DNA of 41,062 nucleotides from a virus. Positions 1 to 41,062 of this stretch are shown here, piece by piece (within the stretch, counting starts at the first letter, position 1; every line of letters begins with the position of its first letter). The notes under the pieces are model-generated. The model worked only from the letters and a program-made list of their open reading frames with translations, was not told the DNA's origin and ran no database searches. Made by a program: the position numbers and the translations under genes. The stretch covers positions 1 to 41,062 of IMG/VR virus record IMGVR_UViG_3300048589_001656; one strand, written 5' to 3'.

Positions 1-936
1 ATGCTAACGCGGTTCGGGTACTACCTGGCCCGAAAGAATCTGGCTGCCACAACACAGAGGCATTACAAGCAAGCGGTGACTACTTACCTGTCTCGCTTTT
101 CTGCGCTCACCGATGCCAATACCGAAAAGTATTTGTTTGAAGTTCTGCAATCGTCTACCCCTGCCAATCACAATAGGCACTTGAAGGCATTGAAGCACGC
201 GTACGAGTGTTTTGAGCTGCCATTCCCCTCATATATACGCAAACTCGCTGAAAAGCCGCAACCGCGCATCTCAATCACTGATGAGGAAATCGAGGCCGTG
301 ATAGCTGTCTGCCCACCACCGAACCGTTATGGCGTGTTCTTCTCAATCCTTAGTTATACGGGAGCGCGTCCGGCGGAGATTTTAGCCCTTCGAGTGGAAG
401 ACGTTGACGAGTCGGCACACCTCTTGTATATCCGCGAGTCAAAGACAGGATCCCGTGAGATACCCATTCTCGAGCCATTACAAGACATTCTCTATCCCTA
501 TTGCCAGAGTGTCACAGGTAAGCTATTCCCGTTCTCTTCTACCGCCTATCTCGACAATTGGTGGCATAGACTAGCTACACTTGGCATCACCAAGCACGTC
601 AAGCCGTATGCAATGCGTAGATCGTTTATAACCAAGACTCTTTCCCAGGGGGGATCATTGTTTGCAGTCCAAGATATTGTGGGCCACCGTAAGTCAGAGA
701 CGACACGCGCTTATTATCATGGTAACGTTGACTTAATGAGGGAAGCTGCACAGTTGTTGCCCCTGGCAGCGAAATCTATGAACCCATGGATCACGGTTCA
801 ACAAATACTAAGTCTGGTAAGAAAACATCTATCTAAGCGCGATGATGTGTTGGTGGATATAAATGAGTCGAATGATGAGGTGATTATTAGGATTAGGCGC
901 AAGGTTATAGGACAGAGTAAGAAAGATAGCGCATAG
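1..936 (+). CDS. int: Tyrosine recombinase (phage integrase)
   Basis: A 311-residue site-specific recombinase of the lambda-integrase family, which cuts and rejoins attP and attB through a covalent phosphotyrosine. The N-terminal part (about residues 1-80) has the core-binding SAM-like look (TTQRHYKQAVTTYL). The catalytic part shows R123 in GARPAE, K148 in ESKTGSREIPI, R206 in PYAMRRSF, H229 in VGHR and the nucleophile Y238 in TTRAYYH. The usual box II histidine is replaced by Y203. It is one of only three rightward genes and converges with the HNH gene, with two bases between the stops. It starts at base 1, so its promoter and any nearby attP lie outside the window. It marks the phage as temperate. 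Confidence 0.93.
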   Translation: MLTRFGYYLARKNLAATTQRHYKQAVTTYLSRFSALTDANTEKYLFEVLQSSTPANHNRHLKALKHAYECFELPFPSYIRKLAEKPQPRISITDEEIEAVIAVCPPPNRYGVFFSILSYTGARPAEILALRVEDVDESAHLLYIRESKTGSREIPILEPLQDILYPYCQSVTGKLFPFSSTAYLDNWWHRLATLGITKHVKPYAMRRSFITKTLSQGGSLFAVQDIVGHRKSETTRAYYHGNVDLMREAAQLLPLAAKSMNPWITVQQILSLVRKHLSKRDDVLVDINESNDEVIIRIRRKVIGQSKKDSA

Positions 937-938
937 GC

Positions 939-1478
939 TTATAAGTCATCACGTCCATAGTCTTTTTTCTGCGCCCTGCTTAGTGGAAACTTCCATCCCT
1001 CTTTACGGGCTTTGGTGTTTTGCTTTTGGGCTTGTACTCCCAGGATACGATCATACTCAGTATTCCAGTAAACCTCTCGGTTTTCCAGCTTCTCTTGGCG
1101 TTGGTCGAATAATTGGTGAAAGGTATCAATGCCCTTGGCCTTGTCCTCTTGGTAGTGGCTCATAGCCTCTTTGACATCAGGGTGAATATACTCTCGGTGA
1201 AAGGTCTTGCATAACGAGGCAATATTTTCGGGTACATCTGGGTCTAGGTTGACCACCAAAGCATAGCGTTGTGGAATGATATGGTGGCGTTCAATTCCCT
1301 GTGGTTCGCTACACTCATGTGGTATATGAGCCAGTCGTGCCAAACAATGCTTCTCATCCCTAATATCGATAGCTTTAGCTTGACCCTTGGTCAAAGCCAT
1401 TAAGTTGAATAGCTCTGGAGTCTGACTCACTATCTCTGGCGCAACATAGCCAATAATAGGTGGCAATTCAATCTTCAT
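939..1478 (-). CDS. HNH-type endonuclease-like protein
   Basis: A 179-residue protein whose centre reads IERHHIIPQRYALVVNLDPD, then PENIASLCKTFHREYIHPD. This is the HNH pattern: a histidine pair in the first strand, an Asn in ENIASLC, and a last His in HREYIH. Such metal-dependent nucleases nick or cut DNA and in phages act in packaging or as homing enzymes. It is the last gene of the leftward lysis operon and overlaps its upstream neighbour by 11 bases, which suggests translational coupling. The single CxxxxxxxC pattern (CLARLAHIPHEC) is not enough to claim a zinc site. Its distance from the terminase genes makes a packaging role uncertain. Confidence 0.7.
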   Translation of the reverse strand: MKIELPPIIGYVAPEIVSQTPELFNLMALTKGQAKAIDIRDEKHCLARLAHIPHECSEPQGIERHHIIPQRYALVVNLDPDVPENIASLCKTFHREYIHPDVKEAMSHYQEDKAKGIDTFHQLFDQRQEKLENREVYWNTEYDRILGVQAQKQNTKARKEGWKFPLSRAQKKDYGRDDL

Positions 1479-1719
1479 CTCTATCCCACCAGGCGTGTAG
1501 TTCTGCGATAAATGAGTTGTCGGGGTGGTGCAATATCACTGCGTCTTGGTTGTCTCTCACGATTGAAAGCGTGACTGCTTGGGCCAAAAATGCGTCTGTT
1601 AGGCCTGTGTAATCGGTATCAAACACGATGCGTGCTTGGTGATCTCCCAGATACACACCCACCTGCAAACCATCGGGTGGTATCGTGTCATCGGGTGATA
1701 AGAATACCTCTGGTGTCAT
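1468..1719 (-). CDS. Hypothetical protein, 83 aa
   Basis: Not recognised. I chose the ATG at 1719 because GGGGAGAAC stands directly before it; a longer reading from 1737 would start upstream of that ribosome site. The protein is acidic (DDTIPPDG, DRDED at the end), with short beta-like stretches (LQVGVYLGD, ARIVFDTDYTG) and a soluble character. It overlaps the preceding gene by four bases (ATGA) and the HNH gene by 11, so it belongs to the same translationally coupled leftward operon. Confidence 0.65.
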   Translation of the reverse strand: MTPEVFLSPDDTIPPDGLQVGVYLGDHQARIVFDTDYTGLTDAFLAQAVTLSIVRDNQDAVILHHPDNSFIAELHAWWDRDED

Positions 1720-1955
1720 GTTCTCCCCTGCAGCCAATCTAATAATGCGGTGGTCAATCCTGACTGGTCAAATCCGCTTTCCTCGAGCCAATTATTGAAG
1801 CGTCTAAACCCATCTCGTTGCATCTGTGCATCAGGGTTTTTCTCACTCTCAAGCCACAGATCGATCTCTTGCCTCGCCTCGTTGCCTGCCTCATAGATGG
1901 TTATGAATTGATTAAAGGTTTCTTGTGGTGCGTTAAAACGTGGTGTTTCACTCAT
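1716..1955 (-). CDS. Hypothetical protein, 79 aa
   Basis: Not recognised. The start is the ATG at 1955, which overlaps the end of the upstream gene (ATGAGTGA), so translation is probably coupled; no good separate ribosome site is visible. The product is acidic and mostly helical by appearance (QFITIYEAGNEARQEIDLWLESE, FNNWLEESGF), with no membrane segment or cysteine motif. It lies within the string of small accessory genes between the lysis genes and the HNH gene. Confidence 0.6.
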   Translation of the reverse strand: MSETPRFNAPQETFNQFITIYEAGNEARQEIDLWLESEKNPDAQMQRDGFRRFNNWLEESGFDQSGLTTALLDWLQGRT

Positions 1956-2250
1956 AGTCGTTAAGGTCTGGTGTTTGATAAATGCCCAAGTTACCCTTAA
2001 TAGCCTCAAGTCGAGCTAGAGCAAAGTCGGCTAGGTATTGTTCTTCTTGGTCTGGTGCTGGCTTATACAAGCGGTCCAGTTCGTCAGAGTGCCTCCAGGC
2101 CAGGTCCACAGCCAAGTCAATGTTTCTGGGTGTCGGGAATTGCAAAGCGGTATAGGCAGCACGATCAACTCGATCTCGCAATTGAAGCTGGTCAACGTAC
2201 TCTTTGGCCTCAACAAACGCACCGCATTTAATGAGAAAGTCTTTACTCAT
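1948..2250 (-). CDS. Hypothetical protein, 100 aa
   Basis: Not recognised. The frame is open for 156 codons, but the likely start is the ATG at 2250 (MSKDFLIKCG), which overlaps the stop of the MazG-like gene (ATGAGTAA); the longer N-terminus would lie entirely inside that gene. The product is helical and acidic (DLAVDLAWRHSDELDRLYKPA, EEQYLADFALARLEAIKG). Its position straight after a MazG-like protein suggests a coupled small accessory function, but no role can be assigned. Confidence 0.6.
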   Translation of the reverse strand: MSKDFLIKCGAFVEAKEYVDQLQLRDRVDRAAYTALQFPTPRNIDLAVDLAWRHSDELDRLYKPAPDQEEQYLADFALARLEAIKGNLGIYQTPDLNDYE

Positions 2251-2638
2251 CTCGAATCCAATCTGCCTCGTGTAAACCCAAGTTCCACCAGTGACGAGCA
2301 ACAGTGATGGCTTGTGAGGTATCCCAACCGTTTCTAAAAAATGCTTCATCGTACTTGGTGTAGTTGGTAGCCATTTTCTCCATAACGAGGTTATCGACAT
2401 CTTCGGGAGTGAGTCCAAGGTGGTCAGCCAGTCTACCCATCAGTGAATGAGCAAAGATGGTTACGTCTATGGTTTCCAGCAATAAGTCTCTAGGAGTTTC
2501 GTGCAAGTACGCTTCGACTGCCTCATTGAGTTCACCCTGCATACGCTCTAGTGAGTGGGCTACAGTGTTAAAGCGGTCAAGTCCTCGCTCTTGTTCAAAG
2601 TGTTGTTGCATACGGATTAACTCTGATGTTGAAGGCAT
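2243..2638 (-). CDS. MazG-like nucleotide pyrophosphohydrolase-type protein
   Basis: A 131-residue all-helical protein with the MazG/dUTPase-like four-helix pattern: an acidic pair in GELNEAVEAYL (about residues 35-45), a second acidic helix LLLETIDVTIFAHSLM (about 52-67), and a Lys/Asn/Tyr stretch KMATNYTKY (about 88-96). Enzymes of this fold hydrolyse nucleoside triphosphates or (p)ppGpp-like nucleotides, and phages use them to shape the nucleotide pool or host signalling. The second metal-binding helix has D rather than the classical ExxD pair, so activity is not certain. It has a good ribosome site (GAGGAAA) and lies in the late lysis operon. Confidence 0.6.
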   Translation of the reverse strand: MPSTSELIRMQQHFEQERGLDRFNTVAHSLERMQGELNEAVEAYLHETPRDLLLETIDVTIFAHSLMGRLADHLGLTPEDVDNLVMEKMATNYTKYDEAFFRNGWDTSQAITVARHWWNLGLHEADWIRDE

Positions 2639-2641
2639 GGG

Positions 2642-2722
2642 TTATTTCCTCACCCATAAAGCCACAGCAATCATGGCGGTAATGATTGAGCAAACAGTTC
2701 TCACCACTTCAAGTTTTTTCAT
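2642..2722 (-). CDS. Single-span membrane micropeptide, 26 aa
   Basis: A very short reading frame, MKKLEVVRTVCSIITAMIAV plus six further residues. It has a positively charged N-terminus, one hydrophobic span (about residues 9-23) and a C-terminal ALWVRK. The ATG overlaps the stop of the upstream gene (ATGA), with CTCCG just before it. The next gene begins three bases after its stop, so it fills the gap in the operon exactly. That fit and the membrane-like composition argue that it is translated. A lysis-related or inhibitor role is possible given the nearby lysis genes, but this is inference. Confidence 0.5.
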   Translation of the reverse strand: MKKLEVVRTVCSIITAMIAVALWVRK

Positions 2723-2949
2723 CGGAGGTTATCAATCATCTCTTGAAGATTGCCTCGCACATCTTTAATGAAAATCGTGAGATCAACGGGTTCGTATGTA
2801 CCGTAGTCAGGTAGTAACGGGTCTGCAAACTCTTTGGCAAGATCAAAGTGGGCTTGAGGGTTCATGCCCACATGAAGAAAGTAGACTAACGGGTCAATGG
2901 CGGTGAAGTCAGGGCTTGAGGGCATGACTCCCTTGTGTTCAGTAGACAT
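2719..2949 (-). CDS. Hypothetical protein, 76 aa
   Basis: Not recognised. The start is the ATG at 2949, eight bases after a strong GGAGGAAATAGA site; in-frame codons further upstream have no such site. The product (MSTEHKGVMPSSPDF...) is acidic, with a mixed helix pattern (AHFDLAKEFADP, TIFIKDVRGNLQEMIDNL) and no membrane span. It follows a 66-base gap after the preceding gene and overlaps the 26-residue membrane peptide by four bases. Confidence 0.6.
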   Translation of the reverse strand: MSTEHKGVMPSSPDFTAIDPLVYFLHVGMNPQAHFDLAKEFADPLLPDYGTYEPVDLTIFIKDVRGNLQEMIDNLR

Positions 2950-3015
2950 TCTATTTCCTCCTGCTTGGTGGCCCAAAACTCAAAGCCAAGGGCCAAGTCT
3001 ATATATGCCCAAAAA

Positions 3016-3234
3016 TCATTCCTGATCTCTGGTGATAGGTTCTCCAGCTCGCAAGTTAGCAAGTACCTGCTCAAAGTTGGGGTTCTCTCGGTGGGTGATA
3101 GCCACAAGTTCTCCGTTGTCATAGATTTCCACATCATTACTCCATTGTTCCCAGAGCAAGCGTTGTTGGTTTTCCAGTAGGGTTGGTACGGTTGACCGCT
3201 GTTCGGGATGGAGTTTTCGGCGTTTAATTTCCAT
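3016..3234 (-). CDS. Hypothetical protein, 72 aa
   Basis: Not recognised. The ATG at 3234 overlaps the end of the upstream holin-like gene by 11 bases, which points to coupled translation. The N-terminus is basic (MEIKRRKLHPEQR), the middle is helical (LLENQQRLLWEQW), and it then has a short beta-like stretch with charged turns (DVEIYDNGELVAITHREN). There is no membrane segment. A second open frame overlaps its end (2886-3062) but has no convincing start. Confidence 0.55.
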   Translation of the reverse strand: MEIKRRKLHPEQRSTVPTLLENQQRLLWEQWSNDVEIYDNGELVAITHRENPNFEQVLANLRAGEPITRDQE

Positions 3235-3430
3235 TGGTGGCAATGAACTTTCGCACTAAATCAACCAAGGCATTAAGCAACCACAGGTACACGATGTTGG
3301 CGATTTGTTGGTAATCAGAGCCATTTTGTAAATTGATTAAAATAAGCAAGACCGCTGGTGCTAGAAAGATTGCAGCGTTTCGTGCTACTTTTTTGTAATC
3401 AATAGCGATAACTCGTTGCTTGAGTTCCAT
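3224..3430 (-). CDS. Putative holin (68 aa, small membrane protein)
   Basis: A 68-residue protein with a basic N-terminus (MELKQRVIAIDYKKVARN), a hydrophobic span AAIFLAPAVLLILINLQ (about residues 19-35) and a second amphipathic or hydrophobic segment IANIVYLWLLNALVDLVRKF (about 43-62). This size, two-span plan and position directly behind a CHAP endolysin are typical of phage holins, which open the cytoplasmic membrane at lysis. The stop of the endolysin gene and this start are three bases apart. It could also be a small antiholin, since a second XhlA-like candidate lies on the other side of the endolysin. Confidence 0.6.
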   Translation of the reverse strand: MELKQRVIAIDYKKVARNAAIFLAPAVLLILINLQNGSDYQQIANIVYLWLLNALVDLVRKFIATNGN

Positions 3431-3432
3431 AG

Positions 3433-4317
3433 TTAAACTCCTAAATAATTTCTTAATCTGCGAACGATCTCTCGGATGATTTGCTTCAAAGATGCACCTG
3501 CCAACTGGTCAGAGTGAGCCATGAGTGCTTTGAGTACGGCAATCTCACTGCGCAAGTTCTCCTCTTGCTCCTTGGAGTGAAGCTGTAGCTCGGCATATTG
3601 CCTCTGTATGCTGTCCAGTGCGTCTAGGTCGGCATCTACCTTAGTGAGTGCTGCCTTGATCTGTTCCATTTCCTGAACCGTATTAAGAGCCTTAGAACAC
3701 GCCACAATCAACTCATTGAGTGACTTGCGTGCTTCTTCGGCTGCTGATTTGTAGCCAGTGATCTCATTGTTTTTGTTTTCAAGCTCGGTTTTGTGGTCTT
3801 TGATGAGTTGCTCGACTTGTGCTGCTGACGTGTAGCCCATACGGTTAAACTCATCAAACTTACTGGCCTTGCCAACTAATTCCTCAAATACTTTCTGCTC
3901 AATAGTGATCGTAGACATAGACTCCTTCTTTGGCCTCATCCAGCCAATTACATTTCGATAATTGTGTTGAACCGTCTTGCAGGGCGAACCTGTGGGATAG
4001 TTTTGATCGAATGACGTGAATAGCGAGGTGCTGCCTTGTAAAAAGATTGAGATATGGCCCACACCATCGGCTGATTTGAAGATCACAAGATCGCCCTTTT
4101 CAGGTACGCCAGATGGGGTGTTTTCAATGTAGTTCCACTGACTACCAGCTTTCTTGGGAAAGTCTTGAGCGTTTGTGCCGATGATGGGTGTTAAGCCTAA
4201 GACATCTACAATGTATTGGTTCGCCAAGTCGACACACTGATACTTAGCATTCGGGTCAAACGAGTGATATTCAACAAACTTGCCTTGGTACTTGGTGATG
4301 AATTGATTGAGGGTCAT
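3433..4317 (-). CDS. CHAP-domain endolysin with C-terminal coiled coil
   Basis: A 294-residue lysis enzyme. The N-terminal half is a CHAP amidase/endopeptidase: the cysteine nucleophile C28 in AKYQCVDLANQYI, the histidine H88 in GDLVIFKSADGVGHISIF, and an acidic/amide partner in SFDQNYP (about 102-108). CHAP enzymes cut peptidoglycan amide bonds. After residue 130 no known wall-binding domain is seen. Instead there is a long helical coiled-coil stretch (about 135-265; KTELENKNNEITGYKSAAEE) and a basic amphipathic tail (LKQIIREIVRRLRNYLGV) of the kind that can disturb membranes. There is no signal peptide, so release needs the flanking holin candidates. The start overlaps the preceding gene by four bases. 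Confidence 0.85.
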   Translation of the reverse strand: MTLNQFITKYQGKFVEYHSFDPNAKYQCVDLANQYIVDVLGLTPIIGTNAQDFPKKAGSQWNYIENTPSGVPEKGDLVIFKSADGVGHISIFLQGSTSLFTSFDQNYPTGSPCKTVQHNYRNVIGWMRPKKESMSTITIEQKVFEELVGKASKFDEFNRMGYTSAAQVEQLIKDHKTELENKNNEITGYKSAAEEARKSLNELIVACSKALNTVQEMEQIKAALTKVDADLDALDSIQRQYAELQLHSKEQEENLRSEIAVLKALMAHSDQLAGASLKQIIREIVRRLRNYLGV

Positions 4318-4604
4318 AGCTTAATCCAGCTACTCAACGCGTCTCTAAGGAATGAAATAATGAGTGAGGCGACTACACCACCAAGGGTGCTGGCCATGCC
4401 TAAGTACGCTATAAACTTGGTGTTAAACTTTTCCAATCTTTCAAGACGATCTTCGTGTTCACCCATTTCACGCATGAGGCCCTGGTGTTCATTGGTTGGA
4501 ATTGCGGTCTTTTTAAGAAAGTCCATGTCACGCTGGATTTGAATAACTCTTTCATCGAGTCTGACTAATAGTTCTTTTTGGTTGAGGTTTTCGGAGTTTT
4601 GCAT
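4314..4604 (-). CDS. XhlA-like holin/lysis accessory protein
   Basis: A 96-residue protein with an N-terminal charged coiled coil (LLVRLDERVIQIQRDMDFLKK, then EHEDRLERLEKFNTK) followed by one hydrophobic span near the C-terminus (IAYLGMASTLGGVVASLIISFL, about residues 66-87). This plan of coiled coil, then membrane helix, then a short tail matches the XhlA family, which works with a small holin and an endolysin in host lysis. It is followed at once by the endolysin gene (ATGA overlap) and then the 68-residue holin candidate, giving a complete lysis cassette. The ribosome site is AAGGACTCGTT before ATG. Confidence 0.65.
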   Translation of the reverse strand: MQNSENLNQKELLVRLDERVIQIQRDMDFLKKTAIPTNEHQGLMREMGEHEDRLERLEKFNTKFIAYLGMASTLGGVVASLIISFLRDALSSWIKL

Positions 4605-4613
4605 AACGAGTCC

Positions 4614-5729
4614 TTAGTATTGAGCGAAAAAGAGTGCGCCAACTCCACCACTTGTTAGTGAGGCATCCTGAGTCACATCAAGTGTTGGTGTCGTTGTGCC
4701 TGTGTATGAGGTAAGGTAATCAAGATGAATGCGACCAACTGAACCAGTACCACCGTTTCCACCAGGTGAAGTTCCTCCAGCTCCAGCCGATGCAGTTATT
4801 TTTGTTGTTCCGAGAGTGGCTGTTTGGGCTTTTAGTAAACATGAGCCACCAGCCCCTCCTCCAGATGCTCGGTTTGGCCCGCCTGTTCCTGCTTGTCCTG
4901 ATAATGATATTGCTCCAGTAATCTCTGCTAATGTTTTCGTTATTATTATGACTATGCCACCGCCAATACCACCAGTTCCTTGTCCTGTTGAGAAACCAGC
5001 ACCACTTCCACCGCCTCCACCCAAATTCATATTTACTAATGAGGCTGTTCCGACTTGATTGCCTCCAGCTCCTTCTTGGCCTGTTGTCGCTCCAGGTGAA
5101 CCAGCTAAAGCGTTCCCACCACCACCACCATGACCACCAGCTTCACCACCTCCACCACCATTACCATTTGCGGTTTTTTGAATTGTTGAAGCTCCAGTGG
5201 TTCCCTCACCAGCATAACCATCTCCAGATGAAACAGATTGACCACCAACAAAACCTTTGTTGCTCCCAACAAGGTTTCCCGTTATCGTGGTTATCCCATT
5301 ACACAAGAAAGCAATAATGCCTCCCACGTTGCCATTCCAGGCCTTAGCGGTTAAGATGTGTCCTGAGTTTTGAGTAAATGAGGAATACTGTTTAAGTTGA
5401 ATAACCTGAGCTTGTGATGCTCCTGAGTCGGTGTAGGTATTTTTGAGTGGGCTAACGGTTGTGATTGTTCCTGCAACATATGAAGCAATCTGGTTAAGCT
5501 CCCAATTACCTGCTCCAGTTCCTCTTGATTGATGAATAAGTATCGGCTCGCCATTGGCAAACGAGGCGTTAGTAGCTGAGAGCGAGGTGGTGTCAACCGT
5601 ACCAGAACATGATGAGTCTACAGGCGCATCGGTAGCGTTTCCACTGCTTGAGTATGCTCCGTCAGAGCCGTCGCCATACTTGAGCCACCATGCAGTTGTG
5701 TCATCTGATCTAAATTGTGTAGAAGCCAT
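4614..5729 (-). CDS. Glycine-rich tail fibre/structural protein
   Basis: A 371-residue protein. The first 140 residues look like a beta-rich virion domain (MASTQFRSDDTTAWWLKYGD...). The middle (about residues 185-265) is extremely rich in glycine (GGGGGEAGGHGGGGGNALAG, then LGGGGGSGAGFSTGQGTGGI). The C-terminal part is beta-like again (SVGRIHLDYLTSYTGTTTPT). Glycine-rich polyglycine-II-like bundles occur in phage adhesin tips, which supports a receptor-binding or fibre role; this is inference from composition. The start overlaps the stop of the preceding tail gene (TAATG). The complementary strand of the Gly tract is Pro/His-rich and is a shadow. Confidence 0.6.
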   Translation of the reverse strand: MASTQFRSDDTTAWWLKYGDGSDGAYSSSGNATDAPVDSSCSGTVDTTSLSATNASFANGEPILIHQSRGTGAGNWELNQIASYVAGTITTVSPLKNTYTDSGASQAQVIQLKQYSSFTQNSGHILTAKAWNGNVGGIIAFLCNGITTITGNLVGSNKGFVGGQSVSSGDGYAGEGTTGASTIQKTANGNGGGGGEAGGHGGGGGNALAGSPGATTGQEGAGGNQVGTASLVNMNLGGGGGSGAGFSTGQGTGGIGGGIVIIITKTLAEITGAISLSGQAGTGGPNRASGGGAGGSCLLKAQTATLGTTKITASAGAGGTSPGGNGGTGSVGRIHLDYLTSYTGTTTPTLDVTQDASLTSGGVGALFFAQY

Positions 5730-6478
5730 TATGCAAACTTACTTACTAATCCGTAATATGTGCCACCCACATAAGTGACGACGACTATGTTCATCTTGTC
5801 TGCTGTCGTGGTATATAGACTTGTGCCCCATGTCGCACCATCAGCCCAGGTTATGGAATCTGCCCAAGTGATCGTGTTAGTTCCCGATCCGTCTTGGAGC
5901 ATGTAGAGGGTGAGGGTTTGACCCTCTGCGGCATTGCTAAAGGTGATGGTCAGGTTCTCATCCAGGGTCATCTTCTGGCGGTCGCCATTATTCCAGTTGA
6001 CAGTCTCGGTTGCACCCACGGTTCCGAGGTCTTTAATACCGGAGATATCAGGGAATTGACTTGATCCTGCTATCACGTTGGTGGTAACTGACGTGGGGGT
6101 GATTGCCCCGTGTGTGCCGTCTGCGTCATGCTCGACTAATCCGCCATAACCTGTGTAGTAGCTTGATGCCCACACTTCAAAGTAGTCATCTGCCACATAT
6201 GCCTGTGCGCCGCTGTCTGATCCAGTGATTCCCCTGTCATCAGTGTCAGAGAAGGTGATGGTATTGCCTGAAACATTGGTCCAGTGGACAAACTCTACTG
6301 ATCCAGCTACGAGGTCACCATTTGAGTCTTTTTTGAAGAATTGACCAATACCCTCGGTTGGCAGTCCAGAGGTAGAGTCAAGCGTGACCGTGAGCGCGTC
6401 AGTGGCTACGGTGCTTGAAGCAATTTGCGTGGAAAATCCATCGGGAGGTAAGGGTAAGAATTTGGATATGGTGGACAT
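5729..6478 (-). CDS. Tail/fibre structural protein, 249 aa
   Basis: First gene of the leftward lysis operon, with an excellent ribosome site (AAAGGAGTATCTC) right after the regulatory leader at 6498-6568. The product is rich in Ser, Thr, Gly and aromatic residues, with repeated short beta strands (VTLDSTSGLPTEGIGQFF, ENLTITFSNAAEGQTLTLYM). The last 110 residues, with GQTLTLYMLQDGSGTNTITW, look like the beta-prism-like ends seen in many phage fibre and minor tail proteins. No enzymatic motif is seen. It overlaps the Gly-rich fibre gene by one base and probably assembles with it. Confidence 0.6.
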   Translation of the reverse strand: MSTISKFLPLPPDGFSTQIASSTVATDALTVTLDSTSGLPTEGIGQFFKKDSNGDLVAGSVEFVHWTNVSGNTITFSDTDDRGITGSDSGAQAYVADDYFEVWASSYYTGYGGLVEHDADGTHGAITPTSVTTNVIAGSSQFPDISGIKDLGTVGATETVNWNNGDRQKMTLDENLTITFSNAAEGQTLTLYMLQDGSGTNTITWADSITWADGATWGTSLYTTTADKMNIVVVTYVGGTYYGLVSKFA

Positions 6479-6497
6479 GAGATACTCCTTTTTTCAC

Positions 6498-6530
6498 AAA
6501 AAAAACGACATCCGGGGAACCCGAATGCCG
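6498..6530 (-). terminator. Intrinsic terminator of leader cassette A
   Basis: On the minus strand an 11-bp stem (CGGCATTCGGG paired with CCCGGATGTCG, loop UUC) is followed by eight U (complement of 6498-6505). Two of the pairs are G-U on the minus strand and would be A-C mismatches on the plus strand, which fixes the orientation. It lies between a promoter-like -10 box and the ribosome site of the 249-residue tail gene. Confidence 0.85.
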
Positions 6531-6568
6531 TAAGTCTTTTACAGCTAGTTATTGCCTCTATTATATCA
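6528..6568 (-). promoter_or_regulatory. Late leader cassette A: extended -10 and AAGAC hairpin
   Basis: TGATATAAT (6560-6568) lies just after the TAA stop of the 1297-residue gene. Fifteen bases on is the hairpin CTGTAA-AAGAC-TTACGG (6528-6544), whose last three bases are also the first three of the terminator stem. No -35 box is seen at the proper spacing, so the extended TG motif or a phage factor must help. It controls the fibre and lysis operon. Confidence 0.7.
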
Positions 6569-6569
6569 C

Positions 6570-9500
6570 TTAGTAGAGTTTGGCTAATTTCTGGCGCTTC
6601 AGCCTTATGGGTGCGCTTTGTCTGTTGCCCATCTCTTCGCTAAATGATTTATATCGTGCGCGTGGTTTGGCATATGCCTCAAGTGTTTTTCTGTATGAGG
6701 ACAAGATTTGTGCATCAGATATAGTCTTTTTACCTTTTTTACCCGATCCACCAAGTGATTTGAGTTTATCTCCCGACATGTAATGGGTGAGGTTCAAGCC
6801 ATATTCTTCATTAAGCATCTCAGCGACTGATTGCGTTAGCACTTTACCTTGATAGAGCTTGCGTAATAGGTCGGATAGTTCTTTGTCTGATTTAGCAGTT
6901 TTAAGAGTTTGATGTACCCACTTCGCCCGTTGCTCGGTGGTTTTGCTGCCGCCCGTGGCGTGTGACTCCAGCTCGTAGCCGAACACTTGCTCGGGGTTTT
7001 GCTTGCGCATCTGGTTGATGGTATTTACTGCCCGGACGTTTTTTTCCATCTCGGTGTCAAGTTTCTTTTTGCGTTCATCCTCGGTCAGGCTCGAGTCATA
7101 CGTGTACTTAATGCGGTTTCCTTTAGCGTTGTTAATCTCTTGAAGTGCTTGTTTGTAGAAGATTTTTGCTTCTTCTGGGTCACGCGGTATGGTGATTTTT
7201 CCATCTTCAGCTGATGCTTTTGATCCAGGCTTAATTACTTCACCAATTCTATCCAATAGACTACCACCATCTTCTTTTGACTTATCCTTGTTGAAGTATT
7301 CTTTTGATCCGGGCAAGCTATATTGTCCAAGAGCCGCTGCCTTAACATAGTTTGATGGCGTTTGCTCAATCTCAAATCTAGTCTTTCCACCCTTTGTTTT
7401 AGATGCTCCCTGATTTACCGCACCAACTCCCTCAAATGCTCTTTTAATTGCCACTCCGCCCGGCACAAATGGTACTAACTTGCTTCCGATGTTTTTGGCG
7501 TGGTCAAATGCGTCACGCTCATTGTTGTATTGATCGGGGTTATCCATTGCGGCATCTTTGACAGCACTTCCAAGTCCAAAGATGGGGCTTCCGCCAACTT
7601 TCACGCTTGGAATCAAGTCTTTAATATCCATGCCTAGTAATTCTCCAAAGGCAGTAATAATAAGCACGTTAGCTCCTGCCCATCGAATAAGTCCAGCAAA
7701 CTCCTTGTTCTTTAATTTCTCTCCAAGATATTCACCTTGTTTTAGTGAAAAACTCTGGAATTGAAGCAAAGTTTTGGCTACGTCTGATTGAAGTGCTACA
7801 GGGGTATCAACCTGACCAAAGGTAAACTGTGTTTTTCTGGCTATATCAATGCCTTCTTGAATCGCTTGATTAAGTGGCTTTCCCTGTGAAAGCGCTCGTT
7901 GTTTCGCGCCGTAGTATGCCGCACCTCGGTTCACTTTTTCGGCAAGATTGAACAAAGCAAACAATCCATTGTCGAAGCGCTCAATAACCCGTTTTTTGGC
8001 GCTTAGATTTCTATCCTGCACCATAGCATTGTCAAGCACGCCAACTCGCTTGAGTTCATCATCTCCACCAAATAGACTTCTCATGGTTTTGGCATAGCCG
8101 ATGGTGGTGTATTTCTCACCTAATTCTGCATAGGTGTTTGCTCCCTGGGTTAGGTTTTTCAAGGCAGTTCGTGGATTAAGTCCAAGCGTGCCTCTATATA
8201 CCATTCGGCGCATCTTTCGACTGACCTCTGCCATCGGTCTATCACCTAGCTTGTAGCCAATGGGTGAGTCTTTAACTAATTGATCGAACAATTCATCAAT
8301 CTTGGTTGGTCGCAAGTTCACCCGGTCAACATATTCTTTGACATACTCCCATGATTTTGCATCAAGCGGTGATTCTTCCAGGGTTCTTCCAGCCTTGTTT
8401 TGTAGTTCTCCAAGCGCCTGATCCATATGATATTTTCTGGTGGCACGCTTAACATACGCATCCACCGCTCTGAAAGCATCTTCGACATATCCTTTTTTGC
8501 CTAGGCGTTGCTCTAAAAATGGATCGTAAACTGATCCAGGCACTTTGTCTCTAATTAGTTTGGCTAGTTCGGGATCAAAGTCTTTATTGATTAAATCTTT
8601 TTCAAATATGTGAGTGATGTAATGAGTAATTCGTTTGTCTTCTGGTAATTGTAGTTTGTCTGCCCAGTTGGATAGATAGGTGCGCATCTCTTTGGCTACT
8701 TTGAGTTCGGTGGGGTTGAGTTTGACTTGTTTTTGTCCGTCAAGATATTTGAAGATGTTGGTTGATGATTGCTCATTATTCCCGATCTCATTCCACCACT
8801 TATTAACTGTGTCTAGTTCTTTGGGTAAGTCTTGTTTGTAATCAAGCTCTTTCTTGCGTAGTAATTCCGCCTCTTTTCCAAGTCCTAGTTTGCTTAATAC
8901 TCGATCAGGTGTTCTCAGGTAGTCGAGCGCATTAACCTTACCATTGGGGGTGGTATACTCATGGCGTGGAGCTGATCGAAACCCTATTAACGCTTCTTTC
9001 TCTGGTGGCAGTTGGATTTTTGGTGTTGTTTTTTGGACTATTGCTGTTTGTGGTTGTGAAGGCAATCCTGACAAAGCCTTTGTCTGAGCTTGATACGAGT
9101 TTCTGGGTAACGACTTTGGTAGTGGTAGGTTTCCTGTTTGCTGTGTTTTTCCTGTAAATGTTGGGTGTGAAAATGGTGGGATACTATTATCAAATATTCT
9201 CTTGGCTTCTGGTGCGCTTATTTGTTTGATTTGATCATCGTTATATCCAAGAGATCTTAGTTGTGTGGCATAGTTAAGCAAGTGACCAATTCGCTCTCTA
9301 GGGTTTTGGCTTGGTATACTATCGTTGAATGTTTGACCTTTTAATTGCCTTTGCTGCATTGATTGTAATGTTTGCACCCCACTATTTTTGGGGAGGGATG
9401 ATTGTTGATTCTCCAAAGAAGACAGTGCTGTATGTGTTAATGGTTGCATGGATGGGTTTAATTGGGGGGTTGTACTTAAAGTTTTTTGGTTAGGGTTTCC

Positions 9501-10463
9501 CTTAGACACAAACTCATCTGGCTTGATAAAACCACTCTGATCTCTCCATCTTGGTTGTATTTCAGTAACTAATTGACCACCTCGCATTACCTGAATTGGC
9601 TTTCGCTCATTTAGAAAATCGATTTGCTCCTTCATTTTTTTGTAAAATTGTCCATTAACTCGATATCGCTTGGTTTTGTCATCCCACACTGGAGAAGTAT
9701 CACCCTTAACTCGAACAAACTTGCTTGGATCAATCTGAATCTTGTCGCCAACAACTTTCACCATTCCTTTGCCTAATCGGGCAGCTTCTCCGCCAATCTC
9801 AGTTCCAGCTCCGAAAAGTGAGCCATAAATCATGTCATTGGCAATTGCTTTCCATCTTGTTTCTCCCTGCTGAAGTGGTCGAATTGCCCCCTCAATTGGT
9901 CCTTCGATCAACCCTTCTCTAATTGCTCCTGTGGTTACATTTTGAGCCATCCTGCTTAGTAGCGGTCCTGTTGTCTGAGGCTTAATAGTTGAAAGTGGGT
10001 TTATTGCAGAAAGAGCGGTGTAAAATGGAGCTTTTGAAGCACCCTGAGCAAATGTTTCTCCCCAGGTGTTTTTATTTATGAAAGAGTTACCCTTCATTTT
10101 ATTGGATACACCCTGCATACCAATATTTATTCCGCCACCCACAAGAAACTTTGGAATTGTGGTAAATGGAGCTGCAACCGCATTGATGACGTTATATGCA
10201 TCGGTTGGTTTTGCTGGAGTACCGCCGGGCAGTAGATTTTTTGCCGAAGAAAGTCCTTGTTTTCCGACCTTATATAGCTCGTTGGTCATTGCCCCACCTG
10301 CATAGGTGATGGGATTAGCCATTAAGCGTCTACCAACTCCACCACTGGCTTGTTCTCGGTTATAAGCTATCTTTGCCAACTGCGCTTGTTGCAAGTAGTT
10401 TTGTGCTGGTTTAACAAGCCTGGTGTAGCTTTGTTTGAGTTTATCCTTGACGGAATAAGCCAT
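6570..10463 (-). CDS. Giant internal virion / DNA-ejection protein, 1297 aa
   Basis: The largest gene. The N-terminal 240 residues have small-residue-rich, membrane-active-like helices (AMTNELYKVGKQGLSSAKNL, VAAPFTTIPKFLVGGGINIG). Residues about 330-500 are a low-complexity Q/P/S/T linker. Residues about 520-960 are a large helical domain with many charged pairs, including a hydrophobic segment WAGANVLIITAFGELLG. The C-terminus is basic and helical. Size, composition and its place next to the Q-rich 400-residue protein suit the ejected internal core proteins of podoviruses, which form a trans-envelope channel. I see no lytic transglycosylase motif. Ribosome site AGGAGTAGGC. Other readings, such as a large polyvalent protein, cannot be excluded. 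Confidence 0.55.
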   Translation of the reverse strand: MAYSVKDKLKQSYTRLVKPAQNYLQQAQLAKIAYNREQASGGVGRRLMANPITYAGGAMTNELYKVGKQGLSSAKNLLPGGTPAKPTDAYNVINAVAAPFTTIPKFLVGGGINIGMQGVSNKMKGNSFINKNTWGETFAQGASKAPFYTALSAINPLSTIKPQTTGPLLSRMAQNVTTGAIREGLIEGPIEGAIRPLQQGETRWKAIANDMIYGSLFGAGTEIGGEAARLGKGMVKVVGDKIQIDPSKFVRVKGDTSPVWDDKTKRYRVNGQFYKKMKEQIDFLNERKPIQVMRGGQLVTEIQPRWRDQSGFIKPDEFVSKGNPNQKTLSTTPQLNPSMQPLTHTALSSLENQQSSLPKNSGVQTLQSMQQRQLKGQTFNDSIPSQNPRERIGHLLNYATQLRSLGYNDDQIKQISAPEAKRIFDNSIPPFSHPTFTGKTQQTGNLPLPKSLPRNSYQAQTKALSGLPSQPQTAIVQKTTPKIQLPPEKEALIGFRSAPRHEYTTPNGKVNALDYLRTPDRVLSKLGLGKEAELLRKKELDYKQDLPKELDTVNKWWNEIGNNEQSSTNIFKYLDGQKQVKLNPTELKVAKEMRTYLSNWADKLQLPEDKRITHYITHIFEKDLINKDFDPELAKLIRDKVPGSVYDPFLEQRLGKKGYVEDAFRAVDAYVKRATRKYHMDQALGELQNKAGRTLEESPLDAKSWEYVKEYVDRVNLRPTKIDELFDQLVKDSPIGYKLGDRPMAEVSRKMRRMVYRGTLGLNPRTALKNLTQGANTYAELGEKYTTIGYAKTMRSLFGGDDELKRVGVLDNAMVQDRNLSAKKRVIERFDNGLFALFNLAEKVNRGAAYYGAKQRALSQGKPLNQAIQEGIDIARKTQFTFGQVDTPVALQSDVAKTLLQFQSFSLKQGEYLGEKLKNKEFAGLIRWAGANVLIITAFGELLGMDIKDLIPSVKVGGSPIFGLGSAVKDAAMDNPDQYNNERDAFDHAKNIGSKLVPFVPGGVAIKRAFEGVGAVNQGASKTKGGKTRFEIEQTPSNYVKAAALGQYSLPGSKEYFNKDKSKEDGGSLLDRIGEVIKPGSKASAEDGKITIPRDPEEAKIFYKQALQEINNAKGNRIKYTYDSSLTEDERKKKLDTEMEKNVRAVNTINQMRKQNPEQVFGYELESHATGGSKTTEQRAKWVHQTLKTAKSDKELSDLLRKLYQGKVLTQSVAEMLNEEYGLNLTHYMSGDKLKSLGGSGKKGKKTISDAQILSSYRKTLEAYAKPRARYKSFSEEMGNRQSAPIRLKRQKLAKLY

Positions 10464-10471
10464 GCCTACTC

Positions 10472-11674
10472 CTATCGGGTAATTTGACTACCAACCATAG
10501 GCGAGTAATTTAGGCCCATCGATTGTGCTTCCTCATCTTCTTGACCTGGTTGTGGCGAGAACATTCTGTAGTTGGGATTCATTGATTGTGCCTGTTGTTG
10601 CACCATCTGTGCCGGATCCATCTGGCTGTACGATCCTTGTAAGCCTTGGTTGTAGACGCTGGCATTTTGAGCGTTAAATGGATCTATAGCAGCATTCGCA
10701 CTGTCCTGTTGCTGTTTCCACATATCCATCTGCGCTTTGAAGGTTGCAGCCTGCACCTTGGCTTGGTTGACTTGATCGTAGTAGCTTCTCCAGGCGTTCA
10801 TGGTCGCATTTTGTTTCGCCTGCGCTGATCCGACTCTTTGTTGACTGATGTAGGACAAATTGTCTTGCAATGTTTGCTTTGCCTGAAACACGTTGGCAGT
10901 ATACGCATCATTTAATTCAACTGTCTTGCGGTCATAGAATTGGTTAACGCGCTCAATTGCCTGTCTGGTCTGGTCTTGCACGTTACCAAGTCTTGACTGT
11001 GCCTCACGTCCAAAGCGTTCTGCAAGGGCTTCTGAGGTTGATCCACCACCTGCAATTGCGGTTCGGGCAGCGTCTTTTTGCTGTAAGTCAGAGAGCAATT
11101 GGCGTACTTGGGCAAGGTTCAAGGCTTCAGACTTCTTCACTCCCTCGGTTTGGGTAGCCTTTTCAGTGCTATAGAGCTTTTCCTGGTTGGCTTTTTGGGT
11201 ATCCATCATGCCGACAGTTTCATTGAAGTTTGATTGGGCTTGACCCGCTTGTGAGTCGAGATAACTATTAAATTGGTTAAATTGGTCGTTAATCATGCTG
11301 ATTTCACTATCGCCACCGCCCGAGAATGGTTGATCAGGAGAGTTGAGGTTCGTGTCAAATGAGAATGAGTCGCCACCGCCTGAGTTGACGCTTGTAGCGT
11401 TTGATGGACCTTTGGGATATGCACCACCAATTTTTTGAGTCTGTTGTGGTTGCCAAGATGCTACTTGTTGAGAGTAGTTTTGTGCATTAGATGGTAATGC
11501 GCCAGACCCGGCGTATGCCTTTGGTACTAACTGAAATTTCGAACCAGGATTACCACCCCATGATTGCAATGATTCTGATAAATTATATTCAGGTAATCTA
11601 TTTCCTATTGCGCCGCCAACTTTGTCGATTGCGCTCCCAATTTTACCCCCAATACTACTTGCTGTGATTGCCAT
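10472..11674 (-). CDS. Gln/Ala-rich internal virion protein, 400 aa
   Basis: The start is the ATG at 11674 behind GGGAGGCAAT; the frame stays open upstream but without a ribosome site. The first 130 residues are Gly/Ser/Asn-rich and disordered, with some repeated GGGDS motifs. Residues about 130-330 form a long Gln/Ala/Lys coiled coil (MMDTQKANQEKLYSTEKATQ, LQQKDAARTAIAGGGSTSEA, RVNQFYDRKTVELND). The tail is Gln/Met/Pro-rich. The pattern fits an elongated internal or neck protein that works with the 1297-residue protein nine bases downstream. No named family is recognised. Confidence 0.55.
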   Translation of the reverse strand: MAITASSIGGKIGSAIDKVGGAIGNRLPEYNLSESLQSWGGNPGSKFQLVPKAYAGSGALPSNAQNYSQQVASWQPQQTQKIGGAYPKGPSNATSVNSGGGDSFSFDTNLNSPDQPFSGGGDSEISMINDQFNQFNSYLDSQAGQAQSNFNETVGMMDTQKANQEKLYSTEKATQTEGVKKSEALNLAQVRQLLSDLQQKDAARTAIAGGGSTSEALAERFGREAQSRLGNVQDQTRQAIERVNQFYDRKTVELNDAYTANVFQAKQTLQDNLSYISQQRVGSAQAKQNATMNAWRSYYDQVNQAKVQAATFKAQMDMWKQQQDSANAAIDPFNAQNASVYNQGLQGSYSQMDPAQMVQQQAQSMNPNYRMFSPQPGQEDEEAQSMGLNYSPMVGSQITR

Positions 11675-11686
11675 ATTGCCTCCCGG

Positions 11687-11694
11687 TGTATAAT
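11687..11694 (+). promoter_or_regulatory. Plus-strand -10 box giving a near-leaderless start
   Basis: TGTATAAT ends eight bases before the ATG of the plus-strand 61-residue gene. A start site about seven bases downstream would fall on or next to that ATG, and there is no ribosome site, so the message would be leaderless or nearly so. It overlaps the ribosome-site region of the opposite gene. Confidence 0.4.
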
Positions 11695-11701
11695 TCACCT
11701 A

Positions 11702-11887
11702 ATGAAATACTTTTCGTTACTAATGATTGCGATTGGTTTTTTGGTGTCATTATTTTGGATTCCACTTTATTTCTATTCAGATGACCCAACTCGCGTTACT
11801 TTAATTGGTATGTTTTCTCCATATACGTTGTTGATGCCGCTTGGACTCGTATTGAAGTTAATTGCCAATAAAAAGGCCACCCGATAA
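11702..11887 (+). CDS. Small membrane protein, 61 aa (plus-strand accessory gene)
   Basis: A 61-residue protein with two clear hydrophobic spans: YFSLLMIAIGFLVSLFWIPL (about residues 3-22) and YTLLMPLGLVLKLIA (about 42-56), joined by a polar turn with DDPTR and ending in a basic tail (NKKATR). The topology suggests an inner-membrane protein with a basic cytoplasmic end. It runs against all neighbouring virion genes and is base-wise AT-rich, so it may be an accessory (moron-like) gene, for example superinfection exclusion; that role is a guess. Its last codons overlap the terminator stem of cassette B on the other strand. Confidence 0.5.
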   Translation: MKYFSLLMIAIGFLVSLFWIPLYFYSDDPTRVTLIGMFSPYTLLMPLGLVLKLIANKKATR

Positions 11888-11895
11888 AAGGTGGC
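11870..11895 (-). terminator. Intrinsic terminator of leader cassette B
   Basis: Minus-strand stem GCCACC paired with GGTGGC (loop of eight bases), followed by CTTTTTATT. It overlaps the 3' end of the plus-strand 61-residue gene, so the same inverted repeat may end that transcript as well, although its U tract on the plus strand is poor. Confidence 0.65.
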
Positions 11896-11929
11896 TGCAA
11901 GTCTTTTGTAGCTTGGGTATATTATAGCA
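11895..11929 (-). promoter_or_regulatory. Late leader cassette B: extended -10 and AAGAC hairpin
   Basis: TGCTATAAT (11921-11929) is followed after nine bases by CTACAA-AAGAC-TTGCAG (11895-11911; five of six pairs form, one A-C mismatch). The base of the small hairpin shares one base with the terminator. The gene it would serve (11674) lies more than 200 bases further on, beyond the antisense 61-residue gene, unlike the other copies. The same AT-rich stretch reads TATTAT on the plus strand, so promoters may overlap here. Confidence 0.6.
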
Positions 11930-11936
11930 CTAAGTT

Positions 11937-12242
11937 ATGAACAACTTGAAAAACATTTATATCAGCGCCATACTTCTTTTAATTATTGGTGGGATGCTTT
12001 ATTATTTTCTCGTTTTTGTACCAGAGCAACAAAGAGTCCAAAGAATAACTGACGAAACTATTAAACGAGACAAAGCAATTCAGTGTTTAAATGATGCTGA
12101 CGCCAAATTCAACACCTATATCAATGCAAACTGCAAGTATGATAATAATGGTCAATGCTTTGTTGACAACAATATACGCAAGATGTTTGAGTCCGAGAGA
12201 ACCAACGATAGAATAACTTGTCAAAAGGTGTGGGGGCTGTAA
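11937..12242 (+). CDS. Membrane-anchored small protein with four cysteines, 101 aa
   Basis: A 101-residue protein with one N-terminal hydrophobic span (IYISAILLLIIGGMLYYFLVFV, about residues 7-28) and a charged, soluble C-terminal domain carrying four cysteines (IQCLND, NANCKY, GQCFVD, ITCQKV). The signal-anchor plan suggests an exported, possibly disulphide-linked domain. No ribosome site is seen; a TATTAT box ends 11 bases before ATG. It is the second plus-strand gene of the accessory island. The role is unknown; host-surface or exclusion functions are common for such genes in prophages. Confidence 0.5.
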   Translation: MNNLKNIYISAILLLIIGGMLYYFLVFVPEQQRVQRITDETIKRDKAIQCLNDADAKFNTYINANCKYDNNGQCFVDNNIRKMFESERTNDRITCQKVWGL

Positions 12243-12448
12243 ATCAAGAAATCATTGCACCACAAAAACATCTCTTAATACCCCCTGGGGCTTCTTAAGA
12301 CGTCCTCTCTCCCTCTACTCTCTCCCTCTGAGTACCTCATCAGTAGTTCCTTGCCCCCTCCATTATTCAAGCTAATGGTAACCGGGTATAAGTCTTGCTG
12401 TTTGTTAAGTTATGAGTACACTCGTCGGTCGGTCGGTTCGGTTTGAGC

Positions 12449-12501
12449 TACAGTGCATGCCTCTTAATTGGTTCACCTTAGAGGTGGGCATGAGTGCTGT
12501 A
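12449..12501. repeat. Long imperfect inverted repeat
   Basis: TACAG (12449) pairs with CTGTA (12497-12501), CATGCC (12456-12461) with GGCATG (12487-12492), and TCT (12462-12464) with AGA (12480-12482), around a 15-base loop. Fourteen pairs form on either strand with small internal loops. It has no U tract, so it is not a terminator; it could be a structured RNA or a protein-binding site. Confidence 0.5.
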
Positions 12502-12554
12502 TCACCACCCTATCCCTTGCCTTATTAGCAAGCATTGACATGTTGCTTACCAAC

Positions 12555-12587
12555 AAAAAAAGACCCATGACAAAAAGTCATGAGCCT
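12555..12587 (-). terminator. Intrinsic terminator of cassette C
   Basis: Minus-strand stem AGGCTCATGAC paired with GTCATGGGTCT (loop UUUUU) followed by seven U. Two pairs are G-U on the minus strand and mismatched on the plus strand, so the minus strand is the functional one. No minus-strand gene follows it directly, so it seems to end a non-coding transcript. Confidence 0.8.
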
Positions 12588-12588
12588 G

Positions 12589-12603
12589 CTTAAGTCTTTT
12601 AAG
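12589..12603 (-). promoter_or_regulatory. AAGAC hairpin, copy C
   Basis: CTTAA-AAGAC-TTAAG, a perfect five-pair stem with the same pentaloop as the other leader cassettes, one base before the terminator. Unlike the others it has no -10 box close by; the nearest is at 12831-12838, more than 200 bases upstream. Confidence 0.7.
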
Positions 12604-12616
12604 TCCGGCTAGAACA

Positions 12617-12710
12617 AAACCCTCTCTATGTTGTAGAGATGGGGCGAGTCAGAGCCTAGTATCTGATTCCCACCCCCACAACATAAAAAGGGTTTAACTA
12701 GGCTTACTCG
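12617..12710 (-). ncRNA. Candidate structured RNA with two competing long stems
   Basis: Read on the minus strand, 12695-12678 pairs with 12634-12617 over 18 positions without a mismatch if two G-U pairs are allowed; on the plus strand these are C-A mismatches. Inside, GGTGGG pairs with CCCATC and TCAGA with TCTGA, making a 79-nt extended hairpin. A rival stem pairs 12710-12697 (CGAGTAAGCCTAGT) with 12660-12645 (ACTAGGCTCTGACTCG): eight plus five pairs around a small loop. The two long stems interlock, so they probably exclude each other. The element lies between a -10 box and the AAGAC hairpin plus terminator, as expected for a roughly 270-nt untranslated RNA. The function is unknown. Confidence 0.55.
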
Positions 12711-12766
12711 CAATAATAGAATACCACGATGAATATGTTTTTTCAATAATTAACTGGATATAACAC

Positions 12767-12811
12767 ATCTCTGCTAAAGATATATCCACAGTTCGAGTCT
12801 GTGCCGGGGCA
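12767..12811 (+). other. Orphan tRNA 3' half (possible attachment-site core)
   Basis: On the plus strand the sequence holds a T arm, CACAG-TTCGAGT-CTGTG (12787-12803), then CCGGGGC and A as the 3' acceptor strand and discriminator. Before it is an anticodon-arm-like ATCT-CTGCTAA-AGAT with U33 and A37/A38. No matching 5' acceptor strand (GCCCCGG-like) or D arm is present upstream, and CAA follows in place of CCA. Tyrosine integrases often use the 3' end of a host tRNA gene as att core, and attP then carries just such a fragment. The integrase is 11.8 kb away, which is unusual, so a relic is the alternative. Confidence 0.5.
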
Positions 12812-12830
12812 CAAATGAGCTTATGTTTGG

Positions 12831-12838
12831 ATTATACA
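12831..12838 (-). promoter_or_regulatory. -10 box after the 656-residue tail gene
   Basis: TGTATAAT begins directly after the TAG stop of the tail gene. TTGGCA stands 15 bases upstream of TATAAT, a good -35 sequence at short spacing. It would start a minus-strand transcript through the structured element to the terminator at 12555. Confidence 0.5.
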
Positions 12839-14809
12839 CTAATCATCCACCTGCCAAGAGTTAGCCGGGCTGACCTGTTCACGCGCGGTTAACTGTGTTT
12901 CAATGAGTTTGTACTTCGCTCCCGTAGCAGTTACCAAGAATTGAGCTGATACCACATCAGAAGTGTTAAGGTTTAAATACCGCCTGACTTCACTGGTATT
13001 GGTACTCGAGATTGATGCCTGATCTGAGTGTCCAAACTTCTTTTTCCCGAACATGAATGAGCCAAAGCCTGAATACTGACTGTTAGCCGATACGTTAAAT
13101 GATGAAACCGTTGAGGTGTTCCCTTGATCGTTCTCAATATTTAATTGAACTGAGACTTGTCCAGATTGAATATCAGCTAAGTGAATAAAAGCCTTGAGTA
13201 GTGTTTTGAGTTTGAAGGGTAGCTTAAAGTCCTCGCGCTTGCTGGTGAACACGGTTTGAAAATCTACACCTTTATCACTAAAGTAGTTATTGGATACTTC
13301 GGTAACATAGTTATCGTCACTGTCCCCATATACAAACCGTGGCATACCAGCACTGTCATACCAGATCGTGCCGATAACGGGATTGTCGGGGAAGGAGTGT
13401 GGTCCGTTGAATGACAACCGTTCCAAGTCATAACCCATGCAACGCATAGCTCTATCACCAATGGGGAAGAACCACCAATACACACCGCCATACACAACTG
13501 CAAACATGTCTTCCAAACGAGCCATATTGACTGCTTCGAGGTCGGGAGCAATCACTTTTGATATATCAGCCGTTCGCAAGACTGCTGCGGCGATATTGGG
13601 TTCATACCCTAGTGAGTTAAGTGAGATACCGCGTCCAGGTCGCAAGCCAATAAAGAAGTGATTGTTGACCGCTGGTTTGATTGTGTCAGCGCTCATGCAG
13701 CCAACTTCCTCACTGATCTTTGAGATAGTAAAGTCAATGATACCCAAGTCATTGTTGTAGGTGAGCTGAACCTGAAAGATTGAGCGTTCCTTCCAGACTA
13801 TGATCTTGTTCGCCTCATACTCGGCAATGCCCGTAATCTCCGTACCATCATCTTCGTCAATGTCGCAATACCCACCACCAACGGTCCAACTAAACTTGCC
13901 TGCGTTGATATCCGCGCCTGACCACATAAGTCGAGACTTCTTAGAGCCGACGTTCGCCACAATGATTTTTCCGACTGATTTGATAATGAATTTTGCATTT
14001 GGTCCACCCGTTTCATTAAAGTCGGGTAAACCAGACACCAGCGATGGGATAACTGCCCCGGTATCAAGCCAGGTATTCGATGATGCTGATACACCAGTCA
14101 TACGTGTTTCCGTGCCAGAATCACGCCCGTAGATTTCAAAGTTCTTAGCCAGTCCAGAGGCAGAGATAGGCATTGACCAGGAGAGCTTCACCGTCGTGTT
14201 GTCGAGGTTTTCGGGTAGATTAGAGAGAACCACGGGATCAGAGGCCAGGGTGCGTCCCACGTCATTGACAGCGGCTACGCGCCAGGAATAGGTGAATGTC
14301 CCCGTCACGCCAGACAGGTTGGTGGCAGTTAGGGATACAGGGGACAGAAGTGTCACATATGACAACAAGGTAGAGCCATCATAGCGACTCATTGGTCGTC
14401 TGTTTTGTACTAGGTAGACTTGATTGCGTAGTTGCGTCATGCGCACTTTGTAACCTGAGGCCCACGATGCGCCAGGGATAACGGTGTAGCTTTCGCCATT
14501 CTTTTTAGTGAGGTAGCCTGCATCGGATACAGCCAGCAATTCATTCACATCATTGATCTTTGCACCAAACAGGCCACGGACTTTAGTGTTAGCAAGCGAT
14601 GCTCCTGCTTGATAGAGATTAGCACTTCCAGGTCTTTGAGTGACAATGCCCTTACCTGTCAAGACAAGATTCTGCATCTGCTTGGCTTGCTCGGGTGATA
14701 GTTCAGAGTCGCGCAAGAGGGTGTTTAATCCTTTGCGAAACGAGTCCCAGGTAGATTCCAATACTCTCGATGGTTTGAATTTGCGAGCAGGTGCGGAAAG
14801 AATAGCCAT
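12839..14809 (-). CDS. Tail tubular/stabilisation-type protein, 656 aa
   Basis: A 656-residue beta-rich protein with repeated short strands and turns, and an N-terminus (FRKGLNTLLRDSELSPEQAK QMQNLVLT) of the sort seen in phage tail-tube or stabilisation proteins that say which gene products follow the connector. A fibronectin-III-like stretch lies at about residues 160-260 (TYSWRVAAVNDVGRTLASDP). Beta-propeller-like repeats follow (IIVANVGSKKSRLMWSGADI). It is the second gene of an operon behind the head-tail connector candidate, with an AAGGGAG ribosome site. A P22 gp10- or T7 gp12-like structural role is inferred from order and composition. Confidence 0.6.
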   Translation of the reverse strand: MAILSAPARKFKPSRVLESTWDSFRKGLNTLLRDSELSPEQAKQMQNLVLTGKGIVTQRPGSANLYQAGASLANTKVRGLFGAKINDVNELLAVSDAGYLTKKNGESYTVIPGASWASGYKVRMTQLRNQVYLVQNRRPMSRYDGSTLLSYVTLLSPVSLTATNLSGVTGTFTYSWRVAAVNDVGRTLASDPVVLSNLPENLDNTTVKLSWSMPISASGLAKNFEIYGRDSGTETRMTGVSASSNTWLDTGAVIPSLVSGLPDFNETGGPNAKFIIKSVGKIIVANVGSKKSRLMWSGADINAGKFSWTVGGGYCDIDEDDGTEITGIAEYEANKIIVWKERSIFQVQLTYNNDLGIIDFTISKISEEVGCMSADTIKPAVNNHFFIGLRPGRGISLNSLGYEPNIAAAVLRTADISKVIAPDLEAVNMARLEDMFAVVYGGVYWWFFPIGDRAMRCMGYDLERLSFNGPHSFPDNPVIGTIWYDSAGMPRFVYGDSDDNYVTEVSNNYFSDKGVDFQTVFTSKREDFKLPFKLKTLLKAFIHLADIQSGQVSVQLNIENDQGNTSTVSSFNVSANSQYSGFGSFMFGKKKFGHSDQASISSTNTSEVRRYLNLNTSDVVSAQFLVTATGAKYKLIETQLTAREQVSPANSWQVDD

Positions 14810-14821
14810 GGTTGTACTCCC

Positions 14822-15463
14822 TTAGTCAATGCCAAGAGTAAAGCCAGCTTCTTCTTCGCGTGTTACTGCCCCACCCTTGTATTGTGCGTGTTTGTAGTAT
14901 TCATTCTCGATCATCTGATTCAACATGAGGTTTGCTTCGGCTTCCATCTCGGTGAAGATGGGATCTTGTCGGTACTTAAAGATGCGCACTTTCAAGCGTT
15001 TCACTAGATACATTGGGTTTCTTAGGTTGACGGTGTGCGTGGTGGTTGCTAGTGAGGTTGGATAGACGGTGATGGGAATAATCACCGAGGTGGCACTAGT
15101 GACGGGTGTTTTCCAGTTTACATACCATCCACCATCAAAGCCTGTGTGAAAGACCTTTGAACCCTGCACGTAGGTTTTGAATTGGTCAGGGTCTACTTCA
15201 TTGTGAAAGTCTCCATTGACTACCAGCGCCCCGGCAAGTTTCTTGAAGTTGGTGGGAAGTGCTAGAGATGATCCAGAGGCTGCCACATTGAGTGAGTAGT
15301 TGTGGTTTGTTAATTCAGGCCAGTCGTGGGCTTCTGCAAACGCATGGAGTTCTTCATTGGTCCATGCAAGCCACTGATTCCACTCCGTTGATCCGGCTGT
15401 TGGTGATGTGGCTCTCCCTTTAGCGTCTGCTGCTGTTGCTGCGAAAAGTTGTTCAATCGTCAT
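14822..15463 (-). CDS. Head-tail connector/adaptor-type protein, 213 aa
   Basis: A 213-residue protein. An N-terminal helical part with NQWLAWTNEELHAFAEAHDWPEL resembles phage head completion or tail-tube A adaptor proteins. A beta domain (SLALPTNFKKLAGALVVNGD) follows, then a C-terminal helix (MEAEANLMLNQMIENEYYKHAQ) typical of connector proteins that pack against the portal. It is the first gene after cassette D and is followed 12 bases later by the large tail protein. Ribosome site AAGGGG. The family is inferred from order and pattern, not from a named signature. Confidence 0.6.
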   Translation of the reverse strand: MTIEQLFAATAADAKGRATSPTAGSTEWNQWLAWTNEELHAFAEAHDWPELTNHNYSLNVAASGSSLALPTNFKKLAGALVVNGDFHNEVDPDQFKTYVQGSKVFHTGFDGGWYVNWKTPVTSATSVIIPITVYPTSLATTTHTVNLRNPMYLVKRLKVRIFKYRQDPIFTEMEAEANLMLNQMIENEYYKHAQYKGGAVTREEEAGFTLGID

Positions 15464-15483
15464 AGTATTACCCCTTAAAACAC

Positions 15484-15508
15484 AAAAAAACCGCCCATAT
15501 GGAGCGGT
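15484..15508 (-). terminator. Intrinsic terminator of leader cassette D
   Basis: Minus-strand stem ACCGC paired with GCGGT around a CCATATGG core, followed by seven U and GTG. The next start codon, for the connector gene, lies about 20 bases downstream. Confidence 0.8.
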
Positions 15509-15543
15509 CTAGTCTTTAGATTGCTACTTGCTCAATTATATCA
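15508..15543 (-). promoter_or_regulatory. Late leader cassette D: extended -10 and AAGAC hairpin
   Basis: TGATATAAT (15535-15543), whose TGA is the stop codon of the 410-residue fibre gene. Fourteen bases on is TCTA-AAGAC-TAGA (15508-15520), which shares one base with the terminator stem. The closing pairs are U-A/A-U where other copies have A-U/A-U, a compensating change. It controls the connector and tail genes. Confidence 0.7.
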
Positions 15544-16773
15544 CGCAGTCTGCCATCCATTGTCGTAATACTTCAATACGGCATTTCCCCACGATCCGTT
15601 ATATACCTGTAATTGATCTGCAAGCCACGCGCTGTCATACCGCTTAATGTTTCCATTACCCAGGGAAACTGAGGCGCTTGGTATAGATAAGGTCAGTGGC
15701 ACAACATCACCACTCACTGACACACTTCTCGTGGTGGTTATGGATGGTGTAGGCGGCGATCCAGTTAAAGTAATCACATCGGCTGCTGTAGACGCATTCA
15801 TAATCGCGGTTAAAGTCGGAGAAGGGATAGAAGCTAATAGACCAACAACATCAGCATCGGTTGACACGTTTTGAGTGGCGGTTGTGGTTGGTTCTTGGGG
15901 AGACGTTGAAAGAGTAATTGCATCAGGAGTTGTTGAGGTATTTTGAATGGCTGTTATTGTGGGAGAAGGTATAGATCCACTAAGACTCACTACATCGGCA
16001 TTGGTAGAAACATTTTGGATTGCAGTTGCGGTTGGTGAGGGAATTGAGAGCGATCCACTAACAACATCTGCGGAGACATTAGCCTTACCTGTAATTGTTG
16101 GAGCAGATAATGATAGTGTGGTGGTAACTACGTCGGCACTCACTGAAACACTGGAGCCTACCGCCCATGATGCGAACACACCAGCAGACTCATTTGCAGA
16201 GCCAAAGTCCATAGTAACGGTTAAATTTGTTTGGGTAGTGGCAAATTCATCACTTGCCCCCGTATATGTCACAAAAGTCTCAAGCGTTGAGTCAAACTTC
16301 TCGGTTAAGCCAGTCCACACGGCAGTTGTGGCAGCAGCAGTGAGTCCGGCTGCAATGGCAAACCCTCCGGCTGGCACATCAATAGCATAGGTTGGATCGG
16401 CAGCAGTGCTGGTTGATGCGTCATGTTCGGTGGCAGAGGTCAAGCCAGTGGCTCTCCACATACCAATAGCACAACGCAAGACTGTTGTGGACCAAGTAAC
16501 CACTACATCGCCCGTTGTCCCCGTGGGCACGTTAGCAATGACAATCGCTGCAGCATTGCTGTTGGTGACTGTGTTGGTAACTTGCCTAACAATGGTGGCT
16601 GATACGCCACCAATGGTGATGCTTGAAAGAGTAAATGTTGCCCCTGCTTTACGAGCTACGGCAGAAACAATGATGTATCGGTCACTTGCCGCATCGCCTA
16701 AACTTTGTGAAGAAAAGGTATAGGCGTTTGTGTCTGCGGTGCTGGTAGCAGATTGAAGATAGGTGAATGCCAT
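15541..16773 (-). CDS. Tail fibre protein with ADVVT repeats, 410 aa
   Basis: Residues 1-200 form a beta-sandwich-like domain common to phage surface proteins (ATFTLSSITIGGVSATIV, TGDVVVTWSTTVLRCAIGMW). Residues about 205-375 carry seven copies of a 23-26-residue repeat built on S-x-ADVVTLTGSIPSPTITAIQN. The short C-terminus (KRYDSAWLADQLQVYNGSW) resembles fibre tips. The same repeat forms most of the end of the larger gene just upstream, so the two are related by duplication. The start is one base past the preceding stop. Likely a receptor-binding or decorative fibre. Confidence 0.65.
   Translation of the reverse strand: MAFTYLQSATSTADTNAYTFSSQSLGDAASDRYIIVSAVARKAGATFTLSSITIGGVSATIVRQVTNTVTNSNAAAIVIANVPTGTTGDVVVTWSTTVLRCAIGMWRATGLTSATEHDASTSTAADPTYAIDVPAGGFAIAAGLTAAATTAVWTGLTEKFDSTLETFVTYTGASDEFATTQTNLTVTMDFGSANESAGVFASWAVGSSVSVSADVVTTTLSLSAPTITGKANVSADVVSGSLSIPSPTATAIQNVSTNADVVSLSGSIPSPTITAIQNTSTTPDAITLSTSPQEPTTTATQNVSTDADVVGLLASIPSPTLTAIMNASTAADVITLTGSPPTPSITTTRSVSVSGDVVPLTLSIPSASVSLGNGNIKRYDSAWLADQLQVYNGSWGNAVLKYYDNGWQTA
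15668..16150 (-). repeat. ADVVT repeat array, seven units
   Basis: About seven tandem units of 69-78 bases encode variants of ADVVTLTGSIPSPTITAIQNVST. Individual units differ by substitutions, and the most conserved parts are the ADVVT and the SP/AP-T-T cores. It shares its consensus with the array at 17055-17900. Confidence 0.75.
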
Positions 16774-16774
16774 A

Positions 16775-19627
16775 CTAACTCGTATCTACCCATAGATCCC
16801 CCGTTGCAGGTGAGGTTGGTTCACTGCTGCTGACTGTAATCTTTGGATTAGCGTTAAACTCTGCCCATTCATCGGTGGTGGTGTTGTAGACCTCAATAGC
16901 ATTTGTTTCACGGTTAAAGCCAAACAAACCTTTCTTTCCCGTTGGTCTGCTTGAGGTTGTCCAGGTTGGGATGCGTGCCTTCTTATTCATCACCAATCCA
17001 AAGGTGTTGATGTCAATACCCCATGAGGCATTGCCTGAGTATCCACCCTCTACCGCGAGTGTTGGTTCTGGAATTGAGAGTGAGCTGGTAATCACATCGG
17101 CACTCACTGAGGCGTGCATAATGGCGGTTATGGTGGCAGCTGGTATCGAGCCAGTTAGTGTGACAACATCGGCAGAGACACTTGCGTTTCCGGTGATTGT
17201 CGTGTCAGGTATCGAGCCAGTTAGTGTAATTACATCTGCTGTTGTGGAGACATTTTGGATACCCGTGACTGTTGGTTCTGGCAGACTTGAAGCCAAGACC
17301 ATCGAATCTGGCACGACTGAAACGAACCAAGTGGTGCTTACTGTTGGTGCTGACAGGGAAAGTGTGGCCGTGACCACGTCAGCGGTGGTGGATACATTTT
17401 GTATTCCAGTGACGGTTGGGGATTGGGCTGAGAGAGTGGTGGTGAGTAGGTCAGCATCAGTGGATACATTTACCACGTTGTCGGTTGATATGGTTGGTTC
17501 AGGGAGCGTTCCCGTTATCGTGACTACATCGGCGGTGGTAGACATATTCTGTATTGCAGTCACAGTCGGGGCAGGTATAGAGCCCGTCAGAGTAACCACA
17601 TCAGCAGAGGTGCTTGCGTTCTGGATTCCTGTAACCGTTGGTGCTTGGACAGAAAGGGTTTTGGTAACCACGTCGGCGGTAACATTGGCTTTACCCGTAA
17701 TGGTAGGTGCCTGGACGGAAAGAGTGGTAGTGACCACATCCGCGGCTACATTTGCCTTGCCCGTAACCGTTGGAGCAGGCAGTGATCCTGTAAGTGTAAC
17801 CACATCTGCATCCACGCTCACATTAGTGGCACCGCTTTCGGCTGTGACCGTTGGTGCTGGCAAAGATAAGGTTCCCGTTACCACATCTGCAGCAGTTGAT
17901 GATGTGAGATGGTTAAAGTTGTCAAATATAACGGTGGTCGAACCGCTCCCAGGATTCTCTACCCCAAAGAACACATTGAGCGCAGTTAGATCATAGCCAG
18001 TCGCATCACTGGCTCGGTTTGTCCAATTCGCGCCATCGGCTGAGGTATCCCAATAAACAGTTCCAGAGGCTTCACGTATCCTAAACCACTTGTGTACACT
18101 TGAGTCATAGGTTGCGCGATAAATCTCGGTATATGTGCTTTGGTCTGGTGACTTATACGCCACAATCTCATCGGTTGCCCCGTACTCAATACCCCAATAA
18201 AGGTCAACCGTGTCGTTGTACAGTTCGAGAATATAGGTAGTGAATGAGAGTGAGGTGTCGCCAGCGTTTACTAGTTCGATAAAAGCAGATGACTCGGTTA
18301 AATCCCATAGTTCATCAGAGGCAATACCGTTGTATGTTCCTTGTCCTGTGGTGGCTGTAACCACCATTTGCCCTCCTGTTTCAGAGGTGTTGTCGTCATT
18401 CCACAGAGTTGCGTTTATTGAGTTGTCGTTAAAGTTGTCGGTGAGGTTTTCTACCTTTGTTCTATAGGTGGCGTAGATGGAAACGCGGCAATCTGCGCTT
18501 ATGATTTCAGCAGTTAGTGGGTTTGCTGGAGCGTTGGTGGCATGATAAGTTAGTGTGGTGGATCGTAACAGGTCATCATCTGTAACTGTATCGTATCTAT
18601 GCCCAACATTTAGGGAATTAGACCATATTCCCATTGAATAGGAAGTACCACCAGTAATGGAGGCACTAGTTACATTAAGAGTTGTCCAATTATTTGCGGT
18701 AAGAGTAGCTTGTGCGCCATATGTTACTCTGGGAAAATTATTTGATCCAGAGTTGAATGCTCCATATAGAATAGGTCTAACAGTACCTGCGGTTATTCCA
18801 TAATAAGTTATTGAGTTTACTGTGCCCCCCGCTGGCGCATCATAATCTCCAGTTCCCCCGTTATCAAAACCCATAAGCACGTCATTATTATCTGGAGTGA
18901 ATGTGTTGGAAGTTCCACCCACGCTCGTATACCCAAACGTAGGGTCAACAATCACGGGATACACTGCTTTGTCTAAAAACTCTTGCGGTACGGTTACGCT
19001 CAATACCCCTGCTTGATCATCAATATTAAGCTCTGCCCAAGCCTCGCTTCCATCTTTGTCTGTTACCTTTGGTCGGTAGATGTGAAACGCCTTACCCGTC
19101 TTGTACTCCATTCCATCGGCTCGGTTCATGCCACCTTTGGTCTTGTGGTAGACAGCGTATGAACCCACCACGTTTTCTGGTCGTGAAGCACCCTCGTCAA
19201 TTTCTTTTTGGGTTAGGGCTGGCTGATAGAAGAAGTTTAATTCTTTGGTTTGAATCGTAGCGGTTAAGACGTTTGATTCAGGCTTTTTAGGCAATACCCA
19301 CTCAAATTCTAGTCCACCATCTTCGCCAATCTCGCCTGGGTCTAGCTCGTATTGATGCACCTCATAGTCTGGGGTGACATACTTAATGAGCTTACCCTCG
19401 GTTCGCACCACTGCTTCGGGGTGTTCCTCGGCTCTAAGACTGAAATTTACCTCGTTATCCCATCGTGAAATCTTCGCCTGTGGTTTGAAGTCTGGCTGCT
19501 TACTATCTCCGATTTCAATCTCAATTTTATCCCTGGGATTATCGGTAACGGCTCGCTTAAAAGTGTTATCTTTGACTGCAAACCTCTCGGCTATGATGGT
19601 TGATTTTCTTGATGGTATATCTGCCAT
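16775..19627 (-). CDS. Large tail fibre/adhesin with LamG-like domain and ADVVT repeats, 950 aa
   Basis: Residues 1-240 form a charged beta-rich N-terminal domain (EVNFSLRAEEHPEAVVRTEG, VPQEFLDKAVYPVIVDPTFG) resembling virion-attachment domains. About 245-400 is beta-rich and Asn/Thr-rich. About 400-580 looks like a laminin-G/concanavalin-like lectin domain (YWGIEYGATDEIVAYKSPDQ, then KWFRIREASGTVYWDTSADG, FFGVEN). About 585-868 carries 12 copies of the ADVVT repeat. The C-terminus has the common phage-fibre end (GLFGFNRETNAIEVYNTTTD, then GDLWVDTS). A sugar-binding adhesin is the best reading. Its ribosome site lies inside a hairpin at 19632-19668. Confidence 0.65.
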   Translation of the reverse strand: MADIPSRKSTIIAERFAVKDNTFKRAVTDNPRDKIEIEIGDSKQPDFKPQAKISRWDNEVNFSLRAEEHPEAVVRTEGKLIKYVTPDYEVHQYELDPGEIGEDGGLEFEWVLPKKPESNVLTATIQTKELNFFYQPALTQKEIDEGASRPENVVGSYAVYHKTKGGMNRADGMEYKTGKAFHIYRPKVTDKDGSEAWAELNIDDQAGVLSVTVPQEFLDKAVYPVIVDPTFGYTSVGGTSNTFTPDNNDVLMGFDNGGTGDYDAPAGGTVNSITYYGITAGTVRPILYGAFNSGSNNFPRVTYGAQATLTANNWTTLNVTSASITGGTSYSMGIWSNSLNVGHRYDTVTDDDLLRSTTLTYHATNAPANPLTAEIISADCRVSIYATYRTKVENLTDNFNDNSINATLWNDDNTSETGGQMVVTATTGQGTYNGIASDELWDLTESSAFIELVNAGDTSLSFTTYILELYNDTVDLYWGIEYGATDEIVAYKSPDQSTYTEIYRATYDSSVHKWFRIREASGTVYWDTSADGANWTNRASDATGYDLTALNVFFGVENPGSGSTTVIFDNFNHLTSSTAADVVTGTLSLPAPTVTAESGATNVSVDADVVTLTGSLPAPTVTGKANVAADVVTTTLSVQAPTITGKANVTADVVTKTLSVQAPTVTGIQNASTSADVVTLTGSIPAPTVTAIQNMSTTADVVTITGTLPEPTISTDNVVNVSTDADLLTTTLSAQSPTVTGIQNVSTTADVVTATLSLSAPTVSTTWFVSVVPDSMVLASSLPEPTVTGIQNVSTTADVITLTGSIPDTTITGNASVSADVVTLTGSIPAATITAIMHASVSADVITSSLSIPEPTLAVEGGYSGNASWGIDINTFGLVMNKKARIPTWTTSSRPTGKKGLFGFNRETNAIEVYNTTTDEWAEFNANPKITVSSSEPTSPATGDLWVDTS
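17055..17900 (-). repeat. ADVVT repeat array, about twelve units
   Basis: About twelve tandem units of 60-78 bases encode variants of ADVVTLTGSIPAPTVTGIQNVST. Neighbouring units are often nearly identical at DNA level while others have drifted, which suggests repeated unequal crossing-over. The antisense strand is open for 341 codons only because of this composition. Confidence 0.75.
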
Positions 19628-19631
19628 AGCT

Positions 19632-19668
19632 AAAAAGCCTCACTCGCCTGGTTAGCACGAATGAGGCT
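19632..19668 (-). terminator. Hairpin that hides the fibre gene's ribosome site, weak terminator
   Basis: Stem AGCCTCA paired with TGAGGCT (19662-19668 with 19636-19642), followed by five U and AGCT before ATG at 19627. The only ribosome-site-like bases, GAGG, are in the 3' arm of the stem, so the hairpin can both end upstream transcription and block translation of the 950-residue fibre. It lacks the -10 box and AAGAC loop of the leader cassettes. Confidence 0.6.
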
Positions 19669-19690
19669 GTCCTAGTTCATTTGTACTAAC

Positions 19691-20113
19691 TTAACCTAAG
19701 TTCAATAAACCCTCAGCATTCCAAGCAATCGTAAAATCACCACTTGAACTGATCTTGTCAGATCCAAAGTCAAAGTAGGCGATAAGTTTGCTCGTGCTGG
19801 GAGTACCCGTATTACGGTACAAAACCGCACCCCTGGCTGTGATGGTCGAGCTTGACCAGGTAATATCAGCCGCATCAAACTCGGCTTCGTCTCCCGTGTT
19901 ATCCTGGATAACTGTGGTCGAGCTTAGGGTAATACCACCAGTGGTGTAGCCATTGCCATTGGCGACTTCGTTAGTAATATCATCGTAATTGTCATGCGAA
20001 TCAATGTTAGCTGTGTACGATGAGGTCACAAGCGCCACATTGCATGGTGAATCCAAGTCGATATCACCTTTTAATAACGAAACTTTGGCAGAGTTATAAA
20101 TTACAGATGCCAT
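19691..20113 (-). CDS. Phage structural (tail/decoration) protein, 140 aa
   Basis: A 140-residue protein of a widespread phage structural type: it begins MASVIYNSAKVSLLKGDIDL, contains VALVTSSYTANIDSHDNYDDI and GGITLSSTTVIQDNTGDEAEF, then ITWSSSTITARGAVLYRNTG, and ends FTIAWNAEGLLNLG. Proteins of this pattern are found beside fibre and connector genes in many dsDNA phages; their exact site in the particle is not known to me. Ribosome site GGAGGAAAT. It is the last gene of the operon begun at 20946, and the hairpin at 19632-19668 follows. Confidence 0.7.
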   Translation of the reverse strand: MASVIYNSAKVSLLKGDIDLDSPCNVALVTSSYTANIDSHDNYDDITNEVANGNGYTTGGITLSSTTVIQDNTGDEAEFDAADITWSSSTITARGAVLYRNTGTPSTSKLIAYFDFGSDKISSSGDFTIAWNAEGLLNLG

Positions 20114-20122
20114 ATTTCCTCC

Positions 20123-20179
20123 TTAATTCCCTGGTTTAGGGATAATTTTTATTGGTTCTGGTGTAACAATTACATCCAT
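20123..20179 (-). CDS. 18-residue reading frame with strong ribosome site
   Basis: MDVIVTPEPIKIIPKPGN, with AGGAGACCAT directly before the ATG. It fills the gap between two structural genes almost exactly (eight bases before it, nine after). The alternating Val/Ile/Pro/Lys pattern could be an extended beta strand, as in peptides that lace virion subunits. It may also be only a leader that carries ribosomes to the next gene. Confidence 0.4.
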   Translation of the reverse strand: MDVIVTPEPIKIIPKPGN

Positions 20180-20187
20180 ATGGTCTC

Positions 20188-20532
20188 CTAACTAAATAAC
20201 GAGGCGCGGTCGTCCCATGTGCCTCTGGCTACTTGTATTCTGGTTAATCTCGAATCATTGTCATAGGTTAGTTTTTGAATGATCCAAGTGTCTGCGCTAG
20301 TACTTGGTGTGATTGATGCTGTTTCACTGGTAAACAGATATTCGGCAAAAGCAATGTAGACGGGGTTCTCATCTTCTCTGGTGTCATAGTCAAGTCTCTT
20401 TTCACTATCAAATGCCTCTGGCAAGGGGTTGACCACGCGCTGTGCTGCCAGGTGGTTATCACCGAAAGGATGATAGTGGTACTCCATCTGCATACCGTTA
20501 AGTGCATGAGGGCCAGTGTGTCGAGTAGGCAT
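20188..20532 (-). CDS. Virion-region protein, 114 aa
   Basis: Start at 20532, where TAATG joins it to the upstream gene and AAGGAGATGGTCTA gives a good ribosome site. The product begins MPTRHTGPHALNGMQMEYHY and ends GTWDDRASLF S; the middle EYLFTSETASITPSTSADTW IIQKLTYDNDSRLTRIQVAR looks like a beta-rich virion domain with a shared GTWDDR end. No family is recognised. The operon position (between head and fibre genes) suggests a head or tail accessory protein. Confidence 0.6.
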   Translation of the reverse strand: MPTRHTGPHALNGMQMEYHYHPFGDNHLAAQRVVNPLPEAFDSEKRLDYDTREDENPVYIAFAEYLFTSETASITPSTSADTWIIQKLTYDNDSRLTRIQVARGTWDDRASLFS

Positions 20533-20843
20533 TAGACCATCTCCTTCCACGCTCGCTCATGCGCTGCCATTTCTTTCAAGGTGTTTCCTAGTTTTTGATC
20601 CAGTGACAGATAGTGTTTAACACGGTGATAGCGGTTCTCTCCAGGCATAGGACTGCCTAGTCGTTGCTCCACCTTTTTGATCTCTAAAAGCATATTTTCT
20701 CGATTCAATCCCTTTTCCCTTGCCCATGAGGTAATAAAATCAAGATCATCGCCAAAGCCAGTGTCATAGGAATCAGTAATCCCAAAGTATTGCTTTAAGG
20801 GTGTGTGATCTGTCTGGTTTTCAATGACTAAGGTGTCAGACAT
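20532..20843 (-). CDS. Helical protein, 103 aa, virion operon
   Basis: Start at 20843 with GGAGGTTTA before it. The frame is open further up, but those codons lie within the 36-residue basic gene. The product is helical (FGDDLDFITSWAREKGLNRE NMLLEIKKVEQRLGSPMPGE) with a conserved-looking NRYHRVKHYLSLDQKLGNTL. It resembles small phage head-tail or tail accessory proteins by size and place, but no family is recognised. It overlaps its upstream neighbour by eight bases. Confidence 0.6.
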   Translation of the reverse strand: MSDTLVIENQTDHTPLKQYFGITDSYDTGFGDDLDFITSWAREKGLNRENMLLEIKKVEQRLGSPMPGENRYHRVKHYLSLDQKLGNTLKEMAAHERAWKEMV

Positions 20844-20946
20844 TAAACCTCCGCGATTTTCTTTTTGATTGACCACGCTTTGATGCTGTTGCTGAGCTGT
20901 GGGGAGTTTTGTTTGATCCCCTCACTCTACCAATCATTCTTGCCAT
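20836..20946 (-). CDS. Arg/Lys-rich 36-residue peptide behind leader cassette E
   Basis: Begins MARMIGRVRGSNKTPHSSAT and ends with the basic run KRGQSKRKSRRFNV; 11 of 36 residues are Arg or Lys and no acidic residue occurs. The ribosome site GTGGAG follows the terminator's U tract, eight bases before the ATG. It overlaps the next gene. Size and an arginine-rich motif are those of RNA-binding phage peptides such as the N proteins, so it is a candidate to bind the AAGAC hairpins; this is inference only. A small DNA-binding or virion peptide is the alternative. Confidence 0.5.
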   Translation of the reverse strand: MARMIGRVRGSNKTPHSSATASKRGQSKRKSRRFNV

Positions 20947-20960
20947 ATATTTTTCTCCAC

Positions 20961-20991
20961 AAAAAAAGCCGCCTCTGTAAAAGAGAGCGGC
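20961..20991 (-). terminator. Intrinsic terminator of leader cassette E
   Basis: Minus-strand stem GCCGC-CTCT paired with AGAG-GCGGC (one bulged U), followed by seven U and GTGGAG. The ribosome site of the 36-residue gene is thus immediately downstream of the U tract. Confidence 0.85.
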
Positions 20992-21024
20992 CATAAGTCT
21001 TTTATGACTGGTCTTATTATATCA
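20990..21024 (-). promoter_or_regulatory. Late leader cassette E: extended -10 and AAGAC hairpin
   Basis: TGATATAAT (21016-21024), with TGA the stop codon of the upstream glycosyltransferase. Seven bases on is GTCATAA-AAGAC-TTATGGC (20990-21008; seven pairs including one G-U), so the RNA would begin at the hairpin. Its last two bases are part of the terminator stem. It controls genes 20946-19691. Confidence 0.75.
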
Positions 21025-21771
21025 CCTAAGCGGCACTGGTTCTTTGTTTACCAAATGCAATACCTCACGCACATCACCATCTATGTACATGTATTTCTGA
21101 CCATCAAATCCATGTTTCTTGATAAAACGCTGCTTCAGTGTTTCAAACTGACTCGATAAGTCATCGACGTGTAAGGTAGCTCCCATGCGATGTTGCACAT
21201 AGGCTGACGGGTTTGTGTACAGTTTGTAACCATGCGCCATCAAACGCACCCACATATCGGTGTCTTCAAAGTTGCAAGGGAAGTAAGTTTTCCAGTCAAA
21301 ATATCCCACCTTGTCAACAATCTTTTTGGAAAGCATAAAACACGCGCCAGGGAACCAATTCCACACCTCAGTTAACTTGTCTCGGTAGGGCATACCCTCA
21401 ACCTGCGGACAAGCTGCACCACAATCCTTGTTCTCGAAGCATTTAAGCATCGCCTCCACCCATCCTGGTGAGACTATTGTGTCATCGCCCAAGATGATCA
21501 CCTTATCGTGAGTTGCCAACTCAATGCCTTTATTCCATCCAATCGAGATACCTTGGTTTTGTGTATAACGTCTGTGTTTGTCGGCATGATCCAGTACCCA
21601 TGACTCATCAATGGTTGAGCCGTTATCAACCACAATCAGCTCGTAATTATCGGTGTGTTCGATGATTGAGTTAACACAATCCTGCATCATATCGGGATCG
21701 TAGTTGTCCGGCATTTTGTCCATCTCACGGTGAAAGAATAGCAACACAATGGAAACAGGCTCACTCGCCAT
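21022..21771 (-). CDS. Family 2 (GT-A) glycosyltransferase, 249 aa
   Basis: A 249-residue nucleotide-sugar glycosyltransferase. It has an N-terminal beta strand (SIVLLFFHRE), YELIVVDNGSTIDES, the acceptor-side YTQNQGISIGWNKGIELATH, and the metal-binding LGDDT near residue 94, then PGWVEAMLKCFEN and CFMLSKKIVDKVGYFDWKTY, typical of family GT2. There is no membrane span. Ribosome site GGAGGAACTAT. Last gene of the glycan operon; its TGA stop is part of the next promoter. It probably adds one residue to a glycan built with the other operon enzymes. Confidence 0.8.
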   Translation of the reverse strand: MASEPVSIVLLFFHREMDKMPDNYDPDMMQDCVNSIIEHTDNYELIVVDNGSTIDESWVLDHADKHRRYTQNQGISIGWNKGIELATHDKVIILGDDTIVSPGWVEAMLKCFENKDCGAACPQVEGMPYRDKLTEVWNWFPGACFMLSKKIVDKVGYFDWKTYFPCNFEDTDMWVRLMAHGYKLYTNPSAYVQHRMGATLHVDDLSSQFETLKQRFIKKHGFDGQKYMYIDGDVREVLHLVNKEPVPLR

Positions 21772-22432
21772 ATAGTTCCTCCCAGTTAATACTTGGCGCT
21801 AGATAATCCTTGACCATATGTGTTGCAAACGATGGAATCGGGACCCAGAGCGTGTGTCCGGCATATGCAAGCTCTCTCCAGACCTCATCATCTAAGTAGC
21901 CATACTTTACGAGCGTGTCATAGTTCTCTCGAATAACATCAGCGCTTGTTGCCCACGTCATCGTGTTGCGCTCGGTAGTGCGGTAGTGATGGTTGCCAAC
22001 CAAAGCAATCTCGCACACGGGAGAATGGATTGATTGATCAAGGTAAAAGTTCAAGTGATCATAGGGACTGACTATATCAAGCTCGCTTAGTGCCTCAAGA
22101 TAGGTTTTTCCCACCACGCCACGGTAAAGATAATCACACTCTTGTAAAAGCACATAGTCGTCAGCTTGTGCCGCTAGGGCATAGGCTCTAAGCATCGTGC
22201 CGTTAATCCCAAGCGTTGATTCTTCCACATTAAACTCGAAGGGCAGGTTTTCAAATAATGAGCGATATTTCTCACCGCAATGATCAAGCAGAAACGTCAC
22301 ATCCAACTCAATATCACTAAACGCATGAGTGAATGAGTCTAAGCAGAGTTTATTCAGCTTAAACTTATCATCCTGATAAATTGGTGATGGATTGGTGCTT
22401 GGAATACCACACATCCGGTAGATTACGCGCAT
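21761..22432 (-). CDS. Putative glycosyltransferase-like protein, 223 aa
   Basis: A 223-residue protein with GT-A-like features: a strand and helix start (MRVIYRMCGIPSTNPSPIYQ), LDVTFLLDHCG, and QADDYVLLQECDYLYRG with an acidic pair (about residues 90-106) where these enzymes bind the nucleotide. Later ERNTMTWATSADVIREN and PSFATHMVKDYLAPSI resemble acceptor-domain elements. The family is not certain. Ribosome site GGGGAGCAT; it overlaps both neighbours by about ten bases. Confidence 0.5.
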   Translation of the reverse strand: MRVIYRMCGIPSTNPSPIYQDDKFKLNKLCLDSFTHAFSDIELDVTFLLDHCGEKYRSLFENLPFEFNVEESTLGINGTMLRAYALAAQADDYVLLQECDYLYRGVVGKTYLEALSELDIVSPYDHLNFYLDQSIHSPVCEIALVGNHHYRTTERNTMTWATSADVIRENYDTLVKYGYLDDEVWRELAYAGHTLWVPIPSFATHMVKDYLAPSINWEELYGE

Positions 22433-23586
22433 ATGCTCCCCACAACTTCATCAATAAAGGCAATCATTTCAGGGGTTATGCTTGGATGGACTGAGAGAAA
22501 CATGCCATCACGCATCACTAGGTCAGCGTTTACCATCTCACCCTCACATGAATAAGGCGCGTCTTTATATGCTGGATGCCTCAAGATGTTTCCTGAAAAG
22601 ATGGTCCGACACTCGATGTTGTTTGCTTCAAGCGTGTCCATGACTAACTTGCGCTTAATACCAGAACAAAGTAATGGGAATGAGAACCAACACACGGTGG
22701 CATTGTCCATGCTATCAACTAGGGTGAATTGCGGATACTTTTCAAACACTTGGCGCATTAAGCGATAGTTTTCAAGTCGTCTTTCTCTAAACTGTTCGAG
22801 TTTTTTAAGTTGCACCCTACCTATGGCGCACTGAAGCTCTAGTGGCTTCATGTTGTAGCCAATCTCCTCGTAGACATAGCGTGAGCGGTAGTCATCAGGG
22901 AAGCCAGGATAGTCGTAGATTGCATCAGTGCCATCAGCCCTGCCCCACTCTCTGATTTTCTTCATGCGGTCAGCCAGTGCTTCATCATCGGTTAGACAAC
23001 AGCCGCCCTCCCCAGTTGAGATTATGTGTGCCGCGTGGAATGAGACACAAGATACATCGGCAAAGGTTTCAACAAACTTACCATCAACCAAAGTGCCATA
23101 CCCATCACAGTTGTCTAAGATGATTTTCACATCATTGCCCACAATCTTTCTAATAGCCGAAAGATCATTGGGATTTGAGGCGATGTTTACCGCAATTACT
23201 GCCTTAATGCCTCGTGCAAGTTTCAGCTTCTCCAGATCCATGTTTAGAGTCTTCAAATCAACGTCTACCACATGTGGAATACAACCACATTGCAGGATTG
23301 CATTGAACGCGGTAGGAAAATTGACTGCCGGAATAGCAACAAGCGATCCCTTTGGTAAATGCAAGGCTGTCAAAGCCACCAGTAGCGCAGATGAGCCGGA
23401 ATTGGTCAATACAGCGCGTTGTACTCCTGTCTTTTCTGCCAGTTCTTCCTCGAGTGCAAGAGATTCAGGTCCTACGGTCCAGCGTTTGCCACCATGATTG
23501 TCAAATACCGCCAACATAGCGCTTCGTTCTTCATCTCCCGCAATCATGCCCCCATACTCAATTCGATCAATCTTTGGTCGAAACAT
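22423..23586 (-). CDS. RfbH/ColD-like PLP sugar 3-dehydratase (DegT fold)
   Basis: A 387-residue DegT/DnrJ/EryC1/StrS-fold enzyme. The internal-aldimine lysine of aminotransferases is replaced by histidine in SFHAAHIISTGEGG, as in RfbH (E1) and ColD, which use PMP to remove the 3-hydroxyl of a 4-keto-6-deoxy sugar. Further RfbH-like blocks are REWGR, YEEIGYNMKPLELQCAIGRV, FSGNILRHPAYKDAPY, GEMVNADLVM and LSVHPSITPEM. The four cysteines that hold the 2Fe-2S cluster in RfbH are absent, which points to a ColD-like mechanism. Start at 23586 is preferred because AAAGG is spaced properly; ATG 23595 is too close. The product would be a 3-deoxy or 3,6-dideoxy sugar nucleotide. Confidence 0.8.
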   Translation of the reverse strand: MFRPKIDRIEYGGMIAGDEERSAMLAVFDNHGGKRWTVGPESLALEEELAEKTGVQRAVLTNSGSSALLVALTALHLPKGSLVAIPAVNFPTAFNAILQCGCIPHVVDVDLKTLNMDLEKLKLARGIKAVIAVNIASNPNDLSAIRKIVGNDVKIILDNCDGYGTLVDGKFVETFADVSCVSFHAAHIISTGEGGCCLTDDEALADRMKKIREWGRADGTDAIYDYPGFPDDYRSRYVYEEIGYNMKPLELQCAIGRVQLKKLEQFRERRLENYRLMRQVFEKYPQFTLVDSMDNATVCWFSFPLLCSGIKRKLVMDTLEANNIECRTIFSGNILRHPAYKDAPYSCEGEMVNADLVMRDGMFLSVHPSITPEMIAFIDEVVGSICA

Positions 23587-24496
23587 AGATTTCATCCTTT
23601 TTCTGAATAATTGGTAACTGCTTCTGCTCTTGTACCCATTCCCATGTCATCGCCAATCCGTCTTCAATCGGCGTGTTTATATACTTTGTTAGTTTCTGTT
23701 GATTAGTGTGGTCAGCGAGGAACATAGAGATCTCTTGCGGTCTGCCCGGGTGCATTTCCACGTGCCCCTTGATGCCTGTTACTTGTTGTACTAAATCAGA
23801 TAGTTCTTTGATGGATATGTCTTGTTCAGCTCCAACGTTTAGTGTTTGGTTGTCAAAACTAGAGTCAAGTGAATCAACCAACACCCGTACCACATCGTCA
23901 ACATATGAGAATGCTCGACGCATTTCACCGTGACCAAAGAGTTTGTATGGCTCACCATCCATAAGTTTGCGCATGAACAGCGCCACCACGTTTTTATACG
24001 GGTCACTCATGTTTTGTCCTGGCCCGTAGACGTTGTGAGGTCGGAAAATTGTGTACTTGAAGCCATACACCTTAGCCATGATGCGCAAAATCTGCTCACA
24101 AGCTAGTTTGTTGACTCCATATACATCTTTGGGGATAGTCGGACCATCTTCTTTGTAAGGCACGTTTGCCTCACCATAGACCGCTACACTTGAGGTGTAG
24201 ATAAACTTTTTCACATTCACGTTGATTGCAGCCCGCAAAGTATTGGCAAAGATCCCTATATTATTGTGGATCATATCAACGGGTGAGATCTGACCACGTG
24301 CTTCTGCGGCATTGGCTGCTAGGTGATAGACCACATCGGGGTAGATTTGACTAAACAACTTGTCCACTTGCTCAGTATCGTTAAGGTCACAACCAGTAAC
24401 CAGGTCAAGACACGACACATCATGCTCTTGCTCAATCAGTTCTCGAACTAGGTTAGAGCCGATAAGCCCCGATGATCCAGTAACTACGATTTTCAT
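23567..24496 (-). CDS. NAD-dependent sugar-nucleotide epimerase/dehydratase (extended SDR), 309 aa
   Basis: Starts MKIVVTGSSGLIGSNLVREL, the Rossmann TGxxGxxG motif of extended short-chain dehydrogenases. CLDLVTGCDLND holds the adenine-binding acidic residue. The catalytic Ser and Tyr-Lys are in FIYTSSVAVYGE and YGVNKLACEQ, and the substrate part has IFRPHNVYGPGQ. These enzymes oxidise and reduce nucleotide sugars at C4 (epimerase) or remove water at C4/C6 (dehydratase). ATG at 24496 overlaps the upstream stop (ATGA). In this operon it probably prepares the 4-keto or 4-epimer sugar used by the PLP enzyme next door. Confidence 0.85.
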   Translation of the reverse strand: MKIVVTGSSGLIGSNLVRELIEQEHDVSCLDLVTGCDLNDTEQVDKLFSQIYPDVVYHLAANAAEARGQISPVDMIHNNIGIFANTLRAAINVNVKKFIYTSSVAVYGEANVPYKEDGPTIPKDVYGVNKLACEQILRIMAKVYGFKYTIFRPHNVYGPGQNMSDPYKNVVALFMRKLMDGEPYKLFGHGEMRRAFSYVDDVVRVLVDSLDSSFDNQTLNVGAEQDISIKELSDLVQQVTGIKGHVEMHPGRPQEISMFLADHTNQQKLTKYINTPIEDGLAMTWEWVQEQKQLPIIQKKDEIYVSTKD

Positions 24497-25257
24497 AGGC
24501 TGTAAAACTCCATCAACTTCTTGATAATGGTTTTGCATCGGTGCGTGTAGGTGTGGTGTTTAAGAAAATGCTTTCTTGCATTGTGAGTAATCTTCAACCG
24601 CAGATCATCATCGGCGAGTAGTTTCTTTAGAACTTCCAATAGTTCTTTATGTGATGAATAACCCATGTAATGCACTCCATCGGTTGCAAATTGGTCAAGG
24701 TATTGATTGCGCTCCATGACCTGACACCCAAGCGCCATTGATTCAAAGAAGCGCAAGTTAACGTCAATGATTTTCCTAGTATGGTTAAAGAGAATCTTGC
24801 ATTTGTTTAGGTACATTGGTACATCTTGACCGGGTATGTCACTTCGATTAAAGAAACTATTTGGATACGCTCCCTGGATAACATTGAGATACTGATTGCG
24901 CTCCTCATAATATGGATTACCGATAAACCCAATGTCGTAGATTTTTTCCACATCCACTGGCTTGTGTAATTCTGGATCAGCGGCATAGGTAACAAGCGCG
25001 CAGTTATCGCCCATGATGAGTTTGTGATCCTTGCCATATGACGGTAGTGTGTAAAACAAGTATTCAGCCCTTCTGTTCATCGGATAATCTTGGCTGTAAT
25101 AAACAGGGAGCAACTCATCCTCTCGGGGTATCTTCGGCTCCATATATATCAACACCTCACGCTCACCAGGTAATTGGTGTTTTTCCATTTCCTGAGCTAA
25201 CAATCCAGGGAATAAATACTCAGTGTATTCTTCTCTCACAATACTTACTTTTCCCAT
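24493..25257 (-). CDS. CgeB-like glycosyltransferase (GT-B type), 254 aa
   Basis: A 254-residue protein. It has YDIGFIGNPYYEERNQYLNV and YLNKCKILFNHTRKIIDVNL, then FFESMALGCQVMERN and DGVHYMGYSSHKELLEVLKK LLADDDLRLKITHNARKHFL, the motif order of CgeB/glyco_trans_1_2 glycosyltransferases (GT-B fold). The EX7E-like end (RFFESMALGC) binds the donor nucleotide. It overlaps the 1080-residue gene by 13 bases and the epimerase by four. It is shorter than most GT-B enzymes and may lack part of the N-terminal acceptor domain. Confidence 0.7.
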   Translation of the reverse strand: MGKVSIVREEYTEYLFPGLLAQEMEKHQLPGEREVLIYMEPKIPREDELLPVYYSQDYPMNRRAEYLFYTLPSYGKDHKLIMGDNCALVTYAADPELHKPVDVEKIYDIGFIGNPYYEERNQYLNVIQGAYPNSFFNRSDIPGQDVPMYLNKCKILFNHTRKIIDVNLRFFESMALGCQVMERNQYLDQFATDGVHYMGYSSHKELLEVLKKLLADDDLRLKITHNARKHFLKHHTYTHRCKTIIKKLMEFYSL

Positions 25258-28200
25258 TCAGCCTCCCACTTCTTTGCTAGCTTAGAAGCATTCTTCTGTA
25301 TCCATTTGGCCGCGCCCTCTTGATCTAATCCATCGGGCATCCCGTTATCGAGTTTGATCTTGCGGTCAATGCTTGAATTTCTAACGAGTGGTAATTTTCT
25401 GTTCTTAGTCATGTTCTCAATGAAGGTGTAACGAGCATCATTTAAGTTCCACTCTCGTTTGACGGCATTCTCTTTATGTCCGGTTAAGTATTCCCAGAGG
25501 TCAAGGCAAATGCCGGGCAAGCGCTCGTCCACAATCAAGCCGAAACCCGCTTTAAGCGCTCTAAATGCAATCTCGGTATTGTTGAAGCCTAATCCATCAT
25601 CCTGAAACTCCCACAAGCCATTGAGTTTTCTAGCAATGTGTGTCGGGATTGCGCCCACGTTCATTTCAAAGTCAAAGGGGATATTGGAGTAACGGATCAC
25701 ACCACGCCCGATGCGAATGTTTTTGCGAATAAACTTGCCCACCACATCAGTTGAGCCCTCGAACCAGTCTTCTTTGTTTTCAAGGTTTGGTTTATTCTTT
25801 ATTGAGTAATACACATCAACAGGTGCGAGTAAACAGTCTGGGTAACGCTTGTGTAGTTTGGCTACACGCTCAAGTCCCCAGTGGGGCAATAAAATAAAGT
25901 CTTGCAACCAGAAGATGAGCTGTCCCTTAGCTGAAAAGATTGCCTGGTTATCAGCCTGAATAAGTGCATAGTTATACTTGCTCTTGTCTAGTTTGCCGCG
26001 CATGTAGCGAATGTCTAGACCATATTTAGCAGCATACTTATCTGCCAAGTGCTTGCGGTCTTCGGGGTAGTCATCAACAATCAGCCACTCGATATTCTTG
26101 TAAGTCTGTTTGCTCAAGTTCTCTGCCATTAAGTTCCAGAAGCCCGATCGAATAGTGGGTGTGAACACAGTGATCTTTACGTCTTGGGGTAGTTCTCGCG
26201 TGAATACCTCTGTCCAACTCTTAGCAACTTTTGACCAGTCCCACTCGGCAGTAAACTTGGTGTCAATCGTGTAGGGCTTGTTAAGAAAGTCGATCAAGGC
26301 TTGGGTGTATGCCTTCAGCGACTCGTGAGTAAATGGATCAACCGATAACCGCTCGCCACGCTGTACGGTAGTCTCCAGTGCGCCATAGTTATATGTGATT
26401 GGCACTGTGCCTAGAGCCTGGCAATAGCGGGCAGTTATACAGTCGATCTCTTGGAAGTTGGTGGGGTAAGCCCACACACCACATGAGGCGGCTATGTTGT
26501 AAAGTTCTGTCTTTCCCACCTTGCCGTGATAGGTAATGCCATCCTGTTTTAATAGCTCCATCATCTGATCACGCCACTTCATCTTGTGGGCTACGTGTCC
26601 CAAGAGCTTATTAAACAAATCGAAGCCATAACACACGTGTAACGTTGCGTCCGGTACAGCTTGTTTGATAATAGGCCAGATGTTGAGTAGGTTTTCAAGT
26701 CCTCGATCCGGGCTTGAACCATAGAAGATTGCATGGGGATCGCGCTTAACCTTAACCGAAGCTAGTTTGTCGTACTCAATCCCATTGCCAATAATCTGGA
26801 ACTTGTTGTCTGGCACATGTGGTAGTAGTGATCGGTGATACTCTGACTTGACCATGATGTAGTCAATGCGCGAAAGAAGCTCATCGTCATACTCACCCAC
26901 CTCTGGCACATCATGCAGATCAAGTAATATGAGCCGGGCATCAAGCAGGTTTTTTCTGATGAAGTGTGGATTGCGCCAAGATATAAGAATGTCAAACTTA
27001 TCACGGTGATTGAAGCGTTGGTAGTTCAAATACTCCACGCCGTCATAGACACCCTCATCCGCACCAACACTGGTATAGACGGTCACCTTATAACCCAACT
27101 TTGTCCAGTGCTTTGCTAGATGGACAATAGCTTCTTCAGATCCACCTATCCCTTCTTTAAGTGACTTAGGACTCCACTCAAGCACGTCTATGGCAGCATA
27201 ATAGGCAATACTCTTTTCAGGCCAGACAAAGGGTGAAGCAAACTCGTTGCGCAAGTGAGTGGCATAAACAGTATTCTCAACGTCTGGTGGTAATCCCTCA
27301 AGAAGTGTGTCTATCTTACCTTGCAAGCCACGAGCGTCTAAGTCTTGGATCATCTCAGTGACGTTCTTCATCCAGTTAGTCCATTTTTGCAATTTCTGGA
27401 CACTCTCAATCCGCTTATCGTTTTCTTCTGATGGATCAATGTCGTAGAGCATTGAGGCAGCTTTAATGGCTTGGGGAAAGTCTTTCTTGTTGAACCAGAT
27501 GTAAAACAGCACCATGAGCGCATTGCGCTTGTCCTCAAGTGGGGTAATGATCATGGCAGTCTTTGGCTGGTCCATGTTCGTGCCGACCTTGATGTGATGC
27601 TCTGCCTTGTCAAAGTCTTTTAATGCTGCATAGGATCGAGCTAGGTTTATGTGCCAAGTGGGAAACTCGGGTCGCTCTTTAATGGCTGACAAGAAACACA
27701 CAATTGATTCATCGTAGTGTCCGAAGTGATATTCGATGTTACCCAGGTAATTCCAGGCAAAGGCTTTTTCCTCATCCCATCCCGAGTGCTGCAAGTAGTC
27801 TTGAAACAAATTAAACGCTCGCTTGTAGGCAACATCGTTTTTGGTGTCGTATAAGCACCGGGCTAGGTAGTATTCTGTTCTCGGGTCAATCTCATCAATC
27901 TTGCCTGCAACCATATCTTTGCGCTGTTGCTCATAGTCAGACTGTAATACGTTGATGTTGCGCAGTAATCCATCACGCTTGTTTTCGTCAGTGGGGTAGT
28001 GGTTAACGTAGAAATCTTTGATAAATACCGTGTTGACACGTCTTGATGGGATCAGGGTTTCGTGGAGCTTGGCTTTCCACTTATACACGCCATAACGCAC
28101 GATACGCTCTCTGGGATGGACAATTAAAGCATTGCCTTGCGCATCAAGATCATAATTGTAGTCGGTGAAGACTGCATCAAGCCCCTTGGTACTCATCACC

Positions 28201-28487
28201 TCAATCACTTCGGGGATGGTGTCTGCCTGTTGCACCACATCATCACTATCAATCCACAACACATATTGTGTATCACTTGGTACTTGTTCAAGGTTAAAGT
28301 TTCGAGCTGCGGCAAAGTCGTGATTCCAGGGAAAGTATGACCAGGTAATCTTGGGATCATCCCATTGTGGTTTGTTGATCTTGGTGGTGGTGATATAGAT
28401 GTGATCAACGTAGTCGTAGACGCTTTTAATTGCTCGCTTCAGATGTGGGTGATCACCCTCAGTAATCATACAGAGTGCTAGGTTCAT
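25245..28487 (-). CDS. Three-module glycosyltransferase, 1080 aa (GT-A, TPR, GT-B, GT-A)
   Basis: Residues 1-110: a GT2 module with MITEGDHPHLKRAIKSVYDY, SYFPWNHDFAAARNF and D80-S-D-D in LWIDSDD. Residues about 180-350: TPR-like helix pairs (YYLARCLYDTKNDVAYKRAF, WNYLGNIEYHFGHYDESIVC). Residues about 430-740: a GT4-type GT-B module (GIGGSEEAIVHLAKHWTKLG, then GSSPDRGLENLLNIWP, HGKVGKTELYNIAASCGVWA). Residues about 755-1000: a second GT2 module (ITVFTPTIRSGFWNLMAENL, LIVDDYPEDRK). Such fused enzymes build a chain of two or three sugars on one protein. Ribosome site GGAGAGAAATTTTAACC; gene follows the 136-residue protein. The end is basic (KWEAEWEK). Confidence 0.8.
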   Translation of the reverse strand: MNLALCMITEGDHPHLKRAIKSVYDYVDHIYITTTKINKPQWDDPKITWSYFPWNHDFAAARNFNLEQVPSDTQYVLWIDSDDVVQQADTIPEVIEVMSTKGLDAVFTDYNYDLDAQGNALIVHPRERIVRYGVYKWKAKLHETLIPSRRVNTVFIKDFYVNHYPTDENKRDGLLRNINVLQSDYEQQRKDMVAGKIDEIDPRTEYYLARCLYDTKNDVAYKRAFNLFQDYLQHSGWDEEKAFAWNYLGNIEYHFGHYDESIVCFLSAIKERPEFPTWHINLARSYAALKDFDKAEHHIKVGTNMDQPKTAMIITPLEDKRNALMVLFYIWFNKKDFPQAIKAASMLYDIDPSEENDKRIESVQKLQKWTNWMKNVTEMIQDLDARGLQGKIDTLLEGLPPDVENTVYATHLRNEFASPFVWPEKSIAYYAAIDVLEWSPKSLKEGIGGSEEAIVHLAKHWTKLGYKVTVYTSVGADEGVYDGVEYLNYQRFNHRDKFDILISWRNPHFIRKNLLDARLILLDLHDVPEVGEYDDELLSRIDYIMVKSEYHRSLLPHVPDNKFQIIGNGIEYDKLASVKVKRDPHAIFYGSSPDRGLENLLNIWPIIKQAVPDATLHVCYGFDLFNKLLGHVAHKMKWRDQMMELLKQDGITYHGKVGKTELYNIAASCGVWAYPTNFQEIDCITARYCQALGTVPITYNYGALETTVQRGERLSVDPFTHESLKAYTQALIDFLNKPYTIDTKFTAEWDWSKVAKSWTEVFTRELPQDVKITVFTPTIRSGFWNLMAENLSKQTYKNIEWLIVDDYPEDRKHLADKYAAKYGLDIRYMRGKLDKSKYNYALIQADNQAIFSAKGQLIFWLQDFILLPHWGLERVAKLHKRYPDCLLAPVDVYYSIKNKPNLENKEDWFEGSTDVVGKFIRKNIRIGRGVIRYSNIPFDFEMNVGAIPTHIARKLNGLWEFQDDGLGFNNTEIAFRALKAGFGLIVDERLPGICLDLWEYLTGHKENAVKREWNLNDARYTFIENMTKNRKLPLVRNSSIDRKIKLDNGMPDGLDQEGAAKWIQKNASKLAKKWEAEWEK

Positions 28488-28489
28488 GG

Positions 28490-28900
28490 TTAAAATTTCT
28501 CTCCTCCCCTAAATCCTGGATAACGCTTGGCAAACTCGCGCCAGTATTTCTGTGTGCCATATTCTTCAATCTTGTGTGAGGCAATCTTTTGGAGTAGATA
28601 GGTCAACTCTTGGGGTACTTCAACCAGTGAGCGCCAAGTCTTATTATCAGTCGAGCCATGCTTGTTCTTGCGGTTGGCTCGATAGCGAGCCATAAACTTC
28701 AGATACTCTTTATGCTCAATGGGGTATTTCTTGGCCCATATCTCCAAACAAAAGTCGGTGATCTCCCAGATGTTCTTGTGTCTAACTTTGTAGATTAACT
28801 CATCAACTGCTTGCACCATCCATGCTGGATAAGTTTTCTGAGACAGGGGATCGGTGTAGTAAAACTTTGCGTCTACATCCTGATTGAGTGCTGAGGTCAT
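28490..28900 (-). CDS. Hypothetical protein, 136 aa, first gene of the glycan operon
   Basis: Not recognised. It is helical with many charged and aromatic residues (YPAWMVQAVDELIYKVRHKN IWEITDFCLEIWAKKY, EYLKFMARYRANRKNKHG) and a basic C-terminus (FAKRYPGFRGGEKF). It follows the capsid terminator without a clear promoter, so it and the glycosyltransferase operon may depend on read-through from the capsid operon. It ends two bases before the 1080-residue gene and may work with it. Confidence 0.6.
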   Translation of the reverse strand: MTSALNQDVDAKFYYTDPLSQKTYPAWMVQAVDELIYKVRHKNIWEITDFCLEIWAKKYPIEHKEYLKFMARYRANRKNKHGSTDNKTWRSLVEVPQELTYLLQKIASHKIEEYGTQKYWREFAKRYPGFRGGEKF

Positions 28901-28914
28901 ATACTCTATCCAAC

Positions 28915-28950
28915 AAAAAACTCACCCCAGGGGTTAGCGCCTGGGATGAG
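28915..28950 (-). terminator. Intrinsic terminator after the major capsid gene
   Basis: Minus-strand stem CTCATCCCAGG paired with CCTGGGGTGAG (11 pairs including one G-U, loop of eight) followed by six U. It lies between the capsid stop at 28985 and the 136-residue gene, and lacks the AAGAC hairpin and -10 box of the leader cassettes. It probably limits the glycan operon to a fraction of capsid transcription. Confidence 0.85.
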
Positions 28951-28984
28951 TTTACTATTGCTAACCTGATAAACCATACGTTCC

Positions 28985-29911
28985 TTAGAGTCCTAAACGG
29001 TAACCACCCTTGTACACGTGTGAGCGTGAAGAATGAGCGATTGCAGTAAGTTCTGCAACCACGTGTCCTTTTTTGTTATCACCTGTGACAGAGTTAGCGA
29101 CGTGTTTGGGATTACGGAGGTAACCGATCTTGCAGAGTTCTTTGCGGATCATCAACATACCATGACCAGTAGTTGTACTGGCGGCTGGCATATCTTTGTG
29201 TGCGCGAAGCTCATGGATACCGAAGTCTGATTCGTACACGCTGATAGCGCGGACTAATCGCTTGTCATCGGCTGATACGTTTCTTGTGTTTCCAGCAGTA
29301 AACAGTGAAACATCACGTTTCAGGTTTCCTGATAAAAGCACCATGTCAGCGACGAAACTATCGGTTGCATTCCACGATAACGTGAATTGATCGTTCCATT
29401 CGTTCTCAGTCATGGACGTGCCTGAAGGTCGTAAAGACGAGCTACCGATACCTGCTACCTGGTTAATGAAACCAGACATAGTTGCGGCAACACCTGATGC
29501 ACCGGAAACTTTGGAAGCGCGGATGACGGCAAACTCCATAGAGTTTTTAAGTCTTCGCATCGCATACCCGAGTTCTCGAGCATAGGCATCTTTAGGACTG
29601 ACTTTGTTGACCACGATTTCAGTTTCGGTAACGCTAAATGGTTTCTTGATGATTTGAGTAACGTTGTCACGCATGGTGGCGACGGTCAAATCAGAGAAGC
29701 TATTGTCATCACCTTGGACTGATGCATCGTTGGCTGTATCACGACTGATATACATTTCAGGCCATTGATGGACTGTTTGAGATACTGATTCAGTACCTAA
29801 AATAGAAGTCAACGGATTGTCATCGGGGGATACATCCTGGATTTCATCCAAAATATCTTCCCGTTTGACGGTCTCCATGTATGTGTGTAAAGCACCTGCT
29901 AATTGAGCCAT
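28985..29911 (-). CDS. Major capsid protein, SU10/HK97-fold type, 308 aa
   Basis: A 308-residue protein with the pattern of the SU10-like (DUF5309) HK97-fold capsid proteins: N-terminal EDILDEIQDVSPDDNPLTSI LG, HQWPEMYISRDTANDASVQG, FSVTETEIVVNKVSPKDAYA RELGYAMRRLKNSMEFAVIR (the long spine helix), VYESDFGIHELRAHKDMP (P-domain), and an end KGHVVAELTAIAHSSRSHVY KGGYRLGL. It is followed by a strong terminator and preceded by the scaffold, the usual order for an abundant capsid protein. No protease gene is visible, so the short pro-region may not be cut. Confidence 0.85.
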   Translation of the reverse strand: MAQLAGALHTYMETVKREDILDEIQDVSPDDNPLTSILGTESVSQTVHQWPEMYISRDTANDASVQGDDNSFSDLTVATMRDNVTQIIKKPFSVTETEIVVNKVSPKDAYARELGYAMRRLKNSMEFAVIRASKVSGASGVAATMSGFINQVAGIGSSSLRPSGTSMTENEWNDQFTLSWNATDSFVADMVLLSGNLKRDVSLFTAGNTRNVSADDKRLVRAISVYESDFGIHELRAHKDMPAASTTTGHGMLMIRKELCKIGYLRNPKHVANSVTGDNKKGHVVAELTAIAHSSRSHVYKGGYRLGL

Positions 29912-29942
29912 AAAATTATTTCACCTTCTTCCTTGAATCGAA

Positions 29943-30716
29943 TTAAAATTCAAGGTCAGCGATAAGCCTTTTAGCTACTTGGGTTTGTGCGTCGGAATCC
30001 CCTTTACGTACCCGATTACGCAAAGACTCATCGTCTTGAGCGTATCGAGCGGCAGAGCTTTGGCCTTTAGCCTCAGCGGTGGCGGCTTGCTTATCAAGCA
30101 TCTCCTGCTTGGTTGCCTGTGCGGTTTGGACTGCCACTTGTTCCTCGCGTCGAGAAAGTAGTTTTGATACCTCTCGGGCAATTTCCATCGTGGTTTTGTC
30201 GTGACCCAACACTCGTGCTGCCAACTTCTTTTCCGCCACTATTTGTTGAAATACTTTGTCAGTTTTCAACTCAGGATAAGCATCCTCAGCCATGCGGTCT
30301 TGTTGTAGCTCCATTTGTTGTTGCATCCTTGCAAGCTGCTCGTTAGCGCGTATCGCCTGCTGTTGTGTAAAGTTGAGCCTATTAGTAACTTCAGAATAGT
30401 CAGCGTCATCAGACACTGGCGTAAACTGTTGATACATAGGTTCTTGGGGGGTAGTTGCACCCCGTAGCTTATTAAGGTACTCGGGATCAACATCTTCGAG
30501 GACTTCCTTGAGCCGTTTGTTTTCGGTTCTCATGGCTGCCCAGGCGGCGTTGTCCTTTGGAATATCACCAACCTCGTTTGTAACAGTTTCTGCCTCTGTG
30601 CTTTGTGCTTCAGTTGGTTGTTGATCGACAACCTCATTGACACTTCCAGATGTGGGGGCATCTGTGGCTGGATCTACAGCCGCTTGACTAACCTCTCCCA
30701 AAGTTTGGTCATCCAT
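29943..30716 (-). CDS. Capsid scaffolding-type protein, 257 aa
   Basis: An acidic, Gln/Ala/Glu-rich helical protein lying just before the capsid gene. Residues 1-70 are disordered and acidic (DAPTSGSVNEVVDQQPTEAQ STEAETVTNE); about 70-110 has WAAMRTENKRLKEVLEDVDP EYL; about 130-230 is a long coiled coil (ANEQLARMQQQMELQQDRMA, SRREEQVAVQTAQATKQEML). The short C-terminus (AQTQVAKRLIADLEF) could be the capsid-binding hook. These are the features of internal scaffolds that leave before or during packaging. Ribosome site AAGGAAATCCCAC. First gene after cassette G. Confidence 0.7.
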   Translation of the reverse strand: MDDQTLGEVSQAAVDPATDAPTSGSVNEVVDQQPTEAQSTEAETVTNEVGDIPKDNAAWAAMRTENKRLKEVLEDVDPEYLNKLRGATTPQEPMYQQFTPVSDDADYSEVTNRLNFTQQQAIRANEQLARMQQQMELQQDRMAEDAYPELKTDKVFQQIVAEKKLAARVLGHDKTTMEIAREVSKLLSRREEQVAVQTAQATKQEMLDKQAATAEAKGQSSAARYAQDDESLRNRVRKGDSDAQTQVAKRLIADLEF

Positions 30717-30775
30717 GTGGGATTTCCTTATTAGATTGTTAACTCCATCGATTACGCACTGGGTCTGCGGCCACT

Positions 30776-30823
30776 AAAAAAGGCGGCTGTCAATAAACCT
30801 TGATAGATTTACTAACAGTCGCC
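30776..30823 (-). terminator. Intrinsic terminator of leader cassette G
   Basis: Minus-strand stem GGCGACTGT paired with ACAGCCGCC (one A-C mismatch) around a long loop that holds a second small stem, followed by six U. Its longer loop sets it apart from the other copies. Confidence 0.7.
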
Positions 30824-30824
30824 C

Positions 30825-30866
30825 TCAAATCTTTTGATGGCTGTACTATTTGTACCGAATTATACA
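30825..30866 (-). promoter_or_regulatory. Late leader cassette G: -10 and variant AAGAT hairpin
   Basis: TGTATAAT (30859-30866) contains the TAA stop of the zinc-protein gene. Twenty-one bases on is TCAA-AAGAT-TTGA (30825-30837), the only copy with a changed loop (C to T). A GTAC...GTAC stem lies between. It controls the scaffold and capsid genes. Confidence 0.6.
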
Positions 30867-31042
30867 GGCCTGCCGTTGATAATGTCAATGACACCCATAA
30901 GCCCTAATCCACACTTCCTACACTTGCACTCACCACCCTCAACAAACTGAAAACGGTGGTCACAGGTGCGCGGGGGATTAGTGGGTATGATTCGCTCATC
31001 CCACTCAACACTCTTCTTAGGCTTTTTCGAGGTCGGTTTCAT
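30860..31042 (-). CDS. Small basic zinc-binding-type protein, 60 aa
   Basis: Begins MKPTSKKPKKSVEWDERIIP, with a lysine-rich start, then CDHRFQFVEGGECKCRKCGL G: five cysteines and a histidine, of which CDH and CKCRKC can bind one zinc. ATG at 31042 is chosen over an upstream TTG. It lies between the portal accessory gene and cassette G, and its stop is part of the -10 box of that cassette. The role is unknown; nucleic-acid binding is plausible because of the basic end. Confidence 0.5.
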   Translation of the reverse strand: MKPTSKKPKKSVEWDERIIPTNPPRTCDHRFQFVEGGECKCRKCGLGLMGVIDIINGRPV

Positions 31043-31298
31043 CTTTTTCTTTTTCAACTAACATATCGTGTTGTGAGGATAAACCACTCACAAACTGAAC
31101 AATCTCTGCGGCAACTTGCTCATAGGCATGAGCATAGCGGTACTTTTCTTCCCATCCTTTAGTGTCAGGCTTGGGGTACTCCTGCTCCAGCTTGTTGGAT
31201 AGATGCTGCTGGATCGCCTTGTATAGACTGCTGCCCAGGAATGACTTCGCCTCCTGGCCCACTCGCTTGATTTCCTGCTCCTGGCTGGATAAGTTCAT
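31017..31298 (-). CDS. Helical protein, 93 aa, overlapping the portal C-terminus
   Basis: Begins MNLSSQEQEIKRVGQEAKSF LGSSLYKAIQQHLSNKLEQE YP, with a GGAGGAAA ribosome site before the ATG at 31298. Helical and charged, with an acidic end (LVEKEKDETDLEKA). It overlaps the last 134 bases of the portal gene in another frame. It sits where portal-associated or scaffold-accessory proteins occur. The family is not recognised. Confidence 0.6.
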   Translation of the reverse strand: MNLSSQEQEIKRVGQEAKSFLGSSLYKAIQQHLSNKLEQEYPKPDTKGWEEKYRYAHAYEQVAAEIVQFVSGLSSQHDMLVEKEKDETDLEKA

Positions 31299-33198
31299 TT
31301 TCCTCCATCTTTTCAAAATATTGCTCAGCGTCCTTCATTTTCAATAGTTCGCCCATCTTAGTGAGAATGTCTTTGTGCTTGAGTCTATAACCCTCTTGTT
31401 GCAGCGCACCCGTTCCCTCAGTCTCTTTAGCCTGTTGATACCATCCGGCTCTGGCTTGGTATTCTCGCTCAGGTGATGGGGTAGTCAGTGCCTCAACATC
31501 AGGAATGAAGTTAAACTCGCCTAAATAATCCAGGTCAGGGTTAACGTGTAAATACCCGGAGTTATGGTCTTCATCTAATTGAAGTTTCTCGACAACTCCC
31601 TTGGCAGTCATTACGGTGGAGAGTGGTTCTGCAAACGCATCAAGCGCACCCTGTTGCATGAGCATCTGATAGGCCATGTCATAGAGTGATTCGCCTTGCT
31701 CTTTGACGGTATCAGAAAAGACCTTGTTCTTCTCCAACTCACTAGCTACATCCATGACAACCTGGTAGCCCTCATCGTTAATACCCCAAGATGAGTAGCC
31801 TTGCTTGTCAAAGTATTCGAGTGCTTCCTTGCCAACGATCCGTATTACTTCGTCACTTGAGGTGAATTTAGAATCTCTCAGCATTTCAAACAGTTGATAC
31901 ATAAGTTTCTTTAGAGTGTTTCCAAGCATCATCTTGTTGAAGTTGTCACGTGATCCGCGCAAGAATGCCCGGTCGCGTACTTCGGTAGCAGTCTTATCTT
32001 CACCCATGATGTCAACCTGTGAGACTCCAGTACCCGTTTCACCCATGGCTTCCATAAACTCAGTCACAATCATTTGATAGACCTGGCTAAACTCTCCCAG
32101 AGATTGTGAGGCTTTGGTATCAAGCACTGATACTGCCGCGGGGTTATTCACGAGCCAGAAGGCTTTAGGTCGGTACTTAAACGTGTCAATGCGTGACTCG
32201 GTAGTTGACACGAGTGTTGGTGGGTAGAGGTTTTTGTTAACGAGTTCAATGAATTGTGATTGCAACGCTGACAAGATCTTGAGTAGTGCCGTCACTGGTT
32301 GCAGCTCACTCATGCCATAAATGTCTTCTTGTGATGGAATGTAGACCAATGGCACGATGGGAAAGGTTTGATGACGATAAGGGTTTTCCATCTCACGCAA
32401 GATCAATCCATCCATCTTGCCTTTAGCACCACGTTTAGGACACCAGGTCACAAACTTGTTCTTGTAATAGGTGGTACACACCTCAATGCGCTCGTCAGTG
32501 TAATCATGACCCTTGATAAGCTTAATGAAGGGAATATAGTTTGCGTCTTTACCTGATCCACTTCCGGCTTCTTTAATCTCTGCTAGCGCGCTTGGATTAT
32601 AATTTGCTCCATCCTCCTGCACGCGCTCAAGTTCTTCCGGGGTCATGTAGCGCCTGTGAATCACGTAGTCTGACTCATTGAAGTTCTCTCTACCTGGTTG
32701 CGTCATGATGTCTCGGTTATTCAACACATCTACCCACCAGTTGTTGTAGACTTCAATGCGTTTCTTTTTGCCCTTAACTTTAATGGTCTTATACTCAGTC
32801 TTCCAGTAGGTGCGTAAGAATCCTGCTCCATACAATCGCGCGTTAGTATCCAAGATCGCCATTTTTGCTTCCAGTGATTGATCACAGTATTGATTGAATC
32901 GCTCCACACTGAATCTGAAGTGTTCGCTAGCAATCTTTGCGCCGTCTTCATCTGATTGCTCCATCGGCTCAATTCTGCCCGTAAACTTGCCACCAATAAC
33001 GCGAGTAGTTTTGTTATAGATAGCTGTGAAGCCTCTTGGGGTGGCGAGTTTGACCGCATACGGCCATTTAGCCGGGTCTAAATACGTTTGATAGATCTTG
33101 TCGTAGTTGTCAAATCCATACCGCGCATCAGTTATGCGAGAGGTGAGTAGTGCATCAGCCTCCTGATACTCTTTAACCAGCTTCTTCAGGTCAGTCAT
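31165..33198 (-). CDS. Portal protein, 677 aa (P22/SU10 upper-collar type)
   Basis: A 677-residue portal. The start is the ATG at 33198 after GTGGAGTAAACCCT; an upstream in-frame start would read through the terminator. Typical features: N-terminal helices (MTDLKKLVKEYQEADALLTS), a clip/stem part with FPIVPLVYIPSQEDIYGMSE LQPVTALLKILSALQSQFIE, KNLYPPTLVSTTESRIDTFK, a crown with MGETGTGVSQVDIMGEDKTA TEVRDRAFLRGSRDNFNKMM LGNTLKKLMYQLFEML, and a Gln/Gly/Pro-rich disordered end (GGEVIPGQQSIQGDPAASIQ). It makes the dodecameric ring at the packaging vertex. The length and helix order match the large portals of podoviruses. Confidence 0.85.
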   Translation of the reverse strand: MTDLKKLVKEYQEADALLTSRITDARYGFDNYDKIYQTYLDPAKWPYAVKLATPRGFTAIYNKTTRVIGGKFTGRIEPMEQSDEDGAKIASEHFRFSVERFNQYCDQSLEAKMAILDTNARLYGAGFLRTYWKTEYKTIKVKGKKKRIEVYNNWWVDVLNNRDIMTQPGRENFNESDYVIHRRYMTPEELERVQEDGANYNPSALAEIKEAGSGSGKDANYIPFIKLIKGHDYTDERIEVCTTYYKNKFVTWCPKRGAKGKMDGLILREMENPYRHQTFPIVPLVYIPSQEDIYGMSELQPVTALLKILSALQSQFIELVNKNLYPPTLVSTTESRIDTFKYRPKAFWLVNNPAAVSVLDTKASQSLGEFSQVYQMIVTEFMEAMGETGTGVSQVDIMGEDKTATEVRDRAFLRGSRDNFNKMMLGNTLKKLMYQLFEMLRDSKFTSSDEVIRIVGKEALEYFDKQGYSSWGINDEGYQVVMDVASELEKNKVFSDTVKEQGESLYDMAYQMLMQQGALDAFAEPLSTVMTAKGVVEKLQLDEDHNSGYLHVNPDLDYLGEFNFIPDVEALTTPSPEREYQARAGWYQQAKETEGTGALQQEGYRLKHKDILTKMGELLKMKDAEQYFEKMEENELIQPGAGNQASGPGGEVIPGQQSIQGDPAASIQQAGAGVPQA

Positions 33199-33212
33199 AG
33201 GGTTTACTCCAC

Positions 33213-33243
33213 AAAAAAAGCCGCTCCTTACAAGGAAAGCGGC
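33213..33243 (-). terminator. Intrinsic terminator of leader cassette F
   Basis: Minus-strand stem GCCGCT paired with AGCGGC plus inner CCT/AGG pairs, followed by seven U and GTGGAG, the portal ribosome site. Confidence 0.85.
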
Positions 33244-33274
33244 GTTAGTCTTTAAGCCTATGGCAATTATATCA
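33241..33274 (-). promoter_or_regulatory. Late leader cassette F: extended -10 and AAGAC hairpin
   Basis: TGATATAAT (33266-33274), with TGA the stop of the 83-residue gene. Seven bases on is GGCTTA-AAGAC-TAACGCC (33241-33258): three pairs, one bulged C, three more pairs. The last three bases belong also to the terminator stem. This is the first late cassette after the terminase genes; it controls the portal operon. Confidence 0.7.
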
Positions 33275-33523
33275 CTTAATGCGAGACAACTCTTTATCAC
33301 TTAGAAACTGTTGCTCTTGTGCCACGTGGGTTATGTTGCCATTCTTGAGTGTGATGATCACCCGTCCCCACTGTGTCAGCTTCTTGATATTGGCTACGAG
33401 ATAGAGTGTTCGCATCACGTCGGTTGTGTCAATGTCATTCGCTTCCATTAAATCTTTGAGTAGTAGTAGTTCGGGCATAGTGGCTTCCATAAGCGAGCGC
33501 ATCTGTTCATTGTTTTGCTTCAT
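33272..33523 (-). CDS. Hypothetical protein, 83 aa, after terminase
   Basis: Not recognised. Helical first half (SLMEATMPELLLLKDLMEAN DIDTTDVMRTL) and a short beta end (WGRVIITLKNGNITHVAQEQ). Ribosome site GGAGCTAGGGAT; overlaps its upstream neighbour by four bases. It is the last gene before the first late cassette and its TGA stop is part of that cassette's -10 box. Confidence 0.6.
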   Translation of the reverse strand: MKQNNEQMRSLMEATMPELLLLKDLMEANDIDTTDVMRTLYLVANIKKLTQWGRVIITLKNGNITHVAQEQQFLSDKELSRIK

Positions 33524-33705
33524 ATCCCTAGCTCCTCCATTTTGTTAATAGACCATTGATATACCTTTGGATCATCATTTGTGTAGGTCGATGCAATGGC
33601 GCGAATGAGTTGCAGTAAGCTGCGGCAATCAGCATCATCCTTAACTCCCTCTCGCATTATTAGATCAGATAACCTCTTGAGTGTCTTCTTATAGTTCCTT
33701 GTCAT
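33520..33705 (-). CDS. Hypothetical protein, 61 aa
   Basis: Not recognised. A small, basic N-terminal half (MTRNYKKTLKRLSDLIMREG VKDD) and a helical end (SINKMEELGI). It overlaps the terminase stop by four bases (ATGA) and is preceded by AGGGTT. It may be a packaging accessory by position. Confidence 0.55.
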   Translation of the reverse strand: MTRNYKKTLKRLSDLIMREGVKDDADCRSLLQLIRAIASTYTNDDPKVYQWSINKMEELGI

Positions 33706-35078
33706 AACCCTAAATCTCCATCCACCACCTCTTGGAATTGGGGCAGTGATCTAATTTGTGATTCTGTAACTGGCTTTTGATAACTCACTAAGAAATAAGC
33801 AAGCGCATACAATCCATCAAAATGATGTCCAAACTTTCTGTGCGCATCCCATTTTGGTTGTATTTGATTCCCCTCCTTACTGGTCTTTTCTAACCACACC
33901 AAGTTCTCAATCTCCTGCACAAGCCAATTGATCTCTAAACCTTTATCATTGTCATATCGAACCAGACTGTCAGAAATATATAAGCGTGGTTTTCCTGTGC
34001 CTGGCAGCACTTGTCCATACTCGGCAAGTTTGTTCGCCATTGTTTCATCCCAGGATTTTGATTCACCTGGTACTTTAATGACTGGCTGCAAGGCCATCCC
34101 CAAGATACCAAGCTCCTGGTTAAGCCTTGGGTCATCTGAATCAATCCACCCCGACGTAATCGTCACACCACCAACAAATGCATCACGCTTGTCTTTGATT
34201 GCTTGAGTAGTGAGTAATTTTTCTCTCCATCCCTTGACAACGTGGACACTGTTGTCGTTATCTATACCAATAAGCAACCATGCTGCTGGATCTGAAAAGC
34301 CACCATCCAACACCTCATACCAACTCCAAGATGGATCAAGTCGGTCATAGTGTCGTATGTGTGTTCCTCTATCCCACCAAGCGCACACCAAGCCAACACG
34401 TTTTACAAACTTTCCCTCTCGCCTAACCTTAATAGCTTCTGGGGTTAATCCGCGCGCCATCTGTTGTTTTTGAGATTCTGTGAGCCAGGGATTGTCATCC
34501 CATCCTGCTTCACTGATAAATAGATCTGGATTTGCTGTATCTAGGTAGATTTCGTCATATACCCACGTCATACCCTTAATCGGAGTCATGGTTAAAATAA
34601 CGTCTAGTGGAATACCTGCTTCAACGCGGACAAAACACTCTTCCCAAATATCTCTTGGTGGTTCTTCATCAAACCATATCAGTCGCTTTCCCACTCCCTG
34701 AAATTTCTCTCTGCCCTGCTCATAAGACTTAAAGTTAATGCGCGAACCATTCTTGAGAATAATCTCTCCCCAGGTGTTTTTCTTGATATACGTTATGTCT
34801 TTGATTTCGTTTTCTGGTAAATATGATTTGAGCTTCTGTTGTGTTGTTTCTTTTTGTTGGTCATAAGATGGACACGCACACCACACCTCTACAGGCAAGT
34901 TCATAACTCTCAGTGGATGTTCTCCTAGTACATACTTAGCCACTTCCTGCGCCCCCCACTCGGTCTTGCCCACGCGATTTCCCCAGAATAATGCCCTGAT
35001 TGCTTCTGGAGTTGTTGACGCTTGTTTCTGTTTATTGTGCTGCTTAACGTATTTAAGAGGATTTGCCTTCCGGCGCAT
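33702..35078 (-). CDS. terL: Terminase large subunit, 458 aa
   Basis: The packaging motor ATPase and nuclease. With the start at 35078 (AGGAGAGGGAG before ATG) the Walker A is G33-NRVGK-T39 in FWGNRVGKTEWG and the Walker B with catalytic acids is D137-E138 in RLIWFDEEPP. LDVILTMTPIKGM is the coupling motif (motif III). The nuclease half has DGGFSDPAAW with the first metal-binding Asp, then SGWIDSDDP and FGHHFDGLYALAY near the C-terminus. The open frame extends upstream to 35153, which would overlap the small subunit by about 100 bases. It follows the small terminase gene, as usual. Confidence 0.92.
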   Translation of the reverse strand: MRRKANPLKYVKQHNKQKQASTTPEAIRALFWGNRVGKTEWGAQEVAKYVLGEHPLRVMNLPVEVWCACPSYDQQKETTQQKLKSYLPENEIKDITYIKKNTWGEIILKNGSRINFKSYEQGREKFQGVGKRLIWFDEEPPRDIWEECFVRVEAGIPLDVILTMTPIKGMTWVYDEIYLDTANPDLFISEAGWDDNPWLTESQKQQMARGLTPEAIKVRREGKFVKRVGLVCAWWDRGTHIRHYDRLDPSWSWYEVLDGGFSDPAAWLLIGIDNDNSVHVVKGWREKLLTTQAIKDKRDAFVGGVTITSGWIDSDDPRLNQELGILGMALQPVIKVPGESKSWDETMANKLAEYGQVLPGTGKPRLYISDSLVRYDNDKGLEINWLVQEIENLVWLEKTSKEGNQIQPKWDAHRKFGHHFDGLYALAYFLVSYQKPVTESQIRSLPQFQEVVDGDLGL

Positions 35079-35466
35079 CTCCCTCTCCTGGAGCAATTTC
35101 AACAGCTCCAATTTGTCCGACCTTGGCAGCGATAACGGCATCGAGTTGGTCATCGGTTAAACCCACATAATTGTTAATCTGTGTTAGTCCTTGTGGCTCT
35201 GTTGGTGTTTCAAAGTCTAGTTCACTTAATATCTTTTCTACATCTGTTCTTCTTTTGGCAAATTTTAGTATTGCTCTTCTGTGCGCATCTTGTACTTCTG
35301 GTCGCTTCTTCCATTCTGCTATCGTGCTTAAATCAATATGAAGTGCCTTAGCTAGATTTGTTGATCTCCAAACACCAGCGCCAATAAGCTCAATCATCGA
35401 GCTAAGCTCAACTTGTTTATAGACATCAGGCAATAAATCGGGATTTGTGGGATTTCTATCACTCAC
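35053..35466 (-). CDS. terS: Terminase small subunit, 137 aa
   Basis: DNA-recognition subunit of the packaging motor. A helix-turn-helix lies at about residues 30-60 (GAGVWRSTNLAKALHIDLST IAEWKKRPEVQDAHRR), and the later helices (RRTDVEKILSELDF) would form the ring. The start is GTG at 35466 after GAGGTGCAAA, overlapping the upstream stop. It lies directly before the large subunit, overlapping it by 26 bases. Confidence 0.8.
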   Translation of the reverse strand: MSDRNPTNPDLLPDVYKQVELSSMIELIGAGVWRSTNLAKALHIDLSTIAEWKKRPEVQDAHRRAILKFAKRRTDVEKILSELDFETPTEPQGLTQINNYVGLTDDQLDAVIAAKVGQIGAVEIAPGEGDAPEGKSS

Positions 35467-35629
35467 TTTGCACCTCAACAGTCACTTTAATTTCTACATC
35501 TTTGGGTAACAGTAACAACTTCGCCATTTCCCTTTGGGCATACTCACCTGTACTAAACTGCACCTTGTAGCTATTGTCTGACTCACGCTCTCGAATCATC
35601 ACGCGGTCGGCTATAAACTCAATCTTCAT
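35459..35629 (-). CDS. Hypothetical protein, 56 aa
   Basis: Not recognised. A small beta-rich protein (MKIEFIADRVMIRERESDNS YKVQFSTG, DVEIKVTVEVQSE). Ribosome site GGAGGCACGAG before ATG at 35629, overlapping the previous gene. Part of the string of small genes before the terminase. Confidence 0.55.
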   Translation of the reverse strand: MKIEFIADRVMIRERESDNSYKVQFSTGEYAQREMAKLLLLPKDVEIKVTVEVQSE

Positions 35630-35780
35630 CTCGTGCCTCCACAACTACTTGTTTCTTATCCTGTAGCCACTTCATCTTCTCCCACTCTTTAGCTGGCACT
35701 CGCAGCACCACGGTCCAATCCTTTTCCCACCCATCAGGAATGACAACGATTGGGGTAGCGGTGAAGGTTGCTTTAGTCAC
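35619..35780 (-). CDS. Hypothetical protein, 53 aa (GTG start)
   Basis: Not recognised. Starts with GTG at 35780 after GAGGAATTAAA, four bases of overlap (GTGA) with the preceding gene. The product, MTKATFTATPIVVIPDGWEK DWTVVLRVPAKEWEKMKWLQ..., is a short two-strand protein with a charged end. No role can be given. Confidence 0.55.
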   Translation of the reverse strand: MTKATFTATPIVVIPDGWEKDWTVVLRVPAKEWEKMKWLQDKKQVVVEARDED

Positions 35781-36103
35781 TTTAATTCCTCTTGCCTCGC
35801 AGCCAATATACAAGCATAGTTTCTCAAGTCTGATAGCGTATCACTCATTGACTCACTCACCACACTTGGCTCTTTGCCCATGAGCGTCGCTATTCTCGAC
35901 ATCTTGTCTGCCATGCGCACCAAGATACCCACACTTACCAAGTCACAGTTGGCTAGGTCCACACCCTCCAAGAGCTTGGCTATGTAGTCAAAGTTCTTAA
36001 GAGCGTTGGTATTCGCTCCATAGTCCTTGTTTTTTGACTCTAGGATTGACTTATCCTGGTCGTGATAAGCGTTCATTGAGTCAGTTAATTGTTGACGGGT
36101 CAT
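35777..36103 (-). CDS. DUF1599/phage nucleotide-modification-associated protein, 108 aa
   Basis: A 108-residue helical protein with the pattern of the DUF1599 (nucleotide modification associated) group: NKDYGANTNALKNFDYIAKL L, then LVRMADKMSRIATLMG and VVSESMSDTLSDLRNYACIL AARQ. This is a MazG-like all-helical fold that is thought to act on modified or excess nucleotides. ATG at 36103 is used because GGAGGAGAGG is right before it. It overlaps the upstream membrane peptide by four bases. A role in nucleotide metabolism is inferred from the family. Confidence 0.7.
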   Translation of the reverse strand: MTRQQLTDSMNAYHDQDKSILESKNKDYGANTNALKNFDYIAKLLEGVDLANCDLVSVGILVRMADKMSRIATLMGKEPSVVSESMSDTLSDLRNYACILAARQEELK

Positions 36104-36240
36104 CCTCTCCTCCAAACTATTGTTATATTAGGCGTTTTCTCAATCAAATGGTTAATAGTGCTTATGACTACAATCAGGGCTAGTACGGGCAAGCCAAGGA
36201 TGAGTAGGGCTAGGAATTGTAGGGTGATGAGGAGTTTCAT
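36100..36240 (-). CDS. Single-span membrane micropeptide, 46 aa
   Basis: MKLLITLQFLALLILGLPVL then ALIVVISTINHL: one or two hydrophobic helices (about residues 2-30) and a polar, basic end (IEKTPNITIVWRRG). The ATG overlaps the preceding stop (ATGA), and its own stop overlaps the next gene, so it fills the gap between two genes exactly. The role is unknown. Confidence 0.55.
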   Translation of the reverse strand: MKLLITLQFLALLILGLPVLALIVVISTINHLIEKTPNITIVWRRG

Positions 36241-36464
36241 TGTTCCGCCTTCAACAGCATTAAAGCAGTCTGCCTTATTATGTTTTCCCAGATTACGTCA
36301 GGCGTAGTCACTCCATAAGCATCTTTTATATATTCCCTAGCGCTAGTAATGGCGTTTATTACCTCCTGGTGCTTTGTAAATTGATCATTTAGGAATAACT
36401 CCATAATATCGGCATTTTTCTCATCTTCTTTTGTGACTGGAATAACGGATATTAGTGGTTTCAT
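36237..36464 (-). CDS. Hypothetical protein, 75 aa
   Basis: Not recognised. Helical (DIMELFLNDQFTKHQEVINA ITSAREYIKDAYGV). Ribosome site GGAGAGGA. Overlaps both neighbours by four bases. Early operon. Confidence 0.55.
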   Translation of the reverse strand: MKPLISVIPVTKEDEKNADIMELFLNDQFTKHQEVINAITSAREYIKDAYGVTTPDVIWENIIRQTALMLLKAEQ

Positions 36465-36691
36465 TCCTCTCCTTTCAAAATAGTGAGTGCATCACCATAG
36501 CCCTTGTGGTATGCCTCGTCTTGCATTTCTGCTGCCTCATCAGCTTGCTTGTCGAGTAGGGATTGGATGAAGATTGTTGCTTCCCTTATCCTTGCCTCAT
36601 TTGCAAAAGCTCCGTTGTAAAACCTTCCAGCACTTCCAAGTAGGGCGTATGCTCCAAATTTGTGTTCAAATTCTTTTTTCCAGTTATTCAT
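36461..36691 (-). CDS. Hypothetical protein, 76 aa
   Basis: Not recognised. Helical (ANEARIREATIFIQSLLDKQ ADEAAEMQDEAYHKGYGDAL TILKGEE); the last part resembles the C-terminal helices of small phage accessory proteins. Strong ribosome site (GGAGGAGGCAAGCA). Early operon. Confidence 0.55.
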   Translation of the reverse strand: MNNWKKEFEHKFGAYALLGSAGRFYNGAFANEARIREATIFIQSLLDKQADEAAEMQDEAYHKGYGDALTILKGEE

Positions 36692-36881
36692 TGCTTGCCT
36701 CCTCCTTTACCGCACTTATATATAAATTATGATCTTCAACCATTTGCTCACTTGGTTCTTCAATCGCACAATGCTCTTTGCAGTGTGGGCAGATCAAGTA
36801 ATCAGGGTCAACATCAACACCGCAACAGTTTGATTGTGGTCGTTCCAGATCAATTGGTTTGTAGTTTGAAAAGTCTCTCAT
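36684..36881 (-). CDS. Zinc-ribbon-type protein, 65 aa
   Basis: Two cysteine pairs: SNCCGVDVDP and ICPHCKEHC, spaced as in a zinc ribbon (CC...CPHC). The rest is acidic (EPSEQMVEDHNLYISAVKEE). Ribosome site GGAGACATT. Probably a nucleic-acid or protein adaptor of the early operon; the function is unknown. Confidence 0.55.
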   Translation of the reverse strand: MRDFSNYKPIDLERPQSNCCGVDVDPDYLICPHCKEHCAIEEPSEQMVEDHNLYISAVKEEASNE

Positions 36882-37240
36882 AATGTCTCCATTTCGTATT
36901 TAATAAATCGCTCTGCTTCGTCAAACCCTTTGCACACCATCGCGCGTGACTGTTTGCTGTCTAGTGCTGCAATCCATGTTTTCTGTGCTTCACTGACTGT
37001 TCCGCCTTTGGTTCGCTTGAGTTCAATCCATAACACTTTGTCGCGCGTTACGACCACATAATCAGGCACACCCGTTCTCACTCCTTGCCGCTTATTCTTT
37101 GCTTTGGTTGCCCATGACTTCGTGTACGTCTCTTGAGGTATGTGGCTGTAGCACAACACTTTTCCAGCGGTCTTCAGTCGTTCTAAGTAATCAACGAGTG
37201 TGAGTGCTTCTTGGTATTCGGTTGGTGTGTTATTGGTCAT
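36878..37240 (-). CDS. VRR-NUC domain nuclease, 120 aa
   Basis: Start at 37240 (MTNNTPTEYQEALTLVDYLE); the open frame upstream has an unlikely Arg/Cys-rich N-terminus lying in the previous gene. The motifs are those of the VRR-NUC PD-(D/E)XK nucleases: E in TEYQEAL, G-VPDYVVV (metal-binding D), ELKRTKGG (E-x-K) and SEAQKTWIAAL. These small proteins resolve or cut branched DNA. It is in the early replication group, so a junction-resolving role during replication or packaging fits. Confidence 0.8.
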   Translation of the reverse strand: MTNNTPTEYQEALTLVDYLERLKTAGKVLCYSHIPQETYTKSWATKAKNKRQGVRTGVPDYVVVTRDKVLWIELKRTKGGTVSEAQKTWIAALDSKQSRAMVCKGFDEAERFIKYEMETL

Positions 37241-37394
37241 ATCGCTTGTATCCTCTCTTGCCTGGCATCCACACCTTAGCCATCGTGCATGTCGGGCAGT
37301 ACGTCGTATAGCCGATACCCTTGCGCCTGGCCTCAAACTCTTTGTCGCAGTGGGTGCAGTTCTTGATCTTGGTCTTTGGCTCTATGTCTCTCAT
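37230..37394 (-). CDS. Small zinc-finger-type protein, 54 aa
   Basis: MRDIEPKTKIKNCTHCDKEF EARRKGIGYTTYCPTCTMAK VWMPGK...: two CxxC pairs (CTHC and CPTC) about 20 residues apart in a basic protein, the form of a zinc finger or ribbon. Start at 37394 just after the lysozyme stop is preferred; a longer reading starts inside that gene. It probably binds nucleic acid. Confidence 0.55.
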   Translation of the reverse strand: MRDIEPKTKIKNCTHCDKEFEARRKGIGYTTYCPTCTMAKVWMPGKRGYKRYDQ

Positions 37395-37396
37395 GG

Positions 37397-37888
37397 CTAA
37401 ATAATCCCTAACTTTCTGGCGCAAACCCACGGTTGCCACGAGTTGCCTGATCGCTCGTAGACAACACGGGCAACAGCGATATTCACGTCAGAGTCCATAA
37501 GCATGTGCTTGGCTACGCCGTGAACAGAATTGACCTGAAACACTCCAGCGTCAGTTGTGCCATTGGTGTTGGCTGGATTAAACTCGGACTCTTTCAAACC
37601 ACTCTCACAACGGGCAATCTTAATAGCGTTTTCAGGATCTTCGGGAAACGTGGCACGGATCTTGTCCTCGATGGTCTTGGGTGTGTCAAACACCTTTTTC
37701 TCGACCACCTTCTCGACCGTGACATATTCCTTGTTGCTCAAGGGTGAGGCCATCACGGGCTTAAACTTCTCGTCTGCCCATCCGGCAATCATAGCCAGGG
37801 TAAAGGTTGATAATAGCGCGACAATTGCGCTGTGTTTCCAAGCTGGAATGGTCTTCCGCCTGTAGTACGACTTTGTGAGTCGGGGCAT
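37397..37888 (-). CDS. Membrane-anchored lysozyme-like/transglycosylase protein, 163 aa
   Basis: A basic N-terminus and one span (HSAIVALLSTFTLAMIAGW, about residues 19-37), then a linker with a repeated VEKVVEKKV, then a lysozyme-like domain: IARCESGLKESEFNPANTNG TTDAGVFQVNSVHGVA and SDVNIAVARVVYERSGNSWQ PW. E95 in CESG is the expected catalytic acid. Enzymes of this type cut glycan strands outside the membrane. Ribosome site GGAGAGTAACC. It is in the early region, far from the lysis cassette, so it may act in exclusion or wall remodelling rather than in lysis. Confidence 0.75.
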   Translation of the reverse strand: MPRLTKSYYRRKTIPAWKHSAIVALLSTFTLAMIAGWADEKFKPVMASPLSNKEYVTVEKVVEKKVFDTPKTIEDKIRATFPEDPENAIKIARCESGLKESEFNPANTNGTTDAGVFQVNSVHGVAKHMLMDSDVNIAVARVVYERSGNSWQPWVCARKLGII

Positions 37889-37890
37889 GG

Positions 37891-38277
37891 TTACTCTCCT
37901 GTCAGAGTTAGGTTAATAATTTCAGGATTACTCAAGATCGAGAAAGCCTGATGGTAAAACGCATCCAGCTGGTCGTGGGTACGTCTAACCATCAATCCTT
38001 CTGCCATCACTTCGGGTGATTTCTTGAGTTGGTAGAGCAAGCGCAAGCGTTCGAGTTGTTTAGCCAAACAGTTCTTTTCCAAGCGAAACTCTCCAGGGGT
38101 CACATTGACGATGTGATAACCATCTTCGCGTAGTTCTTTTAATCTCGCGTTGTATTGTGCGCACCCATCCCCACTTGGCCGTGGTGCAATCAGTTCATAC
38201 ACCATCACCTTGTCTTGCGAGAGTAATCGCTTGAGGACGCGTAGTCGTTGGGTGTCCTTAAAAACCAAGTGTGGCAT
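37891..38277 (-). CDS. Winged-helix-like regulatory protein, 128 aa
   Basis: Residues about 8-60 (QRLRVLKRLLSQDKVMVYEL IAPRPSGDGCAQYNARLKEL REDGYHIV) have the winged-helix pattern of small phage regulators (RLKELREDGYHI is the recognition and wing part). The second half is helical (LAKQLERLRLLYQLKKSPEV). Ribosome site AGGGGTCAGACT. It overlaps the preceding gene by 20 bases. DNA binding is inferred from the pattern. Confidence 0.55.
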   Translation of the reverse strand: MPHLVFKDTQRLRVLKRLLSQDKVMVYELIAPRPSGDGCAQYNARLKELREDGYHIVNVTPGEFRLEKNCLAKQLERLRLLYQLKKSPEVMAEGLMVRRTHDQLDAFYHQAFSILSNPEIINLTLTGE

Positions 38278-38710
38278 AGTCTGACCCCTCTTTTTGCAAT
38301 TCGTTAATCTTGCCGATCAAATAGCGATAGTGAATGGTAATCTGGCTGTTTTCTAAAAACAGTGGATCTTCCAAAGCTGGTGTGGGTAATTCCCAATCCT
38401 GATTTTTCTGTTGTTCTTTGGCTTTCTCGCCATAACCCTTAACCAGCTTCATGTTGTCGCTTTTCCAAGCCTTGCCCTGCGCCGCAAATCTCTTGGCTGC
38501 CCTGGTTTCCTGGACCATTCTGAAATATGCATCCCAATCCTGCTTGAGTAAGTCTTTCTGCTCTTGTTTCAGGCCTGAATACTGTTGCCAAGTAGCAACG
38601 ATGCGCTTTAATTCAGGATCAAATTTCCCATCGAGTATGATGCCTTTCTCCATGCGTTCTTTTGCATCAAGCAGCTTCTCAAGTTCTTGTTGTTTTTCAG
38701 CTTTTTTCAT
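38258..38710 (-). CDS. Hypothetical helical protein, 150 aa
   Basis: Start at 38710 after CCGGAGGTACCGA; the open frame upstream adds an Arg/His-rich end that overlaps the replication gene. The product is basic and helical, with coiled coil at the N-terminus (MKKAEKQQELEKLLDAKERM EKGI, QEQKDLLKQDWDAYFRMVQE TRAAKRFAAQGKAWK). It resembles no family I can name. It overlaps its upstream neighbour by 14 bases. Confidence 0.55.
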   Translation of the reverse strand: MKKAEKQQELEKLLDAKERMEKGIILDGKFDPELKRIVATWQQYSGLKQEQKDLLKQDWDAYFRMVQETRAAKRFAAQGKAWKSDNMKLVKGYGEKAKEQQKNQDWELPTPALEDPLFLENSQITIHYRYLIGKINELQKEGSDYATLGF

Positions 38711-39506
38711 TCGGTACCTCCGGCAGTGATGCCTCAAAAATGGTAATCTTGCGTCTGATGGTGTCTAGGTTTTGCACGTTCTCGGCCCAATCCTGCTTCG
38801 ATACCCAGGTGAAGTAGCCATCAATGGCGGTAGTCAGGATTCCGTTCTTGGGATATTTACCCCTAGCTTTTAAGAGCTTTGTAATCTGTTGCGTGAGGTT
38901 GTATGCCGATCTTCTGGGAAATTTGTCAGTGGGATTGAACCCGTAGACTTTCTTAAAATTAGCTAGTACGTGATTAACGTTTTCGTTCCCAAATTCTTTT
39001 TTATCTTCTAAGCCTGGGTCTTTGACCCAATTAGCTTTAGCTAATTTATTCTCTTCTCTTCTCTTCACTTCAGTACCCGAACCTGTAACAAGTTCGTTAC
39101 GAACCTGGACCGAACCTGTAACAAGTTCGTCAATGGTTTTCCAGTTTGCTTTGTAGTCACCAGATAGCTCAACAGGCAAAATGGTGTATGGTTGCATGTC
39201 CCTGCGTAGTTTCTGTTCACGCTCATGGCCCACAATGCGAAGGTATACCCCATCATTGATTTTGATTTTGGCTACTAAGCCTATATGGATCATTTTCGTG
39301 AGATTTCGTGCAACTTCGTCCAAAGTTGTGTCAATCATGGGTACTACCTGGGCCTTAATCGTGCGCGGTGATGCTTGTAATAAACCAAAGTCATCGGCGT
39401 GAATAATCATGCGCTCGTAAATCAGTTGTCCTAATAGCTCCAAATCAGCTACCTTCTCGGACAGAGATATTTTTTTATCAATCAATCTTTTTTGTGCCAT
39501 AGTCAT
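38697..39506 (-). CDS. Phage replication initiation protein (winged-helix/DnaD-like), 269 aa
   Basis: N-terminal part: DLELLGQLIYERMIIHADDF GLLQASPRTIKAQVVPMIDT TLDEVARNLTKMIHIGLVAK IKINDGVYLRIVGHEREQKL, the winged-helix phage replisome-organiser pattern. The middle is a linker with an internal repeat (ELVTGSVQVRNELVTGSG) encoded by a DNA direct repeat. The C-terminal part (VNHVLANFKKVYGFNPTDKF, then ITKLLKARGKYPKNGILTTA IDGYF) could bind the helicase loader. It probably starts replication at the repeats inside its own gene, as lambda O does. The start may be 39506 or 39500. Confidence 0.7.
   Translation of the reverse strand: MTMAQKRLIDKKISLSEKVADLELLGQLIYERMIIHADDFGLLQASPRTIKAQVVPMIDTTLDEVARNLTKMIHIGLVAKIKINDGVYLRIVGHEREQKLRRDMQPYTILPVELSGDYKANWKTIDELVTGSVQVRNELVTGSGTEVKRREENKLAKANWVKDPGLEDKKEFGNENVNHVLANFKKVYGFNPTDKFPRRSAYNLTQQITKLLKARGKYPKNGILTTAIDGYFTWVSKQDWAENVQNLDTIRRKITIFEASLPEVPNEKS
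39077..39130. repeat. Iteron-like direct repeat inside the replication gene
   Basis: CGAACCTGTAACAAGTTCGT occurs exactly twice, at 39078-39097 and 39111-39130 (period 33 bases, three helical turns and eleven codons). A partial copy (CGAACCTG) begins at 39100. Each unit is an inverted repeat (CGAAC...GTTCG), and GTTCGTTACGAAC joins them. It is the likely origin of replication. Confidence 0.65.
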
Positions 39507-39531
39507 TCACCGCTGACTTATATAATTATTG

Positions 39532-39633
39532 TTATCGGTCTACTAATGCGCGAAGTCCTGATGCCATAATCAATCCCCAAAATAGTAGGGAATAGACAAT
39601 GGCGACCAGCCAAAATCCGAAGTCATTCTTCAT
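39532..39633 (-). CDS. Single-span membrane micropeptide, 33 aa
   Basis: MKNDFGFWLVAIVYSLLFWG LIMASGLRALVDR: one hydrophobic helix (about residues 5-25) with a charged end. Ribosome site GAGGAA five bases before ATG; it overlaps the upstream gene by 11 bases and the next gene begins after about 25 bases. Too short for most gene finders. The role is unknown. Confidence 0.5.
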   Translation of the reverse strand: MKNDFGFWLVAIVYSLLFWGLIMASGLRALVDR

Positions 39634-39808
39634 TTGATTCCTCGCTGTCGTGAAATATCTCGTATAAGAAGTTGTCCATTGCGTTGTATGTGGTTAGTAG
39701 TTCATGGAAGAGTTCGGGTAACTGGTGGATATTGGTTTGCTCCACCACATCGAATAGATCATTGAGCTTTGTTTTTGCTTCTTGGTAGGTGATGGTTTTT
39801 TCGTTCAT
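39623..39808 (-). CDS. Hypothetical acidic protein, 61 aa
   Basis: Not recognised. Helical and acidic (MNEKTITYQEAKTKLNDLFD VVEQ, LTTYNAMDNFLYEIFHDSEE SNEE). No strong ribosome site. It follows the structured gene-free stretch at 39809-39976, which could be its leader. Confidence 0.5.
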   Translation of the reverse strand: MNEKTITYQEAKTKLNDLFDVVEQTNIHQLPELFHELLTTYNAMDNFLYEIFHDSEESNEE

Positions 39809-39825
39809 AGTTTTTTACTCTGGCA

Positions 39826-39952
39826 GTAGTGTCGGGGGCTGCGATTGCGCTCACCCCCGACTAAGGGTTTGGGATATCCCCTGACCCGAGCCTCGTACAC
39901 CTTTCGATGAACCAGGCTCGCATCAGGAGAGGCGATTCGGACGTGGATCGCC
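39826..39952. other. Gene-free GC-rich region with four hairpins
   Basis: Four inverted repeats in 127 bases: GTCGGGGG with CCCCCGAC (39831-39861, eight perfect pairs and an inner GCG/CGC), the palindrome GGGATATCCC (39871-39880), CGAGCCT with AGGCTCG (39887-39920), and GGCGAT with ATCGCC (39931-39952). It is much richer in GC than its surroundings. It has no U tract, so it is not a terminator. It may be a structured leader or a site for a protein; it lies between the annealing protein and the replication initiator groups. Confidence 0.5.
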
Positions 39953-39976
39953 CCTCCCTTCACGTGGCCTCGAAAA

Positions 39977-40552
39977 CTACGCTTGTTGCGTAGCCGATAG
40001 GGTTTCTATCTTTTTGTTAAGTTGATCAATAAGCTGGCTAGCCTGTCCGCTAGTGAGGTTGGCTATAGAAGCCACCCCATACGCTTCATTGATCCTCGCT
40101 CTATCTGAATTGCTTTGATCGATTAGTTTTCCGATGTATCCCATTTGCTTGGTGGTAATTTTTCCGTTAGAATTGGCTGGTTGTGATGTAGAAAAGCCGT
40201 TAGTCCTGTCAACTGACGGTTTTTTTTCTTCCGTGAGTGCTTTGATCATTTCGTCAGCACTAGCAATTCCCTCAATGATTCCAAATCCTGCAAAGCCTAA
40301 TGCTCGACCAACTGCTGAAGTCTCTGCCACTTCATAGGGTGAAGTCTTTTCAATTGCTTTAGCTGGATTGGCAGCTGATGTGCCTTGGAATACTTGATCA
40401 CCGATCTTGACGGTTGCTTGACAGACAATGAGTCCGCCATTAGGGAGAAACTCGGTTGTTATAGAAACAACTTTGTCTTTGGTTTCAGAGTGAAATGCCT
40501 GGACACGCTCGGCAACAGTAATGTATTCCTTGCCATGAATGTTTACTGGCAT
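39977..40552 (-). CDS. Single-strand annealing protein (Rad52/Sak3-like), 191 aa
   Basis: Start at 40552 (MPVNIHGKEYITVAERVQAF HSE) with AAGGGGGTGAGTAGT before it. The core VVSITTEFLPNGGLIVCQAT VKIGDQVFQGTSAANP and the signature SPYEVAETSAVGRALGFAGF GIIEGIASADEM are typical of phage Sak3/Rad52-like annealing proteins. The C-terminal part (ITTKQMGYIGKLI... LTSGQASQLIDQLNKKI) is a separate helical motif shared with the next upstream gene. These proteins pair single strands in phage recombination and replication. Confidence 0.65.
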   Translation of the reverse strand: MPVNIHGKEYITVAERVQAFHSETKDKVVSITTEFLPNGGLIVCQATVKIGDQVFQGTSAANPAKAIEKTSPYEVAETSAVGRALGFAGFGIIEGIASADEMIKALTEEKKPSVDRTNGFSTSQPANSNGKITTKQMGYIGKLIDQSNSDRARINEAYGVASIANLTSGQASQLIDQLNKKIETLSATQQA

Positions 40553-40553
40553 A

Positions 40554-40832
40554 CTACTCACCCCCTTTGAGTTGCTTTAAGTAGAAATAAAGGGTGTTAC
40601 GAGCTAATAAAGCCTGGGCATATTCTTTGGCATGGTGGTTGTTTTCTAATGCACTAATAAGTTCGCTGGCTTCATCTTTGGTGAGGTGTCCACCGCCGAA
40701 GGTGAGATCATCAAACACGCGTCTGTTTTCGGGAAAGAGTGATCTAACTTCAAAATTGATCTTGGCAATCTGACGCTCGGTAGCGTGTTCACCATCTAAC
40801 TTGGTTAGTTCGTAAAGTTTATTGAAATCCAT
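40554..40832 (-). CDS. Hypothetical protein, 92 aa, with the annealing-protein C-terminal motif
   Basis: Contains HATERQIAKINFEVRSLFPE NRRVFDDLTFGGGHLTKDEA SELISALENN, which resembles the C-terminal motif of the annealing protein (TxxQ...I...LTxxxASxLI). It may be a small helper or a paralogue fragment. Ribosome site GGGAGGACAAGTA. Overlaps its upstream neighbour by one base. Confidence 0.55.
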   Translation of the reverse strand: MDFNKLYELTKLDGEHATERQIAKINFEVRSLFPENRRVFDDLTFGGGHLTKDEASELISALENNHHAKEYAQALLARNTLYFYLKQLKGGE

Positions 40833-41062
40833 TACTTGTCCTCCCTGGTAAATAAGGCAATGGCGTTATCGACATCGTGTGACTTGGGAAGATCAAGTGC
40901 TTTAGCAATCTCACTACTACTCATACCTTTGGCTTTAAGCGCAATGGCAGCGAGTGCTAGTTTTCGGTAAAGAAACCTAGAAGATAGTCTGCGTTGTGCG
41001 GTTGTGAAGTCAAGAACGGTGCGTAATGATTGCGTATTAGGTGTATACTTTGCTTTAGCCAT
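40832..41062 (-). CDS. Helix-turn-helix protein, 76 aa (at window edge)
   Basis: Begins at the last base of the window: MAKAKYTPNTQSLRTVLDFT, then LALAAIALKAKGMSSSEIAK ALDLPKSHDVDNAIALFTRE DK. SSSEIAKALDLPKSHDVDNA is a helix-turn-helix. It is a likely early regulator of the leftward operon. The start is a fully formed ATG, but its promoter lies outside the window. Confidence 0.6.
   Translation of the reverse strand: MAKAKYTPNTQSLRTVLDFTTAQRRLSSRFLYRKLALAAIALKAKGMSSSEIAKALDLPKSHDVDNAIALFTREDK

Follow-up and report, generated by a model that had tools for sequence, protein, structure and literature searches.

The stretch of DNA analyzed here, called the window, is the whole 41,062-base IMG/VR virus record IMGVR_UViG_3300048589_001656. 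Directly behind its major capsid protein gene lies a glycan cassette whose genes all share the minus strand and for the most part overlap (Table 1). From the capsid gene onward, the order is a 136-aa protein, a 1080-aa glycosyltransferase, a second glycosyltransferase, an SDR, a DegT-fold protein with His at its active site (hereafter the His enzyme), a 223-aa protein and a family-2 glycosyltransferase. GC content in the cassette equals that of the rest (0.46 vs 0.455). At the end of the cassette away from the capsid gene (15541-19627), two Ser/Thr-rich proteins are encoded that have many short degenerate repeats of the ADVVTLTGSIPAPTVT type; they are possible glycan acceptors, and none of the four relatives compared has an equivalent. 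The NCBIfam AgmC N-terminal model hits the protein encoded at 4614-5729 with 108 bits, under the cut-off, which is odd for a phage tail-region protein. A tyrosine integrase is encoded at the window edge (1-936, plus strand), and the phage is therefore probably temperate.

Table 1. Capsid gene and glycan cassette of the window.
Feature	Coordinates	Strand	Remarks
Major capsid protein (PHROG 1328)	28985..29911	minus	fixes the cassette position
136-aa protein, no assigned function	28490..28900	minus	between capsid gene and cassette; syntenic ORF of ~144 aa in relatives
1080-aa multidomain glycosyltransferase (GT2 - TPR - GT4 - GT2)	25245..28487	minus	N-terminus GmaR/SunS-related
Glycosyltransferase (Glyco_trans_1_2)	24493..25257	minus	profile match
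Extended SDR, predicted C4-ketoreductase or 4-epimerase	23567..24538	minus	S-Y-K triad, without dehydratase Glu
His-type DegT-fold protein, predicted PMP-dependent NDP-4-keto-sugar 3-dehydratase without Fe-S cluster	22423..23586	minus	His190, Asp161, Ser185
ORF of the DegT-fold protein	22423-23595	minus	390 aa counted from the upstream ATG (23595)
223-aa GT-A-fold protein, predicted glycosyltransferase	21761..22432	minus	conserved E-C/A-D and THM motifs
Family-2 glycosyltransferase	21022..21771	minus	profile match

Residues of the His enzyme are numbered from the ATG at 23595 and not from the alternative start at 23586. The latter is probably the true start, since AAAGGA immediately precedes it and the Met-Phe pair with which the protein would then begin (M4-F5) is invariant in nine aligned phage copies. 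Pfam assigns the protein to DegT_DnrJ_EryC1 (PF01041; 2.6e-72, 244 bits against a cut-off of 19.8) and PHROG labels it 'aminotransferase', so that both name it just as a sequence-only reading of this DNA had predicted automatic annotation would. The best NCBIfam match is RfbH, at 275 bits and below the NF011936 equivalog cut-off of 423. In a search of solved structures, E1 (3bcx) ranks first and ColD (2gms) next, both of them His-type 3-dehydratases.

Two scans of IMG/VR yielded 17 further phage copies of the enzyme, most of them 59–77% identical to that of the window, and scans with neighboring genes added three more, for 20 in total; L006 and L007 are near-duplicates, as are L013 and L015. 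A first scan of genome contigs with a narrow profile gave no matches, and none of the 80 loci kept from the genome-contig scan held a bacterial or archaeal relative more than 37% identical. Recent gain from a host is not supported, given this best bacterial identity of 37% and the even GC content. With 24.9 kb of the window as query, megablast returned no match among named phages. Mobile elements occur in 3 of the 17 copies. L021 (IMGVR_UViG_3300020213_000065) has an in-frame 263-aa intein (7227-8015) inserted at the cofactor site, exactly between the PLP-site Asp-Asn and the next Cys, and in L018 (ORF from 7491) and L020 (ORF from 2691) the beginning of the gene is preceded, in the same frame and without a break, by sequence resembling HNH homing endonucleases.

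In all relatives that extend as far as the capsid gene, the cassette stands immediately behind it. Relatives have the same gene set in the same place, with the SDR, glycosyltransferase and His enzyme partly reordered. The 1080-aa glycosyltransferase seems to be a fusion, as ORFs of about 600 and 500 aa are separate in relatives such as L002, L219 and L220. In three of the four relatives compared, the His enzyme is the best-conserved protein: identity to the window is 76% in G001 (terminase 57%, capsid 30%), 72% in G002 (terminase 24%, capsid 31%) and 63% in G008 (capsid 34%). In G017 the SDR, at 65%, is slightly above the matched fragment of the His enzyme (60%). Conservation exceeding that of capsid or terminase suggests that the enzyme matters strongly to how the particle functions. 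The enzyme is an optional module. L219 and L220 have the syntenic capsid gene, big glycosyltransferases, SDR, GT-A protein and family-2 glycosyltransferase, with no DegT protein in the whole record. An obligate triad of SDR, His enzyme and GT-A protein is thereby ruled out; the usefulness of the SDR and GT-A protein does not depend on the His enzyme, and the substrate of the SDR need not be a 3-deoxy sugar. In MW202524, a named circular podovirus, methyltransferases fill the slot behind the capsid gene and big glycosyltransferase.

The window protein was aligned with E1 and ColD. The window motif SFHAAHIISTGEGG pairs with SFYPAHHITMGEGG of E1 and with the SHHIATMEGG stretch of ColD, and in the alignment of all copies His190 falls in the column that holds the catalytic His of E1 and ColD, which is the site of the PLP lysine in aminotransferases. 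The sequence-only reading, which had His in place of this lysine in an SFHAAH motif, thus placed it correctly. Of the 192 DegT sequences in the alignment, 191 carry His in this column, and the one exception is a gap. HAAH is found in all 17 relatives first found (as SMHAAH in L009 and SFHAAH in the others) and in the three copies found later; the internal-aldimine Lys of aminotransferases is absent from all 21 phage copies, window included. Recurrence of the motif in 20 further IMG/VR records rules out a sequencing error or chance as the origin of the His. Also conserved are the PLP aspartate D161, S66-S69, S185 and the NSGSS block that binds phosphate. ColD and most E1 copies have a second His after the catalytic one; the window has Ile there, a point against the dehydratase reading. 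RfbH-type blocks had been proposed as well, and agree with E1 being the best sequence match and with a shared AH-(H/I)-I-x-x-GEGG block.

The Fe-S loop of E1 is missing. Where E1 has RDCYCAPGCDNTC, the window has RADGTDAIYDYPGFPDD, and the three loop cysteines (CYCAPGC; CxCxxxC, [2Fe-2S] binding) are absent across the whole phage clade. The earlier statement that no Fe-S cysteines are present holds for these three and not for the fourth: Cys163, next to the PLP aspartate, is retained. It is no sign of a cluster, because ColD, which is cluster-free, has the same Cys.

An AF2 model of the window protein (pLDDT 95.5) is nearest to E1 (Z 52.1, rmsd 1.6, 380 aligned residues) and then to ColD (Z 50.1), with Lys enzymes trailing at Z of about 48; fold alone does not settle the reaction type. 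In a maximum-likelihood tree of 58 proteins, Lys-type enzymes fall outside all His types (100/97) and ColD forms its own clade (100/97). The phage proteins form a single clade (100/99) that includes those of the distant phages L117 and L118. Together with the non-Fe-S proteins L025 and L180, in a weak grouping (92/83), this clade adjoins the Fe-S E1/RfbH clade, and all of these split from ColD (99/94). An enforced clade of phage proteins and ColD was rejected by the AU test (p=0.005), which excludes a ColD orthologue, and a true RfbH with its cluster is excluded by the missing loop. With His at the Lys position and a grouping apart from Lys types, the window protein is, by sequence, a His-type member, in agreement with the original proposal of a His-type dehydratase rather than an aminotransferase. 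By descent, as judged from this tree, it is neither ColD nor RfbH, and assigning it the sugars of those enzymes, as had been suggested, is not supported. It appears that the phage enzymes make up a third, Fe-S-free lineage of His-type 3-dehydratases, seen so far only in viral contigs of the collections scanned.

We next consider the partner enzymes. Exactly one SDR is present in each of 20 records, and that of the window is the sole SDR of its record. In core phages it keeps the S-Y-K triad and lacks the dehydratase Glu (TSSVAVYG; SSVAVYG-type rather than the T-D-E signature). Val/Ala and Asn occupy the columns of Cys109 and His179, which we take to be the C5-epimerization residues of the ColC/GDP-fucose synthase family. 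With the triad kept and both the dehydratase Glu and the epimerization Cys/His absent, the enzyme is likely a C4-reductase or 4-epimerase, and a colitose-type ColC is not likely. L117, with a His enzyme 42% identical to that of the window, differs in this respect: its single SDR is a 4,6-dehydratase (TDEVYG; RmlB model, 206 bits), the only one among those aligned that bears this signature, which supports a 4-keto-6-deoxy substrate in L117. Behind the L117 capsid gene are an FkbM-like methyltransferase, fucosyltransferase-like proteins and the RmlB-like 4,6-dehydratase, with the His enzyme close by. No 4,6-dehydratase was found in core phages, and no NTP_transferase (nucleotidyltransferase of sugar-nucleotide synthesis) in 11 records; on this gene content, the host must supply the 4-keto sugar. 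An E3-type reductase domain (PF00175) was likewise not found in 11 records; these records are possibly not complete, and the host could provide a reductase. A specific product (colitose, abequose or paratose) had been named before. It finds no footing in core phages, in which no 4,6-dehydratase was found, and the colitose reading in particular is not supported by a sole SDR that lacks the Cys and His of colitose-type C5 epimerization; the name of the sugar is not obtainable from sequence. Although Pfam returned nothing for the 223-aa protein, a structural model of it (pLDDT 89.8) shows a GT-A fold; its sequence conserves an E-x-D motif and, at the C-terminus, THM. This fold is common to glycosyltransferases and nucleotidyltransferases, so that a glycosyltransferase is the likelier, and not the sole, reading of the model.

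E1, ColD and SpnQ have the first half of the chemistry in common: a sugar-PMP Schiff base forms, the C4' proton is transferred to His and the 3-OH is lost (PMC8987622). The second halves differ, as electrons arrive via Fe-S clusters in E1 and SpnQ, while in ColD the intermediate is hydrolyzed and PMP is remade with glutamate (PMC8987622). We consider it fairly probable that the phage protein is an Fe-S-independent, PMP-dependent C3-dehydratase of a host 4-keto sugar, with ColD-like regeneration, finishing by the SDR and transfer likeliest to a virion protein. A host 4-keto nucleotide sugar would form a Schiff base with PMP, His190 would take the cofactor C4' proton and the C3-OH would depart. 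Hydrolysis of the intermediate as in ColD would then give a 3-deoxy-4-keto sugar, ammonia and PLP, and glutamate would regenerate PMP. The neighboring SDR would reduce or epimerize C4 to a finished 3-deoxy, probably 3,6-dideoxy, sugar, and the GT-A protein and other cassette glycosyltransferases would attach it, with a virion protein as the likeliest acceptor. We infer catalysis, regeneration, the SDR role, substrate and acceptor; the fold, His at the Lys site, missing Fe-S loop, clade, cassette synteny, high conservation and lack of matches for the upstream enzymes are direct observations. As the protein has no cluster loop and a search of 11 records gave no reductase, a ColD-type second half is the most economical assumption. 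The negative result for E3 in those records is as this route would predict, and reduction by an Fe-S relay is unlikely. Since a phage-ColD clade is rejected, the similarity to ColD-like hydrolysis would be one of analogy and not of inheritance. In a characterized route to Campylobacter heptoses, a ColD-family enzyme (PLP and glutamate) is followed by an NADPH C4-reductase (PMC10440746).

The original proposal had left the destination as host or particle glycans. Position in the structural operon and the nature of the first glycosyltransferase, whose N-terminus matches GmaR (a flagellin transferase; 2e-7) and SunS (a peptide S-glycosyltransferase; 6e-6) and which has OGT-like TPRs, favor virion-protein glycosylation. 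The link to O-antigen is less supported: the phage particle is the likelier target, as judged from the cassette. Virion glycosylation is described as established in mycobacteriophages where PMC12619734 and PMC11256854 cite Freeman et al. 2023. That the same enzyme serves to place the sugar on the host surface, in a lysogenic serotype conversion that alters receptors, we regard as unlikely, if worth keeping in view. The integrase makes lysogeny possible, and O-antigen clusters are the best-known setting of His-type dehydratases, as in L026, where gmd adjoins fcl-like and DegT genes. However, in the relatives that extend to the capsid gene the cassette is part of the structural block behind it, away from the integrase; the cassette proteins scanned included no flippase, polymerase or lipid-carrier protein, and GmaR and SunS, which the first glycosyltransferase resembles, are protein-directed.

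Dehydration is also preferred over the idea that the His-type enzyme acts as a C4-aminotransferase or carries out both reactions, which we think improbable. Amino transfer is retained as a rival because a His-type 3-dehydratase, SpnQ, carries out transamination in the presence of PLP and glutamate if its reductase is absent (PMC8987622); a phage protein with neither Fe-S loop nor detected E3 might default to the same reaction. In contrast, E1 and ColD showed no transamination under SpnQ conditions (PMC8987622), the Lys of Lys-type aminotransferases is missing from every phage copy, the scan of cassette proteins turned up no N-acyltransferase and a search of 13 records gave no Hexapep match.

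A self-contained cassette, in which an ordinary host sugar is oxidized at C4 by the SDR, loses its C3-OH through the His enzyme and is re-reduced at C4 by the SDR to a 3-deoxyhexose that keeps its 6-OH, is very doubtful: it would account for exactly one SDR in each of 20 records, with the 4,6-dehydratase signature confined to L117 among those aligned, and for the epimerase-type triad of the core SDR, but the coenzyme site of the SDR is variable (Asp, Ser or Arg after beta2) and the SDR of L117 is a 4,6-dehydratase. To our knowledge, no pathway runs by SDR C4 oxidation, 3-deoxygenation and SDR re-reduction. C4-dehydrogenases that act without 6-dehydration do exist (PMC10440746). It would be a long shot that this phage-specific third His-type class and a single SDR amount to self-sufficient 3-deoxygenation of ordinary host nucleotide sugars, with neither a 4,6-dehydratase nor Fe-S, and coat virions with a 3-deoxyhexose that the host does not make.

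RfbH and ddhC are already listed among viral metabolic genes (PMC10653327), and phage-encoded RfbH as such is known. What is new is an Fe-S-free lineage, found only in viral contigs of the collections scanned, with a fixed place behind the capsid gene and unusual conservation. This candidate third branch joins a mechanistically famous group in which the reviewed routes are those of E1/SpnQ and ColD. Because the phage line appears nearer to the Fe-S enzymes than to ColD, it would allow a direct test of the switch between reductive and hydrolytic 3-deoxygenation. The cassette suggests that phages build deoxy-sugars next to their capsid gene, and L219 and L220 offer a natural comparison for the effect of the DegT-fold enzyme. 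As databases call the enzyme an aminotransferase, its true abundance is hidden.

Among known systems, E1/RfbH/DdhC, the CDP-4-keto-6-deoxyglucose 3-dehydrase, is closest. It resembles the phage enzyme in fold, AH-(H/I)-I-x-x-GEGG block and catalytic His, and is its nearest large clade and best match in sequence and structure. The phage enzyme differs in having no loop cysteines, no E3 found, a score of 275 against 423 bits and about 31% identity. ColD, the GDP-4-keto-6-deoxymannose 3-dehydratase, shares the catalytic His, absence of an Fe-S loop and a similar length; unlike ColD, the phage protein has Ala rather than Ser before the His, lies in a separate clade (AU p=0.005) and is not adjoined by gmd or a ColC-type SDR. 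RfbH types of cyanophages (e.g. Synechococcus phage S-H68) and other viral contigs are likewise phage-encoded, of the His type and set in glycan cassettes. However, they retain the Fe-S cysteines and are about 29–36% identical, and the S-H68 cassette has its own annotated 4,6-dehydratase. Of the Fe-S RfbH types in cyanophage records, one is annotated as a 3-dehydratase. DegT/DnrJ/EryC1/StrS aminotransferases (ArnB, WecE, perosamine synthase) have the fold and PLP-binding residues in common with the phage enzyme, which carries His where they carry Lys and belongs to the His-type group of the tree, outside of which the Lys types fall.
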